Positions 1 through 64,000 of a stretch of DNA of 64,000 bases are shown here, piece by piece. Position 1 is the first letter of the stretch. Each line of letters begins with the position of its first letter. Source of the DNA: Dietzia timorensis (GTDB lineage Bacteria; Actinomycetota; Actinomycetes; Mycobacteriales; Mycobacteriaceae). The stretch lies in NCBI RefSeq assembly GCF_001659785.1, contig NZ_CP015961.1:992001-1056000 (forward strand). Direction: 5' to 3'. The notes below the pieces were generated by a model. The model did no database searches and was not told where the DNA came from. It saw only the letters and a list, made by a program, of their open reading frames with translations. The translations under genes and the position numbers were made by a program.

Positions 1-519
1 GACGGCGACCTTGTCGTCGTCGGCTTCGGCGTCCACCCGAACATTGATCTCGCCGAGGCTGCGGGACTCACCGTTGACGGCGGGGTGGTGGTCGATTCCG
101 AACTACGCACCTCGGCGCCGGACGTGTACGCGGCCGGTGATCTCGTGGTGTTTGAGGATCCGCTGTTCGGGCGTCGACGCGTCGAGCACGTCGACCACGC
201 CGAGCACTCGGGGGAGACGGCCGGCAAGAACATGGCCGGGGCGTCCGAGAACTACGACTACACGCCGATGTTCTGGTCCGACCTGTTCGATGACGGCTAT
301 GAGGCGGTCGGCAGCCTCGACGGGCACGCCGAGACCATCGAAACGTGGGACGACGACGGCAGCGCCGCGGTGGTGTGGTACCTACGCGACGCCTCGCCGA
401 TCGGCGTGCTGCTGTGGAACACGTGGGATTCGGTGGGCAAGGCAAAGCAGGCAATCGCCGACGTCAAGGCGGGAAAGCTTGCCGTCGACGACCTGCGCAC
501 GGTGATTGAGCCGGGGTAG
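1..519 (+). CDS. FAD-dependent NAD(P)H oxidoreductase, C-terminal part
   Basis: This is the last 172 codons of a gene that begins before the window. The reading frame opens at base 1 with a segment (VVVGFGVHPN) typical of the end of the NAD(P)H-binding domain in class I flavin disulfide/AIF-type reductases. It continues into the FAD-binding signature TSAPDVYAAGDL and a reductase C-terminal domain (YDYTPMFWSDLFDDGYEAVG). Relatives transfer electrons from NAD(P)H to ferredoxins, rubredoxins or dioxygenase partners. The partner cannot be told here because the upstream neighbours are missing. It ends at a TAG at 517-519, 18 bp before the stop of a convergent membrane-protein gene. Confidence 0.88.
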   Translation, partial: DGDLVVVGFGVHPNIDLAEAAGLTVDGGVVVDSELRTSAPDVYAAGDLVVFEDPLFGRRRVEHVDHAEHSGETAGKNMAGASENYDYTPMFWSDLFDDGYEAVGSLDGHAETIETWDDDGSAAVVWYLRDASPIGVLLWNTWDSVGKAKQAIADVKAGKLAVDDLRTVIEPG

Positions 520-537
520 GTCGGCAATGGGAGCCCG

Positions 538-1029
538 TTAGCGCGACATTGCGCGACGAGCACCGAGAATCCAGGTGATCCCGGCTGCGAGCAGTCCGCA
601 CACGGCGCCGACGAGCGTGCCGGTGACGATGCTCGACACCGCCGCGAAGGCTCGGACGATCGCGTCGTTAACCACGGGCGAGAGCTCGGAGAGGTTCCCG
701 CCGAGCTGCGGAGTGCCGTCGGGGAACGACGAGGTCCACAAGAGCTGATGGCCGGCCATGAGCCCGATCCCGTAGACGATGCCGACGACGGTGAGCGTGA
801 GGAACGGCTTTCGAATCCGCGCGAATACGGCAACTCCGATCCAGACCAGCGGCGGCACGAACACGAACAGTGTGTTGACGACCGTACCTTCGTCGATCAC
901 GCCGAGGTCGTGGAGGATCACCCGCGGTACGGCGAGCGCGGCGAGCACGAGGATGGCCCGGAGAGGCAAACCGAGCCGGGGTAGGCGAGTGTCGTGGGAA
1001 GAGGGATGGGTGGGCGCGGAAGCTGTCAT
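538..1029 (-). CDS. Small integral membrane protein of unknown function
   Basis: The product has 163 residues. It has a short polar N-terminus and about four hydrophobic segments (roughly residues 22-40, 52-66, 74-92 and 127-155). I recognise no motif and cannot name a family. The ATG at 1029 is the only convincing start. The gene stands alone between the convergent oxidoreductase and the 5-oxoproline operon, whose last gene ends about 107 bp away on the same strand. Codon use is like that of its neighbours, so this looks like a real chromosomal gene. Confidence 0.7.
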   Translation of the reverse strand: MTASAPTHPSSHDTRLPRLGLPLRAILVLAALAVPRVILHDLGVIDEGTVVNTLFVFVPPLVWIGVAVFARIRKPFLTLTVVGIVYGIGLMAGHQLLWTSSFPDGTPQLGGNLSELSPVVNDAIVRAFAAVSSIVTGTLVGAVCGLLAAGITWILGARRAMSR

Positions 1030-1135
1030 GCCAGTTAGTCAATCCGGCTCCGCGCGGGAAGACATCGGCCTCCGGGCGCGCCCTAGGTATGCAAAAAGCG
1101 ACACCCGGGCGCGCCTCAACGCGACGCCCGCGCAC

Positions 1136-2002
1136 TCAGTCCAACCGGAAGCGCACCTGGGTGCCGGGCGCGGCCTGCGCGAGCAGCGGCAGGTCGTCGG
1201 GGTGGACCACGGCGATCACGGGATACCCTCCGGTCGTGGGGTGATCGGCCATGAAGACCAGCGGTTGCCCGCTCGCCGGAACCTGGATCGCCCCGCAGAT
1301 GATGCCCTCCGACGTCAGCTCGTCGGTGATGCTGCGTTCGAGCTCCGGCCCCTCGAGGCGCACGCCGATCCGATTCGAGCGCGCGCCGACGGAGTAGGCA
1401 GATGTGCGTAGCAGCTTGAGCGCGTCGTCGGTGAACCAGTCGAGCCGCGGGCCGGGCAAAATGCGGGCCTCGACCACCTTCGCGATGGGGGCGACGGCGG
1501 CGTGGTCGATCCACGCGGTCGGCGACTCCGCGGGGTCCGGCACGCCCACCGGGATCGAGGTGCCATCGGCCAGCGGATCGGGACCGAGTCCGGACAATAC
1601 ATCCGTAGAGCGGGAAGCGAACAGCGCGGGCGCATCGAACCCGCCCGCAACCGCGAGGTAGGAGCGCAAGCCCGCCCGCGGCATGCCGAGGCGCACCGGC
1701 GTGCCAGCCGGAACGCGGAGGGCGGCATTGATGCCCTCAAGCCGCTCGCCGACGAACACGTCGAGCTCGGCGCCGGTGACCGCGAGGCGCACGTCCTCGT
1801 CGAACTCCACCTCGAGCCCGCCGAGCGTGGCCTCGATCGTCGCGCGGTGCTCGCCGTTGCCCACGAGCCTGTTCGCGAGCCCGTGGCTGCGCCGATCCAT
1901 CGCTCCCGAGACCGGGATGCCCGTGCCCATATGGCCGGCGCGGCCGAGGTCCTGGAGAGTCGACAGCGGCCCTGCCTTGCGGATGAGTGCGTGCGACGTC
2001 AT
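1136..2002 (-). CDS. pxpC: 5-oxoprolinase subunit PxpC (KipA family)
   Basis: This encodes 288 residues of the biotin-dependent carboxyltransferase-like family. Its members act with PxpA and PxpB as the prokaryotic ATP-dependent 5-oxoprolinase (5-oxo-L-proline to L-glutamate). Family stretches seen include PLSTLQDLGRAGHMGTGIPVSGAMD near the start (given in part: STLQDLGRAGHMGTG), LRSYLAVAGGFD in the middle and ADHPTTGGYPVIAVV near the end. I chose the ATG at 2002: it follows the pxpB stop by two bases and has a purine-rich GGAAGGGAAGG inside the pxpB end as ribosome site. A frame extension upstream would only overlap pxpB. It is the last gene of the operon. Confidence 0.93.
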   Translation of the reverse strand: MTSHALIRKAGPLSTLQDLGRAGHMGTGIPVSGAMDRRSHGLANRLVGNGEHRATIEATLGGLEVEFDEDVRLAVTGAELDVFVGERLEGINAALRVPAGTPVRLGMPRAGLRSYLAVAGGFDAPALFASRSTDVLSGLGPDPLADGTSIPVGVPDPAESPTAWIDHAAVAPIAKVVEARILPGPRLDWFTDDALKLLRTSAYSVGARSNRIGVRLEGPELERSITDELTSEGIICGAIQVPASGQPLVFMADHPTTGGYPVIAVVHPDDLPLLAQAAPGTQVRFRLD

Positions 2003-2004
2003 AC

Positions 2005-2676
2005 CTACGCCTTCCCTTCCTGCTGCGGCACGAAGCGAACCTCGTCGCCCGGGGCGAGCCTGTTCGGACGCGGCCAGTCGTCGTCCCACAGCGGCACGGT
2101 CGCGTGCCCGATGAGGTTCCAACCGCCCGGCGACGTGCGTGGATACACCGCGGAGAACTCGCCGGCCACCGCTACCGAGCGCGGCGGGACGGCATCGCGC
2201 GGGTCATCGCGGCGCGGCAACTGGAGCTTGGAGGGAAGCCCGGTCAGGTAGCCGAAGCCCGGGCTGAACCCCATGAACGCCACGCGATACGTCGGCTCGG
2301 AATGGAGGCGTATGACGTCGGAGGTGCTGCCGCCGATCTGGCGGGCGACGTCATCGAGATCGGGGCCCGAGTAGTCGACGGGAATCTCGTGCAGCTCGCC
2401 TGCGCGAACGTCGGCGGTGCCCGGCACCCACTGCTCGCAGGTCGCAACGGCCGCGGCGCGCGCGGACGGGTCCTCGGCCTCGATCATCACGGTGCGCCCG
2501 GCGGGGACGAGCTCGACAACCCCACCGAGTTCGCCCGCCGCGCGGGCCTCGGACAGGTGAGCGAACAGGTCCTCTACTTCTGTCAGGGAACCGAGTTCGA
2601 GGAGCGAGGCGTGCGGACCGTAGGGGAGCACGCGGAACGGGCGGTCGGCGCGGAGTTCGCGGGGAGCGGAAGACAT
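2005..2676 (-). CDS. pxpB: 5-oxoprolinase subunit PxpB (KipI family)
   Basis: This encodes 223 residues of the KipI/PxpB family. The hallmark is FSPGFGYLTGLPSKLQLPRR at about residues 137-156, followed by the conserved SVAVAGEFSAVYPRTSPGGW region. The usual role is as partner of PxpC in the ATP-dependent 5-oxoprolinase; the Bacillus KipI protein is also known as a kinase inhibitor. The length is normal for the family. It starts directly after the DUF1445 gene stop (adjacent bases) and ends two bases before pxpC, so the genes are almost certainly cotranscribed and translationally coupled. Confidence 0.93.
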   Translation of the reverse strand: MSSAPRELRADRPFRVLPYGPHASLLELGSLTEVEDLFAHLSEARAAGELGGVVELVPAGRTVMIEAEDPSARAAAVATCEQWVPGTADVRAGELHEIPVDYSGPDLDDVARQIGGSTSDVIRLHSEPTYRVAFMGFSPGFGYLTGLPSKLQLPRRDDPRDAVPPRSVAVAGEFSAVYPRTSPGGWNLIGHATVPLWDDDWPRPNRLAPGDEVRFVPQQEGKA

Positions 2677-3510
2677 CTAGGGCACCTGGTAATCGGAGTC
2701 GGGGGCATCGGTGATGAGCATCATGCCCGGCGAATGGGTGATGGCCAGCGGCGGGGCCGACGCCATAACCATGGCCTGCGGGGTGACCCCGCACGCCCAG
2801 AACACGGGAACGTCGCCGTCATCGATAACGGGCGGGTCGCCGAAATCGGGCTGCGCGAGATCGGCGATACCGAGCGCGGCGGGCTCGCCGATATGCACCG
2901 GCGCGCCGTGCACCGAGGGGAAGCGCGAAGAGATGCGGACGGCATCGGCGACCTGTTCGGCGGGGATCGCGCGCATCGATACGACGAGCTCACCGCGGAA
3001 TTCGCCCGCGGGCCGGCACGCGCGGTTCGTGCGATACATCGGCACGTTGCGGCCGGCATCGATGTGCCGCACGGGCACGCCCGCGGCGAGCAGTGGGTGC
3101 TCGAAGGTGAACGAGCAGCCGATGAGGAACGCGACCATGTCCTCGCTCCAGAACTCGCTCGCGTCCGGGGTTTCGGCGACGAGAGAGCCGTCGCGCCAGA
3201 TGCGGTAGCCAGGGGCGTCGGTGCGCACGTCGGCGAGCGGATCGCTCGCGCCGTGCGTGCCTCCGCCGAGAATCCCGGCGCGGAACTGCCCCGGCTCGAG
3301 CACCTCGAGCACCGGGCAGGGCTTCGGATTGCGCTGGGCGAACAGGAGGAAATCGAAGGCCTGCTCCCGGGGCAGCGCGATGAGATTCGCCTGCGCGAAA
3401 CCGGTGCACCACCCCGAGGTCGGGACCGATGGGCCTCCGCGGAAGAAGGCGCGGGCCTGGGCCGGGGTAAGCGCGCCCGGGTCGGCGGGGAGTTCGATGA
3501 TGGCCATCAC
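2677..3510 (-). CDS. DUF1445 / YcsI family putative hydro-lyase
   Basis: This encodes 277 residues of the YcsI/DUF1445 family. The N-terminal [20 protein letters not shown] and the segment GYAQANL-like [20 protein letters not shown] are characteristic, as is the cysteine/proline run [16 protein letters not shown] mammalian member of the family is a D-glutamate cyclase that interconverts D-glutamate and 5-oxo-D-proline. A link to pyroglutamate chemistry is therefore plausible here but is not shown. The start overlaps the pxpA stop by 4 bp. The same partner set (ycsF-ycsG-ycsI-kipI-kipA) occurs in Bacillus subtilis. Confidence 0.88.
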
Positions 3511-4286
3511 GCGCCGCGCTTCCCGGCGAACGAGGCGATGGTGACGCCGGCGGCCTCGAGCTCGGCGCGGACCGCCCGCGCCATCTCCACTGCGCCCGGG
3601 GAATCGCCGTGCGTGCAGATCGACGCGGCATCGATGCGGACCTCGCCGCCCGTGCGGTCGGGCAGCGCGCCGTCGGTGACGAGCCGCACCATCCGCTGCG
3701 AGACCTCGGCCGGATCGCTGAGCACCGAGCCGGGCTCGCGGCGGCTGGCGAGCGTGCCGTCGGAATTGTAGGCGCGGTCGGCGAACGCCTCGACCGCAGT
3801 ACCGAGCCCGGACTGTTCGGCTTGTGCGAGCAGCTGCGAGCCGGGCAGTCCGAGCATCACGAGGCCCGAGTCGAACGACGCCACCGCCTCGGCGATCGCG
3901 CGGGCCTGGACATCGTCTGTGAACGCGTTGTTGTACAGCGCACCATGGGGTTTGACGTAGGAGATCTCGCCTCCCACGGTGCGCGCCATCCCGTCGATCG
4001 CGGCGAGTTGGTAGAGCACGTCCGCGCGCAGCTCCTCAGGGGCGTAATCGATGTAGCGGCGACCGAACCCGGCGAGGTCCCGGTAGGCGACGTGCGCCCC
4101 GACCGTGACCCCGCGGGAGAAGGCCTGCTCGAGCGTGCGGAGCAAGACCAGCGGGTCGCCGGCGTGGAAGGCGCAGGCGACGTTCGCGCTGGAGACGATG
4201 TCGAGCATCGCCGCGTCGTCGCCCATCGTCCACTGGCCGAAGGACTCGCCGAGATCGGCGTTGAGGTCGATGTGGTGGTCACTCAT
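3507..4286 (-). CDS. pxpA: 5-oxoprolinase subunit PxpA (LamB/YcsF family)
   Basis: This encodes 259 residues. The N-terminal [14 protein letters not shown] is the signature of the LamB/YcsF family, followed by the metal-site-like [13 protein letters not shown] and VKPHGALYN segments. PxpA is the subunit thought to open the 5-oxoproline ring, using ATP together with PxpB and PxpC. I chose the ATG at 4286 because it sits 7 bp after a clear GAGGAG ribosome site and gives the usual length; a longer in-frame extension has no homologous sequence. The gene lies 26 bp after the NRAMP-like transporter gene and overlaps the DUF1445 gene by 4 bp. Confidence 0.93.
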
Positions 4287-4312
4287 GTCAAAGCTCCTCG
4301 AATTGCTCGGTG

Positions 4313-5578
4313 CTATGCGTTCCACAGGTCCTGGAGACCGCCGATCGATTCCACGCCCAGCCATAGCGTGAGCAGCCAGGCCAGCACACCCACGATAAGC
4401 AGCCACGTCGGGTACTGGTACCCGTGAAGCAGGTCGCGTCGGCGCCAGGCGACGTAGACGATGACCGTGAACCCGATGGGCAGGATGATTCCGTTCAGGG
4501 CGCCGGCGAAGATCAGCAGAGTGGTCGGTGCCTTGCCGAGGAGAAGGAACAACGCGAGGCAGGCGACGATGAACCCGACGGTGAGGTAGTTGCGCGTGCG
4601 GGGCGTGGTCTTCTGCGTGGTGATGAAGGACACCGTGGTGTAGGACGCCCCGATCACCGAGGTCAGCGCCGCCGCCCAGAAGATGATGCCGAACATCCGC
4701 AAACCGACCTCGCCGGCCGCGAACTGGAAGGCATCGGCAGCCGCGTTGTCCTCTCCGAGCGCAGCGCCCGCGTGAACGACACCGAGGATCGCGAGAAACA
4801 GCACGGCGCGCATGATTCCGGTGACGATGATGCCCATGACCGAGCTACGGGCGATGGAGCTCGCGTGCTCGGGTCCGGTCTGCCCGGCGTCAACAAGCCT
4901 GTGTGCGCCAGCGTAGGTGATGTAGCCGCCCACTGTGCCGCCGATGAGCGTGGTGATGATGACGACGTCGATGGTGTCGGGAAGGACGGCCTGGGTCATC
5001 GCCTCGCCCACGGGAGGGGAGGAGGTTACCGCAACGTAGATCGTCAGCCCGATCATGACGAAGCCGAGCACGACGACGATGCGGTCGAGGGCGGCGCCGG
5101 CGCGTTTGATGAGGAAGATCGCGATCGCGACAACGCACGAAATAACCGCGCCGGTCCGCGGTTCGAGACCGAGCATCGCATCGGTGCCCAGGCCCGTGCC
5201 CGAGATATTTCCGATGTTGAATACAGCGCCGCCGAAGAAAACGAGCCCGGCGAGCACCCAGCCGAGGCCGGGTAGGACGGTGTTGGCGAGTTCGTTGGCG
5301 CGCATCCCGGCGACACCGAGCACTCGCCACACGTTCATCTGCACCGCGAAGTCGACCAGGATCGACACGAGGATCGCGAAGGCGAACGCGGCGCCGATCT
5401 GGACGGTGAAGCTGGTGGTTTGGGTGATGAACCCGGGGCCCACGGCGGAGGTCGCCATGAGGAACATCGCACCGAGCACGGTGCCGCTCGCGGATGTGGA
5501 TGCGGGTTTTTTCGCCGCTGCGCCATCGGAGTTGTCGTCGCGTCTTCCGACGTTCGCCGGAGTATCGGAGCTGGCCAT
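4313..5578 (-). CDS. NRAMP-superfamily transporter of the 5-oxoproline operon (YcsG-like)
   Basis: The product has 421 residues, a polar N-terminus of about 30 residues and about eleven hydrophobic segments, with an overall NRAMP-like pattern. The TM1 metal motif DPGN is absent: the matching segment reads TSAVGPGFITQ at residues 43-53. TM6 reads GGTVGGYITYAG at 213-224 and lacks the MPH metal motif. Both losses argue against divalent-metal transport. From its place at the head of the pxp operon I infer uptake of 5-oxoproline or a related compound. The ATG at 5578 has a GAGGAG ribosome site (cgaggagagctc before the start). It is the first gene of the operon and is divergent from the GntR regulator gene. 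Confidence 0.85.
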   Translation of the reverse strand: MASSDTPANVGRRDDNSDGAAAKKPASTSASGTVLGAMFLMATSAVGPGFITQTTSFTVQIGAAFAFAILVSILVDFAVQMNVWRVLGVAGMRANELANTVLPGLGWVLAGLVFFGGAVFNIGNISGTGLGTDAMLGLEPRTGAVISCVVAIAIFLIKRAGAALDRIVVVLGFVMIGLTIYVAVTSSPPVGEAMTQAVLPDTIDVVIITTLIGGTVGGYITYAGAHRLVDAGQTGPEHASSIARSSVMGIIVTGIMRAVLFLAILGVVHAGAALGEDNAAADAFQFAAGEVGLRMFGIIFWAAALTSVIGASYTTVSFITTQKTTPRTRNYLTVGFIVACLALFLLLGKAPTTLLIFAGALNGIILPIGFTVIVYVAWRRRDLLHGYQYPTWLLIVGVLAWLLTLWLGVESIGGLQDLWNA

Positions 5579-5636
5579 GAGCTCTCCTCGTGGGTGGACC
5601 CGCGTGATGAGGCGGGGTGTCGGTGTCAAAGGTAGC

Positions 5637-5652
5637 GTGTGAGCTAACACAC
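5637..5652. promoter_or_regulatory. Imperfect inverted repeat in the pxp/GntR divergent promoter
   Basis: GTGTG-AGCTAA-CACAC lies 59 bp upstream of the transporter start. The arms are 5 bp and perfect. It may be a second regulator site or part of the promoter for the leftward operon. No protein partner can be assigned from sequence. Confidence 0.4.
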
Positions 5653-5662
5653 AGTGTGTAGG

Positions 5663-5675
5663 ATTGTCCCACAAT
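5663..5675. promoter_or_regulatory. Putative GntR/FCD operator
   Basis: ATTGT-CCC-ACAAT is a perfect 5-bp inverted repeat with a 3-bp centre. It fits the pattern T-N-G-T-N3-A-C-N-A known for FadR/FCD-subfamily GntR regulators. It lies between the divergent transporter gene and the FCD-type regulator gene, about 70-85 bp from each start, so it could control both. Assignment is by pattern and position only. Confidence 0.6.
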
Positions 5676-5742
5676 TGCGCAAGACCTAATTCACCTTGGT
5701 GGACTTAAGAATCTTGATGCAATCCGGTGGAAGGAGGTGGCG

Positions 5743-6462
5743 ATGGAACGGCAGACCGAGGACACTGCCGTCGTCGTCGGCCGCGCGTTTGCCTCGCTGC
5801 GGCCGCCGTCGACCATGGACGCGGCCGTATCCGCGCTGCGTGAGGCCATAGTCCGGGGCGATATCGCTCCCGGCTCGCGGCTCGTCGAATCCGCGCTCAC
5901 CGAGTCCATGGGCGTCTCGCGCAACACGATTCGCGAGGTTTTCCGCCTCCTCGAAACCGAAAGACTTATTGAGCACGTAACAAACCGGGGTGTCTTCGTG
6001 CGCCGCCTCACCGCCTCCGACGTCACCGATGTCTACGCGGTCCGCCTGCTCATCGAGGTCAATGCCCTTCGCCGCGCGGGGGAGTCCTCTGGCCGCGCGC
6101 GTCGCGTCGCGGTGCACGAGATGCGGGAGGCTATCGAGGCGGGGCGAACGGCGATCCGCGAGAAGGACAAGTGGGGACTGGGGTTCGCGGACCTCAATTT
6201 TCACGCCGCCATCGCCGGGCTCTCGGAGAGTCCGCGGCTCATCCAATTCATGGCCGGGCTCAAGACCGAGCTCCGCCTCGCCTTCGCCGCCACCAACGAC
6301 GTGCTCGATTTCCAGCACCCCTATGTCGAGCGCAACCAGAAGGTGTACGAACTTTTCCTCGCCGAGGACTTCGATGGGGCGGCAGACGAACTCGAGCGCT
6401 ATCTCTCCGAAGCCAAGGCCGATCTGCTCGACCGGCTCGAGCGCGCGCGGGTGACCGAGTAG
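5743..6462 (+). CDS. GntR family transcriptional regulator, FCD subfamily
   Basis: This encodes 239 residues. Residues about 25-85 form a winged helix-turn-helix (LREAIVRGDIAPGSRLVES, then MGVSRNTIREVFRLLETERL). Residues about 95-225 form an all-helical FCD ligand domain, with the metal/ligand-site residues spread over FHAAIAGLSESPRL and similar stretches. The ATG at 5743 is 5 bp after AAGGAGG; an in-frame GTG six bases earlier overlaps that ribosome site and is less likely. It is divergent from the pxp operon, and an FCD-type palindrome lies between them. I infer that it is the local regulator of 5-oxoproline use, in the place held by the IclR-type KipR in Bacillus. Confidence 0.9.
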   Translation: MERQTEDTAVVVGRAFASLRPPSTMDAAVSALREAIVRGDIAPGSRLVESALTESMGVSRNTIREVFRLLETERLIEHVTNRGVFVRRLTASDVTDVYAVRLLIEVNALRRAGESSGRARRVAVHEMREAIEAGRTAIREKDKWGLGFADLNFHAAIAGLSESPRLIQFMAGLKTELRLAFAATNDVLDFQHPYVERNQKVYELFLAEDFDGAADELERYLSEAKADLLDRLERARVTE

Positions 6463-6553
6463 AACGCGGCATCGTCCAACTCGGTCACCCCCGCCGGCGC
6501 GATGGTGGCCGATTCGGCCGTGCAGCGCGGGTACCGCCACTACCCTTACTCGC

Positions 6554-7336
6554 ATGTCTGCACCAGCAATCGTCGTCACCGGAGCCTCGGGCGGTATCGG
6601 CCAGGCGGTGGCCCGGCGCCTGTCCCAGGACGCGCCGCAGAATTCGACGCTGGTGCTGGGGTATCGCAGCGCATCGCCGGACAATCTCGCCGCCGAGTGC
6701 CTCGATCTCGCTGGCGAGGCGGGGCGCGCTATTTGCGTAGAGCGCGTGCGTCTGGACTTCTCCGCTGCCGAACGCGAAGAAGCCGCCGCAGTGCTCGACG
6801 ATATCGGTAAGCGCTGCGGCGGCATCGCTGTGTTCGCGCACTGCGCCGGCCCGCACGTGCCCATGGTGCACATGTCTTCGGTTATGACGGCGGACGTCGC
6901 CGCCCAGCTCGACGACGATGCCGCCGGGTTCTTCGCCGCAGCGTCCGCGGCGCTGCCTCACCTTCGCGCCGCGCGCGGCGCCGTGGTGGCGGTGACCACC
7001 GCCGCAACGAGCCGGTACCCGGTCCGCGACGGCCTCTCCGCCATCCCCAAGGGCGCGGTCGAGCAGATCGCCTGGGCGCTCGCCGCGGAGGAGGGGCGCT
7101 ACGGGGTGCGCGTCAACTGCGTCGGCCCGGGGATGCTCACCGACGGCATGGCCGCCCGGCTCATCGACTCAGGCGAGCTCGACTCCCGCGCCCTCGAGGT
7201 GACGAAGTCGAACATCCCGCTGCGGCGCTTCGGCAGCGCCGAGGACGTCGCCGAGGCCGTGGCCTTCCTCGCCTCCCCGCGCGCCGGCTTCATCTCCGGG
7301 CAGAAGCTCGACGTCGACGGAGGCTATGGGGTCTAG
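6554..7336 (+). CDS. Short-chain dehydrogenase/reductase family protein, atypical catalytic site
   Basis: The product has 260 residues and an SDR fold. The cofactor loop is TGASGGIG at 9-16, AHCAGP takes the place of NAG, NCVGPGMLTDGM lies at 188-199, and the C-terminal SGQKLDVDGGYGV is typical. The catalytic lysine is present (K166 in IPKGAVEQ). The position four residues before it, normally tyrosine, is S162, and the usual serine 13 residues earlier is T149. The enzyme may be non-catalytic, may use another residue, or may act as a binding subunit. It follows the GntR gene by 91 bp in the same direction, so it may or may not share its promoter. Confidence 0.85.
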   Translation: MSAPAIVVTGASGGIGQAVARRLSQDAPQNSTLVLGYRSASPDNLAAECLDLAGEAGRAICVERVRLDFSAAEREEAAAVLDDIGKRCGGIAVFAHCAGPHVPMVHMSSVMTADVAAQLDDDAAGFFAAASAALPHLRAARGAVVAVTTAATSRYPVRDGLSAIPKGAVEQIAWALAAEEGRYGVRVNCVGPGMLTDGMAARLIDSGELDSRALEVTKSNIPLRRFGSAEDVAEAVAFLASPRAGFISGQKLDVDGGYGV

Positions 7337-7355
7337 AATGCTGCCGGTGGCTCGC

Positions 7356-7517
7356 TCAGCGTCCGAGTAGCCGCTGCATGAATCCCGTTTTCGGTTCGCT
7401 CTCGTGTCCCGGGCACCGCTCGGATTTCGGGATCGGACCCATCACCTGGTCGACGTGATTGCCGCAACCGGCCCAGGTGGTTTTTCCGCATTTCTTACAG
7501 GTGACTGCTCTGCACAT
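7356..7517 (-). CDS. Cysteine-rich small zinc-ribbon-like protein (53 aa)
   Basis: This is a small gene of 53 codons. It starts at an ATG (7515-7517) preceded by AGAGGA and ends with TGA. The product begins MCRAVTCKKCGKTTWAGCG and continues with HVDQVMGPIPKSERCPGH. Six cysteines (positions 2, 7, 10, 18, and two more after) and histidines are spaced as in a zinc ribbon. Similar tiny CKKCGKTTWAGCG proteins are common hypotheticals in actinobacteria; their role is unknown. It sits between the SDR gene (convergent) and the persulfide-dioxygenase-like gene (same strand, about 97 bp upstream). Confidence 0.75.
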   Translation of the reverse strand: MCRAVTCKKCGKTTWAGCGNHVDQVMGPIPKSERCPGHESEPKTGFMQRLLGR

Positions 7518-7613
7518 GGTTTGTCCTCTGTGTAGTCGTATTCGTGGTGGTTTCGAGATCGCCGGCCGGCGCCGGGGAGGCGGGCGCCGACCGACGTTGC
7601 GGCCGGGGTCCGC

Positions 7614-8999
7614 TCAGCTGCGCGCTGCCTCCCAGGCGGCGTAGCTGCCCTCGAGCTCGACAATGTCGAAGCCCTGGCGGCGCAGCATCGAGGACACGAC
7701 GCTGTTCCTCGCCCCGGACTGGCAGAACGTGACCAGCGGTCCATCGCTCGGCAGCGCGTCCAGCGTCCAGTGGGCCTTTCCTCCCGGGAGGTGGAGCGCA
7801 CCGTCGATGGTTCCGGCGTCGAATTCCGTCTGCTCGCGGACGTCGACGAGCGCGGCGTAGTCGGTGTCGGACAGGTCGTCGACGGCGACCAGCTTCGGCA
7901 CTTGGGTGAGATCGGCGTCCGCGGGGGAGAAGTAGTCGACCTCGTTGTCGACGCCGACGCGCACGAAGGCGTCCGAGCAATCGCGAGCGAGCTCGGCGTC
8001 ATCGGTGGCGATGATCAGCCGGCGGTGTTCGCTGTCGGGATCGATGGTCCACGCGGCGAACTTGGACGCGTTTGCTCCCGCGGGAATGTTGAGCGAGCCC
8101 GGGTAGGTGCCCGAATGCACGGCGTGCTGATCTCGCGGATCGACGACGATGGCTTCCTCGTCGCGTACGAGACCGTCCACGGCTTCCGACTCCAATTCGT
8201 CGGGGCGGTGGCGCTGGCCGAGCAGCGCAGGCCCCTCCTTGTTGAGGCGCTTCATCCTGGAGAAGTACGTCGGCGCGTCCGGCTGTCCTTCGAGAAGCGA
8301 GTCGATGAAGCCCTGCTCATCATCGTTTTCCACGAACGGCGCCCACCAGGCGGTCGCGCGCTCGTAGCCGACGGTCGTCGATGGGACGGCGCCCAACGAT
8401 TTGCCGCACGGGCTTCCCGCCCCGTGTGCCGGGAACACCTGCACGTAGTCGGGCATGGTGAGGAAGGTGTTCTTCAAGCTGCGGAAGAGGTCCTTCGCGC
8501 CGGTGAAGCGCGTGTCCTCGCCGCCGGCGGCCTCATCGAGGAGGTCGGGGCGCCCGACATCGCCGACGAACACGAAATCGCCGGTGAGCATGTAGCCGGG
8601 CTCGTCCGCCACGGCGCCGTCGGTGATGAGAAAGGTGAGGTGCTCCGGGGTGTGGCCGGGCGTATGCACCGCCTCGACGGTGATGTTGCCGAGGGTGATC
8701 GTGTCTCCCGTGTGCAGCCGCTCGGCCTCGAACCCGTACTGCCAGTCCTCGCCGCCTTCGCCCGAGACGTACAGGGTGGCGCCCGTGGTCGCGGCGAGCT
8801 CGCGGCTCCCGGAAAGGTAGTCGGCGTGGATGTGGGTTTCGGTGACGGCCTCGATCGTCAAGCCGTGCTTGGCGGCCAGGTCGAGGTAGACCGAGACGTC
8901 GCGACGCGGGTCGACGACGAGCGCCGTGTTCTTCTTCTGGCAGGCGATCATGAAGCTCGCGTGTGCGAGTCCGTCCTCATAGACGCGTTCGAAAAGCAT
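7614..8999 (-). CDS. cstB: CstB-like persulfide dioxygenase-rhodanese fusion
   Basis: The product has 461 residues. Residues 1 to about 240 form a metallo-beta-lactamase fold with THIHADYLSG at 55-64, the pattern of the non-heme iron persulfide dioxygenase/CstB group, and further metal ligands in HTPGHTPEH and FPAHGAG. Two rhodanese-like domains follow. The first (about 265-355) lacks an active cysteine; the second (about 365-461) carries the CxxGxR loop CQSGAR with Cys426. The architecture matches staphylococcal CstB, which oxidises persulfides and releases thiosulfate. The start is the ATG at 8999, because upstream frame extension crosses the operator region. A CstR-type palindrome lies 38 bp upstream. 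The symbol is given by architecture and context. Confidence 0.88.
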   Translation of the reverse strand: MLFERVYEDGLAHASFMIACQKKNTALVVDPRRDVSVYLDLAAKHGLTIEAVTETHIHADYLSGSRELAATTGATLYVSGEGGEDWQYGFEAERLHTGDTITLGNITVEAVHTPGHTPEHLTFLITDGAVADEPGYMLTGDFVFVGDVGRPDLLDEAAGGEDTRFTGAKDLFRSLKNTFLTMPDYVQVFPAHGAGSPCGKSLGAVPSTTVGYERATAWWAPFVENDDEQGFIDSLLEGQPDAPTYFSRMKRLNKEGPALLGQRHRPDELESEAVDGLVRDEEAIVVDPRDQHAVHSGTYPGSLNIPAGANASKFAAWTIDPDSEHRRLIIATDDAELARDCSDAFVRVGVDNEVDYFSPADADLTQVPKLVAVDDLSDTDYAALVDVREQTEFDAGTIDGALHLPGGKAHWTLDALPSDGPLVTFCQSGARNSVVSSMLRRQGFDIVELEGSYAAWEAARS

Positions 9000-9036
9000 A
9001 ATCACTCCAATTCGTGTGGTGACAACGTTGAGAATA

Positions 9037-9052
9037 ATACCCCCTGGGGTAT
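9037..9052. promoter_or_regulatory. CstR/CsoR-type operator 1 (upstream of the cstB-like gene)
   Basis: ATACCCCCTGGGGTAT is a 16-bp dyad of the kind bound by CsoR-family repressors, especially CstR. It lies 38 bp before the start of the cstB-like gene and about 100 bp before cstR. It is the exact reverse complement of the site at 10286-10301. Confidence 0.85.
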
Positions 9053-9065
9053 ATTGCAAGGATGA

Positions 9066-9413
<348 letters not shown>

Positions 9414-9452
9414 GCGTCGGTCGGGGCCCGCGTGGCGCTCCCGATTTTTCCG

Positions 9453-10250
9453 CTAACCGAGGACTCTGGGGAGGCTCTGCGCCGCGGTCGCCAGCGCGAC
9501 GACGAGGAGAATGCCGGCAAAGGCGAGCTTCAGCGTGCGTGGCTCGACGCGGCGCGACACCGCGGTGCCGGCAAACGCGCCGGCCACCGTGGCGGCGGAC
9601 ATCGCGGCAATGGCCGGCCAGGGGAGCGAGGTCGCGGTCTCGGCGTGGAGGCCGAGCGAGATCGCGCCGTTGATGGCGACGATGACCAACGACGTGCCCA
9701 CCGCGCTGGTGATCGGCACTCCGAGTGCGATCGTCAGGGCGGGGACGACGAGAAAACCGCCACCCACCCCGAACATGCCGGTGAGGAAGCCCGTGGCCGT
9801 CGCGGTGGCGAGGGTGACCGCTCGTGTGCGCCACTTCGGCGCCCTGCGATCGCCGGTCTCGGCGGCGTTCTCCGATCGAGTGCCGCGAAACATCGTGAAC
9901 GCAACGACGGCGAGGATCACCGCAAAGAGGCTCATCAACACGTCTTCGTCGACCATGCCGGCGACTCGGCTACCGAGGAAAGCGCCCGGTAGGCCGGCGA
10001 GGCCGAAGGCAATGCCCAGCGTAAAGCGGATACTTGTGCCTGTGCCTGTGCCTGTGCTCGAGCTTGTTCCCCGCTGGGCGATTCCGGCCAGCGCGCCGGT
10101 TCCGACGACGACGAGGGAGGCCACGGTCGCCTCGTGTGGAGGTAGGCCGAGCCCGAAGGTCAGTAGCGGAACCGCCAAAATGGCGCCGCCGCCTCCCAGG
10201 CTTCCGACCAGAAGTCCGACGATCAGTCCGCCGACAATCGCGATAACCAC
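9453..10250 (-). CDS. tauE: TauE/SafE family sulfite exporter
   Basis: The product has 265 residues, with two similar halves of hydrophobic segments (GLLVGSLGGGGAILAVPLL in the first, GFLTGMFGVGGGFLVVPAL in the second), the signature of the TauE/SafE family. Members move sulfite or other organosulfur anions across the membrane. I chose the GTG at 10250 because GGAGG stands 7 bp before it and the start leads straight into the first membrane segment. A CstR-type operator lies 36 bp upstream. Exporting sulfite formed from persulfide oxidation fits its neighbours. A Thr-Gly dipeptide repeat after the second segment comes from a hexamer repeat in the DNA. Confidence 0.9.
   Translation of the reverse strand: MVIAIVGGLIVGLLVGSLGGGGAILAVPLLTFGLGLPPHEATVASLVVVGTGALAGIAQRGTSSSTGTGTGTSIRFTLGIAFGLAGLPGAFLGSRVAGMVDEDVLMSLFAVILAVVAFTMFRGTRSENAAETGDRRAPKWRTRAVTLATATATGFLTGMFGVGGGFLVVPALTIALGVPITSAVGTSLVIVAINGAISLGLHAETATSLPWPAIAAMSAATVAGAFAGTAVSRRVEPRTLKLAFAGILLVVALATAAQSLPRVLG
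10035..10058. repeat. Hexamer tandem repeat inside tauE
   Basis: Four copies of TGTGCC (the last ends in T) lie inside tauE and encode alternating Thr-Gly in a loop between membrane segments. The unit length is a multiple of three, so copy-number change would lengthen or shorten the loop without shifting the frame. Confidence 0.8.
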
Positions 10251-10285
10251 AAATGACCCTCCTCGAGTGGGTGTCGACTGCCAAT

Positions 10286-10301
10286 ATACCCCAGGGGGTA
10301 T
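10286..10301. promoter_or_regulatory. CstR/CsoR-type operator 3 (upstream of tauE)
   Basis: ATACCCCAGGGGGTAT lies 36 bp before the tauE start and is identical, on the opposite strand, to operator 1. It ties tauE to the cstR/cstB-like control unit. Confidence 0.85.
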
Positions 10302-10421
10302 ATGAAGCAAGTGGGCTTTGCGGAGAATGGCCGAGGAGGACGCCCGGATCGAGCTGATCGATGCGCAGGGGCTGAGAGTGAAGTCGAGTACGTGGGTGTA
10401 GAAGCGGCGTAGGCTCGGGAC

Positions 10422-10862
10422 ATGAAGACGCACACGGAAAGTCGCGTAATTCCACGCTCGCAGAACATCGCCCGCTACGCGCTCGGCGGATTCATGTCGT
10501 TTGCCGGCATCGCGCACCTGACGTTTGCACGGCAGGAGTTCCAGGCTCAGGTGCCGGACTGGTTCCCGCTCGGCGAGGACTTCACCGTCCTTGCCTCCGG
10601 AGTTGCCGAGGTAGGGCTCGGCGCTGCGCTCCTGGGATTTCCGCAACGTCGCCGTCAGGCCGGTATCGCACTGGCGGTGTTCTACGTATTGATCTTCCCC
10701 GGGAACATCGCGCAATACGCCGAAGGAACCGACGGCTTTGGGCTCGACACCGACGGCAAGCGATTGGCGCGGCTGTTTTTCCAACCGCCGCTGATAGCGG
10801 CTGCGCTGTGGGCCGGCGGAATCCCGAAGCGTGCTCGCCGCAACACCGCACGGCGACGATAG
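10422..10862 (+). CDS. DoxX-like membrane protein
   Basis: The product has 146 residues and about four hydrophobic segments. It begins [35 protein letters not shown]. The segment [14 protein letters not shown] and the later [15 protein letters not shown] match the DoxX/YphA-type membrane family (roles in thiosulfate:quinone reductase subunits or unknown). It is divergent from tauE, with the CstR-type operator 120 bp upstream, so control by CstR is possible but not shown. It ends 65 bp before thiM in the same direction. Confidence 0.78.
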
Positions 10863-10927
10863 AACAGAACGACGGTGGGAATCGCCCAGCTCCGGTCCTG
10901 GGAACATCGAACGGGAGGACTTTGCCG

Positions 10928-11740
10928 ATGAGGTCCGACGATCCAGCGGACGTGACTGACCGCAGCGCCGAACTGCTCGAGGTGTTGCGTGAACGATCGC
11001 CGCTCGTGCAGAACATCACCAACGCAGTGGCGACGAACTTCACCGCGAACGTGCTCTTGGCGATCGGCGCCTCCCCGGCGATGGTCGACATCCCCACCGA
11101 GGCGGAGGAGTTCGCGCGCATCGCGTCCGGCGTGCTCATCAACCTCGGGACCCCGCACGAGGAGGCGAGAGCGGCCATGCCGGCGACCGCGCAGGCCGCG
11201 CGGGCGTCCGACACCCCCTGGGTGCTGGACCCGGTCGCGGTGGGGGCGCTTCCGGTGCGCACGACCCTCGCCCGCGAGCTTGTCGCGCTGCGGCCGACGA
11301 TCGTGCGCGGCAACGCCTCGGAGATCCTTTCTCTCGCCGGGTTCGGGGAAGGCGGGCGAGGCGTCGAGTCCACGGACTCTCCCGAGGGCGCACTGGACGC
11401 GGCGCTCTCGTTGGCACGCGAGCACGGCGCGGTCGTCGCCGTTTCGGGGCCGACCGACGTGATAACCGACGGCCGGCAGGTGATGAGGGTGAGCAACGGG
11501 CACCCGCTGCTCACGAAGGTCACCGGAGCCGGGTGCGCCCTGGGCGCGGTGATGGCGGCATTCGCCTCGCTCGAGTCTGATGCTTTGGTCGCGGCCATCG
11601 CGGCTACCTCCGTCTACACCATCGCCGCGGAGCTGGCGGCCGAGAAATCGTCCGGCCCGGGAAGTTTCGCCGCGGCGTTCGTGGACGAGCTGGCACGCAT
11701 CGATGCGGACACCGTTCGCGCCCGAATGGCCGTGGCATGA
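10928..11740 (+). CDS. thiM: Hydroxyethylthiazole kinase ThiM
   Basis: This encodes 270 residues of the ribokinase-like ThiM family. It begins with [30 protein letters not shown] (family hallmark, shown in part: [18 protein letters not shown]), has [10 protein letters not shown] in the centre, and has the active-site loop [15 protein letters not shown] near residues 197-211. It phosphorylates 4-methyl-5-hydroxyethylthiazole for thiamine salvage. The ATG at 10928 has GGGAGG about 9 bp upstream. Its TGA overlaps the thiE start by 4 bp. I see no TPP riboswitch in the 65 bp before it. Confidence 0.93.
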
Positions 11741-12417
11741 CCTCCCGCGTCGATCCCGGTTACCTACGCACCTATCTCGTGACCGACCCGGTGCTGTGCG
11801 GGGCGCGCGGCGTGCTGTCCGTCATCGAGTCGGCTGTGGCCGGAGGGGCGACCACGGTGCAGATCCGGGATAAGACTGCTGGCGGGCGGGAGCTGTTCGA
11901 GCTCGTCTGCCGGGCGGCGGAGCTCACCGACGGGAAGGCGACGTTGCTCGTCAACGACCGAGTGGACGTGTACAGCGCCGCGAAGGCGGTGGGCGCCGCC
12001 GTCGACGGAGTTCACCTCGGACAAGAAGACCTGCCGGTCGCGGCGGTCCGCAAGGCAATCGGACCGGACGCCGTCATCGGATTATCGGCGGACACGCATG
12101 CCCACCTCGACGAGGTCCACGCGCTTGGTCCGGGGACCGTCGACTATCTGGGCGTCGGGGCGATCCGGGAAACCAGCACCAAGGCGGATCATCCCGCGCC
12201 GCTGGGGTACGTGGGATTCGCGCAGGTCGCCGCGGCTACGACACTGCCGTGCGTGGCAATCGGGGGAGTGCAGGCCCGCGACACCCTCGCGCTGCGCGAA
12301 GCGGGCGCCGCAGGAGTGGCGACCGTGTCGGCGATATGCGCCGCCGACGATCCAAGACGCGCGGCCCGCGAATTCGCCCAGGCGTGGGATGCGGCCGAGG
12401 CGCCAAGCGGAAAGTAG
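11737..12417 (+). CDS. thiE: Thiamine-phosphate synthase ThiE
   Basis: This encodes 226 residues with the TIM-barrel thiamine phosphate synthase pattern. Seen are [19 protein letters not shown] (pyrophosphate/pyrimidine site), [48 protein letters not shown] and the phosphate loop [28 protein letters not shown] (in part). It joins the thiazole phosphate made by ThiM with HMP pyrophosphate. It starts by ATGA overlap with thiM, so the two are translationally coupled. Together they form a salvage-type pair; other thi genes are not in the window. Confidence 0.94.
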
Positions 12418-12428
12418 GGGCTTACGCT

Positions 12429-12448
12429 TTCTACCTTTCGGGGTAGAA
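12429..12448. promoter_or_regulatory. Perfect inverted repeat, probable VapBC operator 1
   Basis: TTCTACC-N6-GGTAGAA has perfect 7-bp arms and ends 8 bp before the vapB start. VapBC complexes bind such dyads to repress their own operon. It overlaps where the promoter or leader should lie. Confidence 0.7.
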
Positions 12449-12456
12449 TTTGGGGC

Positions 12457-12693
12457 ATGGCCACTCTCAATATCAAAGATCCGCGCGTCCACGAGCTCGC
12501 TACAGAGCTCGCGCGTCGACGCGGCACCACGGCTACGGCGGTCGTTCGGGATGCGCTTGAGAAAGAGCTGGACGAGACACCCGTTCCTATCGACATCAAG
12601 AAAATCGAAGCGCTGCAACAACGAGCAAGAGAACTAAATCTTGCCTGGTATTCGGACGAGGATTTGTACGACGAGGACGGTCTGCCGAAATGA
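12457..12693 (+). CDS. vapB: VapB-type antitoxin
   Basis: This encodes 78 residues. The N-terminal MATLNIKDPRVHELATELARRRGTTATAVVRDALEKEL (read in part) has the ribbon-helix-helix form of the VapB/Rv0623-type antitoxins. The acidic C-terminal tail LAWYSDEDLYDEDGLPK probably wraps the toxin. It overlaps vapC by 4 bp. A 20-bp dyad just upstream suggests autoregulation. Antitoxins of this kind block their PIN-domain RNase partner. Confidence 0.88.
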   Translation: MATLNIKDPRVHELATELARRRGTTATAVVRDALEKELDETPVPIDIKKIEALQQRARELNLAWYSDEDLYDEDGLPK

Positions 12694-13079
12694 TCATCGA
12701 CACTTCAGCGATGGTGTCGATACTCAGAGGCGAGAACGATGCAGGAGTTCTCCTCGATGTTGTTTCAGGTGCTCGGCAGCGAAATGTATCTGCGGCGTCG
12801 ATTCTCGAACTGACCATTGTCTTGTCCGACCCCACCGATTCTCTTATCGATGACTTTCTCGACGACGCGAAGATCGTCGTGCTCGACGTTGATACCGACC
12901 ACCTGCGATGGGCCAGGCACGCGCATCGCATTTATGGTCGAGGCTCAGGATCGCCTGCGAAATTGAATTTCGGCGACTGCCTGGTATACGGTGCCGCCAA
13001 GGCGACCGCCTCGCCCCTTCTCTATAAGGGAAACGACTTCTCGCACACGGACGTTCGGCCAGCCGTGCGGGTGCGGTGA
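12690..13079 (+). CDS. vapC: VapC toxin, PIN-domain ribonuclease
   Basis: This encodes 129 residues with a full PIN-domain acidic set: D4 in MIIDTSAMV, E40 in SILELTIVL, D96 in NFGDCLVYG and D116 in YKGNDF. The sequence SPAKLNFGDCLVYGAA is typical of Mycobacterium-type VapC toxins, which cut tRNA or rRNA. It is translationally coupled to vapB by ATGA. It is convergent with the aldehyde dehydrogenase gene 18 bp downstream. Confidence 0.9.
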   Translation: MIIDTSAMVSILRGENDAGVLLDVVSGARQRNVSAASILELTIVLSDPTDSLIDDFLDDAKIVVLDVDTDHLRWARHAHRIYGRGSGSPAKLNFGDCLVYGAAKATASPLLYKGNDFSHTDVRPAVRVR

Positions 13080-13097
13080 CGAGACTTCAGAAGTTCC

Positions 13098-14564
13098 CTA
13101 CACCCCGTAGCCGATGGACTTGTACTCGAGGAACTCCTCGAAGCCTGCCTCCCCCATCTCGCGCCCGATGCCCGACTGTTTGACGCCGCCGAACGGCATG
13201 TCCTGGCCGAAATACTGCCCGCCATTGACGGACAGGGTGCCGGTGCGCATGCCGCGGACGGCGCGCTCGATGCGGTCCGGGTCGGTACCCCACACGGCAC
13301 CGGAGAGCCCGTACGGATTGTCGTTCGCCAGCCGTACGGCGTCATCGTCTCCATCGTGGGGAAGGATGACGAGCACAGGACCGAAGATCTCCTCCTGCGC
13401 GACGCGCGAATGCGGGTCGAGCCCGGAAATGAGGGTCGGCGTGTACCAATTGCCGCCGCCGGTCGGGGAGTCGAAGACTTCGCCGCCGATTTCGATCGTG
13501 CCGCCCTCCTTCTTGGCGAGCTCGACGTAGCCCGAGACGCGCTCGAGCTGGCGCGGGGAGATGATCGGCCCGCACATCGTGCCCGGATCGTTCGGGTCGC
13601 CGGGGACGATGCCGGCCATCACGCCCTTGGTGGTCTCGATGGCCTCGCCCAGCTGCTCGCGCGGGACGATGAGGCGGGTGGTGAACACGCAGCCCTGGCC
13701 CGCGTGGAGGGTGCAGGTGATCGCGGTCATCATGCACGCGGTGGCGAGATCGGCGTCGTCGAGCACGATCGCCGCGGACTTGCCGCCGAGCTCGAGGAAC
13801 ACCTTCTTGAGAGTCGGCGCGGCCGAGGCCATGATGTGCCGGCCGGTTGCGCTCGAACCGGTGAAGGAGACGACGTCGACGTCGGGGGAGTCGACGAGGC
13901 GCTGGCCGGGATCGTTGCTTTCGCTCGTGACGACGTTGAACACTCCCGCGGGGAGGTCCGTGTCCGCCGCGGCGACGCCGAGTAGTGCGCCCGTCCACGG
14001 CGTATCCGGCGCGGGCTTGAGGACCACCGTGCACCCGGCGGCGAGCGCCGCGCCGATCTTCGCGAAGTTGATCTGGTGCGGGAAATTCCACGGCGTGATC
14101 GCCGCAACGACCCCGGCGCCCTCGCGGCGCACCTCGTGTCGCGAGGTAATTCCCATGAGCTCGTGGCTGCCCTTGTTCTCGGAATAGTCGAACTTCTCCG
14201 CCAGGTCGGCCCAATAGAGCAGGCCATTGATGGGATCTTCCATCTGTGGACCCGTGGTCATCGTGTGCGAGGTGCCGACCTCGGCGATCGTGACGGCTCG
14301 GATTTCTTCGAGGTCCGACGTCAGACGTGCGTGGAGTTGGCGCAGGCAGTGGGCGCGGAAGGCCGCGTCGCGGGTCCAGTCGGTGGTGTCGTAGGCGCGG
14401 CGGGCGGCGGCGATAGCGGCGTCGGCATCGCCTGGGGTGCCGTTGGCCGCGTGGCCGATCTGTTCGCCGGTGGCGGGATTGACGACCGGGTAGGTGCCGC
14501 CGTCGGTGGGGCGCAGCTCTCCGTCGATGAAGAGTGCCGAGGTGTCGTCGGGGAAGTAGCCCAT
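13098..14564 (-). CDS. NAD(P)-dependent aldehyde dehydrogenase
   Basis: The product has 488 residues and belongs to the aldehyde dehydrogenase superfamily. Seen are AAITPWNFPHQINFAKIGAA (in part), the NAD-loop FTGSSATGRHIM, the catalytic glutamate region FLELGGKSAAIVL, the catalytic cysteine in HAGQGCVFTTRLIV, and PFGGVKQSGIGREMGEAGFEEF near the end. The start ATG has AGAGGG 7 bp upstream. The closest types appear to be aldehyde dehydrogenases acting on aliphatic or aromatic aldehydes; the substrate cannot be set from sequence. It lies 150 bp downstream of the SRPBCC gene on the same strand. Confidence 0.9.
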   Translation of the reverse strand: MGYFPDDTSALFIDGELRPTDGGTYPVVNPATGEQIGHAANGTPGDADAAIAAARRAYDTTDWTRDAAFRAHCLRQLHARLTSDLEEIRAVTIAEVGTSHTMTTGPQMEDPINGLLYWADLAEKFDYSENKGSHELMGITSRHEVRREGAGVVAAITPWNFPHQINFAKIGAALAAGCTVVLKPAPDTPWTGALLGVAAADTDLPAGVFNVVTSESNDPGQRLVDSPDVDVVSFTGSSATGRHIMASAAPTLKKVFLELGGKSAAIVLDDADLATACMMTAITCTLHAGQGCVFTTRLIVPREQLGEAIETTKGVMAGIVPGDPNDPGTMCGPIISPRQLERVSGYVELAKKEGGTIEIGGEVFDSPTGGGNWYTPTLISGLDPHSRVAQEEIFGPVLVILPHDGDDDAVRLANDNPYGLSGAVWGTDPDRIERAVRGMRTGTLSVNGGQYFGQDMPFGGVKQSGIGREMGEAGFEEFLEYKSIGYGV

Positions 14565-14714
14565 TGGTGCCCTCTCGTCGTGCCGCGGCGTGGCGTGCCG
14601 GTGGCGTGTTGTGCCGGGGCACGCTGTGGCGCGGGCGCGTTGTGATGCGCACCACAGTAGGTGTGTTGCGGCGCGCGCGTCGGCGAGAGGCCGGTGGGTG
14701 GAACGGTATCTGGG

Positions 14715-15206
14715 CTAGGTGGCGAGCGAGTTGCCGAGTTCTGCCAGGGAATTGTCGAGGTACTCGGGCGGGAAGGGCGGCATGCCGCCGACCTCCTCGC
14801 GGAACTCATTGGGAGTGTCGTTCCAGTTGTAGGTGAGCGTGACGCGGGAGCCGTTTCCCTCGGGGGCGGGCTCGATGTCGTAGCGCCACCACCAACCGCC
14901 GGGCTGGTGATTGCCGTCCTCGCCAAGCGTGCCGGGGAGCCACGCGATGGTGCGGCCCGGCTCGAACTGGGTGACGACGTTGTGCATGTCGTAGGGGCCG
15001 CCGACCTGCTCGAGGTACATGTGGACGCCGAACATCTGACCCTTGGCGGTGATCGGCTCGGTGGTGATGGCGTCGCGCACCCAGTCGGTGGGCTCGGTGT
15101 GCTGGTGGTTCGCGGGGTCGCAGAGGAAGGCGAACACCGCGTCCGGTGCGGCGTCGATGTGGGCGGTGGCCTGGAGTTGTTCGTTGGTGGCGTCGGTGGC
15201 GCTCAT
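14715..15206 (-). CDS. SRPBCC (START/Bet v1-like) family protein
   Basis: The product has 163 residues and the layout of a polyketide-cyclase/Bet v1-like ligand-binding protein. An N-terminal strand, TAHIDAAPDAVFAFLCDPANH, is followed by the central AWLPGTLGEDGNHQPGGWWW and VTLTYNWNDTP and a C-terminal helix. Such proteins bind small hydrophobic ligands or act as toxin-like or cyclase domains; no specific role can be given. It may be cotranscribed with the downstream aldehyde dehydrogenase. Confidence 0.8.
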   Translation of the reverse strand: MSATDATNEQLQATAHIDAAPDAVFAFLCDPANHQHTEPTDWVRDAITTEPITAKGQMFGVHMYLEQVGGPYDMHNVVTQFEPGRTIAWLPGTLGEDGNHQPGGWWWRYDIEPAPEGNGSRVTLTYNWNDTPNEFREEVGGMPPFPPEYLDNSLAELGNSLAT

Positions 15207-15580
15207 GGTGGTTTGCTCCTTGTGCGTTGGCGTACTGCCAGGGTGACACGGGATCGAGCGCCGGATTGTTCCGATCGTGCTTCGGTTGGCCGGGGTTGGG
15301 AGCGCCTGGGTGTTTGGCTCTTGGAGGGCGAACCAATTTGTTGCGAGATTCTGTAGTCACTGTCTACAAAATTGCGAGATGAATGCGCACGGTTCGTGGT
15401 GCGGGAGTGAAACGCCGTGCAACTTAGTTTCGGTAGGAACAGATAGTTCGTCGGTATTTACGGCGCGTCTAGTAGCTGCATGTTCAAGGAGCCGAGATAG
15501 CGATTGTTTCCGAGGGTGTCTCTCGGATTCCGCATGCCAAGAGCGCGCAACACCTCGCACCGGACAACACTTAGTCGCGA
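15207..15580. other. Intergenic stretch with a drop in GC
   Basis: This 374-bp stretch has no gene that I can support. From about 15330 the base composition becomes clearly less GC-rich than its surroundings and stays so through the next gene to about 16310. Short open frames on both strands have no ribosome site and no protein-like composition. Confidence 0.6.
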
Positions 15581-16300
15581 CTAGAGCCCGCCGACCCGCA
15601 TCGCTGCCCACGACTCCTCCGGTACGGAATAGACAATTTCCACGAAGCGATCGACAAAGTCATCGGACTCTGCACGTTTCATCCACTGGCCTGCATCCTT
15701 CGCAGCGCGATACTCACTTACGAGCTCATTAAACACATCCCGCCCATACCACGCCGCCATCAACAACGCCGCTGCGCGAAACTGAAACAATTGGATACGC
15801 CCAGGAGGATGCGGCGAAAGGCCGGCATCCAATGCGCACGCCCTCAGGCCCTCACGCGATCCAGCAATCACATCAACCGCGCGCGCAATTTCCGGAACAC
15901 GTCGAACAAAATGTTCGTCAAACTCCTCAGTCGTCAACTCGAAGTCAATTTTGTTACCGCGTTTTACCCTCTCGCCGAAAAGATACATGCAATCAATATT
16001 TCGCCGACTACCCACGCCCTTGCCGAAAAGTTCATCCATCTCGGAGATTGTTTGTTCCGGAAGTGCGGACTTAAGGAGCGCAACTTCAGGGCGTAGGCCT
16101 AGCCAGCCTCCCATACGCGCACCTACTCTCTTTCCTGTATCAATCGATAAAATGACCTCACCAACACACCAGGGCAACTGATCGAAGGATCTCACCCATC
16201 TAGTCGAGTCGTTTTGGGAATTTACGTCGATTATGCTGTAGCCCGCAGCAGATAGCTTCTCATCGGCGTAGGCTTCCATTTTCCGACGATTTAAATACAT
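15581..16300 (-). CDS. Hypothetical protein in a low-GC islet
   Basis: This encodes 239 residues, starting at an ATG (16298-16300) preceded only by a weak purine stretch. I do not recognise the family. The product is soluble, has no signal peptide or membrane segment, and is rich in charged residues. It begins MYLNRRKMEAYADEKLSAAGY and has a tryptophan-containing middle (RWVRSFDQLPWCVGEVI). Its base composition is much more AT-rich than the genes on both sides, which points to recent transfer. It lies 17 bp after the stop of the helicase gene on the same strand and could be read from it. Defence or immunity functions are possible but cannot be shown. Confidence 0.7.
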   Translation of the reverse strand: MYLNRRKMEAYADEKLSAAGYSIIDVNSQNDSTRWVRSFDQLPWCVGEVILSIDTGKRVGARMGGWLGLRPEVALLKSALPEQTISEMDELFGKGVGSRRNIDCMYLFGERVKRGNKIDFELTTEEFDEHFVRRVPEIARAVDVIAGSREGLRACALDAGLSPHPPGRIQLFQFRAAALLMAAWYGRDVFNELVSEYRAAKDAGQWMKRAESDDFVDRFVEIVYSVPEESWAAMRVGGL

Positions 16301-16317
16301 GTTTTTCACGCAACCTT

Positions 16318-18594
16318 TCAACGGAGCCAGTCGAGGAAATCGGCCGCGGCGACGACGGGCTTTCCCCACTTGAGTGCCGCCTTCGACTTGTTGCTCTGGG
16401 TGCCGAGCTCGGCGACGACGAGCGCGTCGCACTTCGTCTTCGTCACGTTTGCGACCGGCGCGAGCCCGGCCCCGCGCGCCCGCCGCTCCATCGATTCCCG
16501 CGACAACTCCCGGCCATCGTGCAGCACGGTCCCGGTAAAGCACACGCGCGCGCCGGGGAAGAAGATCCCGTCGAGGTCTGTCGCCTCCGGATCCTCCCAC
16601 TCCGGCGGCAGCACATCCTCGCTGAGCTCGGTCCCCAGCCCGTCGAGTTCCGCGAGGAGCGGCGGGCTCGGCATCGACCGCTCGGCCGCCCGGCGCACAT
16701 GAGCGGCGAGCGCCGCATCATGCCCCAGCTCCGGCGGTTGCGTACCCACCAGGCGAAACGCCCGATCTCGGCCGAGCGTGTAGCCGGACTCCATTGCGGG
16801 CTCGGCCTCGAAGAAGTCCGCATCGCCCGGCACGGACCACCCGCGGGTGACGGCGGAGTCGCGCATCGCGCGGGCCCGGGAAAGCGCGTCGTGCGACGTC
16901 ATCGCTTGGGGATTCTCGACAGCGAATGGCAGCGAACGGAACTCGATGCCCATGGGCACGACGACGAGCACCCCGAGGCGCTTGAGCTCGAAGTCGAGGT
17001 ACTCGAGCGTCTCGTCGCAGCGGGCGGCGACGACCGCGCGCCCGGCGAGCGCACGGGCGATGCCCGGCCAGGCCTCGGGGAGCGTCGGGGCGAGCTGGAT
17101 GTCGGCGACCGAGATGTCGTAGTCCGTGCGCGCCGAGCCGAGGTCGCGTTGCGGGTTGATGAGCGTGGAGAACTCGGTGCCGTCCTCGGTGGCGACGGCG
17201 ATCTCCACCGGGCGCGGGCGGTAGCGGTCGCCCGCCTCGCCGACCATGAGCGCCGAGAGGAACGCCGGCGCGACAGAAGTAGAGGAGCGGCGGGCGTGCT
17301 GCCGGAGGAAGCGGCGCACCCGCTGGTCGACCTTGAGGTCCTTGGCGAGCACATCGCGCCGCAACACGAGCCCGTCCATCGAGGTACACCGGCTCAGCGC
17401 GACGTAGAGCTGCCCGTAGGCGAACGTGCCGCCGCTGAGGTCCACGACCAGGTGGTCGACCGTCTGCCCCTGCGATTTGTGGATGGTGATGGCCCACGAC
17501 AGGCGCATCGGGAGCTGTCGCACCGTGCCGACGACCCGGTGCGAGATGTGGCCGGCCTCGGCGACCGGCTCGGTGACCTCCCACGTGTGCTGCCCCACGT
17601 CGACGACCCGCCCGGTGTGCAGCGCGACCTGCGCGGCGAGCTCTCCGTCGTCATCGAGATAGATGGAGCGAACTTGGCCGATGGAGCCGTTGACCCAGCG
17701 GCGGGACGGATCGTTGCTGAGAAGCATGACCTGCGCGCCGGGCTTGAGCGCGAGCTCGGTGTCGACGGGCATCGCCTGGCGCTCGACCTCGCCGGAGACC
17801 ATCGCGTGCGAGTGGAGCTCGTCGCCGGGGAGCTGGTCGAGCATGCGCCGGTTGCGCGAATCGGCGAGCTTGTTCGTGGTACACAGCGTGAGCCAGAACT
17901 CGCCGACGGGCGGCTCGAAATCCGGCGCCGTGCGGGTGTTGAGGTGTGCGCGGGCGTCGCCCAAGAGCTGGCCTTCGCGGACGGTGTTGAGGATCCGCGT
18001 GAGCTCTGGGTCGCCGATCTGGCGGAAGACCTTCGTCAGCTGCACGAGCGGGAAACGCTCGGGGGTGTAGGAGCGGGAGGAGAAGAAATACGGGGTGTCG
18101 TAGGTATCGCGGAAATACCACTCTTCATGTGTAGTAACCACGGGCGCGAGCTGGAAGAGGTCGCCCACGAGCACGATCTGCACCCCTCCGAACGGCTCGC
18201 CCGGCTTGGGGCCGAAGCGCGTGAGCGCCGCGTTCATCATGTCGAACAGGTCCGCGCGCACCATCGACGCCTCGTCGACGATGAGTGTGCCCACGCTGCG
18301 CAGGGCGGCCGCGAACCGCGTCGGGTAATAGTCTCCGCCCATGACGTCGGACAGTGTGGTCGTCGTGTGGAACCGGAACAGCTGGTGGATTGTGTATCCA
18401 CCGACGTTGAGCGCGGCGATACCGGTCGGCGCGACGACGAGGGTCTCGCGTTCGGTGGTCGCCATAAAGTGCCGGATGAGCGTCGACTTGCCGGTGCCCG
18501 CCTTGCCGGTGAGAAACATGGAGTGCCCGGCGGCGAGCAGGTCGAGGGCGGCCGTGAACTCCTCGGTGAGCTCGATGTTCGCGGGCCGGTTCAC
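16318..18594 (-). CDS. Pif1-like helicase with degenerate exonuclease-like region and BRCT domain
   Basis: The product has 758 residues. Residues 1 to about 470 are a superfamily 1 Pif1/RecD-type helicase: Walker A GKAGTGKS at 30-37, VVAPTGIAALNVGG, Walker B VDEAS at 106-110, QLTKVFRQ, and the UvrD_C_2-like SWAITIHKSQGQT and LYVALSRC. Residues about 490-600 resemble a DnaQ-type exonuclease (VEIAVATEDGTEFSTLINP) but lack the leading DxE and the HNxxFD motif. Residues 676-758 form a BRCT domain (GARVCFTGTVLHDGRELSR). I chose the GTG at 18594, preceded by GGAGG at 8 bp; longer starts run into the divergent vapB promoter. A role in replication or repair is likely; the exact one is unknown. Confidence 0.85.
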   Translation of the reverse strand: MNRPANIELTEEFTAALDLLAAGHSMFLTGKAGTGKSTLIRHFMATTERETLVVAPTGIAALNVGGYTIHQLFRFHTTTTLSDVMGGDYYPTRFAAALRSVGTLIVDEASMVRADLFDMMNAALTRFGPKPGEPFGGVQIVLVGDLFQLAPVVTTHEEWYFRDTYDTPYFFSSRSYTPERFPLVQLTKVFRQIGDPELTRILNTVREGQLLGDARAHLNTRTAPDFEPPVGEFWLTLCTTNKLADSRNRRMLDQLPGDELHSHAMVSGEVERQAMPVDTELALKPGAQVMLLSNDPSRRWVNGSIGQVRSIYLDDDGELAAQVALHTGRVVDVGQHTWEVTEPVAEAGHISHRVVGTVRQLPMRLSWAITIHKSQGQTVDHLVVDLSGGTFAYGQLYVALSRCTSMDGLVLRRDVLAKDLKVDQRVRRFLRQHARRSSTSVAPAFLSALMVGEAGDRYRPRPVEIAVATEDGTEFSTLINPQRDLGSARTDYDISVADIQLAPTLPEAWPGIARALAGRAVVAARCDETLEYLDFELKRLGVLVVVPMGIEFRSLPFAVENPQAMTSHDALSRARAMRDSAVTRGWSVPGDADFFEAEPAMESGYTLGRDRAFRLVGTQPPELGHDAALAAHVRRAAERSMPSPPLLAELDGLGTELSEDVLPPEWEDPEATDLDGIFFPGARVCFTGTVLHDGRELSRESMERRARGAGLAPVANVTKTKCDALVVAELGTQSNKSKAALKWGKPVVAAADFLDWLR

Positions 18595-18666
18595 TACCGC
18601 GGCCTCCGGGGTGTGGTGGTCATTTCGAGGTTCACGATACCCGCGGCGACCCTCGCGTGAAATCTG

Positions 18667-18684
18667 TGCATCACGACTGATGCA
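18667..18684. promoter_or_regulatory. Perfect inverted repeat, probable VapBC operator 2
   Basis: TGCATCA-CGAC-TGATGCA has perfect 7-bp arms and a 4-bp centre. It ends 21 bp before the vapB start and lies between it and the divergent helicase gene. Position and symmetry suit a VapBC autoregulatory site. Confidence 0.7.
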
Positions 18685-18705
18685 AGCCTGATGTACCATT
18701 GGGGC

Positions 18706-18936
18706 ATGCGTACGACAATTGATCTGCCCGACGCGGTGCACCGACGGGCCAAGGAGCTAGCACAGGCCCGAGGGGAATCGCTGTCCTCCGTGGTCGCAGA
18801 TCTTGCGGTCAAAGGGTTGGCAGCCGCCGGCGAACCCATGCGGATCAACCGCGACCCAGTCAGTGGGCTTCCGACTGTGAATCTCGGCTACCGTCTAACT
18901 TCCGAAGAGGTCGCTCGAGAGCTCGACGACGAATGA
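18706..18936 (+). CDS. vapB: VapB-type ribbon-helix-helix antitoxin
   Basis: This encodes 76 residues with a ribbon-helix-helix DNA-binding start (MRTTIDLPDAVHRRAKELA) and a C-terminal tail ending SEEVARELDDE. The ATG at 18706 is chosen over an in-frame ATG 15 bp upstream because it starts the RHH strand exactly. It overlaps the PIN toxin gene by 4 bp. A perfect dyad lies just upstream. The sequence is unrelated to the first VapB in the window. Confidence 0.87.
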   Translation: MRTTIDLPDAVHRRAKELAQARGESLSSVVADLAVKGLAAAGEPMRINRDPVSGLPTVNLGYRLTSEEVARELDDE

Positions 18937-19328
18937 GCGAAAGGTATCTGCTCGATGCGAATGCGCTCATTGCCTTAGCAATCGTCGAGCACGAACACCA
19001 CGAGCGCGCGGCTCGCTGGTCGCTGGGAGCTGCAGAAATTCTGCTGTGTCCCGTGGTCGAGGGTGCGCTGTGTCGCTTTCTAGTTCGGAGTGGAGTTCGA
19101 GGCAACGACGCTCGCGAATTGCTCCAAGCGTTCTATGGCGAGCCGCGCATTTCGTTCTGCCGAGATTCGATCTCCTATTGCGATGTCGACCTGGACCACG
19201 TGGTCGGACATCGCCAGATGGCAGATGCCTACCTGGCGTCATTGGCAGAGGAGACCGGTTCACGGCTCGCGACCTTCGATAAAACTTTGGTCGGTGAGCG
19301 CCCCGATGTGGCGACGATGATTCCGTAG
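18933..19328 (+). CDS. vapC: VapC toxin, PIN-domain ribonuclease
   Basis: This encodes 131 residues with the four PIN acidic residues: D8 in YLLDANALIAL, E43 in CPVVEGALCRFL, D98 in RQMADAYL and D116 in LATFDKTL. The DANALIAL start and ADAYLASLA motif mark the VapC group common in mycobacteria. It is coupled to vapB by ATGA. Compared with the first VapC the sequence is quite different, so this is a separate pair and not a duplicate. Confidence 0.9.
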   Translation: MSERYLLDANALIALAIVEHEHHERAARWSLGAAEILLCPVVEGALCRFLVRSGVRGNDARELLQAFYGEPRISFCRDSISYCDVDLDHVVGHRQMADAYLASLAEETGSRLATFDKTLVGERPDVATMIP

Positions 19329-19364
19329 TTGGACGGTCGCACGGAAGACATGCACTACCGTGCT

Positions 19365-19383
19365 AATGAAAAACGTTGTCATT
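19365..19383. promoter_or_regulatory. Fur/Zur-like imperfect palindrome upstream of mscR
   Basis: The 19-bp stretch AATGAAAAACGTTGTCATT has 7 of 9 half-site positions symmetrical and looks like a Fur/Zur-type box. It lies about 134 bp before the zinc enzyme MscR. This is a resemblance only. Confidence 0.3.
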
Positions 19384-19516
19384 AAAGCGCCTGGTACAAC
19401 GCGAATTTCGCGCCCGCCCGCACCCCACGGCGCCGAGAAACTTCCCTAAGCTGGCAGCAGAGACCGGCGCTCGAGAAGATCGGCGCGACCGGATACGAGC
19501 GAAAGGGGACGAAGCA

Positions 19517-20602
19517 ATGTCGAACACCGTCAAGGGAGTCATTTCGCGCGTCAAGGACGAGCCGGTTGAGCTCGTCGATATCGTCATCCCGGATCCCGGG
19601 CCGAACGATGTGGTCGTGCGCATCCAGGCGTGCGGAGTCTGCCACACGGACCTCGCCTACCGCGAGGGCGGCATCAACGACGAGTACCCGTTCCTGCTGG
19701 GGCACGAGGCCGCGGGGATCGTCGAGACCGTCGGCGAGCGCGTTACCCACGTCGCCGAGGGCGACTTCGTCGTGCTCAACTGGCGCGCGGTGTGCGGCGA
19801 ATGCCGCGCGTGCAAGCGCGGAGAGCCCAAGTACTGCTTCGACACCCACAACGCCTCGAAGTCGATGACGCTAGAAGATGGCACGGAGCTCTCGCCCGCG
19901 CTCGGGATCGGCGCGTTCGCCGAGAAAACGCTGGTCCACGAGGGTCAGTGCACCAAGGTCGACGAGAAGGAAGATCCGGCAGTTGCCGGCCTCCTCGGCT
20001 GCGGCGTGATGGCCGGAATGGGCGCCGCGATGAACACCGGCGAGATCAAGCGGGGCGAGTCCGTGGCCGTGATCGGCTGCGGCGGCGTCGGGATCGCGGC
20101 GATCGCCGGGGCCAAGCTCGCCGGGGCGAGCAAGATCATCGCGGTTGATATCGATCCGACCAAGCTCGAATGGGCCAAGGATTTCGGCGCGACCGACGTC
20201 ATCAATTCGAAGGACGCCGACCCGGTGGAGGGCATCCAGGGGCTGACCGGCGGGTTCGGCGCGGATGTCGTTGTCGACGCCGTGGGCATTCCCGCCACCT
20301 ATAAGCAGGCGTTCTACGCGCGTGATCTGGCCGGGCGTGTCGTGCTCGTTGGCGTGCCGACTCCGGACATGACGCTCGAGATGCCGCTGCTTGACTTCTT
20401 CTCCCGCGGCGGCGCGCTCAAGTCCTCGTGGTACGGCGATTGCCTGCCCGAGCGCGACTTCCCGATGCTTGTCGACCTGCACCTCGAGGGGCGGTTGCCG
20501 CTCGACAAGTTCGTCACCGAGCGGATCTCGCTCGACGCGGTCGAGCAGGCCTTCGAGTCGATGAAGGCCGGCAAGGTGCTGCGCTCGGTCGTCGAAATCT
20601 AA
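19517..20602 (+). CDS. mscR: S-(hydroxymethyl)mycothiol dehydrogenase MscR
   Basis: This encodes 361 residues of the zinc alcohol dehydrogenase family. The catalytic zinc cysteine lies in [15 protein letters not shown] (C42), with [13 protein letters not shown] after it. Structural zinc cysteines are in [15 protein letters not shown]. The NAD fold has [19 protein letters not shown]. The sequence closely matches mycothiol-dependent formaldehyde dehydrogenases, including [14 protein letters not shown]. The enzyme oxidises the formaldehyde-mycothiol adduct to S-formylmycothiol. The ATG at 19517 follows GAAAGGGGAC. A metallo-beta-lactamase-fold partner follows by 32 bp, the same pairing as I recall for Rv2259-Rv2260. 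Confidence 0.93.
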
Positions 20603-20634
20603 ACCACACCTCTTCCACCACCTAAGGAGCAAGC

Positions 20635-21294
20635 ATGACGCACGAGGTTACGTCGCAGGGCCTCGCGAACGGCCTGCGTATCGAGAAGGTCGTCACTTCC
20701 GGCATTTTCGCCCTTGACGGCGGAGAGTGGGAGGTCGACAACAACATCTGGATTCTCGGCAACGACGACGAGGTGTTCGTCATCGACGCCGCGCACGATG
20801 CCGCGCCGATCCTCGACGCTGTCGGGGACCGAAAGGTGCTCGGCATCCTGTGCTCGCACGCGCACAACGACCACATCACCGTCGCGCCGGAGCTGTCCGA
20901 GAAGCTTGACGCTCGGTTGTTCGTGCACCCCGGTGACCAGATGTTGTGGGAGGAGACGCACGGCGGCCTCGCGCATGAGGACCTCTCCGACGGTGACACC
21001 TTCCAGGTCGCCGGCACCGATCTGAAGGTGATGAACACCCCCGGACACTCACCGGGTTCGTGCGTGTTTCACGTGCCAGAGGCCGGCGTGTTGTTCTCGG
21101 GAGACACGCTGTTCAACGGCGGCCCGGGCGCGACGGGGCGCTCGTATTCGGACTTCCCGACGATCATCACGTCGATCAAGGACCGGATCCTCTCGCTGCC
21201 CGCCGAGACGCTCGTCCACACCGGCCACGGTGACGGGACGAAGGTCGGCGACGAAGCCCCGCACCTCGAGGAGTGGATCAAGCAGGGGAGTTAG
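20635..21294 (+). CDS. Metallo-beta-lactamase-fold hydrolase paired with MscR
   Basis: This encodes 219 residues. The metal motif is CSHAHNDHITVAPEL (HxHxDH) at about 80-86, followed by NTPGHSPGSCVFHV, LFSGDTLFNGGPGATGRS and HTGHGDGT, which supply the remaining ligands. Genes like this stand beside mscR in mycothiol-producing bacteria. A role in releasing formate and mycothiol from the S-formyl product is a reasonable inference, not shown. The ATG at 20635 has AAGGAG about 6 bp before it. It ends just ahead of a strong hairpin terminator. Confidence 0.87.
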   Translation: MTHEVTSQGLANGLRIEKVVTSGIFALDGGEWEVDNNIWILGNDDEVFVIDAAHDAAPILDAVGDRKVLGILCSHAHNDHITVAPELSEKLDARLFVHPGDQMLWEETHGGLAHEDLSDGDTFQVAGTDLKVMNTPGHSPGSCVFHVPEAGVLFSGDTLFNGGPGATGRSYSDFPTIITSIKDRILSLPAETLVHTGHGDGTKVGDEAPHLEEWIKQGS

Positions 21295-21313
21295 AACCCC
21301 GCGATAATCGCTG

Positions 21314-21348
21314 GAAGCGCGCCGGTAGATTTCATGCTGGCGCGCTTC
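21314..21348. terminator. Hairpin between convergent genes
   Basis: Perfect 10-bp arms GAAGCGCGCC and GGCGCGCTTC flank a 15-base loop. The rightward product is followed by GTTGTT. It lies between the stops of the metallo-hydrolase gene and the alpha/beta hydrolase gene, so it may serve both directions. Confidence 0.75.
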
Positions 21349-21387
21349 GTTGTTCCCGGGCCCGACCGCACGACGGGCACGCGAAAA

Positions 21388-22329
21388 CTAGCCCTCGTGC
21401 ACCGCGATCCAAGCGCAGATCTCGGGAGCGATCTCGTCGGCGCGCTCCTCCGGAAGCCAGTGGGAGGCGCCGGCGAGGTCGACGAACTTGTACTCGCCGC
21501 TGACGAACTCTGCCGACTTGTCCGCCGAACTGCGCGAGAATGCGATGTCCTGGTCTCCCCAAATGTAAAGGGTCGGCACCGTGACCGTGAGGTTCGGCGG
21601 CAGCTGCCCTTTGCCGAGCGCCTGGTAATACTTCAGCACGGCATCCATGATCCCCGGCTCACGGAAACGCTCCACGTATGCCGCCACCGTCTCTCCGTCG
21701 ACCGCGCCGCCGTATAACGCGCGCAGCAGTGCGGCATCGTCGGCGAAGAGAGCATCGCGTGAGGCATCCGGGTCTGCCTGTATTCCGCGAATGTAGCTCA
21801 TCTTCTTGTACTGCCCCGGGTCCTCGGCCGTCGCTTGCAGCTGCCCGACGGGGTGCGGCGACGCGAGCGAGGTGTACGAACGCAGGCGCTCGGGATGTGC
21901 CGCGGCGTAGATCCACCCGATGATCCCGCCCCAGTCGTGACCGACAAGATGGAACTTATCGATGCCCAGCGCGCGGGTGACCTCGTCGATATCGCCCGTG
22001 AGTTGCTCGAGCGTGTAATCCTCCACCTCGCCGGGCCGGGCTCCGGGGCTGTATCCGCGCTGGTCGAAGGCGACCACCTCGAAACCCTGGTCGAGCAGCG
22101 TGCGCGCGAACTCTTCCCAGCAACTCGCGAACTGCGGCCATCCGTGCACGAGCACGACCGTTGGGATGCCGTTCGCAGACGCCGAGGGCATGGCCCGGTA
22201 GCCGTCGAACGTGAACCCGCGCGCCTCGACGCTGAAAGCCTCGCCTCCGAGCCGCTGCGCCACCGAGGCGTTGTCGTGCGGAAAGCCGACGGGACGGGAA
22301 GCGGGCGCTGAGCCCGAGGGATTGCTCAT
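21388..22329 (-). CDS. Alpha/beta hydrolase, epoxide-hydrolase/dehalogenase type
   Basis: This encodes 313 residues with the alpha/beta hydrolase fold. The oxyanion motif is VLVHGWPQFASCW, and the nucleophile elbow GHDWGG carries an aspartate, as in epoxide hydrolases and haloalkane dehalogenases. FDQRGYSPGARP follows the first motif. A late acid is probably in WGDQDIAF, and the catalytic histidine is in AGASHWLPEE near the end. The substrate is unknown. The ATG at 22329 follows TTGAGGAC. It stands alone between a terminator and the CPBP gene. Confidence 0.88.
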   Translation of the reverse strand: MSNPSGSAPASRPVGFPHDNASVAQRLGGEAFSVEARGFTFDGYRAMPSASANGIPTVVLVHGWPQFASCWEEFARTLLDQGFEVVAFDQRGYSPGARPGEVEDYTLEQLTGDIDEVTRALGIDKFHLVGHDWGGIIGWIYAAAHPERLRSYTSLASPHPVGQLQATAEDPGQYKKMSYIRGIQADPDASRDALFADDAALLRALYGGAVDGETVAAYVERFREPGIMDAVLKYYQALGKGQLPPNLTVTVPTLYIWGDQDIAFSRSSADKSAEFVSGEYKFVDLAGASHWLPEERADEIAPEICAWIAVHEG

Positions 22330-22373
22330 GTCCTCAAGATAACCCTTTTCCTATGACGGCGTAGGCGTGAAGC

Positions 22374-23252
22374 TCATCCCTGTGGCCACGAATTCGGCTG
22401 CGGCGGCGGTGGAGTTCCAGGCGTACGCGGAGGGCCGGATGGCGGCATAGCCTCCGGCGGCCACTGCTGCCCGGGGAGCCTCTCGATCGCTTCCGCGGTG
22501 CCGGTCGTCTGGAACGTCAGCTGCTTGTCGAAATACATAAGGGCGGTGATGAGCAGTGTGGTGCTTACGCTGAAAATCGTTGTCGGGAGGGTGATGAGTG
22601 GCTCCGCCGGATTCTGTCCGAGGAAAGCGGCCGTCCCGATCGCCACCCAGTTGTTGGCGATATGAAATCCGATGGGCACCTCGAGCCCGCCCGTTGCCCA
22701 GGCGAGGAAGCCCGCGCATGAGGCGAAGACGGCGACATCGACGAGCCCGAGATAGTCGTACACGTGGAGCGCGACGAAGATCGGCGTGGGAAGGATAAAG
22801 GCGAACGCGGGGTGGCGCAGCCACGAGCCGATGGCCTGCGCGGCCACGCCGCGGAACAGCAATTCTTCGGCCGCTGCCTGAAATGGAACGAGAACGAGAG
22901 TGAGCGCGAGGATCGCCAGAGCTGCGCCGTCCATCATGATCGTCACATCGTCGAAGAAGACATTGGACAGGGCGTAGGCGAGACCGATTGCCAATAGGGA
23001 ATACGCCATCGCGCGAAACATGAGAGGCCAGCGGAACCTTCCGGCGACAGAGAACAGGCTTCCGAGCCTTCTTCGTCCGGCGATGTTTACCGCCAGGAGT
23101 GCCGCCGGAAAACAGACGGCGAGGGCTGTCATCGTGAAGCCCCATTCCAGCGGGGATTCAGGAAGGACGCCTGCGGCGAGGAATTCTTCGAAGTCCTCCG
23201 CCTCGTCGCTATAAGGCGAGGCCAGGCCAGCCCCGATAATCGCGGCGATCAC
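22374..23252 (-). CDS. CPBP-family intramembrane metalloprotease (Abi family)
   Basis: From the GTG at 23252 the product has 292 residues, six or more hydrophobic segments, and the CPBP motifs AAAEELLFRGV (EExxxR), IFVALHVYDYLG (FxxxH) and IGFHIANNW (HxxxN). The family includes CAAX-type prenyl proteases and immunity or defence-linked proteins. The same frame stays open and protein-like for another 62 codons upstream (to 23438), encoding YHRLARTSPRYTNWRPFWEL and a first membrane helix. That part has no ATG, GTG or TTG; an ATC at 23396 stands 6 bp after GAGGAG. The true start is therefore uncertain and is probably upstream. A proline-rich tail ends the protein. Confidence 0.82.
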   Translation of the reverse strand: MIAAIIGAGLASPYSDEAEDFEEFLAAGVLPESPLEWGFTMTALAVCFPAALLAVNIAGRRRLGSLFSVAGRFRWPLMFRAMAYSLLAIGLAYALSNVFFDDVTIMMDGAALAILALTLVLVPFQAAAEELLFRGVAAQAIGSWLRHPAFAFILPTPIFVALHVYDYLGLVDVAVFASCAGFLAWATGGLEVPIGFHIANNWVAIGTAAFLGQNPAEPLITLPTTIFSVSTTLLITALMYFDKQLTFQTTGTAEAIERLPGQQWPPEAMPPSGPPRTPGTPPPPQPNSWPQG

Positions 23253-23509
23253 TACGAAGTATTGGAGGGTGACGTACAGGACTGCGGCGATGACGAGTTC
23301 CCAGAACGGGCGCCAATTGGTGTATCGGGGCGAGGTCCTGGCGAGCCGGTGGTAGCGGACGGGACCGGGAATCGCTTTCGGGTTCGGCGGAAAGATCGCT
23401 TTCTCCTCTGCGGCGAATCGAGAGCTAGCTGTGCGAGGTTACAGTCCGTTCGATGCGCGCAGGGGAGGAGAAGTTCCGGCCGCGCCCGAGCAGCGGCGGA
23501 TGCGGGCGA

Positions 23510-24790
23510 TCAGCCGCGCAGCGCGGAGTGGATCCAGTCCTTCGCCTCGGGGTACCCGGTGAACGTGGCGACGAAATGCTCGCCTGGAACCTCGCGCATC
23601 GTTACCGGGACCCCGAGGTCGCGCTGCTTAGCCGCGAGCGCGCGGACGGGTCCGAGGGGAACCCAGAACTCGTCGCGGCCGTGGTAGATGTACAGCGGCG
23701 CGGGGATTGCTCGGTCGCTCATCCGCGCGAGATCGTAGATCTTCTCGGCGGTGGGCGATTCGAGGGCGCCCGGGGCGGCGATCCGGTCGATGTCCGCGAG
23801 TGTTGCGCCCGCGAGGGAGACCTCGTCCATGCAGCTGTCCTTCACTGCCGAAGCGATCTGCACGCCCTCGTCGGTGAGTAGGTCGAGCATCTCCGGATGG
23901 GCGCGGGCCACTCCGAGGGTGGCGGCGCCGAGCAGCCCGACGGCGAGGTTGCTGTTCATGCTCGTCATCAGCGTCTCGAAATCCGCCGGCACGCCGCCGA
24001 CGGCCACGCCTTCGAGGCGCTCGGCGACCTCCGGCGCGTACTCGGTGGCGAGCTTGCCGGCGCCGAGCGAGGCGATGGCTCCGCCGGAGTATCCGGTGAA
24101 CACCAGGCGGCCCGCGGCCGGCATCGGACCGGTGCGGAGCGAATCGAGAATCGTGTGACCGGCGGTGAACGGGTCGGCGTAGGCCATCGATGGCCCCTGG
24201 TGGTCGGGCACGAGCACCGAGGTTCCCGAGCGCAGAGCGTCGGCGACCACCGGCGGGAACGCATCGATTATCCGCCGAATGGGGGACACCCCGGCGGCGA
24301 TGTCGCCGTTGGCGTAGGCGAAGCCGGGCGTGCACTTGCGGCCGAGCGAGTCGATCGCCGCGTTATACACAAGTAGAGGTTCGCCATCGATGCCGTGGCC
24401 GCTAGCGCCCTCGGTGCCCGGCGCCTCGAGGAGCGTCGCCGTGCCGAAGGTAGGAGAGCCGTCGGCGGACGTCGTGCGGAACTGGAACTGTGTCGCACGG
24501 GATATCGGCGCGCCTGCGATGGGGGCGGCCATGGCGGTAACGTCCCGGCGGGCCAGCTCCTCGCCCGGCGTCGCCGCGGCGAGGCCGTCGGCGTCCACGG
24601 CCGGCGCGTCGAAGAAGGCGTCCCCGCTCGGCGAAGGGAGGACTGCCTCTAGTCGTTGGTCCGTGGTTGGCGCCGGCGGTAGCGGCAGCGCGGACTGCGC
24701 CGCGGCGAGCGGAGTCGTAGCGAGCGGGGCGGCACCGAGCGCCATCGCGGACACCACCAGTACCGAGAACAGGGACCGCGCCTTCGACAT
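23510..24790 (-). CDS. Secreted lipase (LIP family)
   Basis: The product has 426 residues. Residues 1 to about 33 form a signal peptide (MSKARSLFSVLVVSAMALGA, then an Ala-rich cleavage zone AAAQSA). The rest matches the secretory lipase family of alpha/beta hydrolases: VLVPDHQGPSMAYADP, the nucleophile elbow FTGYSGGAIASLGAG, and late YIYHGRDEFWVP and EHFVATFTGYPEAKDW for the acid and histidine. It probably cleaves external triacylglycerols or esters. I chose the ATG at 24790 with GGAGG 6 bp before it; an upstream in-frame start lacks a ribosome site. It follows the P450 gene by 32 bp and may share its transcript. Confidence 0.88.
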   Translation of the reverse strand: MSKARSLFSVLVVSAMALGAAPLATTPLAAAQSALPLPPAPTTDQRLEAVLPSPSGDAFFDAPAVDADGLAAATPGEELARRDVTAMAAPIAGAPISRATQFQFRTTSADGSPTFGTATLLEAPGTEGASGHGIDGEPLLVYNAAIDSLGRKCTPGFAYANGDIAAGVSPIRRIIDAFPPVVADALRSGTSVLVPDHQGPSMAYADPFTAGHTILDSLRTGPMPAAGRLVFTGYSGGAIASLGAGKLATEYAPEVAERLEGVAVGGVPADFETLMTSMNSNLAVGLLGAATLGVARAHPEMLDLLTDEGVQIASAVKDSCMDEVSLAGATLADIDRIAAPGALESPTAEKIYDLARMSDRAIPAPLYIYHGRDEFWVPLGPVRALAAKQRDLGVPVTMREVPGEHFVATFTGYPEAKDWIHSALRG

Positions 24791-24822
24791 GGAAACCTCC
24801 AACACGCTGCCGGCGAAATCGA

Positions 24823-26097
24823 CTAGCCGGCAGCGGTCGACGAGGCCGTCGCGGCGAAGTCGTACGCGGGGAGATTGCGGAAACCCCGCGTAAAAGGAGA
24901 CTCTATGCGCCTCGCCCCTCCGACGTCAGCGGAAATGGCAGGAAAGGCGGCATACAACTCTTCCAGCGCTACGCGCGCCTGCAGCTTGGCGAAATGCGAA
25001 CCGATGCAAAAATGCGGCCCTTGCGAAAATGCGAGGTGACTGGTGAATTCGCGGTGGATGTTCAGTTCGGCGGCGTCGGGGCCGAATTCGCGCTCGTCTC
25101 GGTTGCCCGAGCCGTAATACATCATCACCTTCGACCCCTCGGGAATCCTGACGCCGGAGATGCTCAGCTCGCGGGTCGTCGTGCGCGCGAGTGCCTGCAC
25201 CGAGGATTCGCGGCGGAGGCATTCCATCAGCGCGCCGGTAATGAGCCCGGGGTTCGCCGCGACCTCGGCGCGCTGCTCCGGGTGCTCGGTGAGCTGGGCG
25301 ATCGTGTGCGAGATGAGGTTGCCCGTGGTGTCGTTTCCGCCGGCGACGATGACGAAGCAGAACCCCAGTACGTCCCAGTCGCTCAGTTGCTCACCGTCAT
25401 ACTCCGCGCGAAGGAGGCCGGTGATGAGATCGTCTGGCACCTCACGCCCGGCATCGATATCCTCGCGGCGCGAGGCGATGAGCTCGCCAAAGTACTCGAA
25501 CATCTCCGCCACAGCAGACACCGCCGATGTGCCGAGCCCGCCGAAGGCGAAACCGTTGTCCTGGATCGTCGTGAGCGCCGACACCCATGGGTCGAGGCGA
25601 GGGCGATCGGCGGCGGGGATGCCGAGCAGGAACCCGAGGACGAAGGTGGGAATCGTGGCCGAGTAGAGCGAGTGGATATCCACGGTCTCGCCCGACCGGG
25701 CGCGTTCGGCGAGCTCGGCGAGCCGCTCGCGGGCGAAGGAGCGGATCGTGTCCTCGGTCTGCGCGACCCGGCGCGGAGAGAACCCCGAGGCCACGAGCCT
25801 ACGTTTGAGTGAATGCTCCGGCGGGTCCATCATCACCAGCGTCGGTGCCAGGCCGAGCGCGGCGATCTCATCGGCGTAGAACGTGAGCCCGTGTGCGGAG
25901 GAGAACGACTCCGGCTCGCGGACCGCGGCGACGATGTCCGCGTAGCGGCTCAGCGCCCAGAATTCGGGGCGGTCGTGATCGGGGTCCGCGGGGTGGAAAT
26001 GCACCGGGTCGGAATCACGCAGTACCGAATACGCGGGATAGGGATCGCGCAGGAACGCTGGATCGAACGGGTCGAACGTCTTGGTCGAGGGCGCCAT
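24823..26097 (-). CDS. Cytochrome P450
   Basis: This encodes 424 residues with all P450 marks: I-helix AGGNDTTGN, the K-helix ExxR in ECLRRESS, and the heme loop FSQGPHFCIGSHFA with the cysteine ligand. It is a soluble bacterial class I type; the substrate (steroid, fatty acid or terpene) is not readable. The ATG at 26097 is preferred although no clear ribosome site precedes it; a GTG 18 bp upstream lies within a palindrome. The AACACGTGTT palindrome suggests regulation. It is followed closely by a secreted lipase gene. Confidence 0.92.
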   Translation of the reverse strand: MAPSTKTFDPFDPAFLRDPYPAYSVLRDSDPVHFHPADPDHDRPEFWALSRYADIVAAVREPESFSSAHGLTFYADEIAALGLAPTLVMMDPPEHSLKRRLVASGFSPRRVAQTEDTIRSFARERLAELAERARSGETVDIHSLYSATIPTFVLGFLLGIPAADRPRLDPWVSALTTIQDNGFAFGGLGTSAVSAVAEMFEYFGELIASRREDIDAGREVPDDLITGLLRAEYDGEQLSDWDVLGFCFVIVAGGNDTTGNLISHTIAQLTEHPEQRAEVAANPGLITGALMECLRRESSVQALARTTTRELSISGVRIPEGSKVMMYYGSGNRDEREFGPDAAELNIHREFTSHLAFSQGPHFCIGSHFAKLQARVALEELYAAFPAISADVGGARRIESPFTRGFRNLPAYDFAATASSTAAG

Positions 26098-26110
26098 GAG
26101 TAGATCTAAC

Positions 26111-26120
26111 AACACGTGTT
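26111..26120. promoter_or_regulatory. 10-bp perfect palindrome before the P450 gene
   Basis: AACACGTGTT lies 13 bp upstream of the P450 ATG, where a TetR-type or similar repressor site would sit. No regulator gene is adjacent. Confidence 0.35.
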
Positions 26121-26166
26121 AAATGTTGCGCAAGCGACGTTCCGATCGAAGAGCCGCAGTAGCAGA

Positions 26167-26424
26167 CTAGCTCGCCTGTCCGACCATCTGTTGCCAGCTC
26201 TGGTAGCGGCTCTGGAGTTTGAGCCACAGGTGCGGACTCGAACCCATGGCTTCGCCGATCCGGACGGAATCGTCTTCGGATAAGGGGCGGCGGTCGTGGA
26301 GGAGTTCGGAGGTGTGGGCAGGGGAGACGCCGAGCTTCGAGGCGAATTCGTCGACCGTCCAGCCACGGGCCGCGAGCTCCGCCTGTAGGAGTCCGCCCGG
26401 AGAGACGGCGCTGGTGATGGTCAT
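26167..26424 (-). CDS. HigA-type XRE antitoxin, orphan
   Basis: The product has 85 residues, with a helix-turn-helix of the HigA/VapI addiction-module family: PGGLLQAELAARGWTVDEFASKLGVS followed by SELLHDRRPLSEDDSVRIGEAMG (both read in part), then the conserved LWLKLQSRYQSW. Antitoxins of this family normally follow a HigB mRNA interferase gene. No HigB-like frame is found upstream (26425-26552) or downstream. It may be a stray antitoxin or a regulator. AAAGG lies about 6 bp before the ATG. It lies between the P450 gene and a membrane-protein gene, all on the same strand. Confidence 0.85.
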   Translation of the reverse strand: MTITSAVSPGGLLQAELAARGWTVDEFASKLGVSPAHTSELLHDRRPLSEDDSVRIGEAMGSSPHLWLKLQSRYQSWQQMVGQAS

Positions 26425-26552
26425 GATTCGCCTTTCGTGTCAACGTGCGTTCGAGCCGTGAACTTCTGAGTCTTTTATTGAGAGGGCGTTAGCAGATATT
26501 TTGTTCCCTCACAGGGTCATTGCCTGTAGTTGCCGAAACGTTACATTCCGAG

Positions 26553-26942
26553 TCAGCGTCTCATCGTGAACAACACGACGATGGACCCGATGACGATGAA
26601 TGGGGCCGCGGCGAGCAACATCCCCGCCGCGGATTGGCCGATCACCACGGTTACGACGGCGAGCGCGAAGATGAGCAGACCGAGGAGAAAGTACATCACC
26701 GATCCTCGGCGGCGCTGCGGCGATTGGACCATAGAGGCAGGCGCGACCGGTGCGAACGTCGGGATCGACATCTGTCCGGTGGCGATCGGGCCGCGGAAGT
26801 CGGGGCCGCCGGCCCCGGCGTGGGCCGGGATCCCAGGGGGAACGATGGGGTCTTGTTCGACCTCGTATATCTGGTGCGCCGGCGCGCCGAAGTCGGGTCC
26901 GCCGAAGGACGGTTGCTGGTTCGTGCGGCGATCGTCGTTCAT
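26553..26942 (-). CDS. Two-segment membrane protein, PspC-linked
   Basis: The product has 129 residues: a polar Pro/Gly-rich first half (about 1-80, N-terminus MNDDRRTNQQPSFGG) and two hydrophobic segments at about 82-102 and 108-125. I do not recognise a named family. It begins 2 bp after the PspC protein stop and is therefore almost certainly cotranscribed with it. A role in the same envelope-related module is an inference from position. Confidence 0.75.
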   Translation of the reverse strand: MNDDRRTNQQPSFGGPDFGAPAHQIYEVEQDPIVPPGIPAHAGAGGPDFRGPIATGQMSIPTFAPVAPASMVQSPQRRRGSVMYFLLGLLIFALAVVTVVIGQSAAGMLLAAAPFIVIGSIVVLFTMRR

Positions 26943-26944
26943 GA

Positions 26945-28294
26945 TTACTGGACCTCCATTGCGGCGGCGAGCAGATTGGCGGTGACGGTGATGGTCGGGG
27001 CCTCGCCCTCGGCGGGTGGCTCGGTGGCCGGGTAGGTGCGGGTCTCGCAGTCGGACATGGCCGCGGCCTCGCAGTCGATGTGCAGAGTGTGGTTCGCCGG
27101 CCGTTCGAAGACGATGGTCGAGCCGATCGCGTTGACTTCCGTGCTGGCGCTTTCATCGGCAACATCCGACAGGTCGAGGATGACGCTGGACCCGAGCGCG
27201 TTGATCCCCTCGTCCAGCAGGGCATCGGTGGCCGCGACGTTCTCGGTCGTGCCGATGAAGGAATCCTCGGCCTCCGGGTTGAAGTTCGTCGGCCCGATGT
27301 ATTGGCCGTTGAACGAGGTCACGGCCATGGCCGCGCCGAGCAGCATCGCGATCGGTAGCAGGCCGAGCCCGCGTTTGCGGAACGCCCCGATCATCATCCC
27401 CAGCGCGACGATGGCGAGCGCGATGGCGAGCGACTGCGTCACCGAGGGGAACCCGAGGAACCTGCCGAGAACGAACGCGCCGAGCCCCGCGAATCCGGCG
27501 AAGGTGATGAAAAGCCAGGTCAATCCCGGGCCGCAGGATCTTTCCTTGTCGCCGCCGGCGCCATCGCCGTTCTCCGGGGCCGGTGGATCGGGGAGGTCCC
27601 AGGCGAAGCGGGCCGCTCCAAGCGGATCCCATGACGGCGGAGTGCCTTCGCCGTCATACGCGGAGAAGCCTTCGTCTGCCTCCGTGGTGGCGCCGCTGCG
27701 ACCGTAATCGGCGGGGCGTCCGGGGCGTCCCTGGCGCTCCCACTGGGTCATCTGCGGCTTGGTCATCATGTACGCCGGCGAGGCCGGGTGGAGGCCATCG
27801 CGCGGAACCCTCGTGTACGCCCACAGCATGTACTCGGGCGGCTGGGGCCGGTGTCGGTAGAGGCCATATAGGCCGGCGAACATCACGAAGATGATGACCC
27901 AGGCGAGCACGTCGACATCGGAACCGCCGATCGCCCACGGGCCGACGAGGATCGCCGCGATCGTGAGAATGATGGGAAGGAACAGGGACTTCCCCTCGTC
28001 CTTGCGGTGGAACATGGTCTCGTGGACCCGCAGCGCGTCGTCCTGATACTTGAACAGCAGCGCGCACAACAGGTACACGGCGACGCCGGCGCCACCCATG
28101 AGGGCCGCGACGACGAAGACGACTCGGACGAGCACGGGGTCGACGTCGAAGCGGTGGCCGACGGCGGTGGCGACCCCGGCGAGCTTCTTGTCCCCTGCGG
28201 GGCGAACCGGGCGCGTCGCCCACAGTTCCTTGAGCTGGGCGCCGAAATCCCGTGCCATGCCGGGAGTCGGTTCCTGGGTGCGTGTGTCGTTCAT
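26945..28294 (-). CDS. PspC-domain membrane protein
   Basis: The product has 449 residues. Residues about 30-95 match a PspC domain (KKLAGVATAVGHRFDVDPVLVRVVFVVAAL, read in part) with two membrane segments. A second pair of segments follows at about 110-145, a Pro/Gly-rich linker comes next, three more hydrophobic segments lie at about 255-325, and a long external-looking C-terminal domain ends the protein (FNGQYIGPTNFNPEAEDSF). The protein is divergent from a histidine kinase that carries a PspC domain of its own. This is the arrangement of envelope-stress or lantibiotic-resistance-type PspC two-component loci in actinobacteria. Confidence 0.87.
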   Translation of the reverse strand: MNDTRTQEPTPGMARDFGAQLKELWATRPVRPAGDKKLAGVATAVGHRFDVDPVLVRVVFVVAALMGGAGVAVYLLCALLFKYQDDALRVHETMFHRKDEGKSLFLPIILTIAAILVGPWAIGGSDVDVLAWVIIFVMFAGLYGLYRHRPQPPEYMLWAYTRVPRDGLHPASPAYMMTKPQMTQWERQGRPGRPADYGRSGATTEADEGFSAYDGEGTPPSWDPLGAARFAWDLPDPPAPENGDGAGGDKERSCGPGLTWLFITFAGFAGLGAFVLGRFLGFPSVTQSLAIALAIVALGMMIGAFRKRGLGLLPIAMLLGAAMAVTSFNGQYIGPTNFNPEAEDSFIGTTENVAATDALLDEGINALGSSVILDLSDVADESASTEVNAIGSTIVFERPANHTLHIDCEAAAMSDCETRTYPATEPPAEGEAPTITVTANLLAAAMEVQ

Positions 28295-28456
28295 GTCTTC
28301 TATCGTGGTCGCCCGGACTCCGGCGCGCTATTGGGGAAGACCCTGAACTTTTACCCCGGGGCCCGGAGGGGGAACCCACCCAGCGGGGCACGGGGCCGGC
28401 GGATTCCAGGGTTGTCCCCGATGCTTCTGCGGGACGAAGTTTGCTTGGATGGAGAC

Positions 28457-29794
28457 ATGTCATCTGTGTCCCGCGCGCCCGAACCCCGCGACCGCGTCGA
28501 CGCCCAGCCGCAGCAGCCGGCTCCGGCGCCGGACAATGCGGTGGCACGGCGCGGATACCCGGGGCCGCACAAGCTCTACCGCAATCCGCGCCGCGGGATC
28601 CTCGGTGGCGTCACCGCCGGGATCGCCGAGTATCTCCGTCTGTCGCCCACACAGGTGCGCGTGGCGTTCGTCGTGCTGGCGATGCTCGGCTTCTTCGGTG
28701 GGCTTCTGTACGCGGGCCTGTGGATGTTCCTGCCCTCGCGCCCGCTCCCGCCGCAGCTTTCGAAGGAGGAGCTCGATTCCGAGCGTCGCACCGGGCACTG
28801 GTTGATTTTCGCGGGTATCGTCGCCTCGCTGTTCGCAGGGTCGATGCTGGTGTCCGCGCTGTTCATGGTCGCGATACCGCTGGTCGTGGTCGCGGCCGGT
28901 GCGGCCGTGGTGTGGCAGGCGCTCGACTCCGCCGGGGATGCGGCCGATGAGTCGGAGTCCGGCTCTACTTCCGTCTTGTCGGGGCTGCTGTCGGACCGCT
29001 TCGCGCTGTTCCGTCTCGGCGGTGGCGGCGCGCTGGTGTTCCTCGGCCTCGCGGTGATTCTGCTGCGCGAGGTCTCGATTGCCGAGATGGGCTCGGCGGT
29101 TCTCGCCGTGGTAGTCACGCTCGGTGGAATCGCGCTGCTCACGGTGCCGCTGTGGATGCGGATGATCCGCACGGTCGAGACCGAGCGCGCCGAGAAAGCC
29201 CGCGAACGCGAGCGTGCGAACATGGCCTCCCACCTGCACGATTCCGTGCTGCAGACGCTCGCGCTGATCCAGAAACGTGCAGACGATCCCGCCCAGGTGA
29301 CCAGGCTCGCCCGGCGTCAGGAGCGGGAGTTGCGGCAGTGGCTGTTCGAGGCCGGTGAGAAGAGCCGAAACGATCCGTCGTCGGTGGCGGCCGGCGTCGA
29401 GCGGATCTGCGAGGAGATCGAGGACAACTACGAGATCGCGGTGTCGCAGGTGGTTGTCGGTGGCGATGCGCCGCTCGCCGACAAGGAGAACGCGGCCCTC
29501 GCCGCGGCCCGGGAAGCGCTGGTCAACGTGGCCAAACACGCCCAGGTCGACCGCGCCGATGTGTTCTGCGAAGTCGACTCCGATGACGGCGGAGTGCTGG
29601 AGATCTTCGTACGGGACCGTGGCATCGGCTTCGATCCGGACGCGGTGCCCGGCGATCGCAAGGGTCTGGCGATGTCCATTCGTCAGCGCGTCGAAAGTCG
29701 CGGGGGCTCGGTGCGCGTACGCAGTACTATGGCAACCGGTACCGAGATCGCCATCCGCATGCCGTGCACGAAGTCGGAGGAGAAGGTCGGCTAG
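28457..29794 (+). CDS. PspC-domain sensor histidine kinase (NarL/DesK class)
   Basis: The product has 445 residues. A PspC domain lies at about 40-100 (NPRRGILGGVTAGIAEYLRL), followed by further hydrophobic segments to about 235. Next comes a HisKA_3 region with the phospho-acceptor His261 in SHLHDSVLQTLALIQKR, then an HATPase domain with AAREALVNVAKHAQV, the G1-box IFVRDRGIGFDPDAV and GLAMSIRQRVESRGGSV. I chose the ATG at 28457, with GGAGA-like purines before it and no sensible protein further upstream. The LuxR response regulator follows 63 bp later. The PspC domain may sense membrane stress. Confidence 0.92.
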   Translation: MSSVSRAPEPRDRVDAQPQQPAPAPDNAVARRGYPGPHKLYRNPRRGILGGVTAGIAEYLRLSPTQVRVAFVVLAMLGFFGGLLYAGLWMFLPSRPLPPQLSKEELDSERRTGHWLIFAGIVASLFAGSMLVSALFMVAIPLVVVAAGAAVVWQALDSAGDAADESESGSTSVLSGLLSDRFALFRLGGGGALVFLGLAVILLREVSIAEMGSAVLAVVVTLGGIALLTVPLWMRMIRTVETERAEKARERERANMASHLHDSVLQTLALIQKRADDPAQVTRLARRQERELRQWLFEAGEKSRNDPSSVAAGVERICEEIEDNYEIAVSQVVVGGDAPLADKENAALAAAREALVNVAKHAQVDRADVFCEVDSDDGGVLEIFVRDRGIGFDPDAVPGDRKGLAMSIRQRVESRGGSVRVRSTMATGTEIAIRMPCTKSEEKVG

Positions 29795-29857
29795 AACAGC
29801 CCGCCTGCGCGCTCCTTCCCGCTGGTACGGCGCGCCCACCCCTTCGAGGAGTAACCG

Positions 29858-30580
29858 TTGTCCGCGCCAGACGCCGCCGGTGAATGCACTGTTTTCCTAG
29901 TCGACGACCACGCGGTGTTCCGTGCCGGAGTCACCGCCGAACTTGCCGATGAGGCCGGCCTGCGCGTTGCGGGCGGGGCGGGAACTGTGGCCGAGGCGGT
30001 CGAGGCGATTACCCGGACGCGGCCCGACGTCGTCCTTCTCGACGTGCACATGCCCGATGGCGGCGGGCCCGCGGTGCTCCGCCAGGTCGTCGAGAAGCTG
30101 GGTGATTCCTCGCCGAAGTTCCTCGCGCTGTCGGTCTCCGACGCTGCCGAGGACGTGATCTCGGTGATCCGCGGGGGAGCGCGCGGCTATGTGACCAAGA
30201 CCATTTCCGGTCCCGAGCTCGCCGAGGCCGTTCTTCGCGTCGCAGACGGGGACGCGGTGTTCTCCCCGCGTCTGGCCGGTTTCGTGCTCGACGCATTCGC
30301 CGGGCAGCCGCCCGCCCCGTCGCCCGACGCCGCCGAGCCCGCGGCCCGGCCCGGCGCGGTGGAGCCGGCGCAGATCGACCCCGAGGTCGAGTCGCTCACC
30401 CCGCGCGAGAAAGAGGTCCTGCGCCTGCTTGCCCGTGGCTACACGTACAAGGAAATCGCCGAGGAGTTGTTCATCTCGGTGAAGACCGTCGAGACCCATG
30501 CCTCCAACGTGCTGCGCAAGACCCAGCAGTCCAACCGCCACGCGCTGTCGCGGTGGGCGGCCTCGCGGCGGCTGGACTAG
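29858..30580 (+). CDS. LuxR-family two-component response regulator
   Basis: This encodes 240 residues with a receiver domain at about 10-125. The acidic pocket is VDDHAVF, the phospho-acceptor is D62 in VVLLDVHMPDGGG, and the lysine is in YVTKTISG. A Pro/Ala-rich linker follows, then a LuxR/GerE helix-turn-helix at about 175-235 (TPREKEVLRLLARGYTYKEI). The start is a TTG at 29858 with CGAGGAG 6 bp before it; no ATG or GTG gives a full receiver domain. It forms a pair with the upstream PspC-kinase and probably controls the divergent PspC genes. Confidence 0.92.
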   Translation: MSAPDAAGECTVFLVDDHAVFRAGVTAELADEAGLRVAGGAGTVAEAVEAITRTRPDVVLLDVHMPDGGGPAVLRQVVEKLGDSSPKFLALSVSDAAEDVISVIRGGARGYVTKTISGPELAEAVLRVADGDAVFSPRLAGFVLDAFAGQPPAPSPDAAEPAARPGAVEPAQIDPEVESLTPREKEVLRLLARGYTYKEIAEELFISVKTVETHASNVLRKTQQSNRHALSRWAASRRLD

Positions 30581-30589
30581 CGGCGCCTC

Positions 30590-30970
30590 CTAGTCCACGG
30601 GGGAGACGCGGATGAGGTGCCCGTCCGGGTCGGCGACGACGAACGTCCGCCCGAACACCGCGTCGTGGGGTTCGCTCACCACCTGTAGGCCCTTCGCGCG
30701 CCACTGCTCGAAGCGCGCATCGATCTCGGCGGCTCCGCCGGGCAGTGTGAGCCCGATCTCGTGCCTCGGCGCGTCGCCTGCATCCGCGGCGCGAGCGTCG
30801 GCATCTGCATCCTCGCCGCTCCACACGGCGAATGAGACCCCGCCTGCGATATCGAATGAGATGAAGAACGGGCTCGTGAACGCCGGTTTCATGTCGAAAA
30901 GATCCCCGTAGAAGCGTGCGGACGCGGCGGCGTCGCGTACGTAGATGAGGAAGAGATTCGGTGCGCCCAT
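30590..30970 (-). CDS. VOC-family (glyoxalase-like) protein
   Basis: This encodes 126 residues with the paired beta-alpha-beta-beta-beta units of the vicinal oxygen chelate superfamily: MGAPNLFLIYVRDAAASARFYGDLFDMKP at the start (read in part) and FVVADPDGHLIRVSPVD at the end. This type includes glyoxalase-, bleomycin-resistance- and dioxygenase-like proteins; the function is not known. The ATG at 30970 has AAGGAGG 7 bp upstream. It is divergent from a WYL regulator, which probably controls it. Confidence 0.85.
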   Translation of the reverse strand: MGAPNLFLIYVRDAAASARFYGDLFDMKPAFTSPFFISFDIAGGVSFAVWSGEDADADARAADAGDAPRHEIGLTLPGGAAEIDARFEQWRAKGLQVVSEPHDAVFGRTFVVADPDGHLIRVSPVD

Positions 30971-31044
30971 GTCGGGCCTCCTTCTTTCGAATTGGTGTCG
31001 TACCTGCGTCCGTCTCTCGGACACTGCCGACTTTGCTTCCAATA

Positions 31045-31063
31045 CATGACAAAACCTGTCGTG
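31045..31063. promoter_or_regulatory. Dyad between VOC and WYL genes
   Basis: CATGACA-AAACC-TGTCGTG has 6 of 7 arm positions symmetrical. It lies 20 bp before the WYL regulator start and 75 bp from the divergent VOC gene. It is a plausible operator for the WYL regulator. Confidence 0.5.
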
Positions 31064-31083
31064 TTTTTTGGAATACTTTCCCC

Positions 31084-32073
31084 ATGAAGTCCTCGCGGCT
31101 ACTTTCCCTGCTCTTGCTGCTCCAGGTGCGCCCGCACATGACCACCGGCGAGATCGCAGCGCGCCTCGAGGTCTCCACCCGCACCGTGCTGCGCGACGTC
31201 GAGGCGCTGTCGGCGGCAGGCGTGCCCGTGTTCACCCAGCAGGGCAGGAACGGCGGCGTCATCCTCCTGCGTTCGGCCCGTCTCAACCTCTCCCACCTCG
31301 ACCCCGCCGAACTCGACGCCCTCGGTGTCGCGGGGCTCGACGAGACCCAGCGCGCCCGGATCGGCCTCGCCGCAGCGTTCGGCCGCGCGACCTCGAAGGT
31401 CGACGCCCGTCGCGCCACTGGTCCGGGCCCGGATCGTTCGCTGGCCGCGGTCGTCCTCGTCGACAACGCCCCGTGGTTCGCGCCGGACTCCGAGACAAAA
31501 GTAGAGCCAGAGTCCGTCGACGTGGCGGCGCTGGCCGTGGACCTCCTCGCCGGTCGTCGCCTCGCAATCACCTACCGCAGCAGCGGCCAGTCCCGCGCGC
31601 GCCGCCGGACCGTGGACCCCTGCGGTCTCGTCGCGAAGGCGGGGCAGTGGTACCTCGTCGCCGATAGCGGCGGCGAACCGCGCCTATTCAACCTGCGCCG
31701 AATGCTGCGCTACTCGGTCGGCGACGCGCCTGCGCGCCGCCGCGCGGGCGCGACCCTGGCCTCCGAATGGGACGCGCTGCGCAGGCGAACGGAGGCCTCG
31801 GGCGACGTGGTCGTCACCGCGCGGGTGCGCACCTCCCGCATCGACATGGCGACCCGCATCCTCGGCGGCCGCCTGGACTTCGTCGGCGTCCCCGACTCCG
31901 CCGGGCCCGGCTGGTCCCTCGTCACCGTGCGTTATCGCGAGTATGACGCCGTACGCCACCTTCTCCAGTTCGGCGAGAACATCGAGGTCCTTGAACCGGC
32001 GCCCGCCCGCGAGGTCATGGAGGCCGTGGCCCGCGATCTCGCCGAGCGCCACGGCGCCTCGCCGCCTGCATGA
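31084..32073 (+). CDS. HTH-WYL family transcriptional regulator
   Basis: The product has 329 residues. Residues about 5-60 form a DeoR/HTH_11 helix-turn-helix (MTTGEIAARLEVSTRTVLRD, then VEALSAAGVPVFTQQGRNGG). Residues about 140-215 form a WYL domain (LAITYRSSGQSRARRRTVDP, then KAGQWYLVADSGG), followed by a C-terminal WCX part. The ATG at 31084 fits the helix start. It is divergent from the VOC-family gene with a dyad between them, a common arrangement where the regulator controls its neighbour. Confidence 0.9.
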   Translation: MKSSRLLSLLLLLQVRPHMTTGEIAARLEVSTRTVLRDVEALSAAGVPVFTQQGRNGGVILLRSARLNLSHLDPAELDALGVAGLDETQRARIGLAAAFGRATSKVDARRATGPGPDRSLAAVVLVDNAPWFAPDSETKVEPESVDVAALAVDLLAGRRLAITYRSSGQSRARRRTVDPCGLVAKAGQWYLVADSGGEPRLFNLRRMLRYSVGDAPARRRAGATLASEWDALRRRTEASGDVVVTARVRTSRIDMATRILGGRLDFVGVPDSAGPGWSLVTVRYREYDAVRHLLQFGENIEVLEPAPAREVMEAVARDLAERHGASPPA

Positions 32074-32091
32074 TATTCGATACGCAAGCCG

Positions 32092-32107
32092 TTCGAATCC
32101 ATTCGAA
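32092..32107. promoter_or_regulatory. TTCGAA-N4-TTCGAA dyad upstream of imuA'
   Basis: TTCGAATCCATTCGAA is a perfect inverted repeat located 188 bp before imuA'. It resembles the actinobacterial LexA box (TCGAA-N6-TTCGA) but has a 4-bp centre in place of 6 bp. It may be a variant SOS box or a separate site. Confidence 0.4.
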
Positions 32108-32212
32108 TAGGGGTTGGCTACAAAGGCTGTAACGGCGTTACCAGCGGCTTTATTGCGCCTTGAACTGCGCTATTGAAAAATGTCCGAGCCGTAGTGTTCA
32201 CTACTTCCTGTA

Positions 32213-32228
32213 GCGAAAATATTTTCGA
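32213..32228. promoter_or_regulatory. LexA-like SOS box upstream of imuA'
   Basis: GCGAA-AATATT-TTCGA fits the actinobacterial SOS box TCGAA-N6-TTCGA with one mismatch. Its core CGAAAATATTTTCG is a perfect palindrome. It lies 52 bp before the imuA' start, the expected place for damage-induced control of the mutasome operon. Confidence 0.6.
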
Positions 32229-32279
32229 TTATTTCGCAGATGTTCGCCTATGTCGCGCTATGGGGAGGTGGAGCCTCAA

Positions 32280-33266
32280 ATGGTCAGCACGGCCACTGTG
32301 GACCGCATGTCCGTGGAATCCGGCAGCGCGGAAGACACTCCCGACAGGGACGATTCCGGCGCCGGTAACCCGCGTGCACTCACCGTTGCGGAGCTACGCA
32401 AGAAGGTGGCGGCGGTCTCCGGCGGCTCCGGGGCGGCCACGTCGCGGATGCCGTCCCGCGGCGCTGTCGCCGCGACCGTGTCGCAGTTCCCGGCGGACGC
32501 CGGCATAGGTGCAGGCGCCGACTCTGCCGCCGTGCAGAATCCCACCGCGCCCGCGTTGCCGGCGTCCGCTCCCGCGGAGGGCGCGGGAACGTTCGATCGC
32601 GGCGTACCCGCCGACGTGGTCCCGCTGCCCAGGGATCTGCGTTCGGTCGTGCCGTCCGGCGCCGTCGCCCCGGGGCAGGTCGTCGCGCTGGCCGGAGGTC
32701 ACTCGTTGGTCGTGGCGCTCGTCGCCGCAGCGACGGCGGCGGGGAAGCGCTGCGCGATCGTCGGCTACCCCGCGCTCGGCCTCGCCGCAGTGGCCGCGGA
32801 GGGAGGGGACCTCTCCCAGGTGGCTCTCGTCCCCTCCGCCGGTGCCGACCCCGGGGTGGTGACCTCCGTGCTGCTCGATGGGATGGACATGGTGGTCCTG
32901 GACCCGGCCTGCGGACGTATTCCGCCCGCGCGGGCACGGGTTCTCGCCGGGCGTGCCCGCTCGGCTGGCACGGTCCTGGTCGCCGGGGCCAGGGACTGGC
33001 CGGGGGCGGAGCTGCACCTGGAGGCCACCCCTTCCCGTTGCGCGGGGCTCGACCGCGGATACGGGCGCATCTTCTCTGCCTGCGCCCCGGTTCTCGCGCG
33101 GGGAAAATTGCTCGGAGGCGCCGGCGCACGCGGCGAGCTCACGCTGCACGGGTGCCCCTCGCGCAGCGTGGCGGGCTCGGCCGAATCGGCGGCGCCCATG
33201 CGCGGCCTCCCGCTGCGCGACGGAGTGGACGTCGCCGCGCCCGCCGCCGAGAGGAGGGTGGGGTGA
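32280..33266 (+). CDS. imuA': ImuA'-type mutasome accessory protein
   Basis: The product has 328 residues with a low-complexity, Ala/Pro/Gly-rich N-terminal 100 residues. It then has a RecA-like but degenerate core (SGAVAPGQVVALAGGHSLVVALVAAATAAG, read in part). It lacks a normal Walker A lysine. It is recognised as ImuA' mainly from its place before imuB and near dnaE2. In mycobacteria ImuA', ImuB and DnaE2 act together in DNA-damage tolerance and induced mutation. The ATG at 32280 follows GGTGGAG; an in-frame ATG 30 bp upstream is less well placed. A LexA-like box lies upstream. The TGA overlaps the imuB GTG. Confidence 0.8.
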   Translation: MVSTATVDRMSVESGSAEDTPDRDDSGAGNPRALTVAELRKKVAAVSGGSGAATSRMPSRGAVAATVSQFPADAGIGAGADSAAVQNPTAPALPASAPAEGAGTFDRGVPADVVPLPRDLRSVVPSGAVAPGQVVALAGGHSLVVALVAAATAAGKRCAIVGYPALGLAAVAAEGGDLSQVALVPSAGADPGVVTSVLLDGMDMVVLDPACGRIPPARARVLAGRARSAGTVLVAGARDWPGAELHLEATPSRCAGLDRGYGRIFSACAPVLARGKLLGGAGARGELTLHGCPSRSVAGSAESAAPMRGLPLRDGVDVAAPAAERRVG

Positions 33267-34927
33267 GCGCTGTGGGCCGGCACCACGAGAACATCCGCGT
33301 GGTCGCGGTGTGGTGTCCGGACTGGCCTGCCATCGCGGCGGCGCGCGCCGAGTCCATCGGAGTGGAGCAGCCGCTGGCGGTGCTGCGTGGCGGCGCCGTC
33401 ATGGCGTGCAATGCCCCGGCCCGCGCCGCGGGGGTCAGGCGGGGCGTGCGGCGTAGGGACGCGCAGTTTCGTTGCCCCGAACTCATCGTCCGTGAGGTCG
33501 ATCCAGGCCGGGACACCGCGGAATTCGAACCGGTCGCCCGTGCGCTGGACGGCGTCGTCGCGGGCACGGAACTCCTGCGCCCCGGGCTCGTCGTCCTGTC
33601 CGCGCCGGGGGCGCTGCGCTACTACGGCGGCGTCGACGAACTCGTCGAGGTGCTGGTTGCCGCGGTGGCGGAGGTCGACGTGGAGTGCCTGGTCGGTATC
33701 GCCGACGAGATGCCCACGGCGATCCTGGCCGCACGCGAGGGCGCCTGCCTGGAGCCCGGGGCGGATGCGGGTTACCTGGCCCCTTTGCCGCTTGGCCTGC
33801 TCGCCGCCGAGCAGGCACTCCTCGCGGGACCCGAGCTCGATGAGCTGCTCGACCTGCTGCGCCGGCTCGGCGTACGCACCCTGGGCGCATTCGCCGAGAT
33901 CGCTCCGCGCGACGTCGCCACCCGCTTCGGCTCTTTCGGTACCGCCGCCCATCGGATCTGCCGCGGCGAGCGCTGGCGGCTGCCTTCGGTCACGTCTCCG
34001 CCGCCGGGGCTGGAGGTCACCGAAACGTGCGATCCTCCGCTCGAGCGCATCGACCAGGCAGCCTTCGTCGGGCGGCGTCTCGCCGTACGGATGCACGACC
34101 AGCTCGCCGCGGCGGGAGTCGCGTGCATCCGACTCGCCGTGGTCGCCCGCCTCGAGGACGGGCGAGAGGTTCGCCGAGTATGGCGCTGCGCGGAGCCGCT
34201 CTCGGCAGAGGCGACGGCGGACCGCGTGCGCTGGCAGCTCGACGGATGGATCACCGGCGCCGGAAGTGGGGCCGCCCGCGATGACGACGGCGTGGAGCAG
34301 CGCTCCGAGGCGGCGATCGTCTCCCTCGTGCTCGAACCTTTGGAGGTCGTCGCCGCGGGAAAACTACAGGAAGGGCTGTGGGGCTCGGCCGGTCTCGCCG
34401 GCGCGAGAGCGCGCCGCGCGCTCCAGCGTGTCCAGGGCCTGCTGGGCACGGAATCGGTTCGGGTGGCCGCTGCGGCAGGCGGCCGCGAACCGGCCCGCCA
34501 GGTGGAGACGGTCCCCTACGGGGAGGACTTCGCTCCCGTGAGGGTCGACATCACCTGGCCCGGCCAGATCACGGGCCCGGCGCCCTCGGTGGTGTCTCCG
34601 CCGAAGTCCTACAGGTTCCTCGTCGCGGAGGGCGGCGAACGGCGGCTCGTCCCGTTGGGCGAGGGGGTCGAACTTCTCGACCGGCAGGATCGCGCGATCG
34701 TCGCGGGGGAGCGGGGGCTTCTCACAGGGGAACCCGTGCGCGTCCGCCTGGGAACGCTGGGGCTCGGGATCCGGGGCTGGTCGGCGCCCTGGCCGGACGA
34801 CGGCGGCTGGTGGCACGGCGGGGAACTACGCGTGCGAATGCAGATAGCCCCGGTCGGCGCGGCAGCGTTATTGCTGTCCGCGGCCGCCGGGGCTTCGATG
34901 TGGAGCGTGGAAGGGGTCTACGAGTGA
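33263..34927 (+). CDS. imuB: ImuB, inactive Y-family polymerase-like protein
   Basis: The product has 554 residues of DinB/UmuC-like fold: VVAVWCPDWPAIAAARAES at the start, PLAVLRGGAVMACNAPARAAGVRRG (read in part), the palm-like VLSAPGALRYYGGVDELVEVL, and the helix-hairpin-helix-like RLGVRTLGAFAEIAPRDVA. The acidic residues of active Y-family polymerases are not in the usual positions, as is known for ImuB. It works as the hub that brings DnaE2 and ImuA' to the sliding clamp. The GTG start overlaps the imuA' stop (GTGA), with GAGGAGG 6 bp before it. It is convergent with the lipoprotein gene. Confidence 0.9.
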   Translation: MSAVGRHHENIRVVAVWCPDWPAIAAARAESIGVEQPLAVLRGGAVMACNAPARAAGVRRGVRRRDAQFRCPELIVREVDPGRDTAEFEPVARALDGVVAGTELLRPGLVVLSAPGALRYYGGVDELVEVLVAAVAEVDVECLVGIADEMPTAILAAREGACLEPGADAGYLAPLPLGLLAAEQALLAGPELDELLDLLRRLGVRTLGAFAEIAPRDVATRFGSFGTAAHRICRGERWRLPSVTSPPPGLEVTETCDPPLERIDQAAFVGRRLAVRMHDQLAAAGVACIRLAVVARLEDGREVRRVWRCAEPLSAEATADRVRWQLDGWITGAGSGAARDDDGVEQRSEAAIVSLVLEPLEVVAAGKLQEGLWGSAGLAGARARRALQRVQGLLGTESVRVAAAAGGREPARQVETVPYGEDFAPVRVDITWPGQITGPAPSVVSPPKSYRFLVAEGGERRLVPLGEGVELLDRQDRAIVAGERGLLTGEPVRVRLGTLGLGIRGWSAPWPDDGGWWHGGELRVRMQIAPVGAAALLLSAAAGASMWSVEGVYE

Positions 34928-34932
34928 GGGGC

Positions 34933-35610
34933 CTAGCGATCTATGTCTACGACCAGCCGGGGCGGGTTCTCCAGGGTGAACGCCGTGTAGCTGCGCTGGG
35001 AATCCAGGCCGATCACCGTCTGGCCCTGGCCTTCGAACTGGCCGGCGAAGTACACGCCCCGGACGCCGGAGTCGCCCTGCGGGGTGACCAATCCCTTCTC
35101 CACCTCATCGACACCCTCGACCATCGTGGGAATGATCTGGCCGGTGAGCATCACCTGCAGGTAGTTCGATCCCGGCATCTCGATGGCGTCGCCGCTGCCC
35201 TGCTGGGCGGGCGCAGAGACGTAAGAAATGGCGTAGCCAGGAGCGCCCTCTCCGGTGAACTCGTAGACCACGCGGTCCTTGCCGTCGTGCTCGCCCATAC
35301 GGATCTCGGTGAGAACCAGTGCGGAATTCGGGGCGGCGTCCGCGCGGGAATCGGCGGAAGAGGACTGTCCCGAACTCGAGTTCTGGCTGGTCTGTGCCGC
35401 GCCCGAGCTGTCGCTCTCGTCTTCCTTGAGGCCCTGCGCGAGCCCCATCTGATCAGTAGGGGCGGATGTGGTGACCGACGTCGAGCTGCCCGAGGTGCCG
35501 CTCACGTTCAGCGCTTCCTCGGAGGACTCGTCGGTGCCACACGCCGACAGTGCGAGCGCGACACACGCGGTGCCCGCCAACAGCGACACGTACTGACTCT
35601 TAAATTTCAT
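34933..35610 (-). CDS. Secreted lipoprotein with AMIN-like domain
   Basis: This encodes 225 residues. The N-terminus is a lipoprotein signal (MKFKSQYVSLLAGTACVALA, then the lipobox LSAC with the lipidated cysteine). A Ser/Thr-rich linker runs to about residue 95. A globular domain of beta-strand type follows (LTEIRMGEHDGKDRVVYEF and PRLVVDIDR), which looks like the AMIN-like domain common in mycolata lipoproteins. Its role is unknown. It lies 5 bp after the convergent imuB stop. The low-GC upstream stretch (35611-35759) is a divergent promoter region shared with the sucrase/ferredoxin-like gene. Confidence 0.83.
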   Translation of the reverse strand: MKFKSQYVSLLAGTACVALALSACGTDESSEEALNVSGTSGSSTSVTTSAPTDQMGLAQGLKEDESDSSGAAQTSQNSSSGQSSSADSRADAAPNSALVLTEIRMGEHDGKDRVVYEFTGEGAPGYAISYVSAPAQQGSGDAIEMPGSNYLQVMLTGQIIPTMVEGVDEVEKGLVTPQGDSGVRGVYFAGQFEGQGQTVIGLDSQRSYTAFTLENPPRLVVDIDR

Positions 35611-35759
35611 AGTTCAACCATAATCACTCGGTATAACAAAAAGCTCACAAGATCATTTCAGTACCATCGATTAATTGCGTTCACATTCGCAACTCAGGCG
35701 TTTACACCCTATCGAAGGGGAAACGTGCGTCTGCACCGGGCTCAGGACACGATAAGGAC

Positions 35760-36746
35760 GTGCATTCACAGCCTGGAGAACACCACATCCCGCCCCGCCC
35801 GTTCGGAGCGCGCTGCTCGGAACAGTCCGCCGACGAACCGCTCGCGGGCACGGCCTCTCATCAGCGCAGATGGGTCCTTCTCGAGCATCCCGGCGCGTGG
35901 AGCAGGGACATTCTGGACGGCAACGTCTTCGGTGCCGAACTCACCGCCGCGCTGCAGGAGCACCTCGATCGGGCGAACGCTCGTCTGCTACTCATCAGGC
36001 ATCCCGGCCGAGCGGGACAACACGATGGCGCCAGGCGCGCGTACCTCGTCGACACCGCCCCGGGACAACGCGACATGCTCACGCTCGAGGTGTCAGGACC
36101 TGCGGACCTGCTCGCCATCGATCTGCACGACGGCACTCCGGTCGGCGGCGGGGAACCAGGCGCCACGCTCCGCCGGGTCGACGGTCCGCTGGCGCTCATC
36201 TGCACGCACGGCAAACGCGATCAATGCTGCGCAGTGCGCGGACGCCCTGTCGCGGACGCTCTCGAAAGACGCCTCGGAGCCGAGCTCGCGGACATCGACC
36301 CGGCCGCAGGGGTGTGGGAGTGCTCGCACACCGGAGGGCACCGTTTCGCCCCGGTACTCATCACCATGCCCGGCGGGCTCACCTACGGCTCCGACGACGT
36401 CGACAGTTACGTCGCCGCGGTCAGGGCGGCACGAGAAGGGCGCATCTCGCTCACCGGTCTGCGCGGCCAGAGCGCGTTATCGCCGGTCGAGCAGGTCGCC
36501 GATATCGCCGTACGTAGCGCGACCGGCGACGTCGATCTCGATGCGCTGTTCGTCGTCGGGAGCACCGACCCTGCTGATCCCGAGCGCGCCCGCGCCGATG
36601 TGCGGCATTCCGACGGCAGACACTGGCATGTCGAAATGCAGCGACGGGCGCTGCCCGAACGGCCCGCGAGCTGCGGCGCCGCACCGAAGAAGGCCGGAAC
36701 GTGGGACGTGCTGTTCGTCGAGGAACCCAACCCGCGCGTCGGCTGA
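35760..36746 (+). CDS. Sucrase/ferredoxin-like family protein
   Basis: This encodes 328 residues of the sucraseferredoxin-like family (thioredoxin-fold [2Fe-2S] type). Hallmarks are LALICTHGKRDQCCAVRGRP at about 146-165 and VWECSHTGGHRFAPVLITMP at about 185-204; the cysteines and histidines there are candidate iron-sulfur ligands. In actinobacteria it often stands near dnaE2, here 39 bp upstream of it. Its biochemical role is not known. The start is a GTG at 35760 with AAGGA before it; no ATG gives the full N-terminus. Confidence 0.87.
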   Translation: MHSQPGEHHIPPRPFGARCSEQSADEPLAGTASHQRRWVLLEHPGAWSRDILDGNVFGAELTAALQEHLDRANARLLLIRHPGRAGQHDGARRAYLVDTAPGQRDMLTLEVSGPADLLAIDLHDGTPVGGGEPGATLRRVDGPLALICTHGKRDQCCAVRGRPVADALERRLGAELADIDPAAGVWECSHTGGHRFAPVLITMPGGLTYGSDDVDSYVAAVRAAREGRISLTGLRGQSALSPVEQVADIAVRSATGDVDLDALFVVGSTDPADPERARADVRHSDGRHWHVEMQRRALPERPASCGAAPKKAGTWDVLFVEEPNPRVG

Positions 36747-36785
36747 CCGACCCCGGCAGTCGGCCGAAGCCCGGGGGCTGCGGTA

Positions 36786-39700
36786 ATGGGCTGGTTCCAC
36801 GGCCCGGCCGAATGGTCCGAGGTCGAGCGCATCCTGTCCGGGCGAAGCGCTCCGAAACGGCCGGAGCCCACCGAATCGGGGAAGCGGGTCAAGCGGACCG
36901 GAACGTTTCTCCCGCCGGTTCGCCACACTCCCGACGAAGCACCGCCGAACAGTACCTACGCCGAACTCCATGCCCACAGCGCGTACAGCTTCCTCGACGG
37001 GGCCTCTTCGCCGGAGGCGATGGTGGCCGCGGCCGTCGACCTCGGGCTCAGCCACATCGCGCTCACCGACCACAACGGCTTCTACGGAGTCGTGCGCTTC
37101 GCCGAGGCAGCCGCAGAACACGGCATCGCGACCGTCTTCGGCTCCGAACTCACCCTCCCCGGCGACGAACACCTCCTTGTCCTCGCCCGCGGCAACGAAG
37201 GCTATCGGCGCCTGTCTGCGAGCATCGCGGAGGCACATATGCGGGGAGGGGAGAAGGGGGTCCTCTCCTACGACATCGACGCACTTGCCGAGGCATCCGA
37301 GGGGCAATGGCAGATCCTCACCGGATGCCGAAAGGGCGCAGTACGGCGGGCGCTCGCCGGAGGCGGAACCGAGGCGGCGCGCACCGAACTGCGCCGGCTC
37401 GCCGCGCTCTTCGGGCACGGCAACATCGCGGTCGAACTGACCCTGCACGGCGAACCCGAGGACACCGAACGCTGCGACGCGCTCGCCCGGCTCGCAGAAG
37501 AAGAAGGCATGCCGATCGTCGCGACGACCGCGGCGCACTGCGCCACCCCCGCAGATGCCCGGCTCTCCTCTGCGATGGCCGCGCTCGCCGCCCGCGATTC
37601 GCTCGACGATCACGCGGCCCGGCTGGCACCGGCCGGGGGACACTTCCTGCGTTCTGCGCAGGAGATGGAGCAGCTTTTCCGGAGGTGGCCGGACGCCGTT
37701 ACCAACACCCAGAAGATCGCGAAGGAAGCCGCATTCGACCTGCGACTCGTGGCCCCGAACCTACCGCCCTTCGATGTGCCCGAAGGCCACGACGAGGCGA
37801 GCTGGCTCTGCGAGCTCGCGCGCAGGGGCGGAAAGCGTAGGTTCCTCGGCAAGAAGCACGAACGCGAGGGGTTCGCGCAGATCGAGAAGGAACTGGAGGT
37901 GATCTGCCAGCTCGGGTTCCCCGGCTACTTCCTGGTCGTGCACGACATCGTCGAGTTCTGCCGAGCGGAGGCGATCCTGTGCCAGGGGCGCGGGTCCGCG
38001 GCGAACTCGGCGGTGTGCTTCGCGCTCGGGATCACGGCGATCGACCCCGTCGGTGCGGGCCTACTGTTCGAGCGGTTCCTCTCGCCCGAACGCGACGGGC
38101 CGCCCGATATCGATATCGACATCGAGTCAGGGCGGCGTGAGGAAGTCATCCAGCACGTCTACAACGCATACGGGCGCCGGCATGCCGCGCAGGTCGCCAA
38201 CGTCATCACCTACCGCGGGCGTTCGGCGGTCCGCGATGCGGCGAAGGCGCTCGGTTACTCGCCGGGCCAGCAGGACGCGTGGTCCAAGGGGGTGGACAGG
38301 TGGTCCGGGCTAGGCGCCGAGAGCCGGGAGAAATCCGAGGGCACCGTGCCAGAGGATGTGCTGCACCTCGCGCGGCAATTCGTCGGGTTGCCCAGGCACC
38401 TAGGCATCCACTCCGGCGGCATGGTGATGTGCGACCGGCCCGTCGCCGAGGTCGTGCCCACCGAATGGGCGCGCATGGAAAATCGCAGCGTGCTGCAGTG
38501 GGACAAGGACGACTGCGCAGCCGTCGGCCTGGTCAAATTCGATCTCCTGGGGCTCGGCATGCTCACCGCCATCCACGAGGCGATGGATCTCGCCCTCGCG
38601 CACAAGGACCTCGACGTCGACCTCGCCGACCTCGACCTCTCCGACCCGGAGATCTACGAGATGCTGTGCCGCGCCGACACCGTCGGGGTGTTCCAGGTCG
38701 AGTCGCGCGCGCAGATGTCCACACTGCCGCGCCTGCGACCGCGCACGTTCTACGACCTCGTCGTCGAGGTGGCGCTTATCCGCCCGGGCCCCATCCAGGG
38801 CGGATCCGTGCACCCCTACATCCGTAGAAGGAACGGGCGGGAGAAGGTGACCTACGACCACCCGGCGCTTGAGAAGTCGCTCGGGCGTACGCTCGGCATC
38901 CCGCTGTTCCAGGAGCAGCTCATGCAGATCGCGACCGACCTCGCCGGATTCACCGGTGCCGAGGCCGACCAGCTTCGCCGTGCGATGGGATCCAAACGCT
39001 CGCCGGAGAAAATGGAACGCCTACGCCGCCGCTTCTTCGACGGAATGCGCGAGCTCCACGGCATCGGCGACGGCCCGCCCGGCACGCCCGAATCGATCGA
39101 GGTCGGGCAGAAGGTGTGGGAGAAGATCGTCGCGTTCGCCGCCTATGGCTTCCCCGAATCGCACTCCCAGTCCTTCGCCTCGATCGTGTACTACTCCGCG
39201 TGGTTCAAGCGCTACCACCCGGCGATCTTCTGCGCCGCCCTGCTCCGCGCCCAACCGATGGGCTTCTACTCCCCGCAGTCCCTCGTCGCCGACGCCCGTC
39301 GGCACGGGGTCACGGTGCACCGACCCTGCGTCAACCGCTCGCAGGCGCTGGCCGACTGCGAGGCCGGGGGCACCGAGGTCCGCCTCGGTCTCGCGTCGGT
39401 GCGGGGGCTCGGCAAAGATGTCGCCGAGCGCATCGCCGATGCCCGCGACCGGCACGGCCCGTTCCGCGATGCCGCCGACCTGTCCGCCCGCGCGGACCTG
39501 TCGGTCAAACACATGGAGTCCCTGGCCACCGCGGGGGCGCTCGACGCGCTCGTCGCCGTCGCCGATGCGCGCTCCAGCCGCCGCGCCGCGCTGTGGTCGG
39601 CGGCGACCGCGGCGCGCCATAAGGAGGGCATGCTGCCCGGGCTCAGCCAGGTCGAGGCGCCGTCGTTGCCCGGGATGAGCCTCGTGGAACTCGCCACCGC

Positions 39701-40091
39701 GGATCTCGCGATCACCGGGATCACTCCCGACTGCTATCCCACGGAGTTCGCGCGCACCTTTCTGGATGACGCCGGAGTGCTGCAGGTTTCCGGACTCGCC
39801 GCGGTGCCCGACGGCACCAGGATCCGCGTCGCCGGGGCGATCACCCACCGCCAGCGGCCGGCCTCGGCCGAGGGCGTCACGTTCCTGTCTCTCGAGGACG
39901 AAACGGGGATGGCAAATGTCGTGTGCTCGCGAGGACTGTGGTCCCGGTACCGGCCGATCGTGTCCTCGGCGCCGTCGGTCGTGGTCCGCGGCATCGTCGA
40001 GAACGCCTCCGGCGCCGTCAACGTGGTGGCCGACAAGATCGAACGGCTACACCTGGGCATGGCCATCGGCCGCAGCCGCGATTTCCAGTAG
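36786..40091 (+). CDS. dnaE2: Error-prone DNA polymerase III alpha subunit DnaE2
   Basis: This encodes 1101 residues with a full C-family polymerase layout. A PHP domain is at about 55-250 (YAELHAHSAYSFLDGASSPE and ALTDHNGFYGV), the polymerase core has the catalytic PPDIDIDIESGRR at about 438-450, and the fingers include LGRTLGIPLFQEQLMQIA. A helix-hairpin-helix tract follows, then an OB fold (VSGLAAVPDGTRIRVAGAI and FLSLEDETGMANVV). Size and order fit DnaE2, the mutasome polymerase, and not DnaE1. The start ATG at 36786 has no strong ribosome site. It lies 3.5 kb after imuA', separated by a lipoprotein gene and a sucrase-like gene. Damage tolerance is the expected role. Confidence 0.95.
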   Translation: MGWFHGPAEWSEVERILSGRSAPKRPEPTESGKRVKRTGTFLPPVRHTPDEAPPNSTYAELHAHSAYSFLDGASSPEAMVAAAVDLGLSHIALTDHNGFYGVVRFAEAAAEHGIATVFGSELTLPGDEHLLVLARGNEGYRRLSASIAEAHMRGGEKGVLSYDIDALAEASEGQWQILTGCRKGAVRRALAGGGTEAARTELRRLAALFGHGNIAVELTLHGEPEDTERCDALARLAEEEGMPIVATTAAHCATPADARLSSAMAALAARDSLDDHAARLAPAGGHFLRSAQEMEQLFRRWPDAVTNTQKIAKEAAFDLRLVAPNLPPFDVPEGHDEASWLCELARRGGKRRFLGKKHEREGFAQIEKELEVICQLGFPGYFLVVHDIVEFCRAEAILCQGRGSAANSAVCFALGITAIDPVGAGLLFERFLSPERDGPPDIDIDIESGRREEVIQHVYNAYGRRHAAQVANVITYRGRSAVRDAAKALGYSPGQQDAWSKGVDRWSGLGAESREKSEGTVPEDVLHLARQFVGLPRHLGIHSGGMVMCDRPVAEVVPTEWARMENRSVLQWDKDDCAAVGLVKFDLLGLGMLTAIHEAMDLALAHKDLDVDLADLDLSDPEIYEMLCRADTVGVFQVESRAQMSTLPRLRPRTFYDLVVEVALIRPGPIQGGSVHPYIRRRNGREKVTYDHPALEKSLGRTLGIPLFQEQLMQIATDLAGFTGAEADQLRRAMGSKRSPEKMERLRRRFFDGMRELHGIGDGPPGTPESIEVGQKVWEKIVAFAAYGFPESHSQSFASIVYYSAWFKRYHPAIFCAALLRAQPMGFYSPQSLVADARRHGVTVHRPCVNRSQALADCEAGGTEVRLGLASVRGLGKDVAERIADARDRHGPFRDAADLSARADLSVKHMESLATAGALDALVAVADARSSRRAALWSAATAARHKEGMLPGLSQVEAPSLPGMSLVELATADLAITGITPDCYPTEFARTFLDDAGVLQVSGLAAVPDGTRIRVAGAITHRQRPASAEGVTFLSLEDETGMANVVCSRGLWSRYRPIVSSAPSVVVRGIVENASGAVNVVADKIERLHLGMAIGRSRDFQ

Positions 40092-40130
40092 CGGTAGCAC
40101 GCCGGCGGACCGAGACGAATGCCCAGGGAG

Positions 40131-41402
40131 TCACAGGTCGCCGAGCCGAACCTCCCTCTCGGCGACTCCGGTCTCGCGATCGCCAGGACCCCGGTCCCGG
40201 TCGTCGGGCGTGCGTGCCGGGTGCCGCAGGGCAGTCCAGCGCTCGGCCAGGTACGGGCCGAGGTTGGCCATCCGGAACATACCGAGCCAGGACTCGCGGT
40301 GGACGAAGAGCGCGACTACGGTGCCTCCGGCAGCGAGGATCCAGGACACGACGAACAACGCGCCGAACACCCACGCGGCGGCGCCCAGCGCGGGCATATC
40401 CCAAAGCCGGCCGAGGATGAGCAGGCCCGGAGCCACCGAGGTCAGCGGATACACCGGCGCCCACCACGCGGGCGTGAACGGCATCGCGCGGCGAAACCCG
40501 GAAAACATCTTGACCAGCGCCCACGCGAAAGCGAGAGCCCCGAGCGGAAGCAGGACGACGCCCTGGACCGAGGCGGCCGCCCACATCCACCGCCCGGCCT
40601 CGACGGAGGCGAAGCCCTCGACGTTGTGTGCCTGCATCTGCGAGGCGGTCGCGCACTGCCCGACGAGACCGAGCGGGACGGCGGCGGTCGGCACCGCCGC
40701 CAGGGGGAGCGGCGTGCGCCACCAATGATGGGCGTAGCCCACCACGAAAATCACCGCGGCGGACACGACGCCGCACAGGAAGAACGCGGCGCTGAGCATG
40801 GCGAGGGCGAAGGACACGACCGCATGGCCGTGCAGGACACCGAGCCAGGCGCTCGAGTTCGAGGCGATGACCAGCGGCATGACGGCGCCGCCCCAGCCGA
40901 AGGTGGGAGTGCCGGCGCGGCCGGCGCGCACGCGGTGGGCAAAGACGACCGGAACGACGAGCGCGAGGCCGGCCCCGACGAGCAGGCACACCCAAATGAT
41001 CAGCCGGGCCGGGACGAGACCGGACGGGAAAAATGCCGCCACGAGCAGGCTCGAACACACCCCGAGCGAGAGGAGGCCCATGGCGACCTGGCCCCACACG
41101 AGAACCTCGGCGCCGGCGCCCCACGATCGTCGCCACACGGTGCGTTCCTGGGCCGAGCGGACAAGAAAGTGCGCCGTCAGGAAGCCACACAACAGCAACG
41201 TCGCGATCCAGAAGACCAGCGAAGGAACGGCGAGCGCGTGCGCGACGGCGGAGTGTTCGGTCTGCAAGCCGGGGCCGAAATAGACGAATAGCAGGATCGG
41301 GAACATGGTGGTGCCCATGACGGCCCCGAACCACACCGGACCCGGAGCGGGGAGGGGCGCCGACCACGGGCCGTGGCGGGCGTCGAGGCGCGTGTAGGAC
41401 AT
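40131..41402 (-). CDS. TDT/SLAC1-family membrane transporter
   Basis: The product has 423 residues and about ten hydrophobic segments. It starts with GPVWFGAVMGTTMFPILLFV and continues in the pattern of the tellurite-resistance/dicarboxylate (TDT/SLAC1) family. A charged tail (RTPDDRDRGPGDRETG) ends the protein. Family members move dicarboxylates, sulfite or other anions; the substrate here is unknown. The ATG overlaps no gene; its stop lies 39 bp after that of dnaE2 (convergent). It is last in a leftward group after trhO and trmL. Confidence 0.82.
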   Translation of the reverse strand: MSYTRLDARHGPWSAPLPAPGPVWFGAVMGTTMFPILLFVYFGPGLQTEHSAVAHALAVPSLVFWIATLLLCGFLTAHFLVRSAQERTVWRRSWGAGAEVLVWGQVAMGLLSLGVCSSLLVAAFFPSGLVPARLIIWVCLLVGAGLALVVPVVFAHRVRAGRAGTPTFGWGGAVMPLVIASNSSAWLGVLHGHAVVSFALAMLSAAFFLCGVVSAAVIFVVGYAHHWWRTPLPLAAVPTAAVPLGLVGQCATASQMQAHNVEGFASVEAGRWMWAAASVQGVVLLPLGALAFAWALVKMFSGFRRAMPFTPAWWAPVYPLTSVAPGLLILGRLWDMPALGAAAWVFGALFVVSWILAAGGTVVALFVHRESWLGMFRMANLGPYLAERWTALRHPARTPDDRDRGPGDRETGVAEREVRLGDL

Positions 41403-41405
41403 GGG

Positions 41406-41918
41406 TCAGCAGCCGCCGCGGAATCCCTGCTGGCGCCATGCCTCGTACACGGCGACCGCCGCCGCGTTCGACAGGTTCATCGAGCGGCGTCCGGGGAGCA
41501 TCGGGATGCGCAGCTGCGCGGTGATGCGCGAATCGGCGAGCACCGCCTCGTCGAGGCCGGTGGGCTCGGGGCCGAAGAGCAGCACGTCGGAGGGCTCGAA
41601 GGCGACGTCGGTGTGGTGGGTGGTGGCGTGCGCGGTGAACGCGAACACGCGCGCCGGGAGGAGGCGGGCGAACGCGGCCTCGATGTCGTCGTGGACGACG
41701 ACGTGGGCGAGGTCATGGTAGTCGAGGCCCGCCCGGCGCAGATGAGGCTCGGACAGGTCGAAGCCGAGCGGGCCGGCGAGGTGCAGCTCGCAGCCGGTGC
41801 CGGCCGCCATGCGGATGGCGTTGCCCGTGTTCGGCGGGATACGCGGCGAATGGAACAGCACGCGCACCGGACCGGCGGACTCGCCGGGGGCGTCATGGGC
41901 GGGAAATGGTGAAGGCAC
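41406..41918 (-). CDS. trmL: tRNA (cytidine(34)-2'-O)-methyltransferase TrmL
   Basis: This encodes 170 residues of the SPOUT methyltransferase superfamily, with RVLFHSPRIPPNTGNAIRMAA at the start, LLFGPEPTGLDEAVLAD in the middle, and the knot motif IPMLPGRRSMNLSNAAAVAVYEA at the end (read in part). Length and motifs match TrmL, which methylates the wobble ribose of tRNA-Leu. The start is a GTG at 41918; no ATG is in range. It is 5 bp after trhO, so the two tRNA-wobble enzymes form one operon. Confidence 0.92.
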   Translation of the reverse strand: MPSPFPAHDAPGESAGPVRVLFHSPRIPPNTGNAIRMAAGTGCELHLAGPLGFDLSEPHLRRAGLDYHDLAHVVVHDDIEAAFARLLPARVFAFTAHATTHHTDVAFEPSDVLLFGPEPTGLDEAVLADSRITAQLRIPMLPGRRSMNLSNAAAVAVYEAWRQQGFRGGC

Positions 41919-41923
41919 GGTGG

Positions 41924-42844
41924 CTACCCCGCGGCCTGGGAATCGCGGCGTCCGACGTCATCGGAATTCTTGGCGGTGGGGTCCGTGGACGCGGCCGCGC
42001 AGTCGTCGCACAGAAGCACGAGGACGCGCTCGCCGCCGCGGTCGCGGTTGACGAACTCGTTGGTGGGGGCGCCGCAGTCCTCGCACTCGCCGAGCTGGCG
42101 GTAGTCCGGATCGTTCTTCGGCCCGAACTCCATGTGCATCCGCCGGTCGAAGACGTACATCGAGCCCTCCCACAGGCCGCGGTTGGCGTACTTCTCGCCG
42201 TAGCGGGCGATGCCGCCGTCGATCTGATACACCTCGGAAAAGCCGCGGGAGGTCATGAGCGAGGACAGCACCTCGCAGCGGATGCCGCCGGTGCAATAGG
42301 TGACGATCGGCTTGTCCTTGAGCTCGTCGTACTTGCCCGATTCGAGCTCGGAGATGAAATCGTGGGTCGTCGTGACGTCGGGCACGATCGCATTCTTGAA
42401 CTTCCCGATTTTGGCCTCGTAGGCGTTGCGGCCATCGAAGAACACCACGTCGTCGCGGGACTCGGCGAGCGCGTTGACCTCCTCGGGCGATAGGTGCGTG
42501 CCACCGCCGACGACCCCGCCCGAGTCGACTTCGAGTTCCTCCGGGACGCCGAAGGAGACGACCTCGTCGCGGACCTTGACCGACAGGCGCGGGAAATCCG
42601 CGGCCGACCCCTCGGACCACTTGAACGGCATATCGCGAAACGGCAGGTACGCGCGGGTGGCCTTGCGATAGGCCTTGCAGTCGGCGAGCTCTCCGCCGAC
42701 CGTGCCGTTGATCCCGTCGGGCGAGACGATGATGCGGCCGCGGAGGCCGAGTTTCTCGCACAACGCCTGCTGCCACAGCATGATCGCGTGCGGATCCGCC
42801 AGGGGAGTGAAGCAGTAGTACAGAAGGATCTTGCCGTTCGCCAT
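41924..42844 (-). CDS. trhO: tRNA uridine(34) hydroxylase TrhO (rhodanese family)
   Basis: This encodes 306 residues. The N-terminal [17 protein letters not shown] and [17 protein letters not shown] are typical of TrhO (YceA). A rhodanese domain follows at about 125-230 with [15 protein letters not shown] and the active cysteine in [13 protein letters not shown] cysteine-bearing C-terminus ([21 protein letters not shown]) may bind a metal. The enzyme makes 5-hydroxyuridine at position 34 of tRNA with oxygen. The ATG at 42844 is the first in-frame start. It is coupled to trmL. Confidence 0.92.
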
Positions 42845-43078
42845 AGGTAAATAGTGCTACGCCCGGGCGCTGGTTTCTAAATTGCCGCGTGTAGGCAGCG
42901 CGCGGCCAGCCTCAATTCTCACGGCTTTGGGCCTGTGTTGAGTGTGGGATTTGGGAAAGGTGCCGCTTTGGGTTGCGAAAGTTCAAAACAGATCCATGAG
43001 AATGGCACGGGACTGCTCCATGGACCTTTCGTCAGAAAGACAGAAACCCGTTATCGCGGTCTCGGCTTCAGAGACAAA

Positions 43079-43112
43079 GAAGGTGCCGCCTACGCTGGCG
43101 GGCGGCACCTCA
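43079..43112 (-). terminator. Hairpin terminator of the low-GC small-gene operon
   Basis: Perfect 10-bp arms AGGTGCCGCC and GGCGGCACCT enclose a 10-base loop (43081-43110). In the leftward reading they are followed by TTCTTTGTCT. The hairpin lies 18 bp after the stop of the small membrane-protein gene. Confidence 0.78.
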
Positions 43113-43127
43113 TGGTGGTAGCCAATA

Positions 43128-43385
43128 TCAGCTTAGAATAGCTACCGCGCCGGTCCCCGCTAGAAGCGTTGCGCATATTATCCCGAACATAATATTTCTG
43201 TCCTTAATTACGGCAACATACAAGGAAATGGCAAAACCAAGTGCAATAGCCGCCAGAAGCGCCTTTTGGATGGAGCTACCACCATCTGGAACGAGAATCG
43301 TGAACGTCAAAAGCAATCCGAGAATAGCTATCGCCCCGAAAACACTATTCTGTGGTTTCGCGTTCACCTCTGAACTGATGTTCAC
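43128..43385 (-). CDS. Small three-helix membrane protein, candidate immunity protein
   Basis: This encodes 85 residues with a short polar start (from a GTG at 43385, GAGGAG 6 bp before it) and three hydrophobic helices at about 16-32, 39-58 and 66-84. It is AT-rich compared with its neighbours. It begins 13 bp after the stop of a gene for a small secreted peptide, and the pair ends in one terminator. Small secreted peptide plus small multi-helix membrane protein is the usual plan of bacteriocin-immunity operons. I infer immunity from this context, not from homology. Confidence 0.72.
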   Translation of the reverse strand: MNISSEVNAKPQNSVFGAIAILGLLLTFTILVPDGGSSIQKALLAAIALGFAISLYVAVIKDRNIMFGIICATLLAGTGAVAILS

Positions 43386-43398
43386 TCGCCGCTCCTCG

Positions 43399-43884
43399 TT
43401 AAACCAGGCTCGTCAGCGCATCGTATAGAGCCGCCGTTCCCAACCCGCCCGGGATCGCACAAATGGCAGGGTTATTGATGCACCAAGAATTGAAGGTCCC
43501 GTACCCCGCTCGAACTGCACTCGAAAGTGCACGGTACGCCCCCGGGACAGCGCGAGCAGCAGCGACAATTGCACGCGCGGCCACCATGGCCACAGGCACC
43601 CATGCTACTTCAGCATTTTCCGTTTTCCCGTCCTCTGCATACTGCGTGATGTTGTTCTCAGTCAAAGCGACGAGCTCGGGCTTGACTCCGGCCGCGAGAG
43701 CGTTCTCTCCATCAAAAGCGATGCTTCCAGATTCAGGATCTGCCGATACTGAGGAGACCAAGGAATGGATCTGCTTCTAATCGACAGACGGTTCAGTAGC
43801 GGCGTTCGCCGCAGGCACATAGGTTAGCGGGGCAGCCACGGCAAGGGTCAGGGCAGTTGCGCGTATAGCAAGCTTTGACGACAT
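43399..43884 (-). pseudogene. Secreted bacteriocin-like peptide gene interrupted by in-frame TAG
   Basis: From the ATG at 43884 (AAGGAG five bases before it) the frame encodes MSSKLAIRATALTLAVAAPL and an alanine-rich signal-peptide end (PAANA-ATEPSVD), then meets TAG at 43777-43779. Beyond the stop the same frame continues with SADPESGSIAFDGENA and a hydrophobic Ala/Gly-rich C-terminal core ending NSWCINNPAICAIPGGLGTA plus ten residues. The whole would be about 160 residues with one cysteine pair (six residues apart). The frame is kept throughout, so the loss is a single nonsense codon; a weak TTG at 43761 could restart but would lack the signal. An antimicrobial role is inferred from form and from the adjacent membrane-protein gene. 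Confidence 0.75.
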
Positions 43885-44502
43885 AAGCACTCCTTAGCGC
43901 GATTGTTCAAACTGGGATACCTTCCCTCGACAAACCCTAAGTAACATCTATAAATAGGCATTTACGTCTAAGTTAATTCCTAACCAATTCGGTTCACGCC
44001 TTTAGCTTTGATTCTTCACGGTTTTTGGGATTGTGCTGCGCGTGGAAGATGGAAAGGATGACTAATTCGAATAGTTTCGGGTTGCTTATGCTAAAAAGTT
44101 GTTCATGACAAAGGCGTCATGCAAGTGAAGACTTCCGGCACCGTCATTGTTGGTTCTATCCTGTCGCGGGCGTGCTCGTTTGCCGGTCGTGTCCCGATGG
44201 CTGAAATTGCGTCTAAGCTGCGCGTCGACGCCTCCGCGAGCTCGTTGCCCGGATCAACCTGGTCGAACACGCCGCAGACCACGCCATGCGCAGCGTGGCC
44301 CGCAGCAGGCAATCCAGGCAAAGAAGTAGCATTTCGGCCACCACCCGCTGGTCGCGGTCATCGATCGCAGCAGGTCAGGGTCCGGGGAAGCCACGGCGAC
44401 GCGCCAGCCCACTGCCGACGCTCGCATGTCTCAAACCAAACAACCCACAAACTCACCCGTGGAAAATCGAGCTAGAGAATCGAACCTGCAATAATTGGCG
44501 GC
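43885..44502. other. 618-bp stretch without a supported gene
   Basis: The part from about 43900 to 44110 is AT-rich and should contain the promoter of the leftward peptide gene. The part from about 44119 to 44475 is GC-rich and open in more than one frame, but the translated products look like random or decayed coding sequence. None has a good ribosome site or a protein family I recognise. It could be the remnant of a lost gene. Confidence 0.55.
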
Positions 44503-45360
44503 GTGACTGCGATCAAACTGGACGGCAAGCTAACCCGCGACGAGATCGTCGCCGACCTGACCAAGCGCGCAGCGGCGCTGGCGGAAAAGGGCATCGTGCC
44601 CGGTCTGGCAACCGTGCTCGTCGGAGACGATCCGGGAAGCGCGTCGTATGTGAAGATGAAGCACCGCGACTGCGAGCAGATCGGGATCAAATCGATCCGC
44701 GTCGACCTACCCGAGGACACCACGCAGTCCCAGCTCGAGGCCGAGATCGACAGGCTCAACGCCGACCCCGAGTGCACCGGCTACATCGTGCAACTCCCGC
44801 TGCCGAAGCACCTCGACGAGAACGCGATTCTCGAGCGCATCGCCCCGGATAAGGACGCCGACGGGCTGCACCCGACGAACCTCGGCCGTCTCGTCATCGG
44901 ACAGGACGCGCCGCTGCCGTGCACCCCGAATGGCTGCCTGGCGCTGCTGCGCCGCTTCGACGTCGAGATCGCCGGCGCCGAGGTCGTGGTCGTCGGTCGC
45001 GGGCTCACCGTCGGGCGGCCGATCGGACTGATGCTCACCCGTCGCAGCGAGAACGCCACAGTGACGCTGTGCCACACCGGCACGAAGGACCTCGCGGCGC
45101 ACACCCGCAACGCCGACATCGTTATCGCCGCGGCCGGCGTGCCGCACATGATCACCGCGGACATGGTGAAGCCGGGCGCCGCGCTCCTCGACGTGGGCGT
45201 CTCGCGCGTCGACGGTAAGCTTGCAGGAGATCTCGCACCCGACGTGTGGGATGTGGCGGGCGCCGTCAGCCCCAACCCCGGAGGTGTGGGTCCGCTGACC
45301 CGTGCCTTCCTGATGACGAACGTTATCGAGCGGGCCGAGCGCCTCGCGGAAACAGACTGA
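44503..45360 (+). CDS. folD: Bifunctional methylene-THF dehydrogenase/cyclohydrolase FolD
   Basis: This encodes 285 residues. Family segments are [20 protein letters not shown] with the catalytic lysine at about 56, [68 protein letters not shown] and [17 protein letters not shown]. It interconverts methylene-, methenyl- and formyl-THF in one-carbon metabolism. The start is a GTG at 44503, chosen because it sits one residue before the family start TAIKLDGK. Its last 38 bp overlap the convergent P450 gene. In mycobacteria the next gene is usually the DUF3017 gene, which here is 12.5 kb away. Confidence 0.95.
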
Positions 45361-46708
45361 TCCGCACGCTGTTCGGGCGGATCCCGACGCCCTTGGTGGT
45401 GTAGCCGACTGCGGTGCGTGGGGCGCCGTCGTCCTGGGCGACCGGGACGAAGTTCTGCAGGATCGCGGCGGCCTGGATTGTGAGTGCCGACCACGAATAC
45501 AGGTCGGCTGGGCAGTTGCGCACGCCGACGCCGAAGGGGATCGCGGCGGTATCGCGTGCCTCGGACTCGTGGCCCGGGAGCCAGCGGTGCGGCTCGAACG
45601 CGGCGGGTCGGGGGAAGTTGCGCGGATCGTGGTGGATCGCTTGCGGGCTCATCCCGATCTGGACGCCGCCTCCGAGCGTGAGATCGCCGAGACGGATCTC
45701 GCCGCGCGCATCGAGCAGCGTGATCCACGAGGTCCACAGGCGCATCGTCTCCATGAGGGCGCGGCGCGTGGCCGGCAGCGAGGTGGCGTGGTGAGCCTCG
45801 ACGGGCCCGGACCCCACGACGTCATCGATCTCGTCGATGACCTCCGACCGCGCGGACGGCGAGTGGGTGAGCTCGTGCAGGAACGCCAGGAGCATGCCCG
45901 CCGGCGATTCGATGCCGCCCATGACGAAACCGACGAGCTCGTCGACGATGTCCTCGTCACCGAGGAACTCACCCGTCCCCGGGTCGACATGATTGACCAG
46001 CGTCGAGAGCAGATCGCCGCGGTCGTCGCCGTGGCGGCGGTACTCCGCGACGACGTTCTTCGCCTCCGCGCGCATGCGGTCCGAGGTGTCGAGGAAGCGG
46101 CGGTGGGCGCCGCGGCGCAGCTCGGCGACCGCGACGGGGAGAATTGTGCGGATCGAGGCCTCGGCGAGAAGTTCGGGGGACTTCGAGCTGAGGACCGAGC
46201 GCGCGTCGGCGCCGACGTCGGCGCGAATGAGCGAGGCCATGAGCGTGTCGATCGCGAGCTTATCCACGTAAGGCGTGGCCTCGAACGGCGTACCGACGGG
46301 AAGCGTGCCCAGCCACTGCTCGGCGATCTCGGCATAGGACTCCGCGTACACAGCGATGCGGTTGCGGTGGAAGGCCGGCGCGATGAGACGGCGCCGGCGA
46401 CGGTGATCGGACCCGCTGAGCGTGACCAGCGAACGGCCCGTGAACGGGGCGACAGGCTCGATGAGATTGTCGCGGTGGAATTCGCCGGCCCGGCCGAGGC
46501 CGACATCCCGCACCAGTTCGATCGTCGTGGCCATGTAGAGCGGGCGCGGCCCCAGCCCGACCTTGACCACGGGACCGTACGTCGGCAGGGAGCGGACGAA
46601 CGGGAGCGGATCGGTGATGAGCTGGCGCGCATGGCCGATCCCGGGGAGGCGCCCCGGAGCCCAGGGGACGTCGGCGGGGCGTTTCGGGAATGCGGCCATG
46701 TTGATCAC
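45323..46708 (-). CDS. Cytochrome P450 of the biosynthetic operon
   Basis: This encodes 461 residues. It has the ExxR in ETMRLW, PxxFxPHRW-like [12 protein letters not shown], and the heme loop [16 protein letters not shown] with the cysteine. The I-helix reads [13 protein letters not shown], where the usual acidic-Thr pair is changed to Glu-Ser, suggesting unusual oxygen activation. The N-terminus resembles a membrane-facing long-chain type ([16 protein letters not shown]). It starts at a GTG at 46708 or an ATG nine bases later. It is the last gene of the seven-gene operon, 28 bp after the prenyltransferase gene, and its end overlaps folD by 38 bp. Confidence 0.9.
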
Positions 46709-46736
46709 GGATCCTTCCGGCTAGCGGTGGTCAGGC

Positions 46737-47651
46737 TCAGCCGATGAGCACGAGCAGGGAAACACAGAGGTAGAGCAGGACGAGGAAGAGCGCAGACGAG
46801 GCCGTGCTCGGCCGGTCCCGCTCGCCGCGCGCGTAGTTCCACAGGGAATCGAACGGGATGATCAGCGTCAACGGAAGGAGCCATCCTGCGACGTTGAACA
46901 CCGGCGCGGTGTCCCAGGGATGAGCGAGGATGATCGCTCCGAACACTGCGAGGACCGAGAACGCCGCGGACAGCGCCGCCGCGCCGCGCACGCCGAGCAC
47001 GTCCGAATAGTCACCGGCGGCCGACCCCTCGGCGGAGGCGGACTTGCGCGCGACCTCGAACTGCAGGAAGGCGCCGGCGAAGAACACGAACACCCAAATG
47101 ATCTGCGGGGTGGCCGCGCCGGGTTCCAGTCGCTGGTACGTCGAGGCCAGGAGAAATACCGTGGCCAGGACCTGCACCGGGTACGTCAACGCCATCTCCA
47201 GGAGCGGCCGACGCTCCAGGTGCGGTATCGCGCGGCCGAGCGGCCACAACGCGATTCCGTAGGCGAGGACCACCGCGAGGGCCGCCGCGCCCACGACGCC
47301 CGCGGACAGATAGGCGAGTGCAAGCGCCGCCGCGGCGAAGAAGCCCGCGGCCGCGCCGAACTCGGCCGGGGTGGCGCGACCGGAGGGGAGCGGGCGCTGC
47401 GGGTGCGCCGCTCGGTCGCCGGGAAGATCCTTGAGATCGTCGAGTAGGCGCAGCGAGATGAGCGCCGCCAGCAGCGCGACCGTCTGCGCAGCGAAGCGCC
47501 CGGCATCGGCGGCGTCGACGTCGAAATCGGCGAGCTCCCGCGCGGCGGACGTCGCCGCCGAGGACCATAGGACGGCGTAGAGGATGTAGTAGGCGGGAAA
47601 GCGCTCGCGGAAAAACACCGCGGTCGCCCCGGCCACACCTAGCGGCGTCAT
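46737..47651 (-). CDS. UbiA-family prenyltransferase
   Basis: The product has 304 residues and eight or more hydrophobic helices. The first aspartate motif is DDLKDLPGD at 71-79, followed by HPQRPLPSG as in UbiA-type enzymes. A second acidic motif is in SAAGDYSDVLG. Such enzymes join a prenyl chain to an aromatic ring, a sugar phosphate or another small acceptor in the membrane. The start overlaps the stop of the NDK-AfsA gene by 4 bp. Its presence suggests that the product of the operon is prenylated or membrane-bound. Confidence 0.88.
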   Translation of the reverse strand: MTPLGVAGATAVFFRERFPAYYILYAVLWSSAATSAARELADFDVDAADAGRFAAQTVALLAALISLRLLDDLKDLPGDRAAHPQRPLPSGRATPAEFGAAAGFFAAAALALAYLSAGVVGAAALAVVLAYGIALWPLGRAIPHLERRPLLEMALTYPVQVLATVFLLASTYQRLEPGAATPQIIWVFVFFAGAFLQFEVARKSASAEGSAAGDYSDVLGVRGAAALSAAFSVLAVFGAIILAHPWDTAPVFNVAGWLLPLTLIIPFDSLWNYARGERDRPSTASSALFLVLLYLCVSLLVLIG

Positions 47652-49528
47652 CGGCTACCAGGCCCCGTCTCGCCGATATCGGGACGACGCAAGCCCACGA
47701 GCACATCGGAGATCATCCGACCCCGTTGGCGTAGGAGAACGCGCGCCCCGAGCGTGGCGCCGGTCGGCGCGTCCTGGGACGACGTGTCGAGCTCGACTTC
47801 GCTCTCGAGCTCGCCGAAGCCACGGAAATCCGCATCGATCGACGTCATATGCCAGTGATCGCGTTCGCCGGCGGGCACGGTGAGCAGCGCGGACTGGCGT
47901 GCGCCTTCGAGCTGGAGCATGCCGGGAACGTGGTCGAGGGAGTGGTCGAAGTGCACCGGGTGGGACGGGTCCACGACCAGCTGCAGGCCGCCGGGGGAGA
48001 TGACGGCATTCGCCGCGACCTCGCGGAGGATTTCCTTCGCTGTGATCGGCGTGCACGGCGCGAGCGCGACCGGATCGCCGGCGAAGCCCGAGAACTCGCG
48101 GGCTGCTGACCGAAGCGCCTGGTAGTCCGCCTGCGACAGCCACGTGTAGGAACCGGAGAACGTCGCGAGGCGAGCGCGTTCGGGGCCGAACACCGTGAAG
48201 TCCACATCGAGTCCAGTGACCGTGCCGTCTCTGCCGGGCGCGGCACGTTCGCGTTCGGAGGCGATATCGATGGTGATTTCCAGCGGTCGCCCCGAATGTC
48301 GCGGGGCATCGCCGTCGAAGGTACCGCTGAATCGGCGCACGATGAACGCGTGCCCCAGCGGCGCACCATAGTTGACGTGAGCGCTTGCGATGGCGCCCTG
48401 CCGGCAGGTCTCCATCAGCTGGAGCAGGTCGACTCGCCCGGATTGGGCGCCGAGGTGATCGCCGTGCACGGGGTGGGCGCGGGAGACCTGCGCGCCGACG
48501 GGAACGACGAGGCGCCCCTGGTCGTCGCGGCGCGGTTCGGCCATGGTGGACACGAACGTCTCGGCGCGCGACCGGCGGTGGACGAGCCGACGGTCGAGGG
48601 TGCGCGTATGCAGCGGCTCGGCCGTCCCGGTTCGCCACGCAGCGGCGCCGGGATTGGCGAGAGTGACGTCGCCGTGCGGGGTGCGCATGGGCAGCGATCC
48701 CGCCCCCGCCACGAGGACATGCCAGGCGGTGAGCGGATCGAGCTCGGCCGGCGAGGCGAGGAGCCGGCGCGCGGTGTCCTCGGTGGTTTCCCCGCGGTGC
48801 GAGCGAGCGATGAGCGCTATCCGGGAGTTCTCTACATTGATAGTGGGCTTTCGGTGCTTGTTGGTGAGCTCGGCGGCAAGGGTACGCGCGGTGGCCGCGG
48901 AGTCGTGGCGCGACAGGATCCGTTCGAATGCCTGCGCCCTGCGCGCGGTGTCGAAATAAATTCCCAGCTCGCGTAATACGTCGGCGGGTTCGTCCGGGGT
49001 GTGGACGAAATTGAGCAGGTACGAGTCGGTCGGCAGCGCGTGGCGGAGCTCGCCGGGCACGCGCTTGGTCGGGTCGGTCGGTCCCTTCGCGGAGGTGAGC
49101 TCGACGGATGTAGGGATGTCCCCGTCGGTGCGGTCTCGTCCGAGAACGAGGACCAGCGAGGGCGACAACGAGCGGATGACGTCGGCCAATCCCCGCCGCT
49201 CGGCCGAGGCGATATTCCACTGGTGCAGCCACAGCGCGCGAATGTCGTTGCGGCCGAGCTCGAGTGCCGCGGCGTCGTGAATCGTGTAGCCGGCCTCGAG
49301 TAGCCAGTCGACCGCTGCCGGTGCCGCGCCGGCGCACACCCCGTCGGGCTTGATGAGGAGCACGGCCGTGCGGGCGCCCTCGGCGGCAGCGTCCTCGGTT
49401 CGTTCGGCCAGCTGCTCGGAGGCCTCGAGATACCACGTGTCGCGGGCGAAGATCTCGGCCTTATCCGGTGAACGCGTCCAGGACCCGAGCAGGCTCGCGG
49501 GTGTCCGTGCGGTGTTTTCGGTACTCAT
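47648..49528 (-). CDS. NDK-like domain fused to AfsA-type double hot-dog protein
   Basis: The product has 626 residues. Residues about 53-195 resemble nucleoside diphosphate kinase: VLLIKPDGV at 57-64, GPTDPTKRVPGELR at 149-162, and LLNFVHTPD with N173 and H176 in the place of the catalytic histidine. Residues about 200-300 are not recognised. Residues about 313-410 are a first AfsA hot-dog (LVHRRSRAETFVSTMAE, then MetCys-ArgGln in LMETCRQGAI). Residues about 495-610 are a second (DHSLDHVPGMLQLEGARQS). AfsA enzymes join a beta-keto acyl group to dihydroxyacetone phosphate in gamma-butyrolactone synthesis. The genes on both sides overlap by ATGA. Confidence 0.85.
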   Translation of the reverse strand: MSTENTARTPASLLGSWTRSPDKAEIFARDTWYLEASEQLAERTEDAAAEGARTAVLLIKPDGVCAGAAPAAVDWLLEAGYTIHDAAALELGRNDIRALWLHQWNIASAERRGLADVIRSLSPSLVLVLGRDRTDGDIPTSVELTSAKGPTDPTKRVPGELRHALPTDSYLLNFVHTPDEPADVLRELGIYFDTARRAQAFERILSRHDSAATARTLAAELTNKHRKPTINVENSRIALIARSHRGETTEDTARRLLASPAELDPLTAWHVLVAGAGSLPMRTPHGDVTLANPGAAAWRTGTAEPLHTRTLDRRLVHRRSRAETFVSTMAEPRRDDQGRLVVPVGAQVSRAHPVHGDHLGAQSGRVDLLQLMETCRQGAIASAHVNYGAPLGHAFIVRRFSGTFDGDAPRHSGRPLEITIDIASERERAAPGRDGTVTGLDVDFTVFGPERARLATFSGSYTWLSQADYQALRSAAREFSGFAGDPVALAPCTPITAKEILREVAANAVISPGGLQLVVDPSHPVHFDHSLDHVPGMLQLEGARQSALLTVPAGERDHWHMTSIDADFRGFGELESEVELDTSSQDAPTGATLGARVLLRQRGRMISDVLVGLRRPDIGETGPGSR

Positions 49529-50637
49529 CGGCGTCCTCCCGCGTCGCCTGCAGCGACGCTCGCCACGGCCTCGTCAACCGAGCGCAGGCCGTCGGCGAGG
49601 AAGCCCACCCGAAGGCAATCGTCGAAGATCGCGCGAAGAAGCTCCCTCCCGCTTGCTGGAAGCGCGGCGTCATGGGCGGCGAGCAACTCCCTCGTGGCCG
49701 TGGTGTCGAAGCGGACGGTCCGGACGAAGTAGTCGGTGTAGTCGCGGGCGACGCGGTCGAAGTAGGCGCGCTCGCGACGGTCGAGCTCGCCGGGGTCGAA
49801 ACCGGCGGGCGGCACGAAGCGGTTGATGTCGAAGCAGGGATACTCGGAGATTACATCCGAGACATCGCGCAGGCTGAGCGCGTCCCGTCCGACCGCGTGG
49901 AAGGTACGGCCGGTAATGCCGTCGGCGACGACGTGCGCGATGACGTCGGCGACCATGTCCACAGGGGCGAGCGCGAGCGTCGCGCCGTAGCGCCCGGGAA
50001 GGGTGCGGAGCTTGCCCTCGGTGATGAGCTTGAGTACGAGGTAGAGGTTTCGGCGGTCGGTGATGCGGCCGTCCTCGCTGTGCCCACATACGATCCCGGG
50101 GCGCACGATGGCGACGGGCAGGCCGCCGCGCTCGGCGTCCAGCACAATCCGTTCGGCCTCGAGCTTCGAGGCCTCGTAGCCGTTGTTGAAACGTTGCCCC
50201 CGGTCGAGTTCGGATTCGCCGAACGTCGCCCCCGGGCCGGCTTGCTCGTCGAGCTTGCCGCACACGTACGCCGTCGACACGTGCACGAGCCGCGCCGAGG
50301 CGCGCTGGGCGAAGGCGACGGCGTTCTCGGTGCCGCCGATATTGAGACGCCGGTATACCTCGTCGGGCTCGGAGAAGTTGGTGGTCGCCGCGCAGTGGAC
50401 GACAGTGTCGACCTGCCGCACCAGCGAGTCGGTCGGGTCGAGGCCGAGACCGGCGGCCGTGACGTCTCCGGAGACGACGCGGACGCGGGCCGCGTGGAGC
50501 GGCCCGTCGACCGTACGGATATCGGGTGTGCTGTGCACCATCGCGAGCACGCGCCGCCCCTGCCGTGCCATTCGCGCGCACACTTCCGCGCCGACCAGCC
50601 CCGCCGCGCCGGTAACCAGTACTGCGCCGCCGCTCAT
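49525..50637 (-). CDS. NAD(P)-dependent thioester-reductase-like protein
   Basis: This encodes 370 residues of the extended SDR/male-sterility (NAD_binding_4) type. It has VLVTGAAGLVGAEVC at 6-20, HCAATTNFSEPDEVYRRLN, VHVSTAYVCG with S121, and the catalytic NNGYEASKLEAERI with Y154 and K158. This subgroup reduces acyl thioesters to aldehydes or alcohols, or acts as an epimerase. Beside an acyl carrier protein, release of an acyl chain by reduction is the likely job. It is coupled by ATGA to the genes on both sides. Confidence 0.9.
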   Translation of the reverse strand: MSGGAVLVTGAAGLVGAEVCARMARQGRRVLAMVHSTPDIRTVDGPLHAARVRVVSGDVTAAGLGLDPTDSLVRQVDTVVHCAATTNFSEPDEVYRRLNIGGTENAVAFAQRASARLVHVSTAYVCGKLDEQAGPGATFGESELDRGQRFNNGYEASKLEAERIVLDAERGGLPVAIVRPGIVCGHSEDGRITDRRNLYLVLKLITEGKLRTLPGRYGATLALAPVDMVADVIAHVVADGITGRTFHAVGRDALSLRDVSDVISEYPCFDINRFVPPAGFDPGELDRRERAYFDRVARDYTDYFVRTVRFDTTATRELLAAHDAALPASGRELLRAIFDDCLRVGFLADGLRSVDEAVASVAAGDAGGRR

Positions 50638-50894
50638 GATCCGGAGCCCTTCATCTCTGCCGCGAGATCCTGCACTGCATCCACCGTCATCACCCCGGCG
50701 AGCCTGGCCTGGGGGATGGGGTCGAGTTCGAGTGCGTCCTCGAGCGCCATCGTCAGCTCGACGAGGCGGAGCGAGTCGAAGCCGAGATCGTCGATGAGAC
50801 GAAGTTCCGGCTGTAGACCGCCGACCGGCGGGTTCGGTGCCATCGCCTCGACGACGTCGAGGGCCCGCTTGCGTGCCTGGGCGGCGTCGGTCAT
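50634..50894 (-). CDS. Acyl carrier protein
   Basis: This encodes 86 residues with the phosphopantetheine attachment site in LIDDLGFDSLRLVELTM (Ser about 41) and the helix VDAVQDLAAEM at the end. It is a stand-alone carrier. Its place between an acyl-AMP ligase gene and a reductase gene, with 4-bp overlaps to each, shows that it is the carrier of this operon and not the fatty-acid AcpM. Confidence 0.93.
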   Translation of the reverse strand: MTDAAQARKRALDVVEAMAPNPPVGGLQPELRLIDDLGFDSLRLVELTMALEDALELDPIPQARLAGVMTVDAVQDLAAEMKGSGS

Positions 50895-53800
50895 GGGATG
50901 TCTCCTTCAGTCGTGTCGATGCCGGCGTGCGGTTGTTGGCCGCCGGATTCGACGAGGTCTCTGGCTTCGTCGAGCGGCAGCGTCGCGTCGAGGTATCCGC
51001 CGAGCCGCAGCCAGTCGTAGGCGATCTTCAGGGTTGCGTTCCACTGCGCGGGGCCGTCGAAGGACGAGGGGAAACCGGCGCCGATCGCGAGTTCGCGCAC
51101 GGCCCGGACGAGCTCGTCGATCCGCGCGGTGAGGCCCGCCGGATCGGCGCGGATCGCCTCCGCCGACGTGAGCTCTCCGAGTAGATCGTCGACCGTGCCC
51201 GCGAGGGAATCGAGCTGCGGGCTCGGCGGGCAGAGCGTGCGCAGTGAACGCGCTGGCTGCACGTCTGCCGGCAGCGGGTACACCCCGCAGCTGGTGAGCA
51301 CGAGTCGCGAGGACAACAGCACCACGCGCGCCGCGGCGGCCGACGCGACGCCCCATTGCTCGCTGCGCAGCGCGCCGTCGAGGTCCTCGCGCGCGTTCTC
51401 GGTCACCATCAGCGACCACACGAGAGCCATCCCGCACGCGGCGAAATCCTCGGCGCGCAACGCGGACCGGACGAACGGAACCCGCGAGTTCGCGGTGGTC
51501 GCGCCGGCCAGCGTCAGCGCGGGCACGGCGCTCACCACTGGAGGGCTCACCGCCTTCGCCTCGGCGACCATCGACATCGCGGGCCGCACCTCGCGCCACT
51601 CCTGCCCGGCGCGCACCGAAAGCCGCACCAGCCCCAGGTCGAGCGCCCATTCCAGCACGTCCGCACGTGCCGAGTCACCGTCTAGATGCCAAGCCAGGGA
51701 TCGCCCGGGAACAACGCGCCGCCAGGCATCCGCGAACTCCGACGTCAGAACGAACACATCTTCGCGCCCGCGGACGACGTGCGCCCGCGAACCGATGATC
51801 CACGTGGTCACCTCCGGCGCGCGCTCGATGCGAAGCTGCGCCGGCGACGGCGCGCGCGTGCCCAGGCGCTCGTCGGCGAGCTCGGCCCACCGCACGGCAA
51901 AGCCGGTCGACGCGCCTCCCGTTGCTCCCAGCAGCTCGGCCGCCGCGGAGTCACCTGCGCGGCGCAGCTGCTCGGCGAGCCACTTGGATTCCAGGTACGT
52001 CTCGCCCTTGCCGGCGAGCTCCGCCTTGAGCGCCTGCACACCGGCCTCGCGCATCCAGCCCGCTTCGCCGGCGGCATTGCCGAATGCCCGAGCGGCCACG
52101 GCCCGGGCGCGGCACGACTCCGCCCGCACCCGCCACCACTTACCGAGGACTCCCGCCAGCTCACGTGTGTGGGGAAGGGACACACCGTCTATGACGGCGG
52201 ACGCGCGCACCAGCTTGGACCCCGCGAGCCGCTGGCAGCGATTGAGAATATCCTCGCCCGGGACCTCGGGGTCGGGATCGTCCGCGGCGGCCGCCTCGAC
52301 GGCAAGCCGATCGAATTGCGCGTGGATCTCGGACTCCGAGCGCGTGCGCACCTCGACCCGGCGGCCCGCCTCGAACAGAACGGTCGGCATCGTCGGAGTG
52401 GACGGATCGCCGGGGATGACGACGAGGAAGTCGACGTCGCTGCGCGCGTTGCCGAAGCCCTCGGCGAGCGAACCCTCGTGGAGAACGCCCGCGGCGGCGG
52501 GAACGTCGACGCGCGGCGCGACCGTCTCCCACAGGGCGAGGATGTCGGGGCCGGCGTAGTCGCGCGCGTCCTCCCCCGAGCCCACTGCAGGAGTAGCGGA
52601 AGGGCCCCTTCGGTCGTCGTGGTCGCCGTTCGCGGGACTGCTGTCACCATCCGCCGAGCCGGCGAGGAGCCGGATGAGTTCGTGGCGGCGCGGCTTGCCG
52701 CTGGAGGTTCGGGGGATGAACCCGCGCGAAACCTCGCGCACCTCGACCTCGCGGTCCCCGCACAGCGCGCGCAACACGGTGCGCGCGGACTCGGATTGCT
52801 CGGCGCGCGGCGTCTCGAGAGCCAGGAGTACCTTCGGCCCACCGGCCTGCGGCGCGGCCGCGGCGGCGACCCGTCCGCCGGGGAGCCCGGTCGCGTGGGC
52901 GACCGCAGCGTCGAGGTCCTCCATGAACACGGTGCGCCCACGCGTCTTCAGCGAGGTACCGATACGCCCGAGAACGTACAGTCCGCCCTCGTGGAAGAAC
53001 CCCGCATCGCCTGTGCGCAGCACTCCGCGGTCGAACCGAGTCCTCTCGGGGTCGACCGGCCCGTCCAAGGCCTGGACATAGCCGTCCGCGATCGACGGCC
53101 CGGCGACGCAGATCTCGCCGACCGTGCCCGCAGGCAGCGGCGCACCATCGGGATCGCAGATGGTCACCGGCGCGTCGGCGTCTGGTGCGCCCACGCAGAA
53201 CGACCAGGTGACGGCGTCGGCGCCGGGCAACGAACCGTCTGTGGCGGACCATTCGTCGGAGATTGCCGCGGGCCGGCCGATCTCCGTAGCCGGAGAGAGC
53301 GCGAGAGCCCGCATCGTCTCGCCGAGCCGCGTCCCGCACGACATGAGCGTCGATTCGGCGAGCCCGTAAGCGGGCCGAATCTGAGCGACGGTGAACCCCA
53401 GCTCGCCGAACCGCTCGAGGAACCCGGAGATGTCCGCAGCGCGCAGCGGCTCGGAACCGATGACCAACGACTTGAACCCCGATAAATCCACATCGGGAAG
53501 TTCGCGCCCGCGCAGGCGGTATGCCGCGTAGCCCAGGCCGAAGGACGGGCTCGCCGAGTGCTGGCATCGCGAGAGCATCTCCACATAGCGTTCGGGCCAT
53601 CGAATGAACTGGTCCGGGCGCATCAGCTCCAGTCGTGACCTGGTCGACACCGCCAGCAGCACGATCCCCACCAGTCCCATGTCGTGGAACATCGGCAGCC
53701 ACGAGCAGAACCCGTCGCCGGCCTCGAAGTCTACGTGACCTGCGATCATGTCGAGGTTGTGCGCGAGCGCCTCCCAGCTGATCACCACACCTCGCGGCGA

Positions 53801-54385
53801 ACCCGTCGACCCGGAGGTGAATTGCAGGAGCGCGATCTCGCCGCGATCCCGGTCCGCTCCGGAATCGCCGACCCGCCCGGCCCGCGCGGCCAACGCAGCG
53901 GGGGAGACGATGTGCGCCCTCGAACCGGCGAGCTCCCGGGCCCGCTCGGCGAGCGGGGAGAAGTCGTCGCTCGCCAGCACGAGCGGTGCGCCGGAGACCT
54001 CCAGGATCCCGGCGATCTTCTCTGCGGCCGCGTCCGCCTCGCCGAGCCCGGGAGGCGACAGCGGCACGAGCGCAGCGCCGGAGTCGAGTACCGCCCAGTA
54101 GGCGATCACCGTGTCGACGGCCGTAGGCGCGATCACGGCGACCGGCGTATCGGCGCCGTAGCCGTTCGAGGCCAGCCAGTACGCGATCGCATCGCCGAGC
54201 TCGCGTACCCGGGAAGCCGCCTCGTCGTAGCCGAGGCAGTCCCATTCGCCGCCATCTGTCAATGCACGTATGACGGCGGAGCTGCCCGGCTCATCAACCC
54301 AGCCGACAACGCGGGCGATGTCGATATCCGCCCACCGACGCCGTTCTTCCCTGCCCGTCGAACGAGGAGTCGAGGTGGCCGTCAT
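50891..54385 (-). CDS. Acyl-AMP ligase (FAAL-like) fused to a nucleotidyltransferase domain
   Basis: This encodes 1164 residues. Residues 20 to about 575 form an adenylate-forming enzyme of fatty-acyl-AMP ligase type: LLQFTSGSTGSPRGVVISWE at 186-205, WLPMFHDMGLVG at 229-240, AYGLAESTLMSCG at 339-351, LRTGDAGFF at 456-464, and the catalytic K564 in PRTSSGKPRR. After a linker comes a minimal nucleotidyltransferase motif, HEGSLAEGFGNARSDVDFLV at 636-655 with D650 and D652. The remaining residues (about 690-1164) are helical with no family that I can name. The gene begins by ATGA overlap with the phosphotransferase-like gene and ends by overlap with the carrier gene. Confidence 0.88.
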   Translation of the reverse strand: MTATSTPRSTGREERRRWADIDIARVVGWVDEPGSSAVIRALTDGGEWDCLGYDEAASRVRELGDAIAYWLASNGYGADTPVAVIAPTAVDTVIAYWAVLDSGAALVPLSPPGLGEADAAAEKIAGILEVSGAPLVLASDDFSPLAERARELAGSRAHIVSPAALAARAGRVGDSGADRDRGEIALLQFTSGSTGSPRGVVISWEALAHNLDMIAGHVDFEAGDGFCSWLPMFHDMGLVGIVLLAVSTRSRLELMRPDQFIRWPERYVEMLSRCQHSASPSFGLGYAAYRLRGRELPDVDLSGFKSLVIGSEPLRAADISGFLERFGELGFTVAQIRPAYGLAESTLMSCGTRLGETMRALALSPATEIGRPAAISDEWSATDGSLPGADAVTWSFCVGAPDADAPVTICDPDGAPLPAGTVGEICVAGPSIADGYVQALDGPVDPERTRFDRGVLRTGDAGFFHEGGLYVLGRIGTSLKTRGRTVFMEDLDAAVAHATGLPGGRVAAAAAPQAGGPKVLLALETPRAEQSESARTVLRALCGDREVEVREVSRGFIPRTSSGKPRRHELIRLLAGSADGDSSPANGDHDDRRGPSATPAVGSGEDARDYAGPDILALWETVAPRVDVPAAAGVLHEGSLAEGFGNARSDVDFLVVIPGDPSTPTMPTVLFEAGRRVEVRTRSESEIHAQFDRLAVEAAAADDPDPEVPGEDILNRCQRLAGSKLVRASAVIDGVSLPHTRELAGVLGKWWRVRAESCRARAVAARAFGNAAGEAGWMREAGVQALKAELAGKGETYLESKWLAEQLRRAGDSAAAELLGATGGASTGFAVRWAELADERLGTRAPSPAQLRIERAPEVTTWIIGSRAHVVRGREDVFVLTSEFADAWRRVVPGRSLAWHLDGDSARADVLEWALDLGLVRLSVRAGQEWREVRPAMSMVAEAKAVSPPVVSAVPALTLAGATTANSRVPFVRSALRAEDFAACGMALVWSLMVTENAREDLDGALRSEQWGVASAAAARVVLLSSRLVLTSCGVYPLPADVQPARSLRTLCPPSPQLDSLAGTVDDLLGELTSAEAIRADPAGLTARIDELVRAVRELAIGAGFPSSFDGPAQWNATLKIAYDWLRLGGYLDATLPLDEARDLVESGGQQPHAGIDTTEGDIP

Positions 54386-57072
54386 CGCTTCGCCTCCTCA
54401 TCCTGCTCTGCGTCCGATTCCTCGGCGCCGCCGAGAACGGTAACCGTGCCCGCGGTAGCGTCCACGCGCACTCGCATCCCGTCGCGCAGCAGCGAGGTGA
54501 GGTTCTCGATCTGCACGACCGTGGGAATGCCCAGCTCGCGCGCGATGATCGCGACGTGGGTGAGCGGCGATCCGCGCTCGATGAGAAGTGCCTGTGCCGC
54601 GGGCAGCGCCGCCGCCCAGCCCGGATCGGTGCGGTAGCCGACGAGGATGCCCTCGCGGATATCGGCCGGCGAATCGACGACAACCACCGTGCCCTCGGCA
54701 ACGCCCGAGGACGAGGCCACGCCGGTGAGCTCGTCGCCGGCCTCCGCCGCCGGTAGCCCCGACCGCGGAACGAAGCCGAGCTCGGCGAGCTCGCCGCGGC
54801 CGCTCACCGGACCCGAGGTCCAGAACCGCGCTGGGCCCGCAACCGAGCGCGACAGATGTAGAGCCTCCCGGCGCCGCTCCACTGATGCGCGCGCGGCTTC
54901 TCCGCCGTCAGAAGTGGTGCCGCCACGAAGTTGCGCGCGAAGCTCGTCCAGAGTCAGGAAGAACACATCCTCGAATTCTCCGAGGACCCCGCGGGCGGCG
55001 AGGTCGCGGCCCATGGCGCGAACCATGCGCTTGACCATCCCGAATGCGCGAGTGCGTGCGAAGCGCAGGCGCTCGCGCGCGGCGGCACCCGCGGAGGTCT
55101 TGCGGCGTAGCGCCTCGTAGACGCGGCGGCGCACGCCGTGCAGATTCGCGTCGAGGTAGGCCTCGGCGTCTTCTCCTCGATTCGGGGCGCCGCCGGCCAT
55201 CGCCGCTCGCAACAGGACGACGAGCATCGACGGGTCCTCGCGGAGGTCGGGGATCTCTAGCTTGAGCTCATCGAGGCTGCGGTAGCCGTAGTTGTCGATG
55301 TATTTCTCGGCCGCGAGGCGCAACTTCTCCGGGCCGTGGTCCCGGATCCACGCATATACCTCGCCGGGATCGCCGCGGCGGATGCGCTCGGCCACCGTCT
55401 CGTCGTCGAGGAGCGCGGCCATGTCCGCAAGGGCGTGGGCGGGCTCGGCGGACTCGATATCCTCGCCGGGCGCGATCACCGCGAATCCGAACCATTCGGG
55501 CGCCTTCGGCAAAAAGAGCTTGGTCAGCGCGAACAACAGTCCGGACAACGTGAGAAGTGCCGCGTCGAGCACCATCACCGGCCCCCACCGACGCAGCAGT
55601 TCGCTCTCGAGTTCCTCGAAGCGAGCGAGAACCTCCGTCCCTTCCATCTCGTCGTAGTCGAGCGCGTCGAAGCGGGCGTAGATGGCGTCGAAGTCACGGA
55701 GGAAATCGTCGACGAACGACTCGACCGTGGCGATCCTGCGAACATAGGTCGCGGTGGTGATCGCGCGGGAGACGAGTTTATGGGCGGGTGTGCGGAACGT
55801 GAACGGTGCGAGGGTGCGCGCGATCTTCGCATCCAGCGGCTCGCCGACGCCGAGCGCGACCTCGAGCACGCGCCGGTTGAGCGCGTATCCGGGCGCGATT
55901 CCGACCATCCGATACCAGTGCAACAGGTCGTAGTACACGCGTCCGTAGAACTGTCCGAGCAGGTGCGGGGTCCACTCGGCGACCTGCTCGAGCTGGGCGC
56001 GCGGCACCCGCAGCGAACGTGCATAACCGTCGTAGACGTGGCGGTACACGTTCGACGCGGTCGAGAAGGTCAGCGGTGAGGTGGGGCCGTTGAAGCTTTC
56101 GAGAATGTTCGAGTTGTCCCACAGGCGCGCCTCGCCGGCGCCGACCCGTTCGGCTGAGACGAGGTCGTCGATCCCGACGGGCACGGGCAGGTCGGGAATC
56201 GGCGTCGACGCGGTCACCGGGCGGCATTGCAGGATGTGTAGCCCGGCGTCATCGAAAGCGAACTCGACGTCCTGCCGCGGCCCGATGGCCTCGGCAATCC
56301 GCGAAAGCGTCTGCCCGAGCGTGCGGTACTGCTCGCGGGAGAGCGCGGACTCGGCGCGCGCGGCGGGGCCGACCTCCAGCTCGTGGACCTCACCGCCGAC
56401 GCGGCGGAACGCCGATTCCTTTGCTCCGATGCGCTCGGTAAGTACCTCGCCGGCGACGTCGAGCACCGCGGAGTCGGCGTCGACGGCGCCGGAGACGACC
56501 CCCTCGCCGAGCCCGTATGCCGCGCTCACGAGCACCCGCTCGTCGAGCGTGAACGCAACCCCCGCAGCGTATGGATCGACCATCTTCTGGATGACGACGG
56601 CCATCGGCGTGCCCGCGGCGGCCGGCCCTTCGGCAGCCGAGGCAGCGACATCCGGAAGCGCCGAGGCCCAGCACCTACGAACCGCGTCCTCTACCGCGCG
56701 CGGATCGTTTGCGCGCACGCCGAGCACGGTCTCGAAGCGGCCGGCGAGGGATTCGTCCGAGCCGTCTTCGGCCAGGCCCGAGGAACGCACGGCCACGAAC
56801 TCGCAGTCCAGTTCATCGAGTATCGCCGCGATGCGCGCCTCGGTGTCCGCGTCGAGTGGTTCGCTCAATGCCAGCTCCCGCAGAGAGCCACCAGCGGACC
56901 CAGAGTCTGCACGGGACCGCACGCGGCCCAGGTGTGTCTGGCCGTACGCGGCATCGAGTGCGCGCCACGGCGGCACGTCGAGTCCCGCGGCGTCTAGTCG
57001 GAGTAGCCCGATCGCTTTGCCTCCGACTTCTCGTACGTCGGCCCGGTCGAGTCTCACGTCTGCGGATCCCAT
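54382..57072 (-). CDS. PEP-synthase/rifampin-phosphotransferase-like enzyme
   Basis: This encodes 896 residues. Residues about 15-305 form an ATP-grasp PPDK_N domain (FVAVRSSGLAEDGSDESLAG at 92-111, MVDPYAAGVAFT, and EFAFDDAGLHILQCRPV). A long middle part follows (about 320-780). The C-terminal PEP-utilisers mobile domain has the phospho-histidine H839 in ERGSPLTHVAIIARELGIP. Rifampin phosphotransferases have this order: ATP-binding, substrate-binding and His domains, giving AMP, phosphate and a phosphorylated substrate. The PEP/pyruvate TIM-barrel domain of true PEP synthase appears to be absent. It is the first gene of the operon; the start ATG at 57072 has only a weak ribosome site. Confidence 0.88.
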   Translation of the reverse strand: MGSADVRLDRADVREVGGKAIGLLRLDAAGLDVPPWRALDAAYGQTHLGRVRSRADSGSAGGSLRELALSEPLDADTEARIAAILDELDCEFVAVRSSGLAEDGSDESLAGRFETVLGVRANDPRAVEDAVRRCWASALPDVAASAAEGPAAAGTPMAVVIQKMVDPYAAGVAFTLDERVLVSAAYGLGEGVVSGAVDADSAVLDVAGEVLTERIGAKESAFRRVGGEVHELEVGPAARAESALSREQYRTLGQTLSRIAEAIGPRQDVEFAFDDAGLHILQCRPVTASTPIPDLPVPVGIDDLVSAERVGAGEARLWDNSNILESFNGPTSPLTFSTASNVYRHVYDGYARSLRVPRAQLEQVAEWTPHLLGQFYGRVYYDLLHWYRMVGIAPGYALNRRVLEVALGVGEPLDAKIARTLAPFTFRTPAHKLVSRAITTATYVRRIATVESFVDDFLRDFDAIYARFDALDYDEMEGTEVLARFEELESELLRRWGPVMVLDAALLTLSGLLFALTKLFLPKAPEWFGFAVIAPGEDIESAEPAHALADMAALLDDETVAERIRRGDPGEVYAWIRDHGPEKLRLAAEKYIDNYGYRSLDELKLEIPDLREDPSMLVVLLRAAMAGGAPNRGEDAEAYLDANLHGVRRRVYEALRRKTSAGAAARERLRFARTRAFGMVKRMVRAMGRDLAARGVLGEFEDVFFLTLDELRAQLRGGTTSDGGEAARASVERRREALHLSRSVAGPARFWTSGPVSGRGELAELGFVPRSGLPAAEAGDELTGVASSSGVAEGTVVVVDSPADIREGILVGYRTDPGWAAALPAAQALLIERGSPLTHVAIIARELGIPTVVQIENLTSLLRDGMRVRVDATAGTVTVLGGAEESDAEQDEEAKR

Positions 57073-57181
57073 CCATCAATTCTATTGCGGTTCGTGCACA
57101 TAGGGTCTTCCCGAACTATCGGGAACTGGAGGCGGGTACGTTTCACTTTGCGACGTGAGAGTTTCCTCATCGGGGTGAGCG

Positions 57182-57215
57182 CTCTGCCGCATCGGGCGCC
57201 TCCGATGCGGCAGAG
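57182..57215. promoter_or_regulatory. 14-bp perfect inverted repeat in the divergent promoter of the operon
   Basis: CTCTGCCGCATCGG-GCGCCT-CCGATGCGGCAGAG has perfect 14-bp arms and a 6-base centre. It lies 110 bp before the first gene of the leftward operon and 9 bp before the nitroreductase start. No T-run follows, so it is not a usual terminator. It may be an operator for a dimeric regulator or a leader hairpin. Confidence 0.6.
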
Positions 57216-57223
57216 TACGGGGT

Positions 57224-57856
57224 ATGAACGAACAGGATCCGCCCGGGAACCACGACCTCGTCGCTGTGTTGACAACAACCAGGTCGGTCCGGCTACGGCT
57301 TCGATTGGATCTCCCGGTCGCCCGCGAGGATGTCCACGACTGCCTCCGGATCGCCGCGCAGGCCCCGACCGGCGCAGGAACTCTCAAGGCGCACTGGATC
57401 GTCGTGCAGAACGGCGCGTCCATCGCCGCGCTCGGCGAGATCTATCGCGGTCTCTGGCACGGAAGGTACGACCACGCCCTGGCCGGCGTGCCCCAGGAGG
57501 ATCTTCCCGCCGACGTGCGCAGCGCGATGCACCTCGCGGACAATTTCGGTCGTCTCCCCACAGTGGTTCTGGGGTTCGTCGAAGCTCCCACCGATACACC
57601 CGATAACCAGGCATCGTTGTGGTCTTCGCTCCTTCCGGCGGCGTGGAGCTATGCGCTCGCGGCGCGTGGCCGCGGCCTCGTCACCGCGTGGACGACGACA
57701 CTCAACGATGCGCAGACGGAGGTCAGCAAGCTATTTGGCGTGCCCATTGGGTACACGTTGGGCGTGGCTCTTCCGACGGCCTACCCTGAAGGGCAAGCAT
57801 TCAAGCCCGCGGCCAGGTACGGGTGGCGCGAGCGGATCCACGACGAAGGGTGGTAG
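57224..57856 (+). CDS. Nitroreductase-family protein
   Basis: This encodes 210 residues with the FMN-binding pattern of the nitroreductase family: TTRSVRLRLRLDLPVAREDV at the start, IAAQAPTGAGTLKAHWIVVQ, and late SLLPAAWSYALAARGRGLVTAWTT (read in part). It probably uses NAD(P)H and FMN; the substrate is unknown. The ATG at 57224 is close to a large hairpin and has only a weak ribosome site. It is divergent from the seven-gene operon and 3 bp before the DUF3017 gene. Confidence 0.87.
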   Translation: MNEQDPPGNHDLVAVLTTTRSVRLRLRLDLPVAREDVHDCLRIAAQAPTGAGTLKAHWIVVQNGASIAALGEIYRGLWHGRYDHALAGVPQEDLPADVRSAMHLADNFGRLPTVVLGFVEAPTDTPDNQASLWSSLLPAAWSYALAARGRGLVTAWTTTLNDAQTEVSKLFGVPIGYTLGVALPTAYPEGQAFKPAARYGWRERIHDEGW

Positions 57857-57859
57857 TCG

Positions 57860-58234
57860 GTGCCGAACAACAGCGCGGCCGGCAGCGCCGGGAGGTCCCG
57901 GCCCAGCAGTGCCGTCGGGCCGCGTCACCGGGCGCCGATCCGCCGCCCCCGGCGATTTTCGCGGAGCCGCCTTCGCGCGGAATGGCCACTGGCGATCATC
58001 CTCGCAGGCATCGTCATCTCGCTGCTTCTCATGGTCTTCGACCGTTGGCGCCGCGGGGCCTTCGCGCTCGGCGTGGTCGCCCTACTCGCCGCGGTGTTGC
58101 GGGCTGCGCTGCCCCACACGAAGGCGGGCCTGCTCATCGTCCGCTCGAAGGCCTTCGACGTCGCATTTCTCGCGGTGGTCGGCGTGCTGGTCATCTGGCT
58201 GTCGCTGTCGGTTGATTCACTCGGTACCGGGTAG
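57860..58234 (+). CDS. DUF3017 family membrane protein
   Basis: The product has 124 residues, a basic N-terminus (about 1-40) and three hydrophobic segments (about 43-60, 66-85 and 98-118). The DUF3017 family is recognised from MVFDRWRRGAFALG and the following ALPHTKAGLLIVRSKAFDV. The function is unknown; in mycolata it is usually beside folD. The start is a GTG at 57860, 3 bp after the nitroreductase stop. The separation from folD shows that the 12-kb operon is an insert. Confidence 0.85.
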   Translation: MPNNSAAGSAGRSRPSSAVGPRHRAPIRRPRRFSRSRLRAEWPLAIILAGIVISLLLMVFDRWRRGAFALGVVALLAAVLRAALPHTKAGLLIVRSKAFDVAFLAVVGVLVIWLSLSVDSLGTG

Positions 58235-58266
58235 CAGTCGCGGGAGGCTCGAGACCGGCGGCGGGA

Positions 58267-59418
58267 TCAGGACTCCGCGAGTTCTAGCGTGCGCGTAAGC
58301 AGCGGCCCTACTACGTCCTTCTCGGTGAGGAAGCCGTCGTGCCCGGCGTCCGAGGGAATCACCGCCAGCGGGTCGGCGCCGGGGAGGAGGTCGGCGAGTT
58401 GCTCCTGTTGGCGGAGCGGGTATAGGCGGTCCGACGTCACTCCGCCGATGACGCACGGCACGTGGCAGCCGGTAAGCGCCGCGTCGACGCCGCCGCGATC
58501 GAGGCCCACATCGTGGCGGTTGAGCGCATCGGAGAGCAGCACATAGGTGCACGCGTCGAATCGCGTGACGAGCTTCGCGGCCTGGTGGTCGAGGTAGGAC
58601 TGCACCGCGTAGCGGCCCGCCGGTCCGAACGCGGCGCCGCGCGGTTCCTCGCCGGGCTGGGCGCGATTTTCGAATCGCTCGTCGAGCTCTTCCTCGCTGC
58701 GGTAGGTCAGGTGCGCGATCCGGCGCGCGATCCCAAGTCCCTGAACCGGCACCTGGCCGGTGCCGTGATACCCGCCGGCCTGCCAATTCGGGTCCGAGGT
58801 GATCGCCATGATCTGCGCGGTCTGGATGCCGATCTGGTCCGCGCTTGCCCGCGCGCCGACCGCGAATACGCACGCCGCGCGCATCCTTTCGGGGTGCCCG
58901 ACCATCCACTCGAGGGTCCTGGCTCCGCCCATGGATCCGCCGATGACGGCGGCGAGCTGATCTATCCCGAGGATGTCGCACAAGGCGAGCTCCGCCGCGA
59001 CCATGTCGCGGACGGCGACGGCAGGGAAGCGGGCGCCCCAGTAGTGGCCGTCCGGGTGCAGCGAGCTCGGCCCCGTGGTGCCTCGGCACCCACCCAAGAC
59101 GTTTGTAGAGATAAAGCAGTATTTGTCCGTGTCCAGCGGCAGCCCGGGACCGAGCAGGCCGTTCCACCACCCGGGTGTCGGGTGCAGCGGATCGACCGGC
59201 CCGGAGACGTGCGAATCTCCGGTGAGCGCGTGCTCGATGAGCACCGCGTTCGACCGGTCTTCGTTAAGCCGTCCCCACGCCTGTAGAGCAATGGTGACGC
59301 CGGGCAGTACGACACCTGAGATCAGCTCGAGTTCGCCGATCGAGATATGGCCGAGCTCGCCGTTCTCGCCCGGGAGGGCGACGGGCGGCGAGCTCGGTGA
59401 CACATCGGGAGTGGACAA
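58267..59418 (-). CDS. metX: Homoserine O-acetyltransferase MetX
   Basis: This encodes 383 residues from the TTG at 59418; a GTG at 59403 is an equally possible start, since no ATG exists. Seen are [23 protein letters not shown] (read in part), [15 protein letters not shown], the nucleophile elbow [21 protein letters not shown]-like [14 protein letters not shown], and the late acid/His region [10 protein letters not shown] and [10 protein letters not shown]. It is an alpha/beta hydrolase-fold enzyme that acetylates homoserine for methionine synthesis. It is downstream of metY in one operon under a SAM-IV riboswitch. Confidence 0.92.
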
Positions 59419-59471
59419 GGCGAAGCGGTCTCTTTTTCGTGTTGATGCGTGCGTTGCTGTGCTCAGACTCG

Positions 59472-60803
59472 TTACAAGGTGGCGAAGCCGAGTTCGAGGT
59501 CGGCGAGGATGTCGTTGACGTCCTCGATACCGACCGAGAGCCGAATCGTCGCGGTGGAGACGCCGACGGCCGACAGCGCGTCCTCGGAAAGCTGCGAGTG
59601 CGTCGTCGACGCCGGGTGGCACACGAGCGAACGAACGTCGCCGATGTTCACCAGGCACGAGTGCAGTTTCAGTGCATCGATGAACGCCCACGCCTTCTGT
59701 TTGGTCTGCTCGGCGTCCAAGCCATCGGGGAGGGCGAGGTCAAAGGTGACGATCGCACCTGCACCCTTGGGTGAGATCTCCTTCTGGATGCCGTGCCACT
59801 TCGACGATTCGAGCCCGGCGTAATTGACCTTCGCGACGTCCGAGCGCGACTCGAGCCATTCGGCGACGACCTGGGCGTTGGCGTTGTGGCGCTCGACGCG
59901 TAGGGAGAGCGTCTCCAGCCCCTGGGTGAGCGTCCACGCGTTGAACGGGCTCGCCGCGGCGCCGGTGTCTCGCAGGAGGGTGACGCGCGCCTTGAGTGCG
60001 AGTGCCGGAGCACCGAGGTCGGCATACACGGCGCCGTGGTAGGCCGGGTCGGGTTGGGTGAAGCTGGGGTAGAGGTCTTCACCGTCCCGCTGTGCGCGCC
60101 AGTCGAAATTGCCGCCGTCGACGAGCACGCCGGCGATCGAGGTGCCGTGGCCGCCGAGGTACTTGGTCGCCGATTCGACGACGACATCCGCGCCGAGTTC
60201 GATCGGGCGGATCAGGTACGGCGAGGCGACGGTGTTGTCGACGACGAGCGGGATCTGGTTCTCGTGCGCCACGCGCGCGATGGCCGGGATGTCGAGCACG
60301 TCATTGAGCGGGTTGGAGATCGACTCGGCATAGAACACGCGCGTGTTCGGCTGGATCGCACGCTCCCAGGCGAGCGGGTCATCGGGGTCGTCGACGAACG
60401 TCGTGGTGATCCCGTACTTGGGCAGGGTGTGGCGCAACAGTGTCTCGGTGCCGCCGTAGAGTCGCGGCGAGGCGACGACGTGGCCGCCGGCCTGCGTGAT
60501 CGTCTGGATCGCGGCCGTCTCGGCGGCCTGGCCCGACGCGAACAGCAGCGCAGCGACGCCGCCTTCGAGGGAGGCGATACGATCCTCGGCGACCGCCGTC
60601 GTCGGGTTGGTGATGCGCGTGTAGATCGGGCCGAGCTCCTCCAGCGCGAAGCGCGCTGCAGCCTGCTGCGCGTCCTTGAACACGAAGCTCGTGGTCTGGT
60701 AAAGCGGCAGCGCCCGTGCGCCGGTATCGGAATCCACGGGCTGGCCCGTGTGGATCTGGCGGGTCTCGAAACCCCAGTTCTCGTTTGAATTGTCGTATGT
60801 CAT
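59472..60803 (-). CDS. metY: O-acetylhomoserine sulfhydrylase MetY
   Basis: This encodes 443 residues of the Cys/Met metabolism PLP family: [75 protein letters not shown], and the PLP lysine in [16 protein letters not shown]. It makes homocysteine from O-acetylhomoserine and sulfide. The ATG at 60803 has GAAAGGGG about 6 bp before it; a longer frame upstream runs into the riboswitch leader. It is followed by metX. The leader holds a SAM-IV riboswitch. Confidence 0.95.
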
Positions 60804-60859
60804 GGCCGTGGCCCCTTTCTCGTCATCCTTATACGGTGGGGCCCGCCCGCGCCGACTCT

Positions 60860-60914
60860 CCAGAGGGTACCGCTCGGCAATTTGCCTGATCAGGCGTATG
60901 GCCGAGTGCTCTGG
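60860..60914 (-). other. Nested hairpin in the metY leader
   Basis: In the leftward RNA the arms CCAGAG-CTCTGG and CTCGGC-GCCGAG nest around the palindrome GCCTGATCAGGC. The hairpin lies between the SAM-IV aptamer and the metY start, so it may be part of the expression platform. No T-run follows it. Confidence 0.5.
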
Positions 60915-60987
60915 CGTGTCTACATGCGGACCCGCGCTTGCTACCACCGATACCCGAATTCTCGCGAGTGTGCCGCAGATAACGCGG

Positions 60988-61094
60988 CGCTCGCCCGGGC
61001 AGGTAGAGCCTGGTCGTCTCCCGGGGCACCCCACCGCGGTGGAGGGTTGCCGCTCAGCAAGCCGGGGCTTTGCGCTGAGTCTCATGACCTACCG
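60988..61094 (-). promoter_or_regulatory. SAM-IV riboswitch upstream of metY-metX
   Basis: The leftward strand reads GGTAGGTCATGAG at the 5' end, then AGCGCAAAGCCCCGGCTTGC, GCGGCAACCCTCC, CGCGGTGGGGTGCCCCGGG and AGACGACC, ending with CTACC. These pieces match the SAM-IV consensus (CATGAG, AAGCCCCGGC, GGCAACCCTCC, GGTGGGGTGCCCCGGG) and its P1 pairing. This class is known from actinobacteria ahead of methionine genes and turns them down when S-adenosylmethionine is high. Confidence 0.9.
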
Positions 61095-61345
61095 GCCATG
61101 TTAAGGCCAGCCCGACCGCGCCGCAACGTCGGCCCCTGATCGGACCCCGGAACGAAAAGAAATCGGCATGGGTCAGCCAATCCTGGTAAATCTCAATGGG
61201 GAGGCGATCTGCCCGCAGTGCGTAAAATGGATCATGCGTAAACTGAGGGAAGCGTCATGTAAACGTTATTTGTGACTCATGAGGCCCCGACCCGCGGGCC
61301 GTTAACGCCGACACCCAGGCGTGTACGAGTGGAAAGCGAGACTTA

Positions 61346-62563
61346 ATGTCCAAAATCAAGGTTGAAGGAACCGTTGTCGAGCTCGATGGCGACGAGATGA
61401 CTCGTATCATCTGGAAGTTCATCAAGGACAAGCTGATTCACCCTTACCTCGACCTCAACCTCGAATATTACGACTTGGGCATTGAGAGCCGGGACGCCAC
61501 GGACGACCAGATCACGGTCGACGCGGCGAATGCGATCAAGAAGCACGGCGCGGGCGTCAAGTGCGCGACCATCACGCCGGACGAGGCGCGCGTGGAGGAG
61601 TTCGGCCTCAGCCGGATGTACCGCTCGCCGAACGGCACGATCCGTAACATTCTCGGCGGCACGATTTTCCGCGCGCCGATCATTATCGACAACATTCCCC
61701 GCCTGGTTCCGGGCTGGACCAAGCCAATTATCGTCGGTCGTCACGCGTTCGGCGATCAGTACCGCGCCACCGACTTCAAGGCGCCCGGCGCCGGTACGGT
61801 CACCATTACCTACACCCCGGACGACGGCAGCGAGCCGATCGAGCACGAGGTCGTCAAGCTGCCCGAGGACGGTGGCGTCGTCATGGGCATGTACAACTTC
61901 AACAAGTCCATCGAGGACTTCGCGCGCGCTTCGTTCAACTACGGTCTGCAGCGCAACTACCCGGTGTACCTGTCCACGAAGAACACGATCCTCAAGGCCT
62001 ACGACGGCCAGTTCAAGGACATCTTCCAGGATGTGTTCGATCGTGAGTTCAAGGCCGAGTTCGATGCGGCCGGCCTCACCTACGAGCACCGCCTCATCGA
62101 CGACATGGTCGCCTCCGCGCTCAAGTGGGAGGGCGGCTACGTGTGGGCCTGCAAGAACTACGACGGCGACGTCCAGTCCGACATCGTCGCGCAGGGCTTC
62201 GGCTCGCTCGGCCTGATGACGTCGGTTCTCCTCACGCCGGACGGGCAGACGTGTGAGGCGGAGGCCGCCCACGGCACCGTCACGCGCCACTTCCGCCAGC
62301 ACCAGCAGGGCAAGCCGACCTCCACGAACCCGATCGCCTCGATCTTCGCGTGGACCCGCGGACTCGATCACCGTGGCAAGCTCGATAACACCCCGGAGGT
62401 GCGCGAGTTCGCCGGCAAGCTCGAGGACGTCGTCATCAAGACCGTCGAGTCGGGCAAGATGACCAAGGACCTCGCGCTCCTCGCCGAGGGCGACCAGGAT
62501 TACCTCACCACCGAGGAGTTCCTCGCCGCGATCGACGAGAACCTGCAGGCCGCGTTCCGCTAA
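61346..62563 (+). CDS. icd: NADP-dependent isocitrate dehydrogenase (dimeric type)
   Basis: This encodes 405 residues of the eukaryote-like homodimeric NADP-ICDH type. It begins [20 protein letters not shown], has the substrate motif [35 protein letters not shown]-like [34 protein letters not shown] and the cofactor site [14 protein letters not shown]. It converts isocitrate to 2-oxoglutarate with NADPH in the TCA cycle. The ATG at 61346 gives the usual start. It matches the mycobacterial icd1-metC-metA order. A long terminator hairpin follows. Confidence 0.96.
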
Positions 62564-62608
62564 CGGGTCTCTCGTGCGGCCGCGCCGGCTGCACGACCGC
62601 ACATACTT

Positions 62609-62654
62609 CTGCCGCCCCCCGAATCCGAGACCGGATTCGGAGCAGGGGCGGCAG
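62609..62654 (+). terminator. Hairpin terminator after icd
   Basis: The outer arms CTGCCGCCCC and GGGGCGGCAG and inner arms CCGAATCCG and CGGATTCGG make one long hairpin with a 4-base loop and a 4-base bulge. It lies 45 bp after the icd stop and 27 bp before the next gene. Confidence 0.75.
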
Positions 62655-62681
62655 TCCGCATTTCGGGCATAGAGTCAGGGC

Positions 62682-63143
62682 ATGCCGAAATTCGCCACCG
62701 CAGACAGGCCAGACCGCGACCAACTCACCGCGTTCCTTCGCGGCGCCCACCGTGCCGTTCTCATCACCCACCGCGCCTCCGGGGGACTGCAGTCCTCGCC
62801 GGTGTCGTGCGGCATCGACGATTCGGGCAGGCTGCTCATCTCTACCTATCCGCAGCGCGCCAAGGCCACCAACATTCGCCGCGACCCCGCCGTCAGCCTG
62901 TGTGTCATGTCGGAGGACTGGAACGATCCGTACGTCCACGTCGACGGCACCGCCGAGGTGCTCGATCTGCCCGAGGCGCTCGAGGGGTTCGTCGAGTACT
63001 TCCGTTCGATCTCCGGCGAACATCCCGACTGGGACGAGTACAAGGAGGCGATGGCCAAGCAAGGCAAGTGCCTCGTCCGCGTCACCGTCGATTCGTGGGG
63101 ACCGATCGCCACCGGAGGTTTCCCGCCCGAGCTCGCCGAGTAG
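62682..63143 (+). CDS. PPOX-class F420-type oxidoreductase
   Basis: This encodes 153 residues of the split-barrel pyridoxamine-oxidase-like superfamily: LRGAHRAVLITHRASGGLQSS, then GIDDSGRLLISTYPQRAKAT, NIRRDPAVSLCVMSEDW and YVHVDGTAEVLDLPEA. The type matches the F420-dependent group common in mycolata (TIGR03618-like), which reduce quinones, biliverdin or other substrates with F420H2. The substrate is unknown. The ATG at 62682 follows a purine-rich stretch (AGAGTCAGGGC). Confidence 0.87.
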   Translation: MPKFATADRPDRDQLTAFLRGAHRAVLITHRASGGLQSSPVSCGIDDSGRLLISTYPQRAKATNIRRDPAVSLCVMSEDWNDPYVHVDGTAEVLDLPEALEGFVEYFRSISGEHPDWDEYKEAMAKQGKCLVRVTVDSWGPIATGGFPPELAE

Positions 63144-63283
63144 TCCGTCCACGCGACCCATCGCGCGGACCCATCGCGCGGCCCCGCCTCGCACCTTGTT
63201 AGTGCCCGTTAACGCGAAGTTGGTTCGGTGTTGGCATTAGATATCTAAGCTCCCGCTTAATGTTTGTGTGAGGAGCTTGCGTA

Positions 63284-64000
63284 ATGCCGAATGCGTTTCT
63301 TGTCCGCCGTGTAGGAAGCACGGAAAAATCGCGGTATGACGCCGGACGTGCCGCGAGCCCCGCTCGTCCCGCGATCGCTGCCGGCGTCGTCGGGGCGGTA
63401 GTCCTGGCATGGGTGGCTGCTTTTGCGCCGATGGCATCGGCGCAGGGTGGTCAGGAGGGCGCCTCGGGTGAGGATGCGCAGGCGGCGATCGTCATGGATG
63501 CGTCGTCGTCGATGCTCGAGCCCGACGAAGGCGGTACCCGGATGGACGTGGCCAAGCGCGCCGCGACCGAGCTCGTGGACTCCCTTCCCGACACCGCGAA
63601 CGTCGGGATGCTCGCTTACGGCACGCAGGTCAACGATGCCCCGGAGAACCACGAGCGCGGCTGCGAGGACATCCGCACGCTCGCTCCCGTCGGCCGCGTG
63701 GACAAAGAAGGGTTGAAGGGCGAGATCGACGGTCTGCAGGCACAGGGCTATACGCCGATCGGCAACGCTCTCCGTGCAGCCGGGGGCGAGCTGTCCGGCG
63801 AGGGCGAGCGCTCGATCATCCTGGTGTCTGACGGAATCGACACGTGCGCTCCTCCGCCGCCGTGCGAGGTGGCGAAGGAGTTAGCGGGCGAGGGCATCGG
63901 CCTTGCCGTGCACGTCGTCGGGTTCAAAGCGGACGAGGCCACCCGCGAGGAACTCGAATGTATCGCGGGGGAAACCAGTGGCTCTTACCGCCAGGCTGAT
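63284..64000 (+). CDS. Exported VWA-domain protein, N-terminal part
   Basis: This gene begins at an ATG (63284) with TGAGGAG before it and runs past the window end; 239 residues are seen. Residues about 26-54 form a hydrophobic export or anchor segment (AIAAGVVGAVVLAWVAAFAP). A von Willebrand A domain follows from about residue 66, with the metal-ion-dependent adhesion site DASSSM at 70-75 and later LVSDGIDTCAP. Cysteines in RGCEDIR and DTCAPPPPCE may form bonds outside the cell. Similar exported VWA proteins are common in mycolata; function is unknown. No stop lies inside the window. Confidence 0.85.
   Translation, partial: MPNAFLVRRVGSTEKSRYDAGRAASPARPAIAAGVVGAVVLAWVAAFAPMASAQGGQEGASGEDAQAAIVMDASSSMLEPDEGGTRMDVAKRAATELVDSLPDTANVGMLAYGTQVNDAPENHERGCEDIRTLAPVGRVDKEGLKGEIDGLQAQGYTPIGNALRAAGGELSGEGERSIILVSDGIDTCAPPPPCEVAKELAGEGIGLAVHVVGFKADEATREELECIAGETSGSYRQAD

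Follow-up and report, generated by a model that had tools for sequence, protein, structure and literature searches.

A patchily spread actinobacterial gene cluster in Dietzia timorensis combining acyl-activating, AfsA, kinase-like and UbiA-type proteins

The stretch of Dietzia timorensis DNA analyzed here (64,000 nucleotides, referred to as the window) carries what is very probably a patchily spread, internally conserved cluster of biosynthetic genes for a natural product yet to be assigned. The gene set is not peculiar to the D. timorensis genome and belongs to a widespread cluster family. Seven open reading frames were found on the minus strand at 45323-57072, where a sequence-only reading of the window had placed them, and the domains it had assigned to the seven genes agree with Pfam and NCBIfam (Table 1). 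Five of the gene junctions are ATGA overlaps of 4 bp and the sixth, between the UbiA and P450 genes, is a 28-bp gap, a spacing that suggests cotranscription of the whole set. Searches of open-access papers found no described pathway with this gene set, in line with what the sequence-only reading had stated.

The cluster is inserted between folD, whose 3' end overlaps that of the P450 gene by 38 bp, and a DUF3017 gene; these two flanking genes adjoin each other in 14 of the 18 Dietzia genomes having the DUF3017 gene. The region between the operon and the divergent nitroreductase unit is likely, from the gene layout, the promoter region of both, and no match to a sigma-70-type consensus was found in 44400-58400.

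Table 1. Genes and domains of the cluster and its flanks (window coordinates)
Feature	Position	Strand	Size or remark
RedH/PigC-like dikinase gene	54382-57072	-	896 aa
FAAL-NTase gene	50891-54385	-	1164 aa
FAAL, N-terminal half of the 1164-aa protein	52586-54385	-	
NTase, C-terminal half of the 1164-aa protein	50891-52585	-	
ACP gene	50634-50894	-	86 aa
TR (stand-alone thioester reductase-like SDR) gene	49525-50637	-	370 aa
NDK-AfsA gene	47648-49528	-	626 aa
NDK-like domain (NDKL), N-terminal part of the 626-aa protein	48629-49528	-	
AfsA double-hotdog domain, C-terminal part of the 626-aa protein	47648-48628	-	
UbiA-superfamily membrane protein gene	46737-47651	-	304 aa
Cytochrome P450 gene	45323-46708	-	461 aa
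Nitroreductase-family gene, the eighth of the cluster, oriented divergently to the operon	57224-57856	+	PF00881, 1e-11
Divergent intergenic region	57073-57223		151 bp; likely promoter region
folD (flank, outside the cluster)	44503-45360	+	THF_DHG_CYH match
DUF3017 gene (flank, outside the cluster)	57860-58234	+	PF11222, 4.4e-22

When gene order was compared with actinobacterial genomes, a check proposed in the sequence-only reading, matches to eight domains (RedH-like, FAAL, NTase, ACP, reductase, NDK-like, AfsA, and UbiA) kept the same order and strand in 67 of the 72 loci collected via the NTase domain of the cluster. This recurrence goes beyond chance and, together with the overlaps and spacing, supports the view of the set as one unit. 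A separate sample, collected via NDK-AfsA, gave the same picture in 20 of 27 stretches. Pairwise distances of six cluster genes correlate across the 67 loci and the window (r 0.91 to 0.97; shuffled maximum, 0.30), with the NTase giving no number and five of the 72 loci (L084, L085, L092, L102, and L103) set aside beforehand, although this correlation could stem from related hosts alone. The cluster was found in Nocardia, some mycobacteria, Tsukamurella, Gordonia, Antrihabitans, Dietzia and, most likely, Streptomyces. Full-length NDK-AfsA is encoded by 3 of 23 Dietzia genomes, and the gene order is present in 16 of 343 genomes of a second genus, which is most likely Streptomyces. The NTase domain had no match in the plasmid collection and none in the phage collection; NDK-AfsA matched 165 plasmid records, none across 80% of its length.

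The placement of FAAL and ACP in the core was dropped, as both are found in only 2 of the 16 loci of the most-likely-Streptomyces genus. These two genes are dispensable and can be described as a loading module, next to a core made up of RedH-like, NTase, TR, NDK-like, AfsA, and UbiA. Tailoring genes are those for the nitroreductase, P450, glycosyltransferases, and O-methyltransferase. The divergent nitroreductase belongs to the cluster, with a match in 33 of the 72 loci and in 14 of the 16 of the most-likely-Streptomyces genus. The P450 (p450, 3.4e-40; C399, E320, and R323 invariant in 16 sequences) is accessory: it was matched in 39 of the 72 loci, where its orientation is often reversed, and in some relatives it is fused behind a GT4 glycosyltransferase (e.g., the GT4-P450 protein of L097).

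For the chemistry, we tentatively propose that a phosphorylated butenolide made by AfsA would be converted to a diphosphate by dedicated kinases and that the atypical UbiA would act on this non-isoprenoid diphosphate. FAAL would load a fatty acid onto the ACP, and TR would turn an acyl thioester into an aldehyde or an alcohol. AfsA would join a beta-ketoacyl thioester and dihydroxyacetone phosphate into the phosphorylated butenolide, which the nitroreductase, where present, may then reduce. The RedH-like dikinase would phosphorylate a cluster-made alcohol or carbonyl, and the NDK-like domain would place a second phosphate onto a monophosphate formed by the cluster, in the simplest case what the AfsA fused to it produces. 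In UbiA, the non-isoprenoid diphosphate would replace isoprenyl diphosphate and two halves would be coupled in the membrane, after which the P450 and other tailoring enzymes would finish the molecule. The conserved unit, the correlated gene distances, and the retained catalytic motifs argue for this model. However, every chemical step is deduced from enzyme families, the NTase is given no role, and, as an electrophile, a butenolide-methyl diphosphate would be poor in electrons. The scarcity of FAAL in the most-likely-Streptomyces loci also counts against it, and the thioester supply for TR is therefore not always local.

Invariant residues were counted over 22 chosen loci, dropping rows below 70% of the query or with a stop. 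The presumed fatty acyl-AMP ligase (FAAL) half (AMP-binding, 4.3e-46) contains the motif SSGKPRR, whose K564 is invariant in 22 sequences; its best NCBIfam match is the fatty acyl-AMP ligase PRK09192 (238.4 bits, under the cutoff of 600), followed by a long-chain acyl-CoA ligase family (213.6 bits) and then by FAAL families. Ser41 of the acyl carrier protein (ACP; PP-binding, 6.3e-05) is invariant in 19 sequences, as are Y154 and K158 of TR in 22 (NAD_binding_4, 1.6e-44; TIGR01746, 139.4 bits, under the cutoff of 213.35). The NTase half is DUF6001/NTP_transf_2-like, with GSLAEGFGN-SDVDF plus a conserved Glu, and its D50, D52, and E78 are at least 90% conserved. Counting Pfam matches at E up to 1, 26 of 27 members gave NTP_transf_2, with a best value of 2e-05, while 13 of the 27 gave DUF6001. 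The NTase profile gave weak matches only against the PDB (best E, 0.011), and the name DUF6001 was not found in the open-access literature searched.

The three phosphate- or nucleotide-handling domains of the sequence-only reading are all present, with conserved catalytic residues. In the NDK-like domain (NDK, 1.4e-08), the KPD Lys, the LR Arg, the Asn, and the catalytic His align with those of 11 housekeeping-type NDKs, and the GSD after the catalytic His is not kept. The Lys, Arg, and Asn are the phosphate-binding residues of NDKs, and the domain retains those used in NDK phosphotransfer. This retention is in favor of the proposed model, as is the fusion to AfsA in three Dietzia genomes, but the usual substrates of NDKs are nucleoside diphosphates.

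Antrihabitans cavernicola and Nocardia mexicana have sister clusters that give further support. These encode FAAL-NTase, ACP, TR, RedH-like and thymidylate-kinase-like proteins as well as UbiA or a UbiA relative. Within the stretches examined they gave no match to NDK-like or AfsA, and the thymidylate-kinase-like proteins stand in their place. The PPDK/PEP-utilizers protein of N. mexicana carries a fused thymidylate-kinase domain, and A. cavernicola has an HMG-CoA-reductase domain with a weak match to APH kinase behind it (18.6 bits; cutoff, 23.2). A broader and somewhat doubtful proposal is an actinobacterial pathway family where dedicated kinases (RedH-like plus NDK-like or thymidylate-kinase-like) would build a non-isoprenoid organic diphosphate from fatty-acid- or AfsA-derived precursors, the atypical UbiA would use it as an alkyl donor, and the NTase would have a new role.

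The RedH-like protein consists of a PPDK_N ATP-grasp domain and a PEP-utilizers His domain, with no further Pfam domain in searches of Pfam and NCBIfam, and its R96, E102, D103, D268, E270, Q282, R284, and H839 are invariant in 21 sequences. Phosphoenolpyruvate synthase has a PEP/pyruvate-binding barrel beside these two domains. This identity was rejected for the first gene, as Pfam finds only PPDK_N and PEP-utilizers and the NCBIfam PEP synthase families stay under their cutoffs. The best PDB matches (5fbs, 5hv2, and 5hv1) are labeled "Phosphoenolpyruvate synthase" in the PDB file, and we take them to be rifampin phosphotransferases. RedH/PigC ligases and rifampin phosphotransferase share the two-domain make-up without an extra Pfam domain, whereas the window protein is nearest to NF004881 ("phosphoenolpyruvate synthase"; 786.5 bits), whose cutoff of 883 is also missed.

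Relatives of the RedH/PigC type couple aldehydes and do not phosphorylate alcohols, which counts against the kinase role proposed above. In a rather unlikely alternative, the TR aldehyde and an AfsA-derived ring would be joined ATP-dependently by the RedH-like ligase, as in prodigiosin formation, and UbiA would attach a common isoprenyl unit supplied by primary metabolism, with two polyprenyl synthase matches outside the cluster, in its own genome, as possible donor suppliers. The prodigiosin pathway, like the present cluster, encodes a reductase together with a PPDK-type ligase, but here phosphate kinases and a UbiA take the place of the prodigiosin genes. A protein of the N. mexicana sister cluster, with class-III aminotransferase, Rossmann, and PPDK domains, is reminiscent of PigE and strengthens the likeness to the PigC/PigE pathway. 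PigC is reported to join the two halves of prodigiosin (PMC8557933), and PigE is described as a transaminase that also reduces a thioester (PMC8341465). The first gene does match NCBIfam RedH (261.9 bits; cutoff, 1350) and PigC (204.7 bits; cutoff, 1300), but both scores are far below the cutoffs, NF004881 is the best family, and the rifamycin phosphotransferase family scores similarly (223.3). Such coupling would also leave the NDK-like and thymidylate-kinase-like proteins unexplained and would have to employ a UbiA without its second Asp motif.

The window UbiA scores 30.5 bits in Pfam (UbiA, 2.9e-07), below the cutoff of 34.2, has seven hydrophobic segments by a simple count, and gave no sequence match in the PDB at E up to 1. 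Canonical UbiA prenyltransferases carry the motifs NDxxDxxxD and DxxxD (PMC7839719). The first, common to the superfamily (UbiA, MenA, and the DPPR synthase Rv3806c), is kept in the cluster as D-D/E-x-K-D-xxx-D, while all 14 aligned members have ExARK where DxxxD would stand. Of the 72 loci, 1 encodes a protein resembling isoprenyl diphosphate synthases, a count that rests on the L204 query, which finds L203 at 27% identity. The activities listed in the sequence-only reading (acyl activation, carrying, and reduction, AfsA, UbiA, and P450) are supported, but its prenylating step is doubtful because of the absent second motif and this single locus. Both observations agree with the model of a non-isoprenoid diphosphate, for which Rv3806c offers a precedent, being a UbiA-fold enzyme that uses the non-isoprenoid diphosphate donor PRPP and transfers pentosyl phosphate to decaprenyl phosphate (PMC10994848). 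On the other side, the missing DxxxD is not peculiar to the cluster UbiA (two of the genomes supplied 11 further UbiA proteins for comparison, of which 7 keep it and 4 lack it), and primary metabolism could feed the enzyme with isoprenyl diphosphate.

The same precedent could be extended to a lipid-phospho-sugar or nucleotide-linked lipid, a reading we consider improbable, in which the RedH-like protein would make a lipid phosphate, UbiA would transfer from PRPP like decaprenyl-phosphate phosphoribosyltransferase, and the NTase and NDK-like domains would handle the nucleotide end. L178/L179, judged DPPR-synthase-like from their sequences, also lack DxxxD and form the branch nearest outward from the cluster UbiA, with weak support (0.65 to 0.67, unrooted FastTree). 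The pairing of NTase and NDK-like is seen again, without AfsA, in L039, and L170 has an NDK-like gene next to another kind of nucleotidyltransferase. However, none of the four NCBIfam matches of the window UbiA (P0006) is a phosphoribosyltransferase, the cluster UbiA has not retained the KRYAE segment found in L178/L179, and AfsA would have no role.

The AfsA domain matches Pfam AfsA in two stretches (9.3e-30; 103.8 bits, above the cutoff of 24), and E73, R76, Q77, D228, H229, D232, H233, E241, and R244 are invariant in 22 sequences. Known AfsA butenolide pathways (A-factor, methylenomycin furans, and gladiostatin chain release) use the same double-hotdog enzyme with intact motifs; in contrast to them, the window lacks an ScbR receptor and adds FAAL-NTase, ACP, TR, the RedH-like dikinase, the NDK-like kinase, and UbiA. 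AfsA homologues turn 3-keto thioesters and DHAP into phosphorylated butenolides, also outside signaling (PMC7756379). The cluster enzyme is expected, from its motifs, to condense a beta-keto thioester with DHAP in the same way, which fits the proposed model.

We do not regard the cluster as an ordinary gamma-butyrolactone signal locus. A signaling function of the A-factor type, through a gamma-butyrolactone or a butenolide, could be suspected from the intact motifs, from the ScbA/BarX family match (NF041195, 163.8 bits), and from a gamma-butyrolactone-like molecule reported for Rhodococcus (PMC5735094), but we hold it quite improbable. The lipid signal raised in the sequence-only reading is weakened because ScbR-type receptors are scarce: there is none in the window, one in the 72 loci (a 66-residue match), and an ScbR-like match in 3 of the 16 most-likely-Streptomyces loci, two of which (L239 and L244) have a second AfsA gene nearby. 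A receptor was present in 3 of 3 annotated signal loci examined, and the search has a limited reach, with a match at 3 of the 6 remaining AfsA places, one of which is represented by two of the seven loci. The AfsA score is also under the ScbA/BarX cutoff of 200, and the cluster has many more enzymes and tailoring genes. In a tree of 29 chosen loci, with duplicate rows for L038, L091, and L097, cluster AfsA is split from signal-type AfsA (support, 91/81); L028 (an AfsA-only contig) and the long-branched L031 are exceptions on the cluster side, and the second AfsA of L239 groups with the signal type. Last, a structural or storage lipid pathway in place of a secreted natural product, to which fatty-acid loading, the membrane UbiA, and hosts that are presumably largely mycolic-acid bacteria could point, is very unlikely in view of the patchy spread and the variable tailoring and export genes.

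Taken as a biosynthetic locus, the cluster suggests that AfsA is employed here for biosynthesis and not for signaling. It is a good target for new chemistry, with a presumably lipid-like product and an unusual set of phosphate-adding enzymes, and a testable setting for the DUF6001-related nucleotidyltransferase. The Dietzia version, with eight genes in about 12.5 kb and the empty site visible in 14 relatives, is convenient for expression or deletion. Its product would link a widespread cluster to a first compound and would test the use by the UbiA fold of cluster-made non-isoprenoid diphosphates which, if true, would mean UbiA chemistry without isoprenoids.

Domain calls for all seven minus-strand genes bore out the set proposed by the sequence-only reading, and the ORFs were found where it had placed them (table). 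The junction sequences likewise agree with six genes joined by ATGA overlaps and a seventh at a short distance, as there are five such overlaps followed by a 28-bp gap ahead of the P450 gene. It is this gene spacing that argues for cotranscription, since no match to a sigma-70-type promoter was found anywhere in 44400-58400, and the count of terminator-like matches there, 6, is close to the mean of 4.6 for shuffled sequence.

Features of the cluster and its flank in the window
Feature	Strand	Position	Domains or score
Seven-gene operon	-	45323-57072	
Gene 1 product (RedH-like dikinase)	-		PPDK_N + PEP-utilizers
Gene 2 product	-		AMP-binding of fatty acyl-AMP ligase (FAAL) type, then DUF6001/NTP_transf_2-like nucleotidyltransferase (NTase)
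Gene 3 product	-		ACP
Gene 4 product	-		Thioester reductase-like SDR (TR)
Gene 5 product	-		NDK + AfsA
Gene 6 product	-		UbiA, 30.5 bits, under Pfam cut-off of 34.2
Gene 7 product	-		P450
Nitroreductase gene	divergent	57224-57856	
Cys/Met metabolism PLP enzyme gene		59472-60803	
SAM-IV riboswitch, upstream of the PLP enzyme gene	-	60929-61089	96.1 bits

The comparison of gene order with actinobacterial genomes, proposed earlier as a check, showed RedH-like, FAAL, NTase, ACP, TR, NDK-like, AfsA, and UbiA collinear on one strand in 67 of 72 loci retrieved when named genomes were scanned with the NTase alignment, a choice of loci that makes the constancy of the NTase itself true by construction. 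One of these 67, in Tsukamurella sp. PLM1 (L059/L131), has several core genes in pieces in this one assembly, through either sequencing error or decay. Of the other five, L085, L092, and L102 are short or lie at a contig end, and L084 and L103 are different clusters. Among the 72 loci we also found matches to P450 (39), nitroreductase (33), glycosyltransferases GT1 (30), GT4 (24), and GT87 (3), O-methyltransferase (28), and ABC-2 (11). At two places (L055 gene 9 and L097 15899-18484), the P450 is fused behind a GT4-type glycosyltransferase, with a second glycosyltransferase gene adjoining. Within the family, NDK-AfsA gave matches in 84 of 301 genomes, ordinary AfsA mixed in, and in longer stretches taken from these matches all eight core domains appeared in order in 20 of 27 places. 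The remaining seven contained AfsA only (L034 and L038), RedH-like and NDK-like only (L036, L037, and L052), or NTase, TR, and NDK-like (L039), and one was a short contig (L040).

The NTase was matched in 6/396 genomes sampled across the phylum and in 6/394 sampled across the class, these being the same six genomes. In one genus, most likely Streptomyces, it was matched at E 1e-5 in 22 of 343 genomes, strongly so in 16. In each of the 16 strong loci, RedH-like, NTase, TR, NDK-like, AfsA, and UbiA follow in that order, and the nitroreductase is present in 14; FAAL was found in two, both with an ACP gene called beside it, only one of which was recovered by direct search. Pairwise distances of six cluster genes correlate at 0.91-0.97, a value that kinship of the hosts would raise too.

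The window's genome is a single contig of 3.61 Mb, in which the cluster is flanked by folD on one side and by DUF3017, alpha/beta-hydrolase, Cys/Met PLP enzyme, and Iso_dh genes on the other. The SAM-IV riboswitch is an ordinary methionine-regulation element. The DUF3017 gene was matched in 18 of 23 Dietzia genomes and adjoins folD in 14 of the 18; in one, no folD lies in the DUF3017 stretch, which runs near the contig end, and in three (the window's genome, G170, and G190) the nitroreductase stands in folD's place. The same three carry the NDK-AfsA fusion. The whole cluster is in place in the window's genome and G170, with folD beyond the P450, while G190 has a cluster fragment on a separate 5-kb contig. 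From this comparison, some 12.5 kb (operon plus nitroreductase) is an insert between folD and DUF3017.

Invariant across 13 to 23 sequences per protein are the serine of the ACP, the Tyr/Lys of the TR, the lysine of the FAAL, the cysteine and ExxR of the P450, acidic and Arg residues in each AfsA hotdog, and ATP-grasp and His residues in the dikinase. GS..SDxD and a third acid are retained in the NTase. In the NDK-like domain, the phosphotransfer residues of NDK (Lys, Arg, Asn, and His) are retained, whereas the GSD after the His is not. Three shortened loci in genomes of the same family (L036, L037, and L052) have only the NDK-like gene and a RedH-like protein of 505, 505, and 836 aa as called, beside flank genes that recur next to full clusters. 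The NDK Lys is gone in the first two, which suggests decay.

In tested features the window locus departs from RedH/PigC, PEP synthase, and canonical UbiA, and likewise from a gamma-butyrolactone signal locus. The receptor gene is present in all three annotated signal loci examined; an ScbR-type receptor had no match in the window and was matched in 1/72 named loci and 3/16 Streptomyces-like loci, although the reach of this search is limited, with matches at just three of six other AfsA places. In two of the three Streptomyces-like loci with a receptor match (L239 and L244), the surroundings of the cluster hold a second AfsA gene along with two ScbR-like matches, which may form a signal system of their own; the L239 copy of this AfsA, the only one placed in the tree, groups with the signal type. 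A Nocardia and a Rhodococcus genome survey mention butyrolactone clusters in general terms. The claim that no described pathway has this set held among the titles and abstract openings of the open-access papers that the searches listed.

Two sister clusters share part of the set. That of Antrihabitans cavernicola (L084, L249, and L250) codes for FAAL-NTase, ACP, TR, an ABC transporter, UbiA, and a second RedH-like protein, at 33% to that of the window. Two of its proteins are thymidylate-kinase-like, one at 35.3 bits and the other at 20.8 bits, where the cut-off is 27. It further encodes a metallo-beta-lactamase-fold protein, a KS-ACP-thioesterase, and an HMG-CoA-reductase-like protein in which an APH kinase is weakly matched. 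The second cluster of Nocardia mexicana (L103, L246, and L248) has FAAL-NTase, ACP, TR, a RedH-like and a thymidylate-kinase-like protein, a protein that is 43% identical to the A. cavernicola UbiA and has no Pfam match of its own at E 0.01, and one very long ORF combining aminotransferase III, Rossmann, PPDK_N, PEP-utilizers, and thymidylate-kinase domains. AfsA and NDK-like had no match in the stretches examined from either, so the common theme is kinase, dikinase, reductase, NTase, and UbiA, and the AfsA part varies. In G298, the locus L039 groups NTase, TR, and NDK-like with a class-III aminotransferase, a formyltransferase, and an alpha/beta-hydrolase, with no match to AfsA, FAAL, or RedH-like at the locus; this is perhaps another pathway drawing on part of the set. 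At L170, a second place in G477, the neighbors of a second NDK-like gene include an NTP_transf_5 nucleotidyltransferase, two phosphoesterase-family genes, and an ABC transporter.

Compared with the canonical motifs as given in PMC7839719, the cluster UbiA shares the first Asp motif (kept in 14/14) but has ExARK at the position of DxxxD. The control is only partly clean, as DxxxD is kept in 7 of 11 further UbiA proteins taken from two of the genomes and absent in L173, L174, L178, and L179.

Gene order, conservation, fusions, and domain families are observed; the chemistry is inferred throughout. AfsA homologues, according to PMC7756379, convert 3-keto thioesters and DHAP to phosphorylated butenolides and also serve in a chain-release step outside signaling. 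As AfsA is preceded by the NDK-like gene in the collinear loci and forms a fusion with it in Dietzia, the simplest reading is that the NDK-like domain would phosphorylate the already phosphorylated AfsA product a second time. In the sister clusters, PPDK-type and thymidylate-kinase-like enzymes may take an alcohol to a phosphate and then a diphosphate. A known UbiA-fold enzyme uses PRPP, a non-isoprenoid diphosphate (PMC10994848), and an isoprenyl diphosphate synthase-like protein is encoded in 1/72 loci. We tentatively propose, at somewhat below even odds, that dedicated kinases convert an AfsA butenolide phosphate to a diphosphate for an atypical UbiA. The weak points of this model are the NTase, which it leaves without explanation, the loss of FAAL/ACP in most Streptomyces-like loci, a UbiA control that is not fully clean, and the availability of isoprenyl donors in primary metabolism. 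We file the window locus as a variant within AfsA-dependent biosynthesis.
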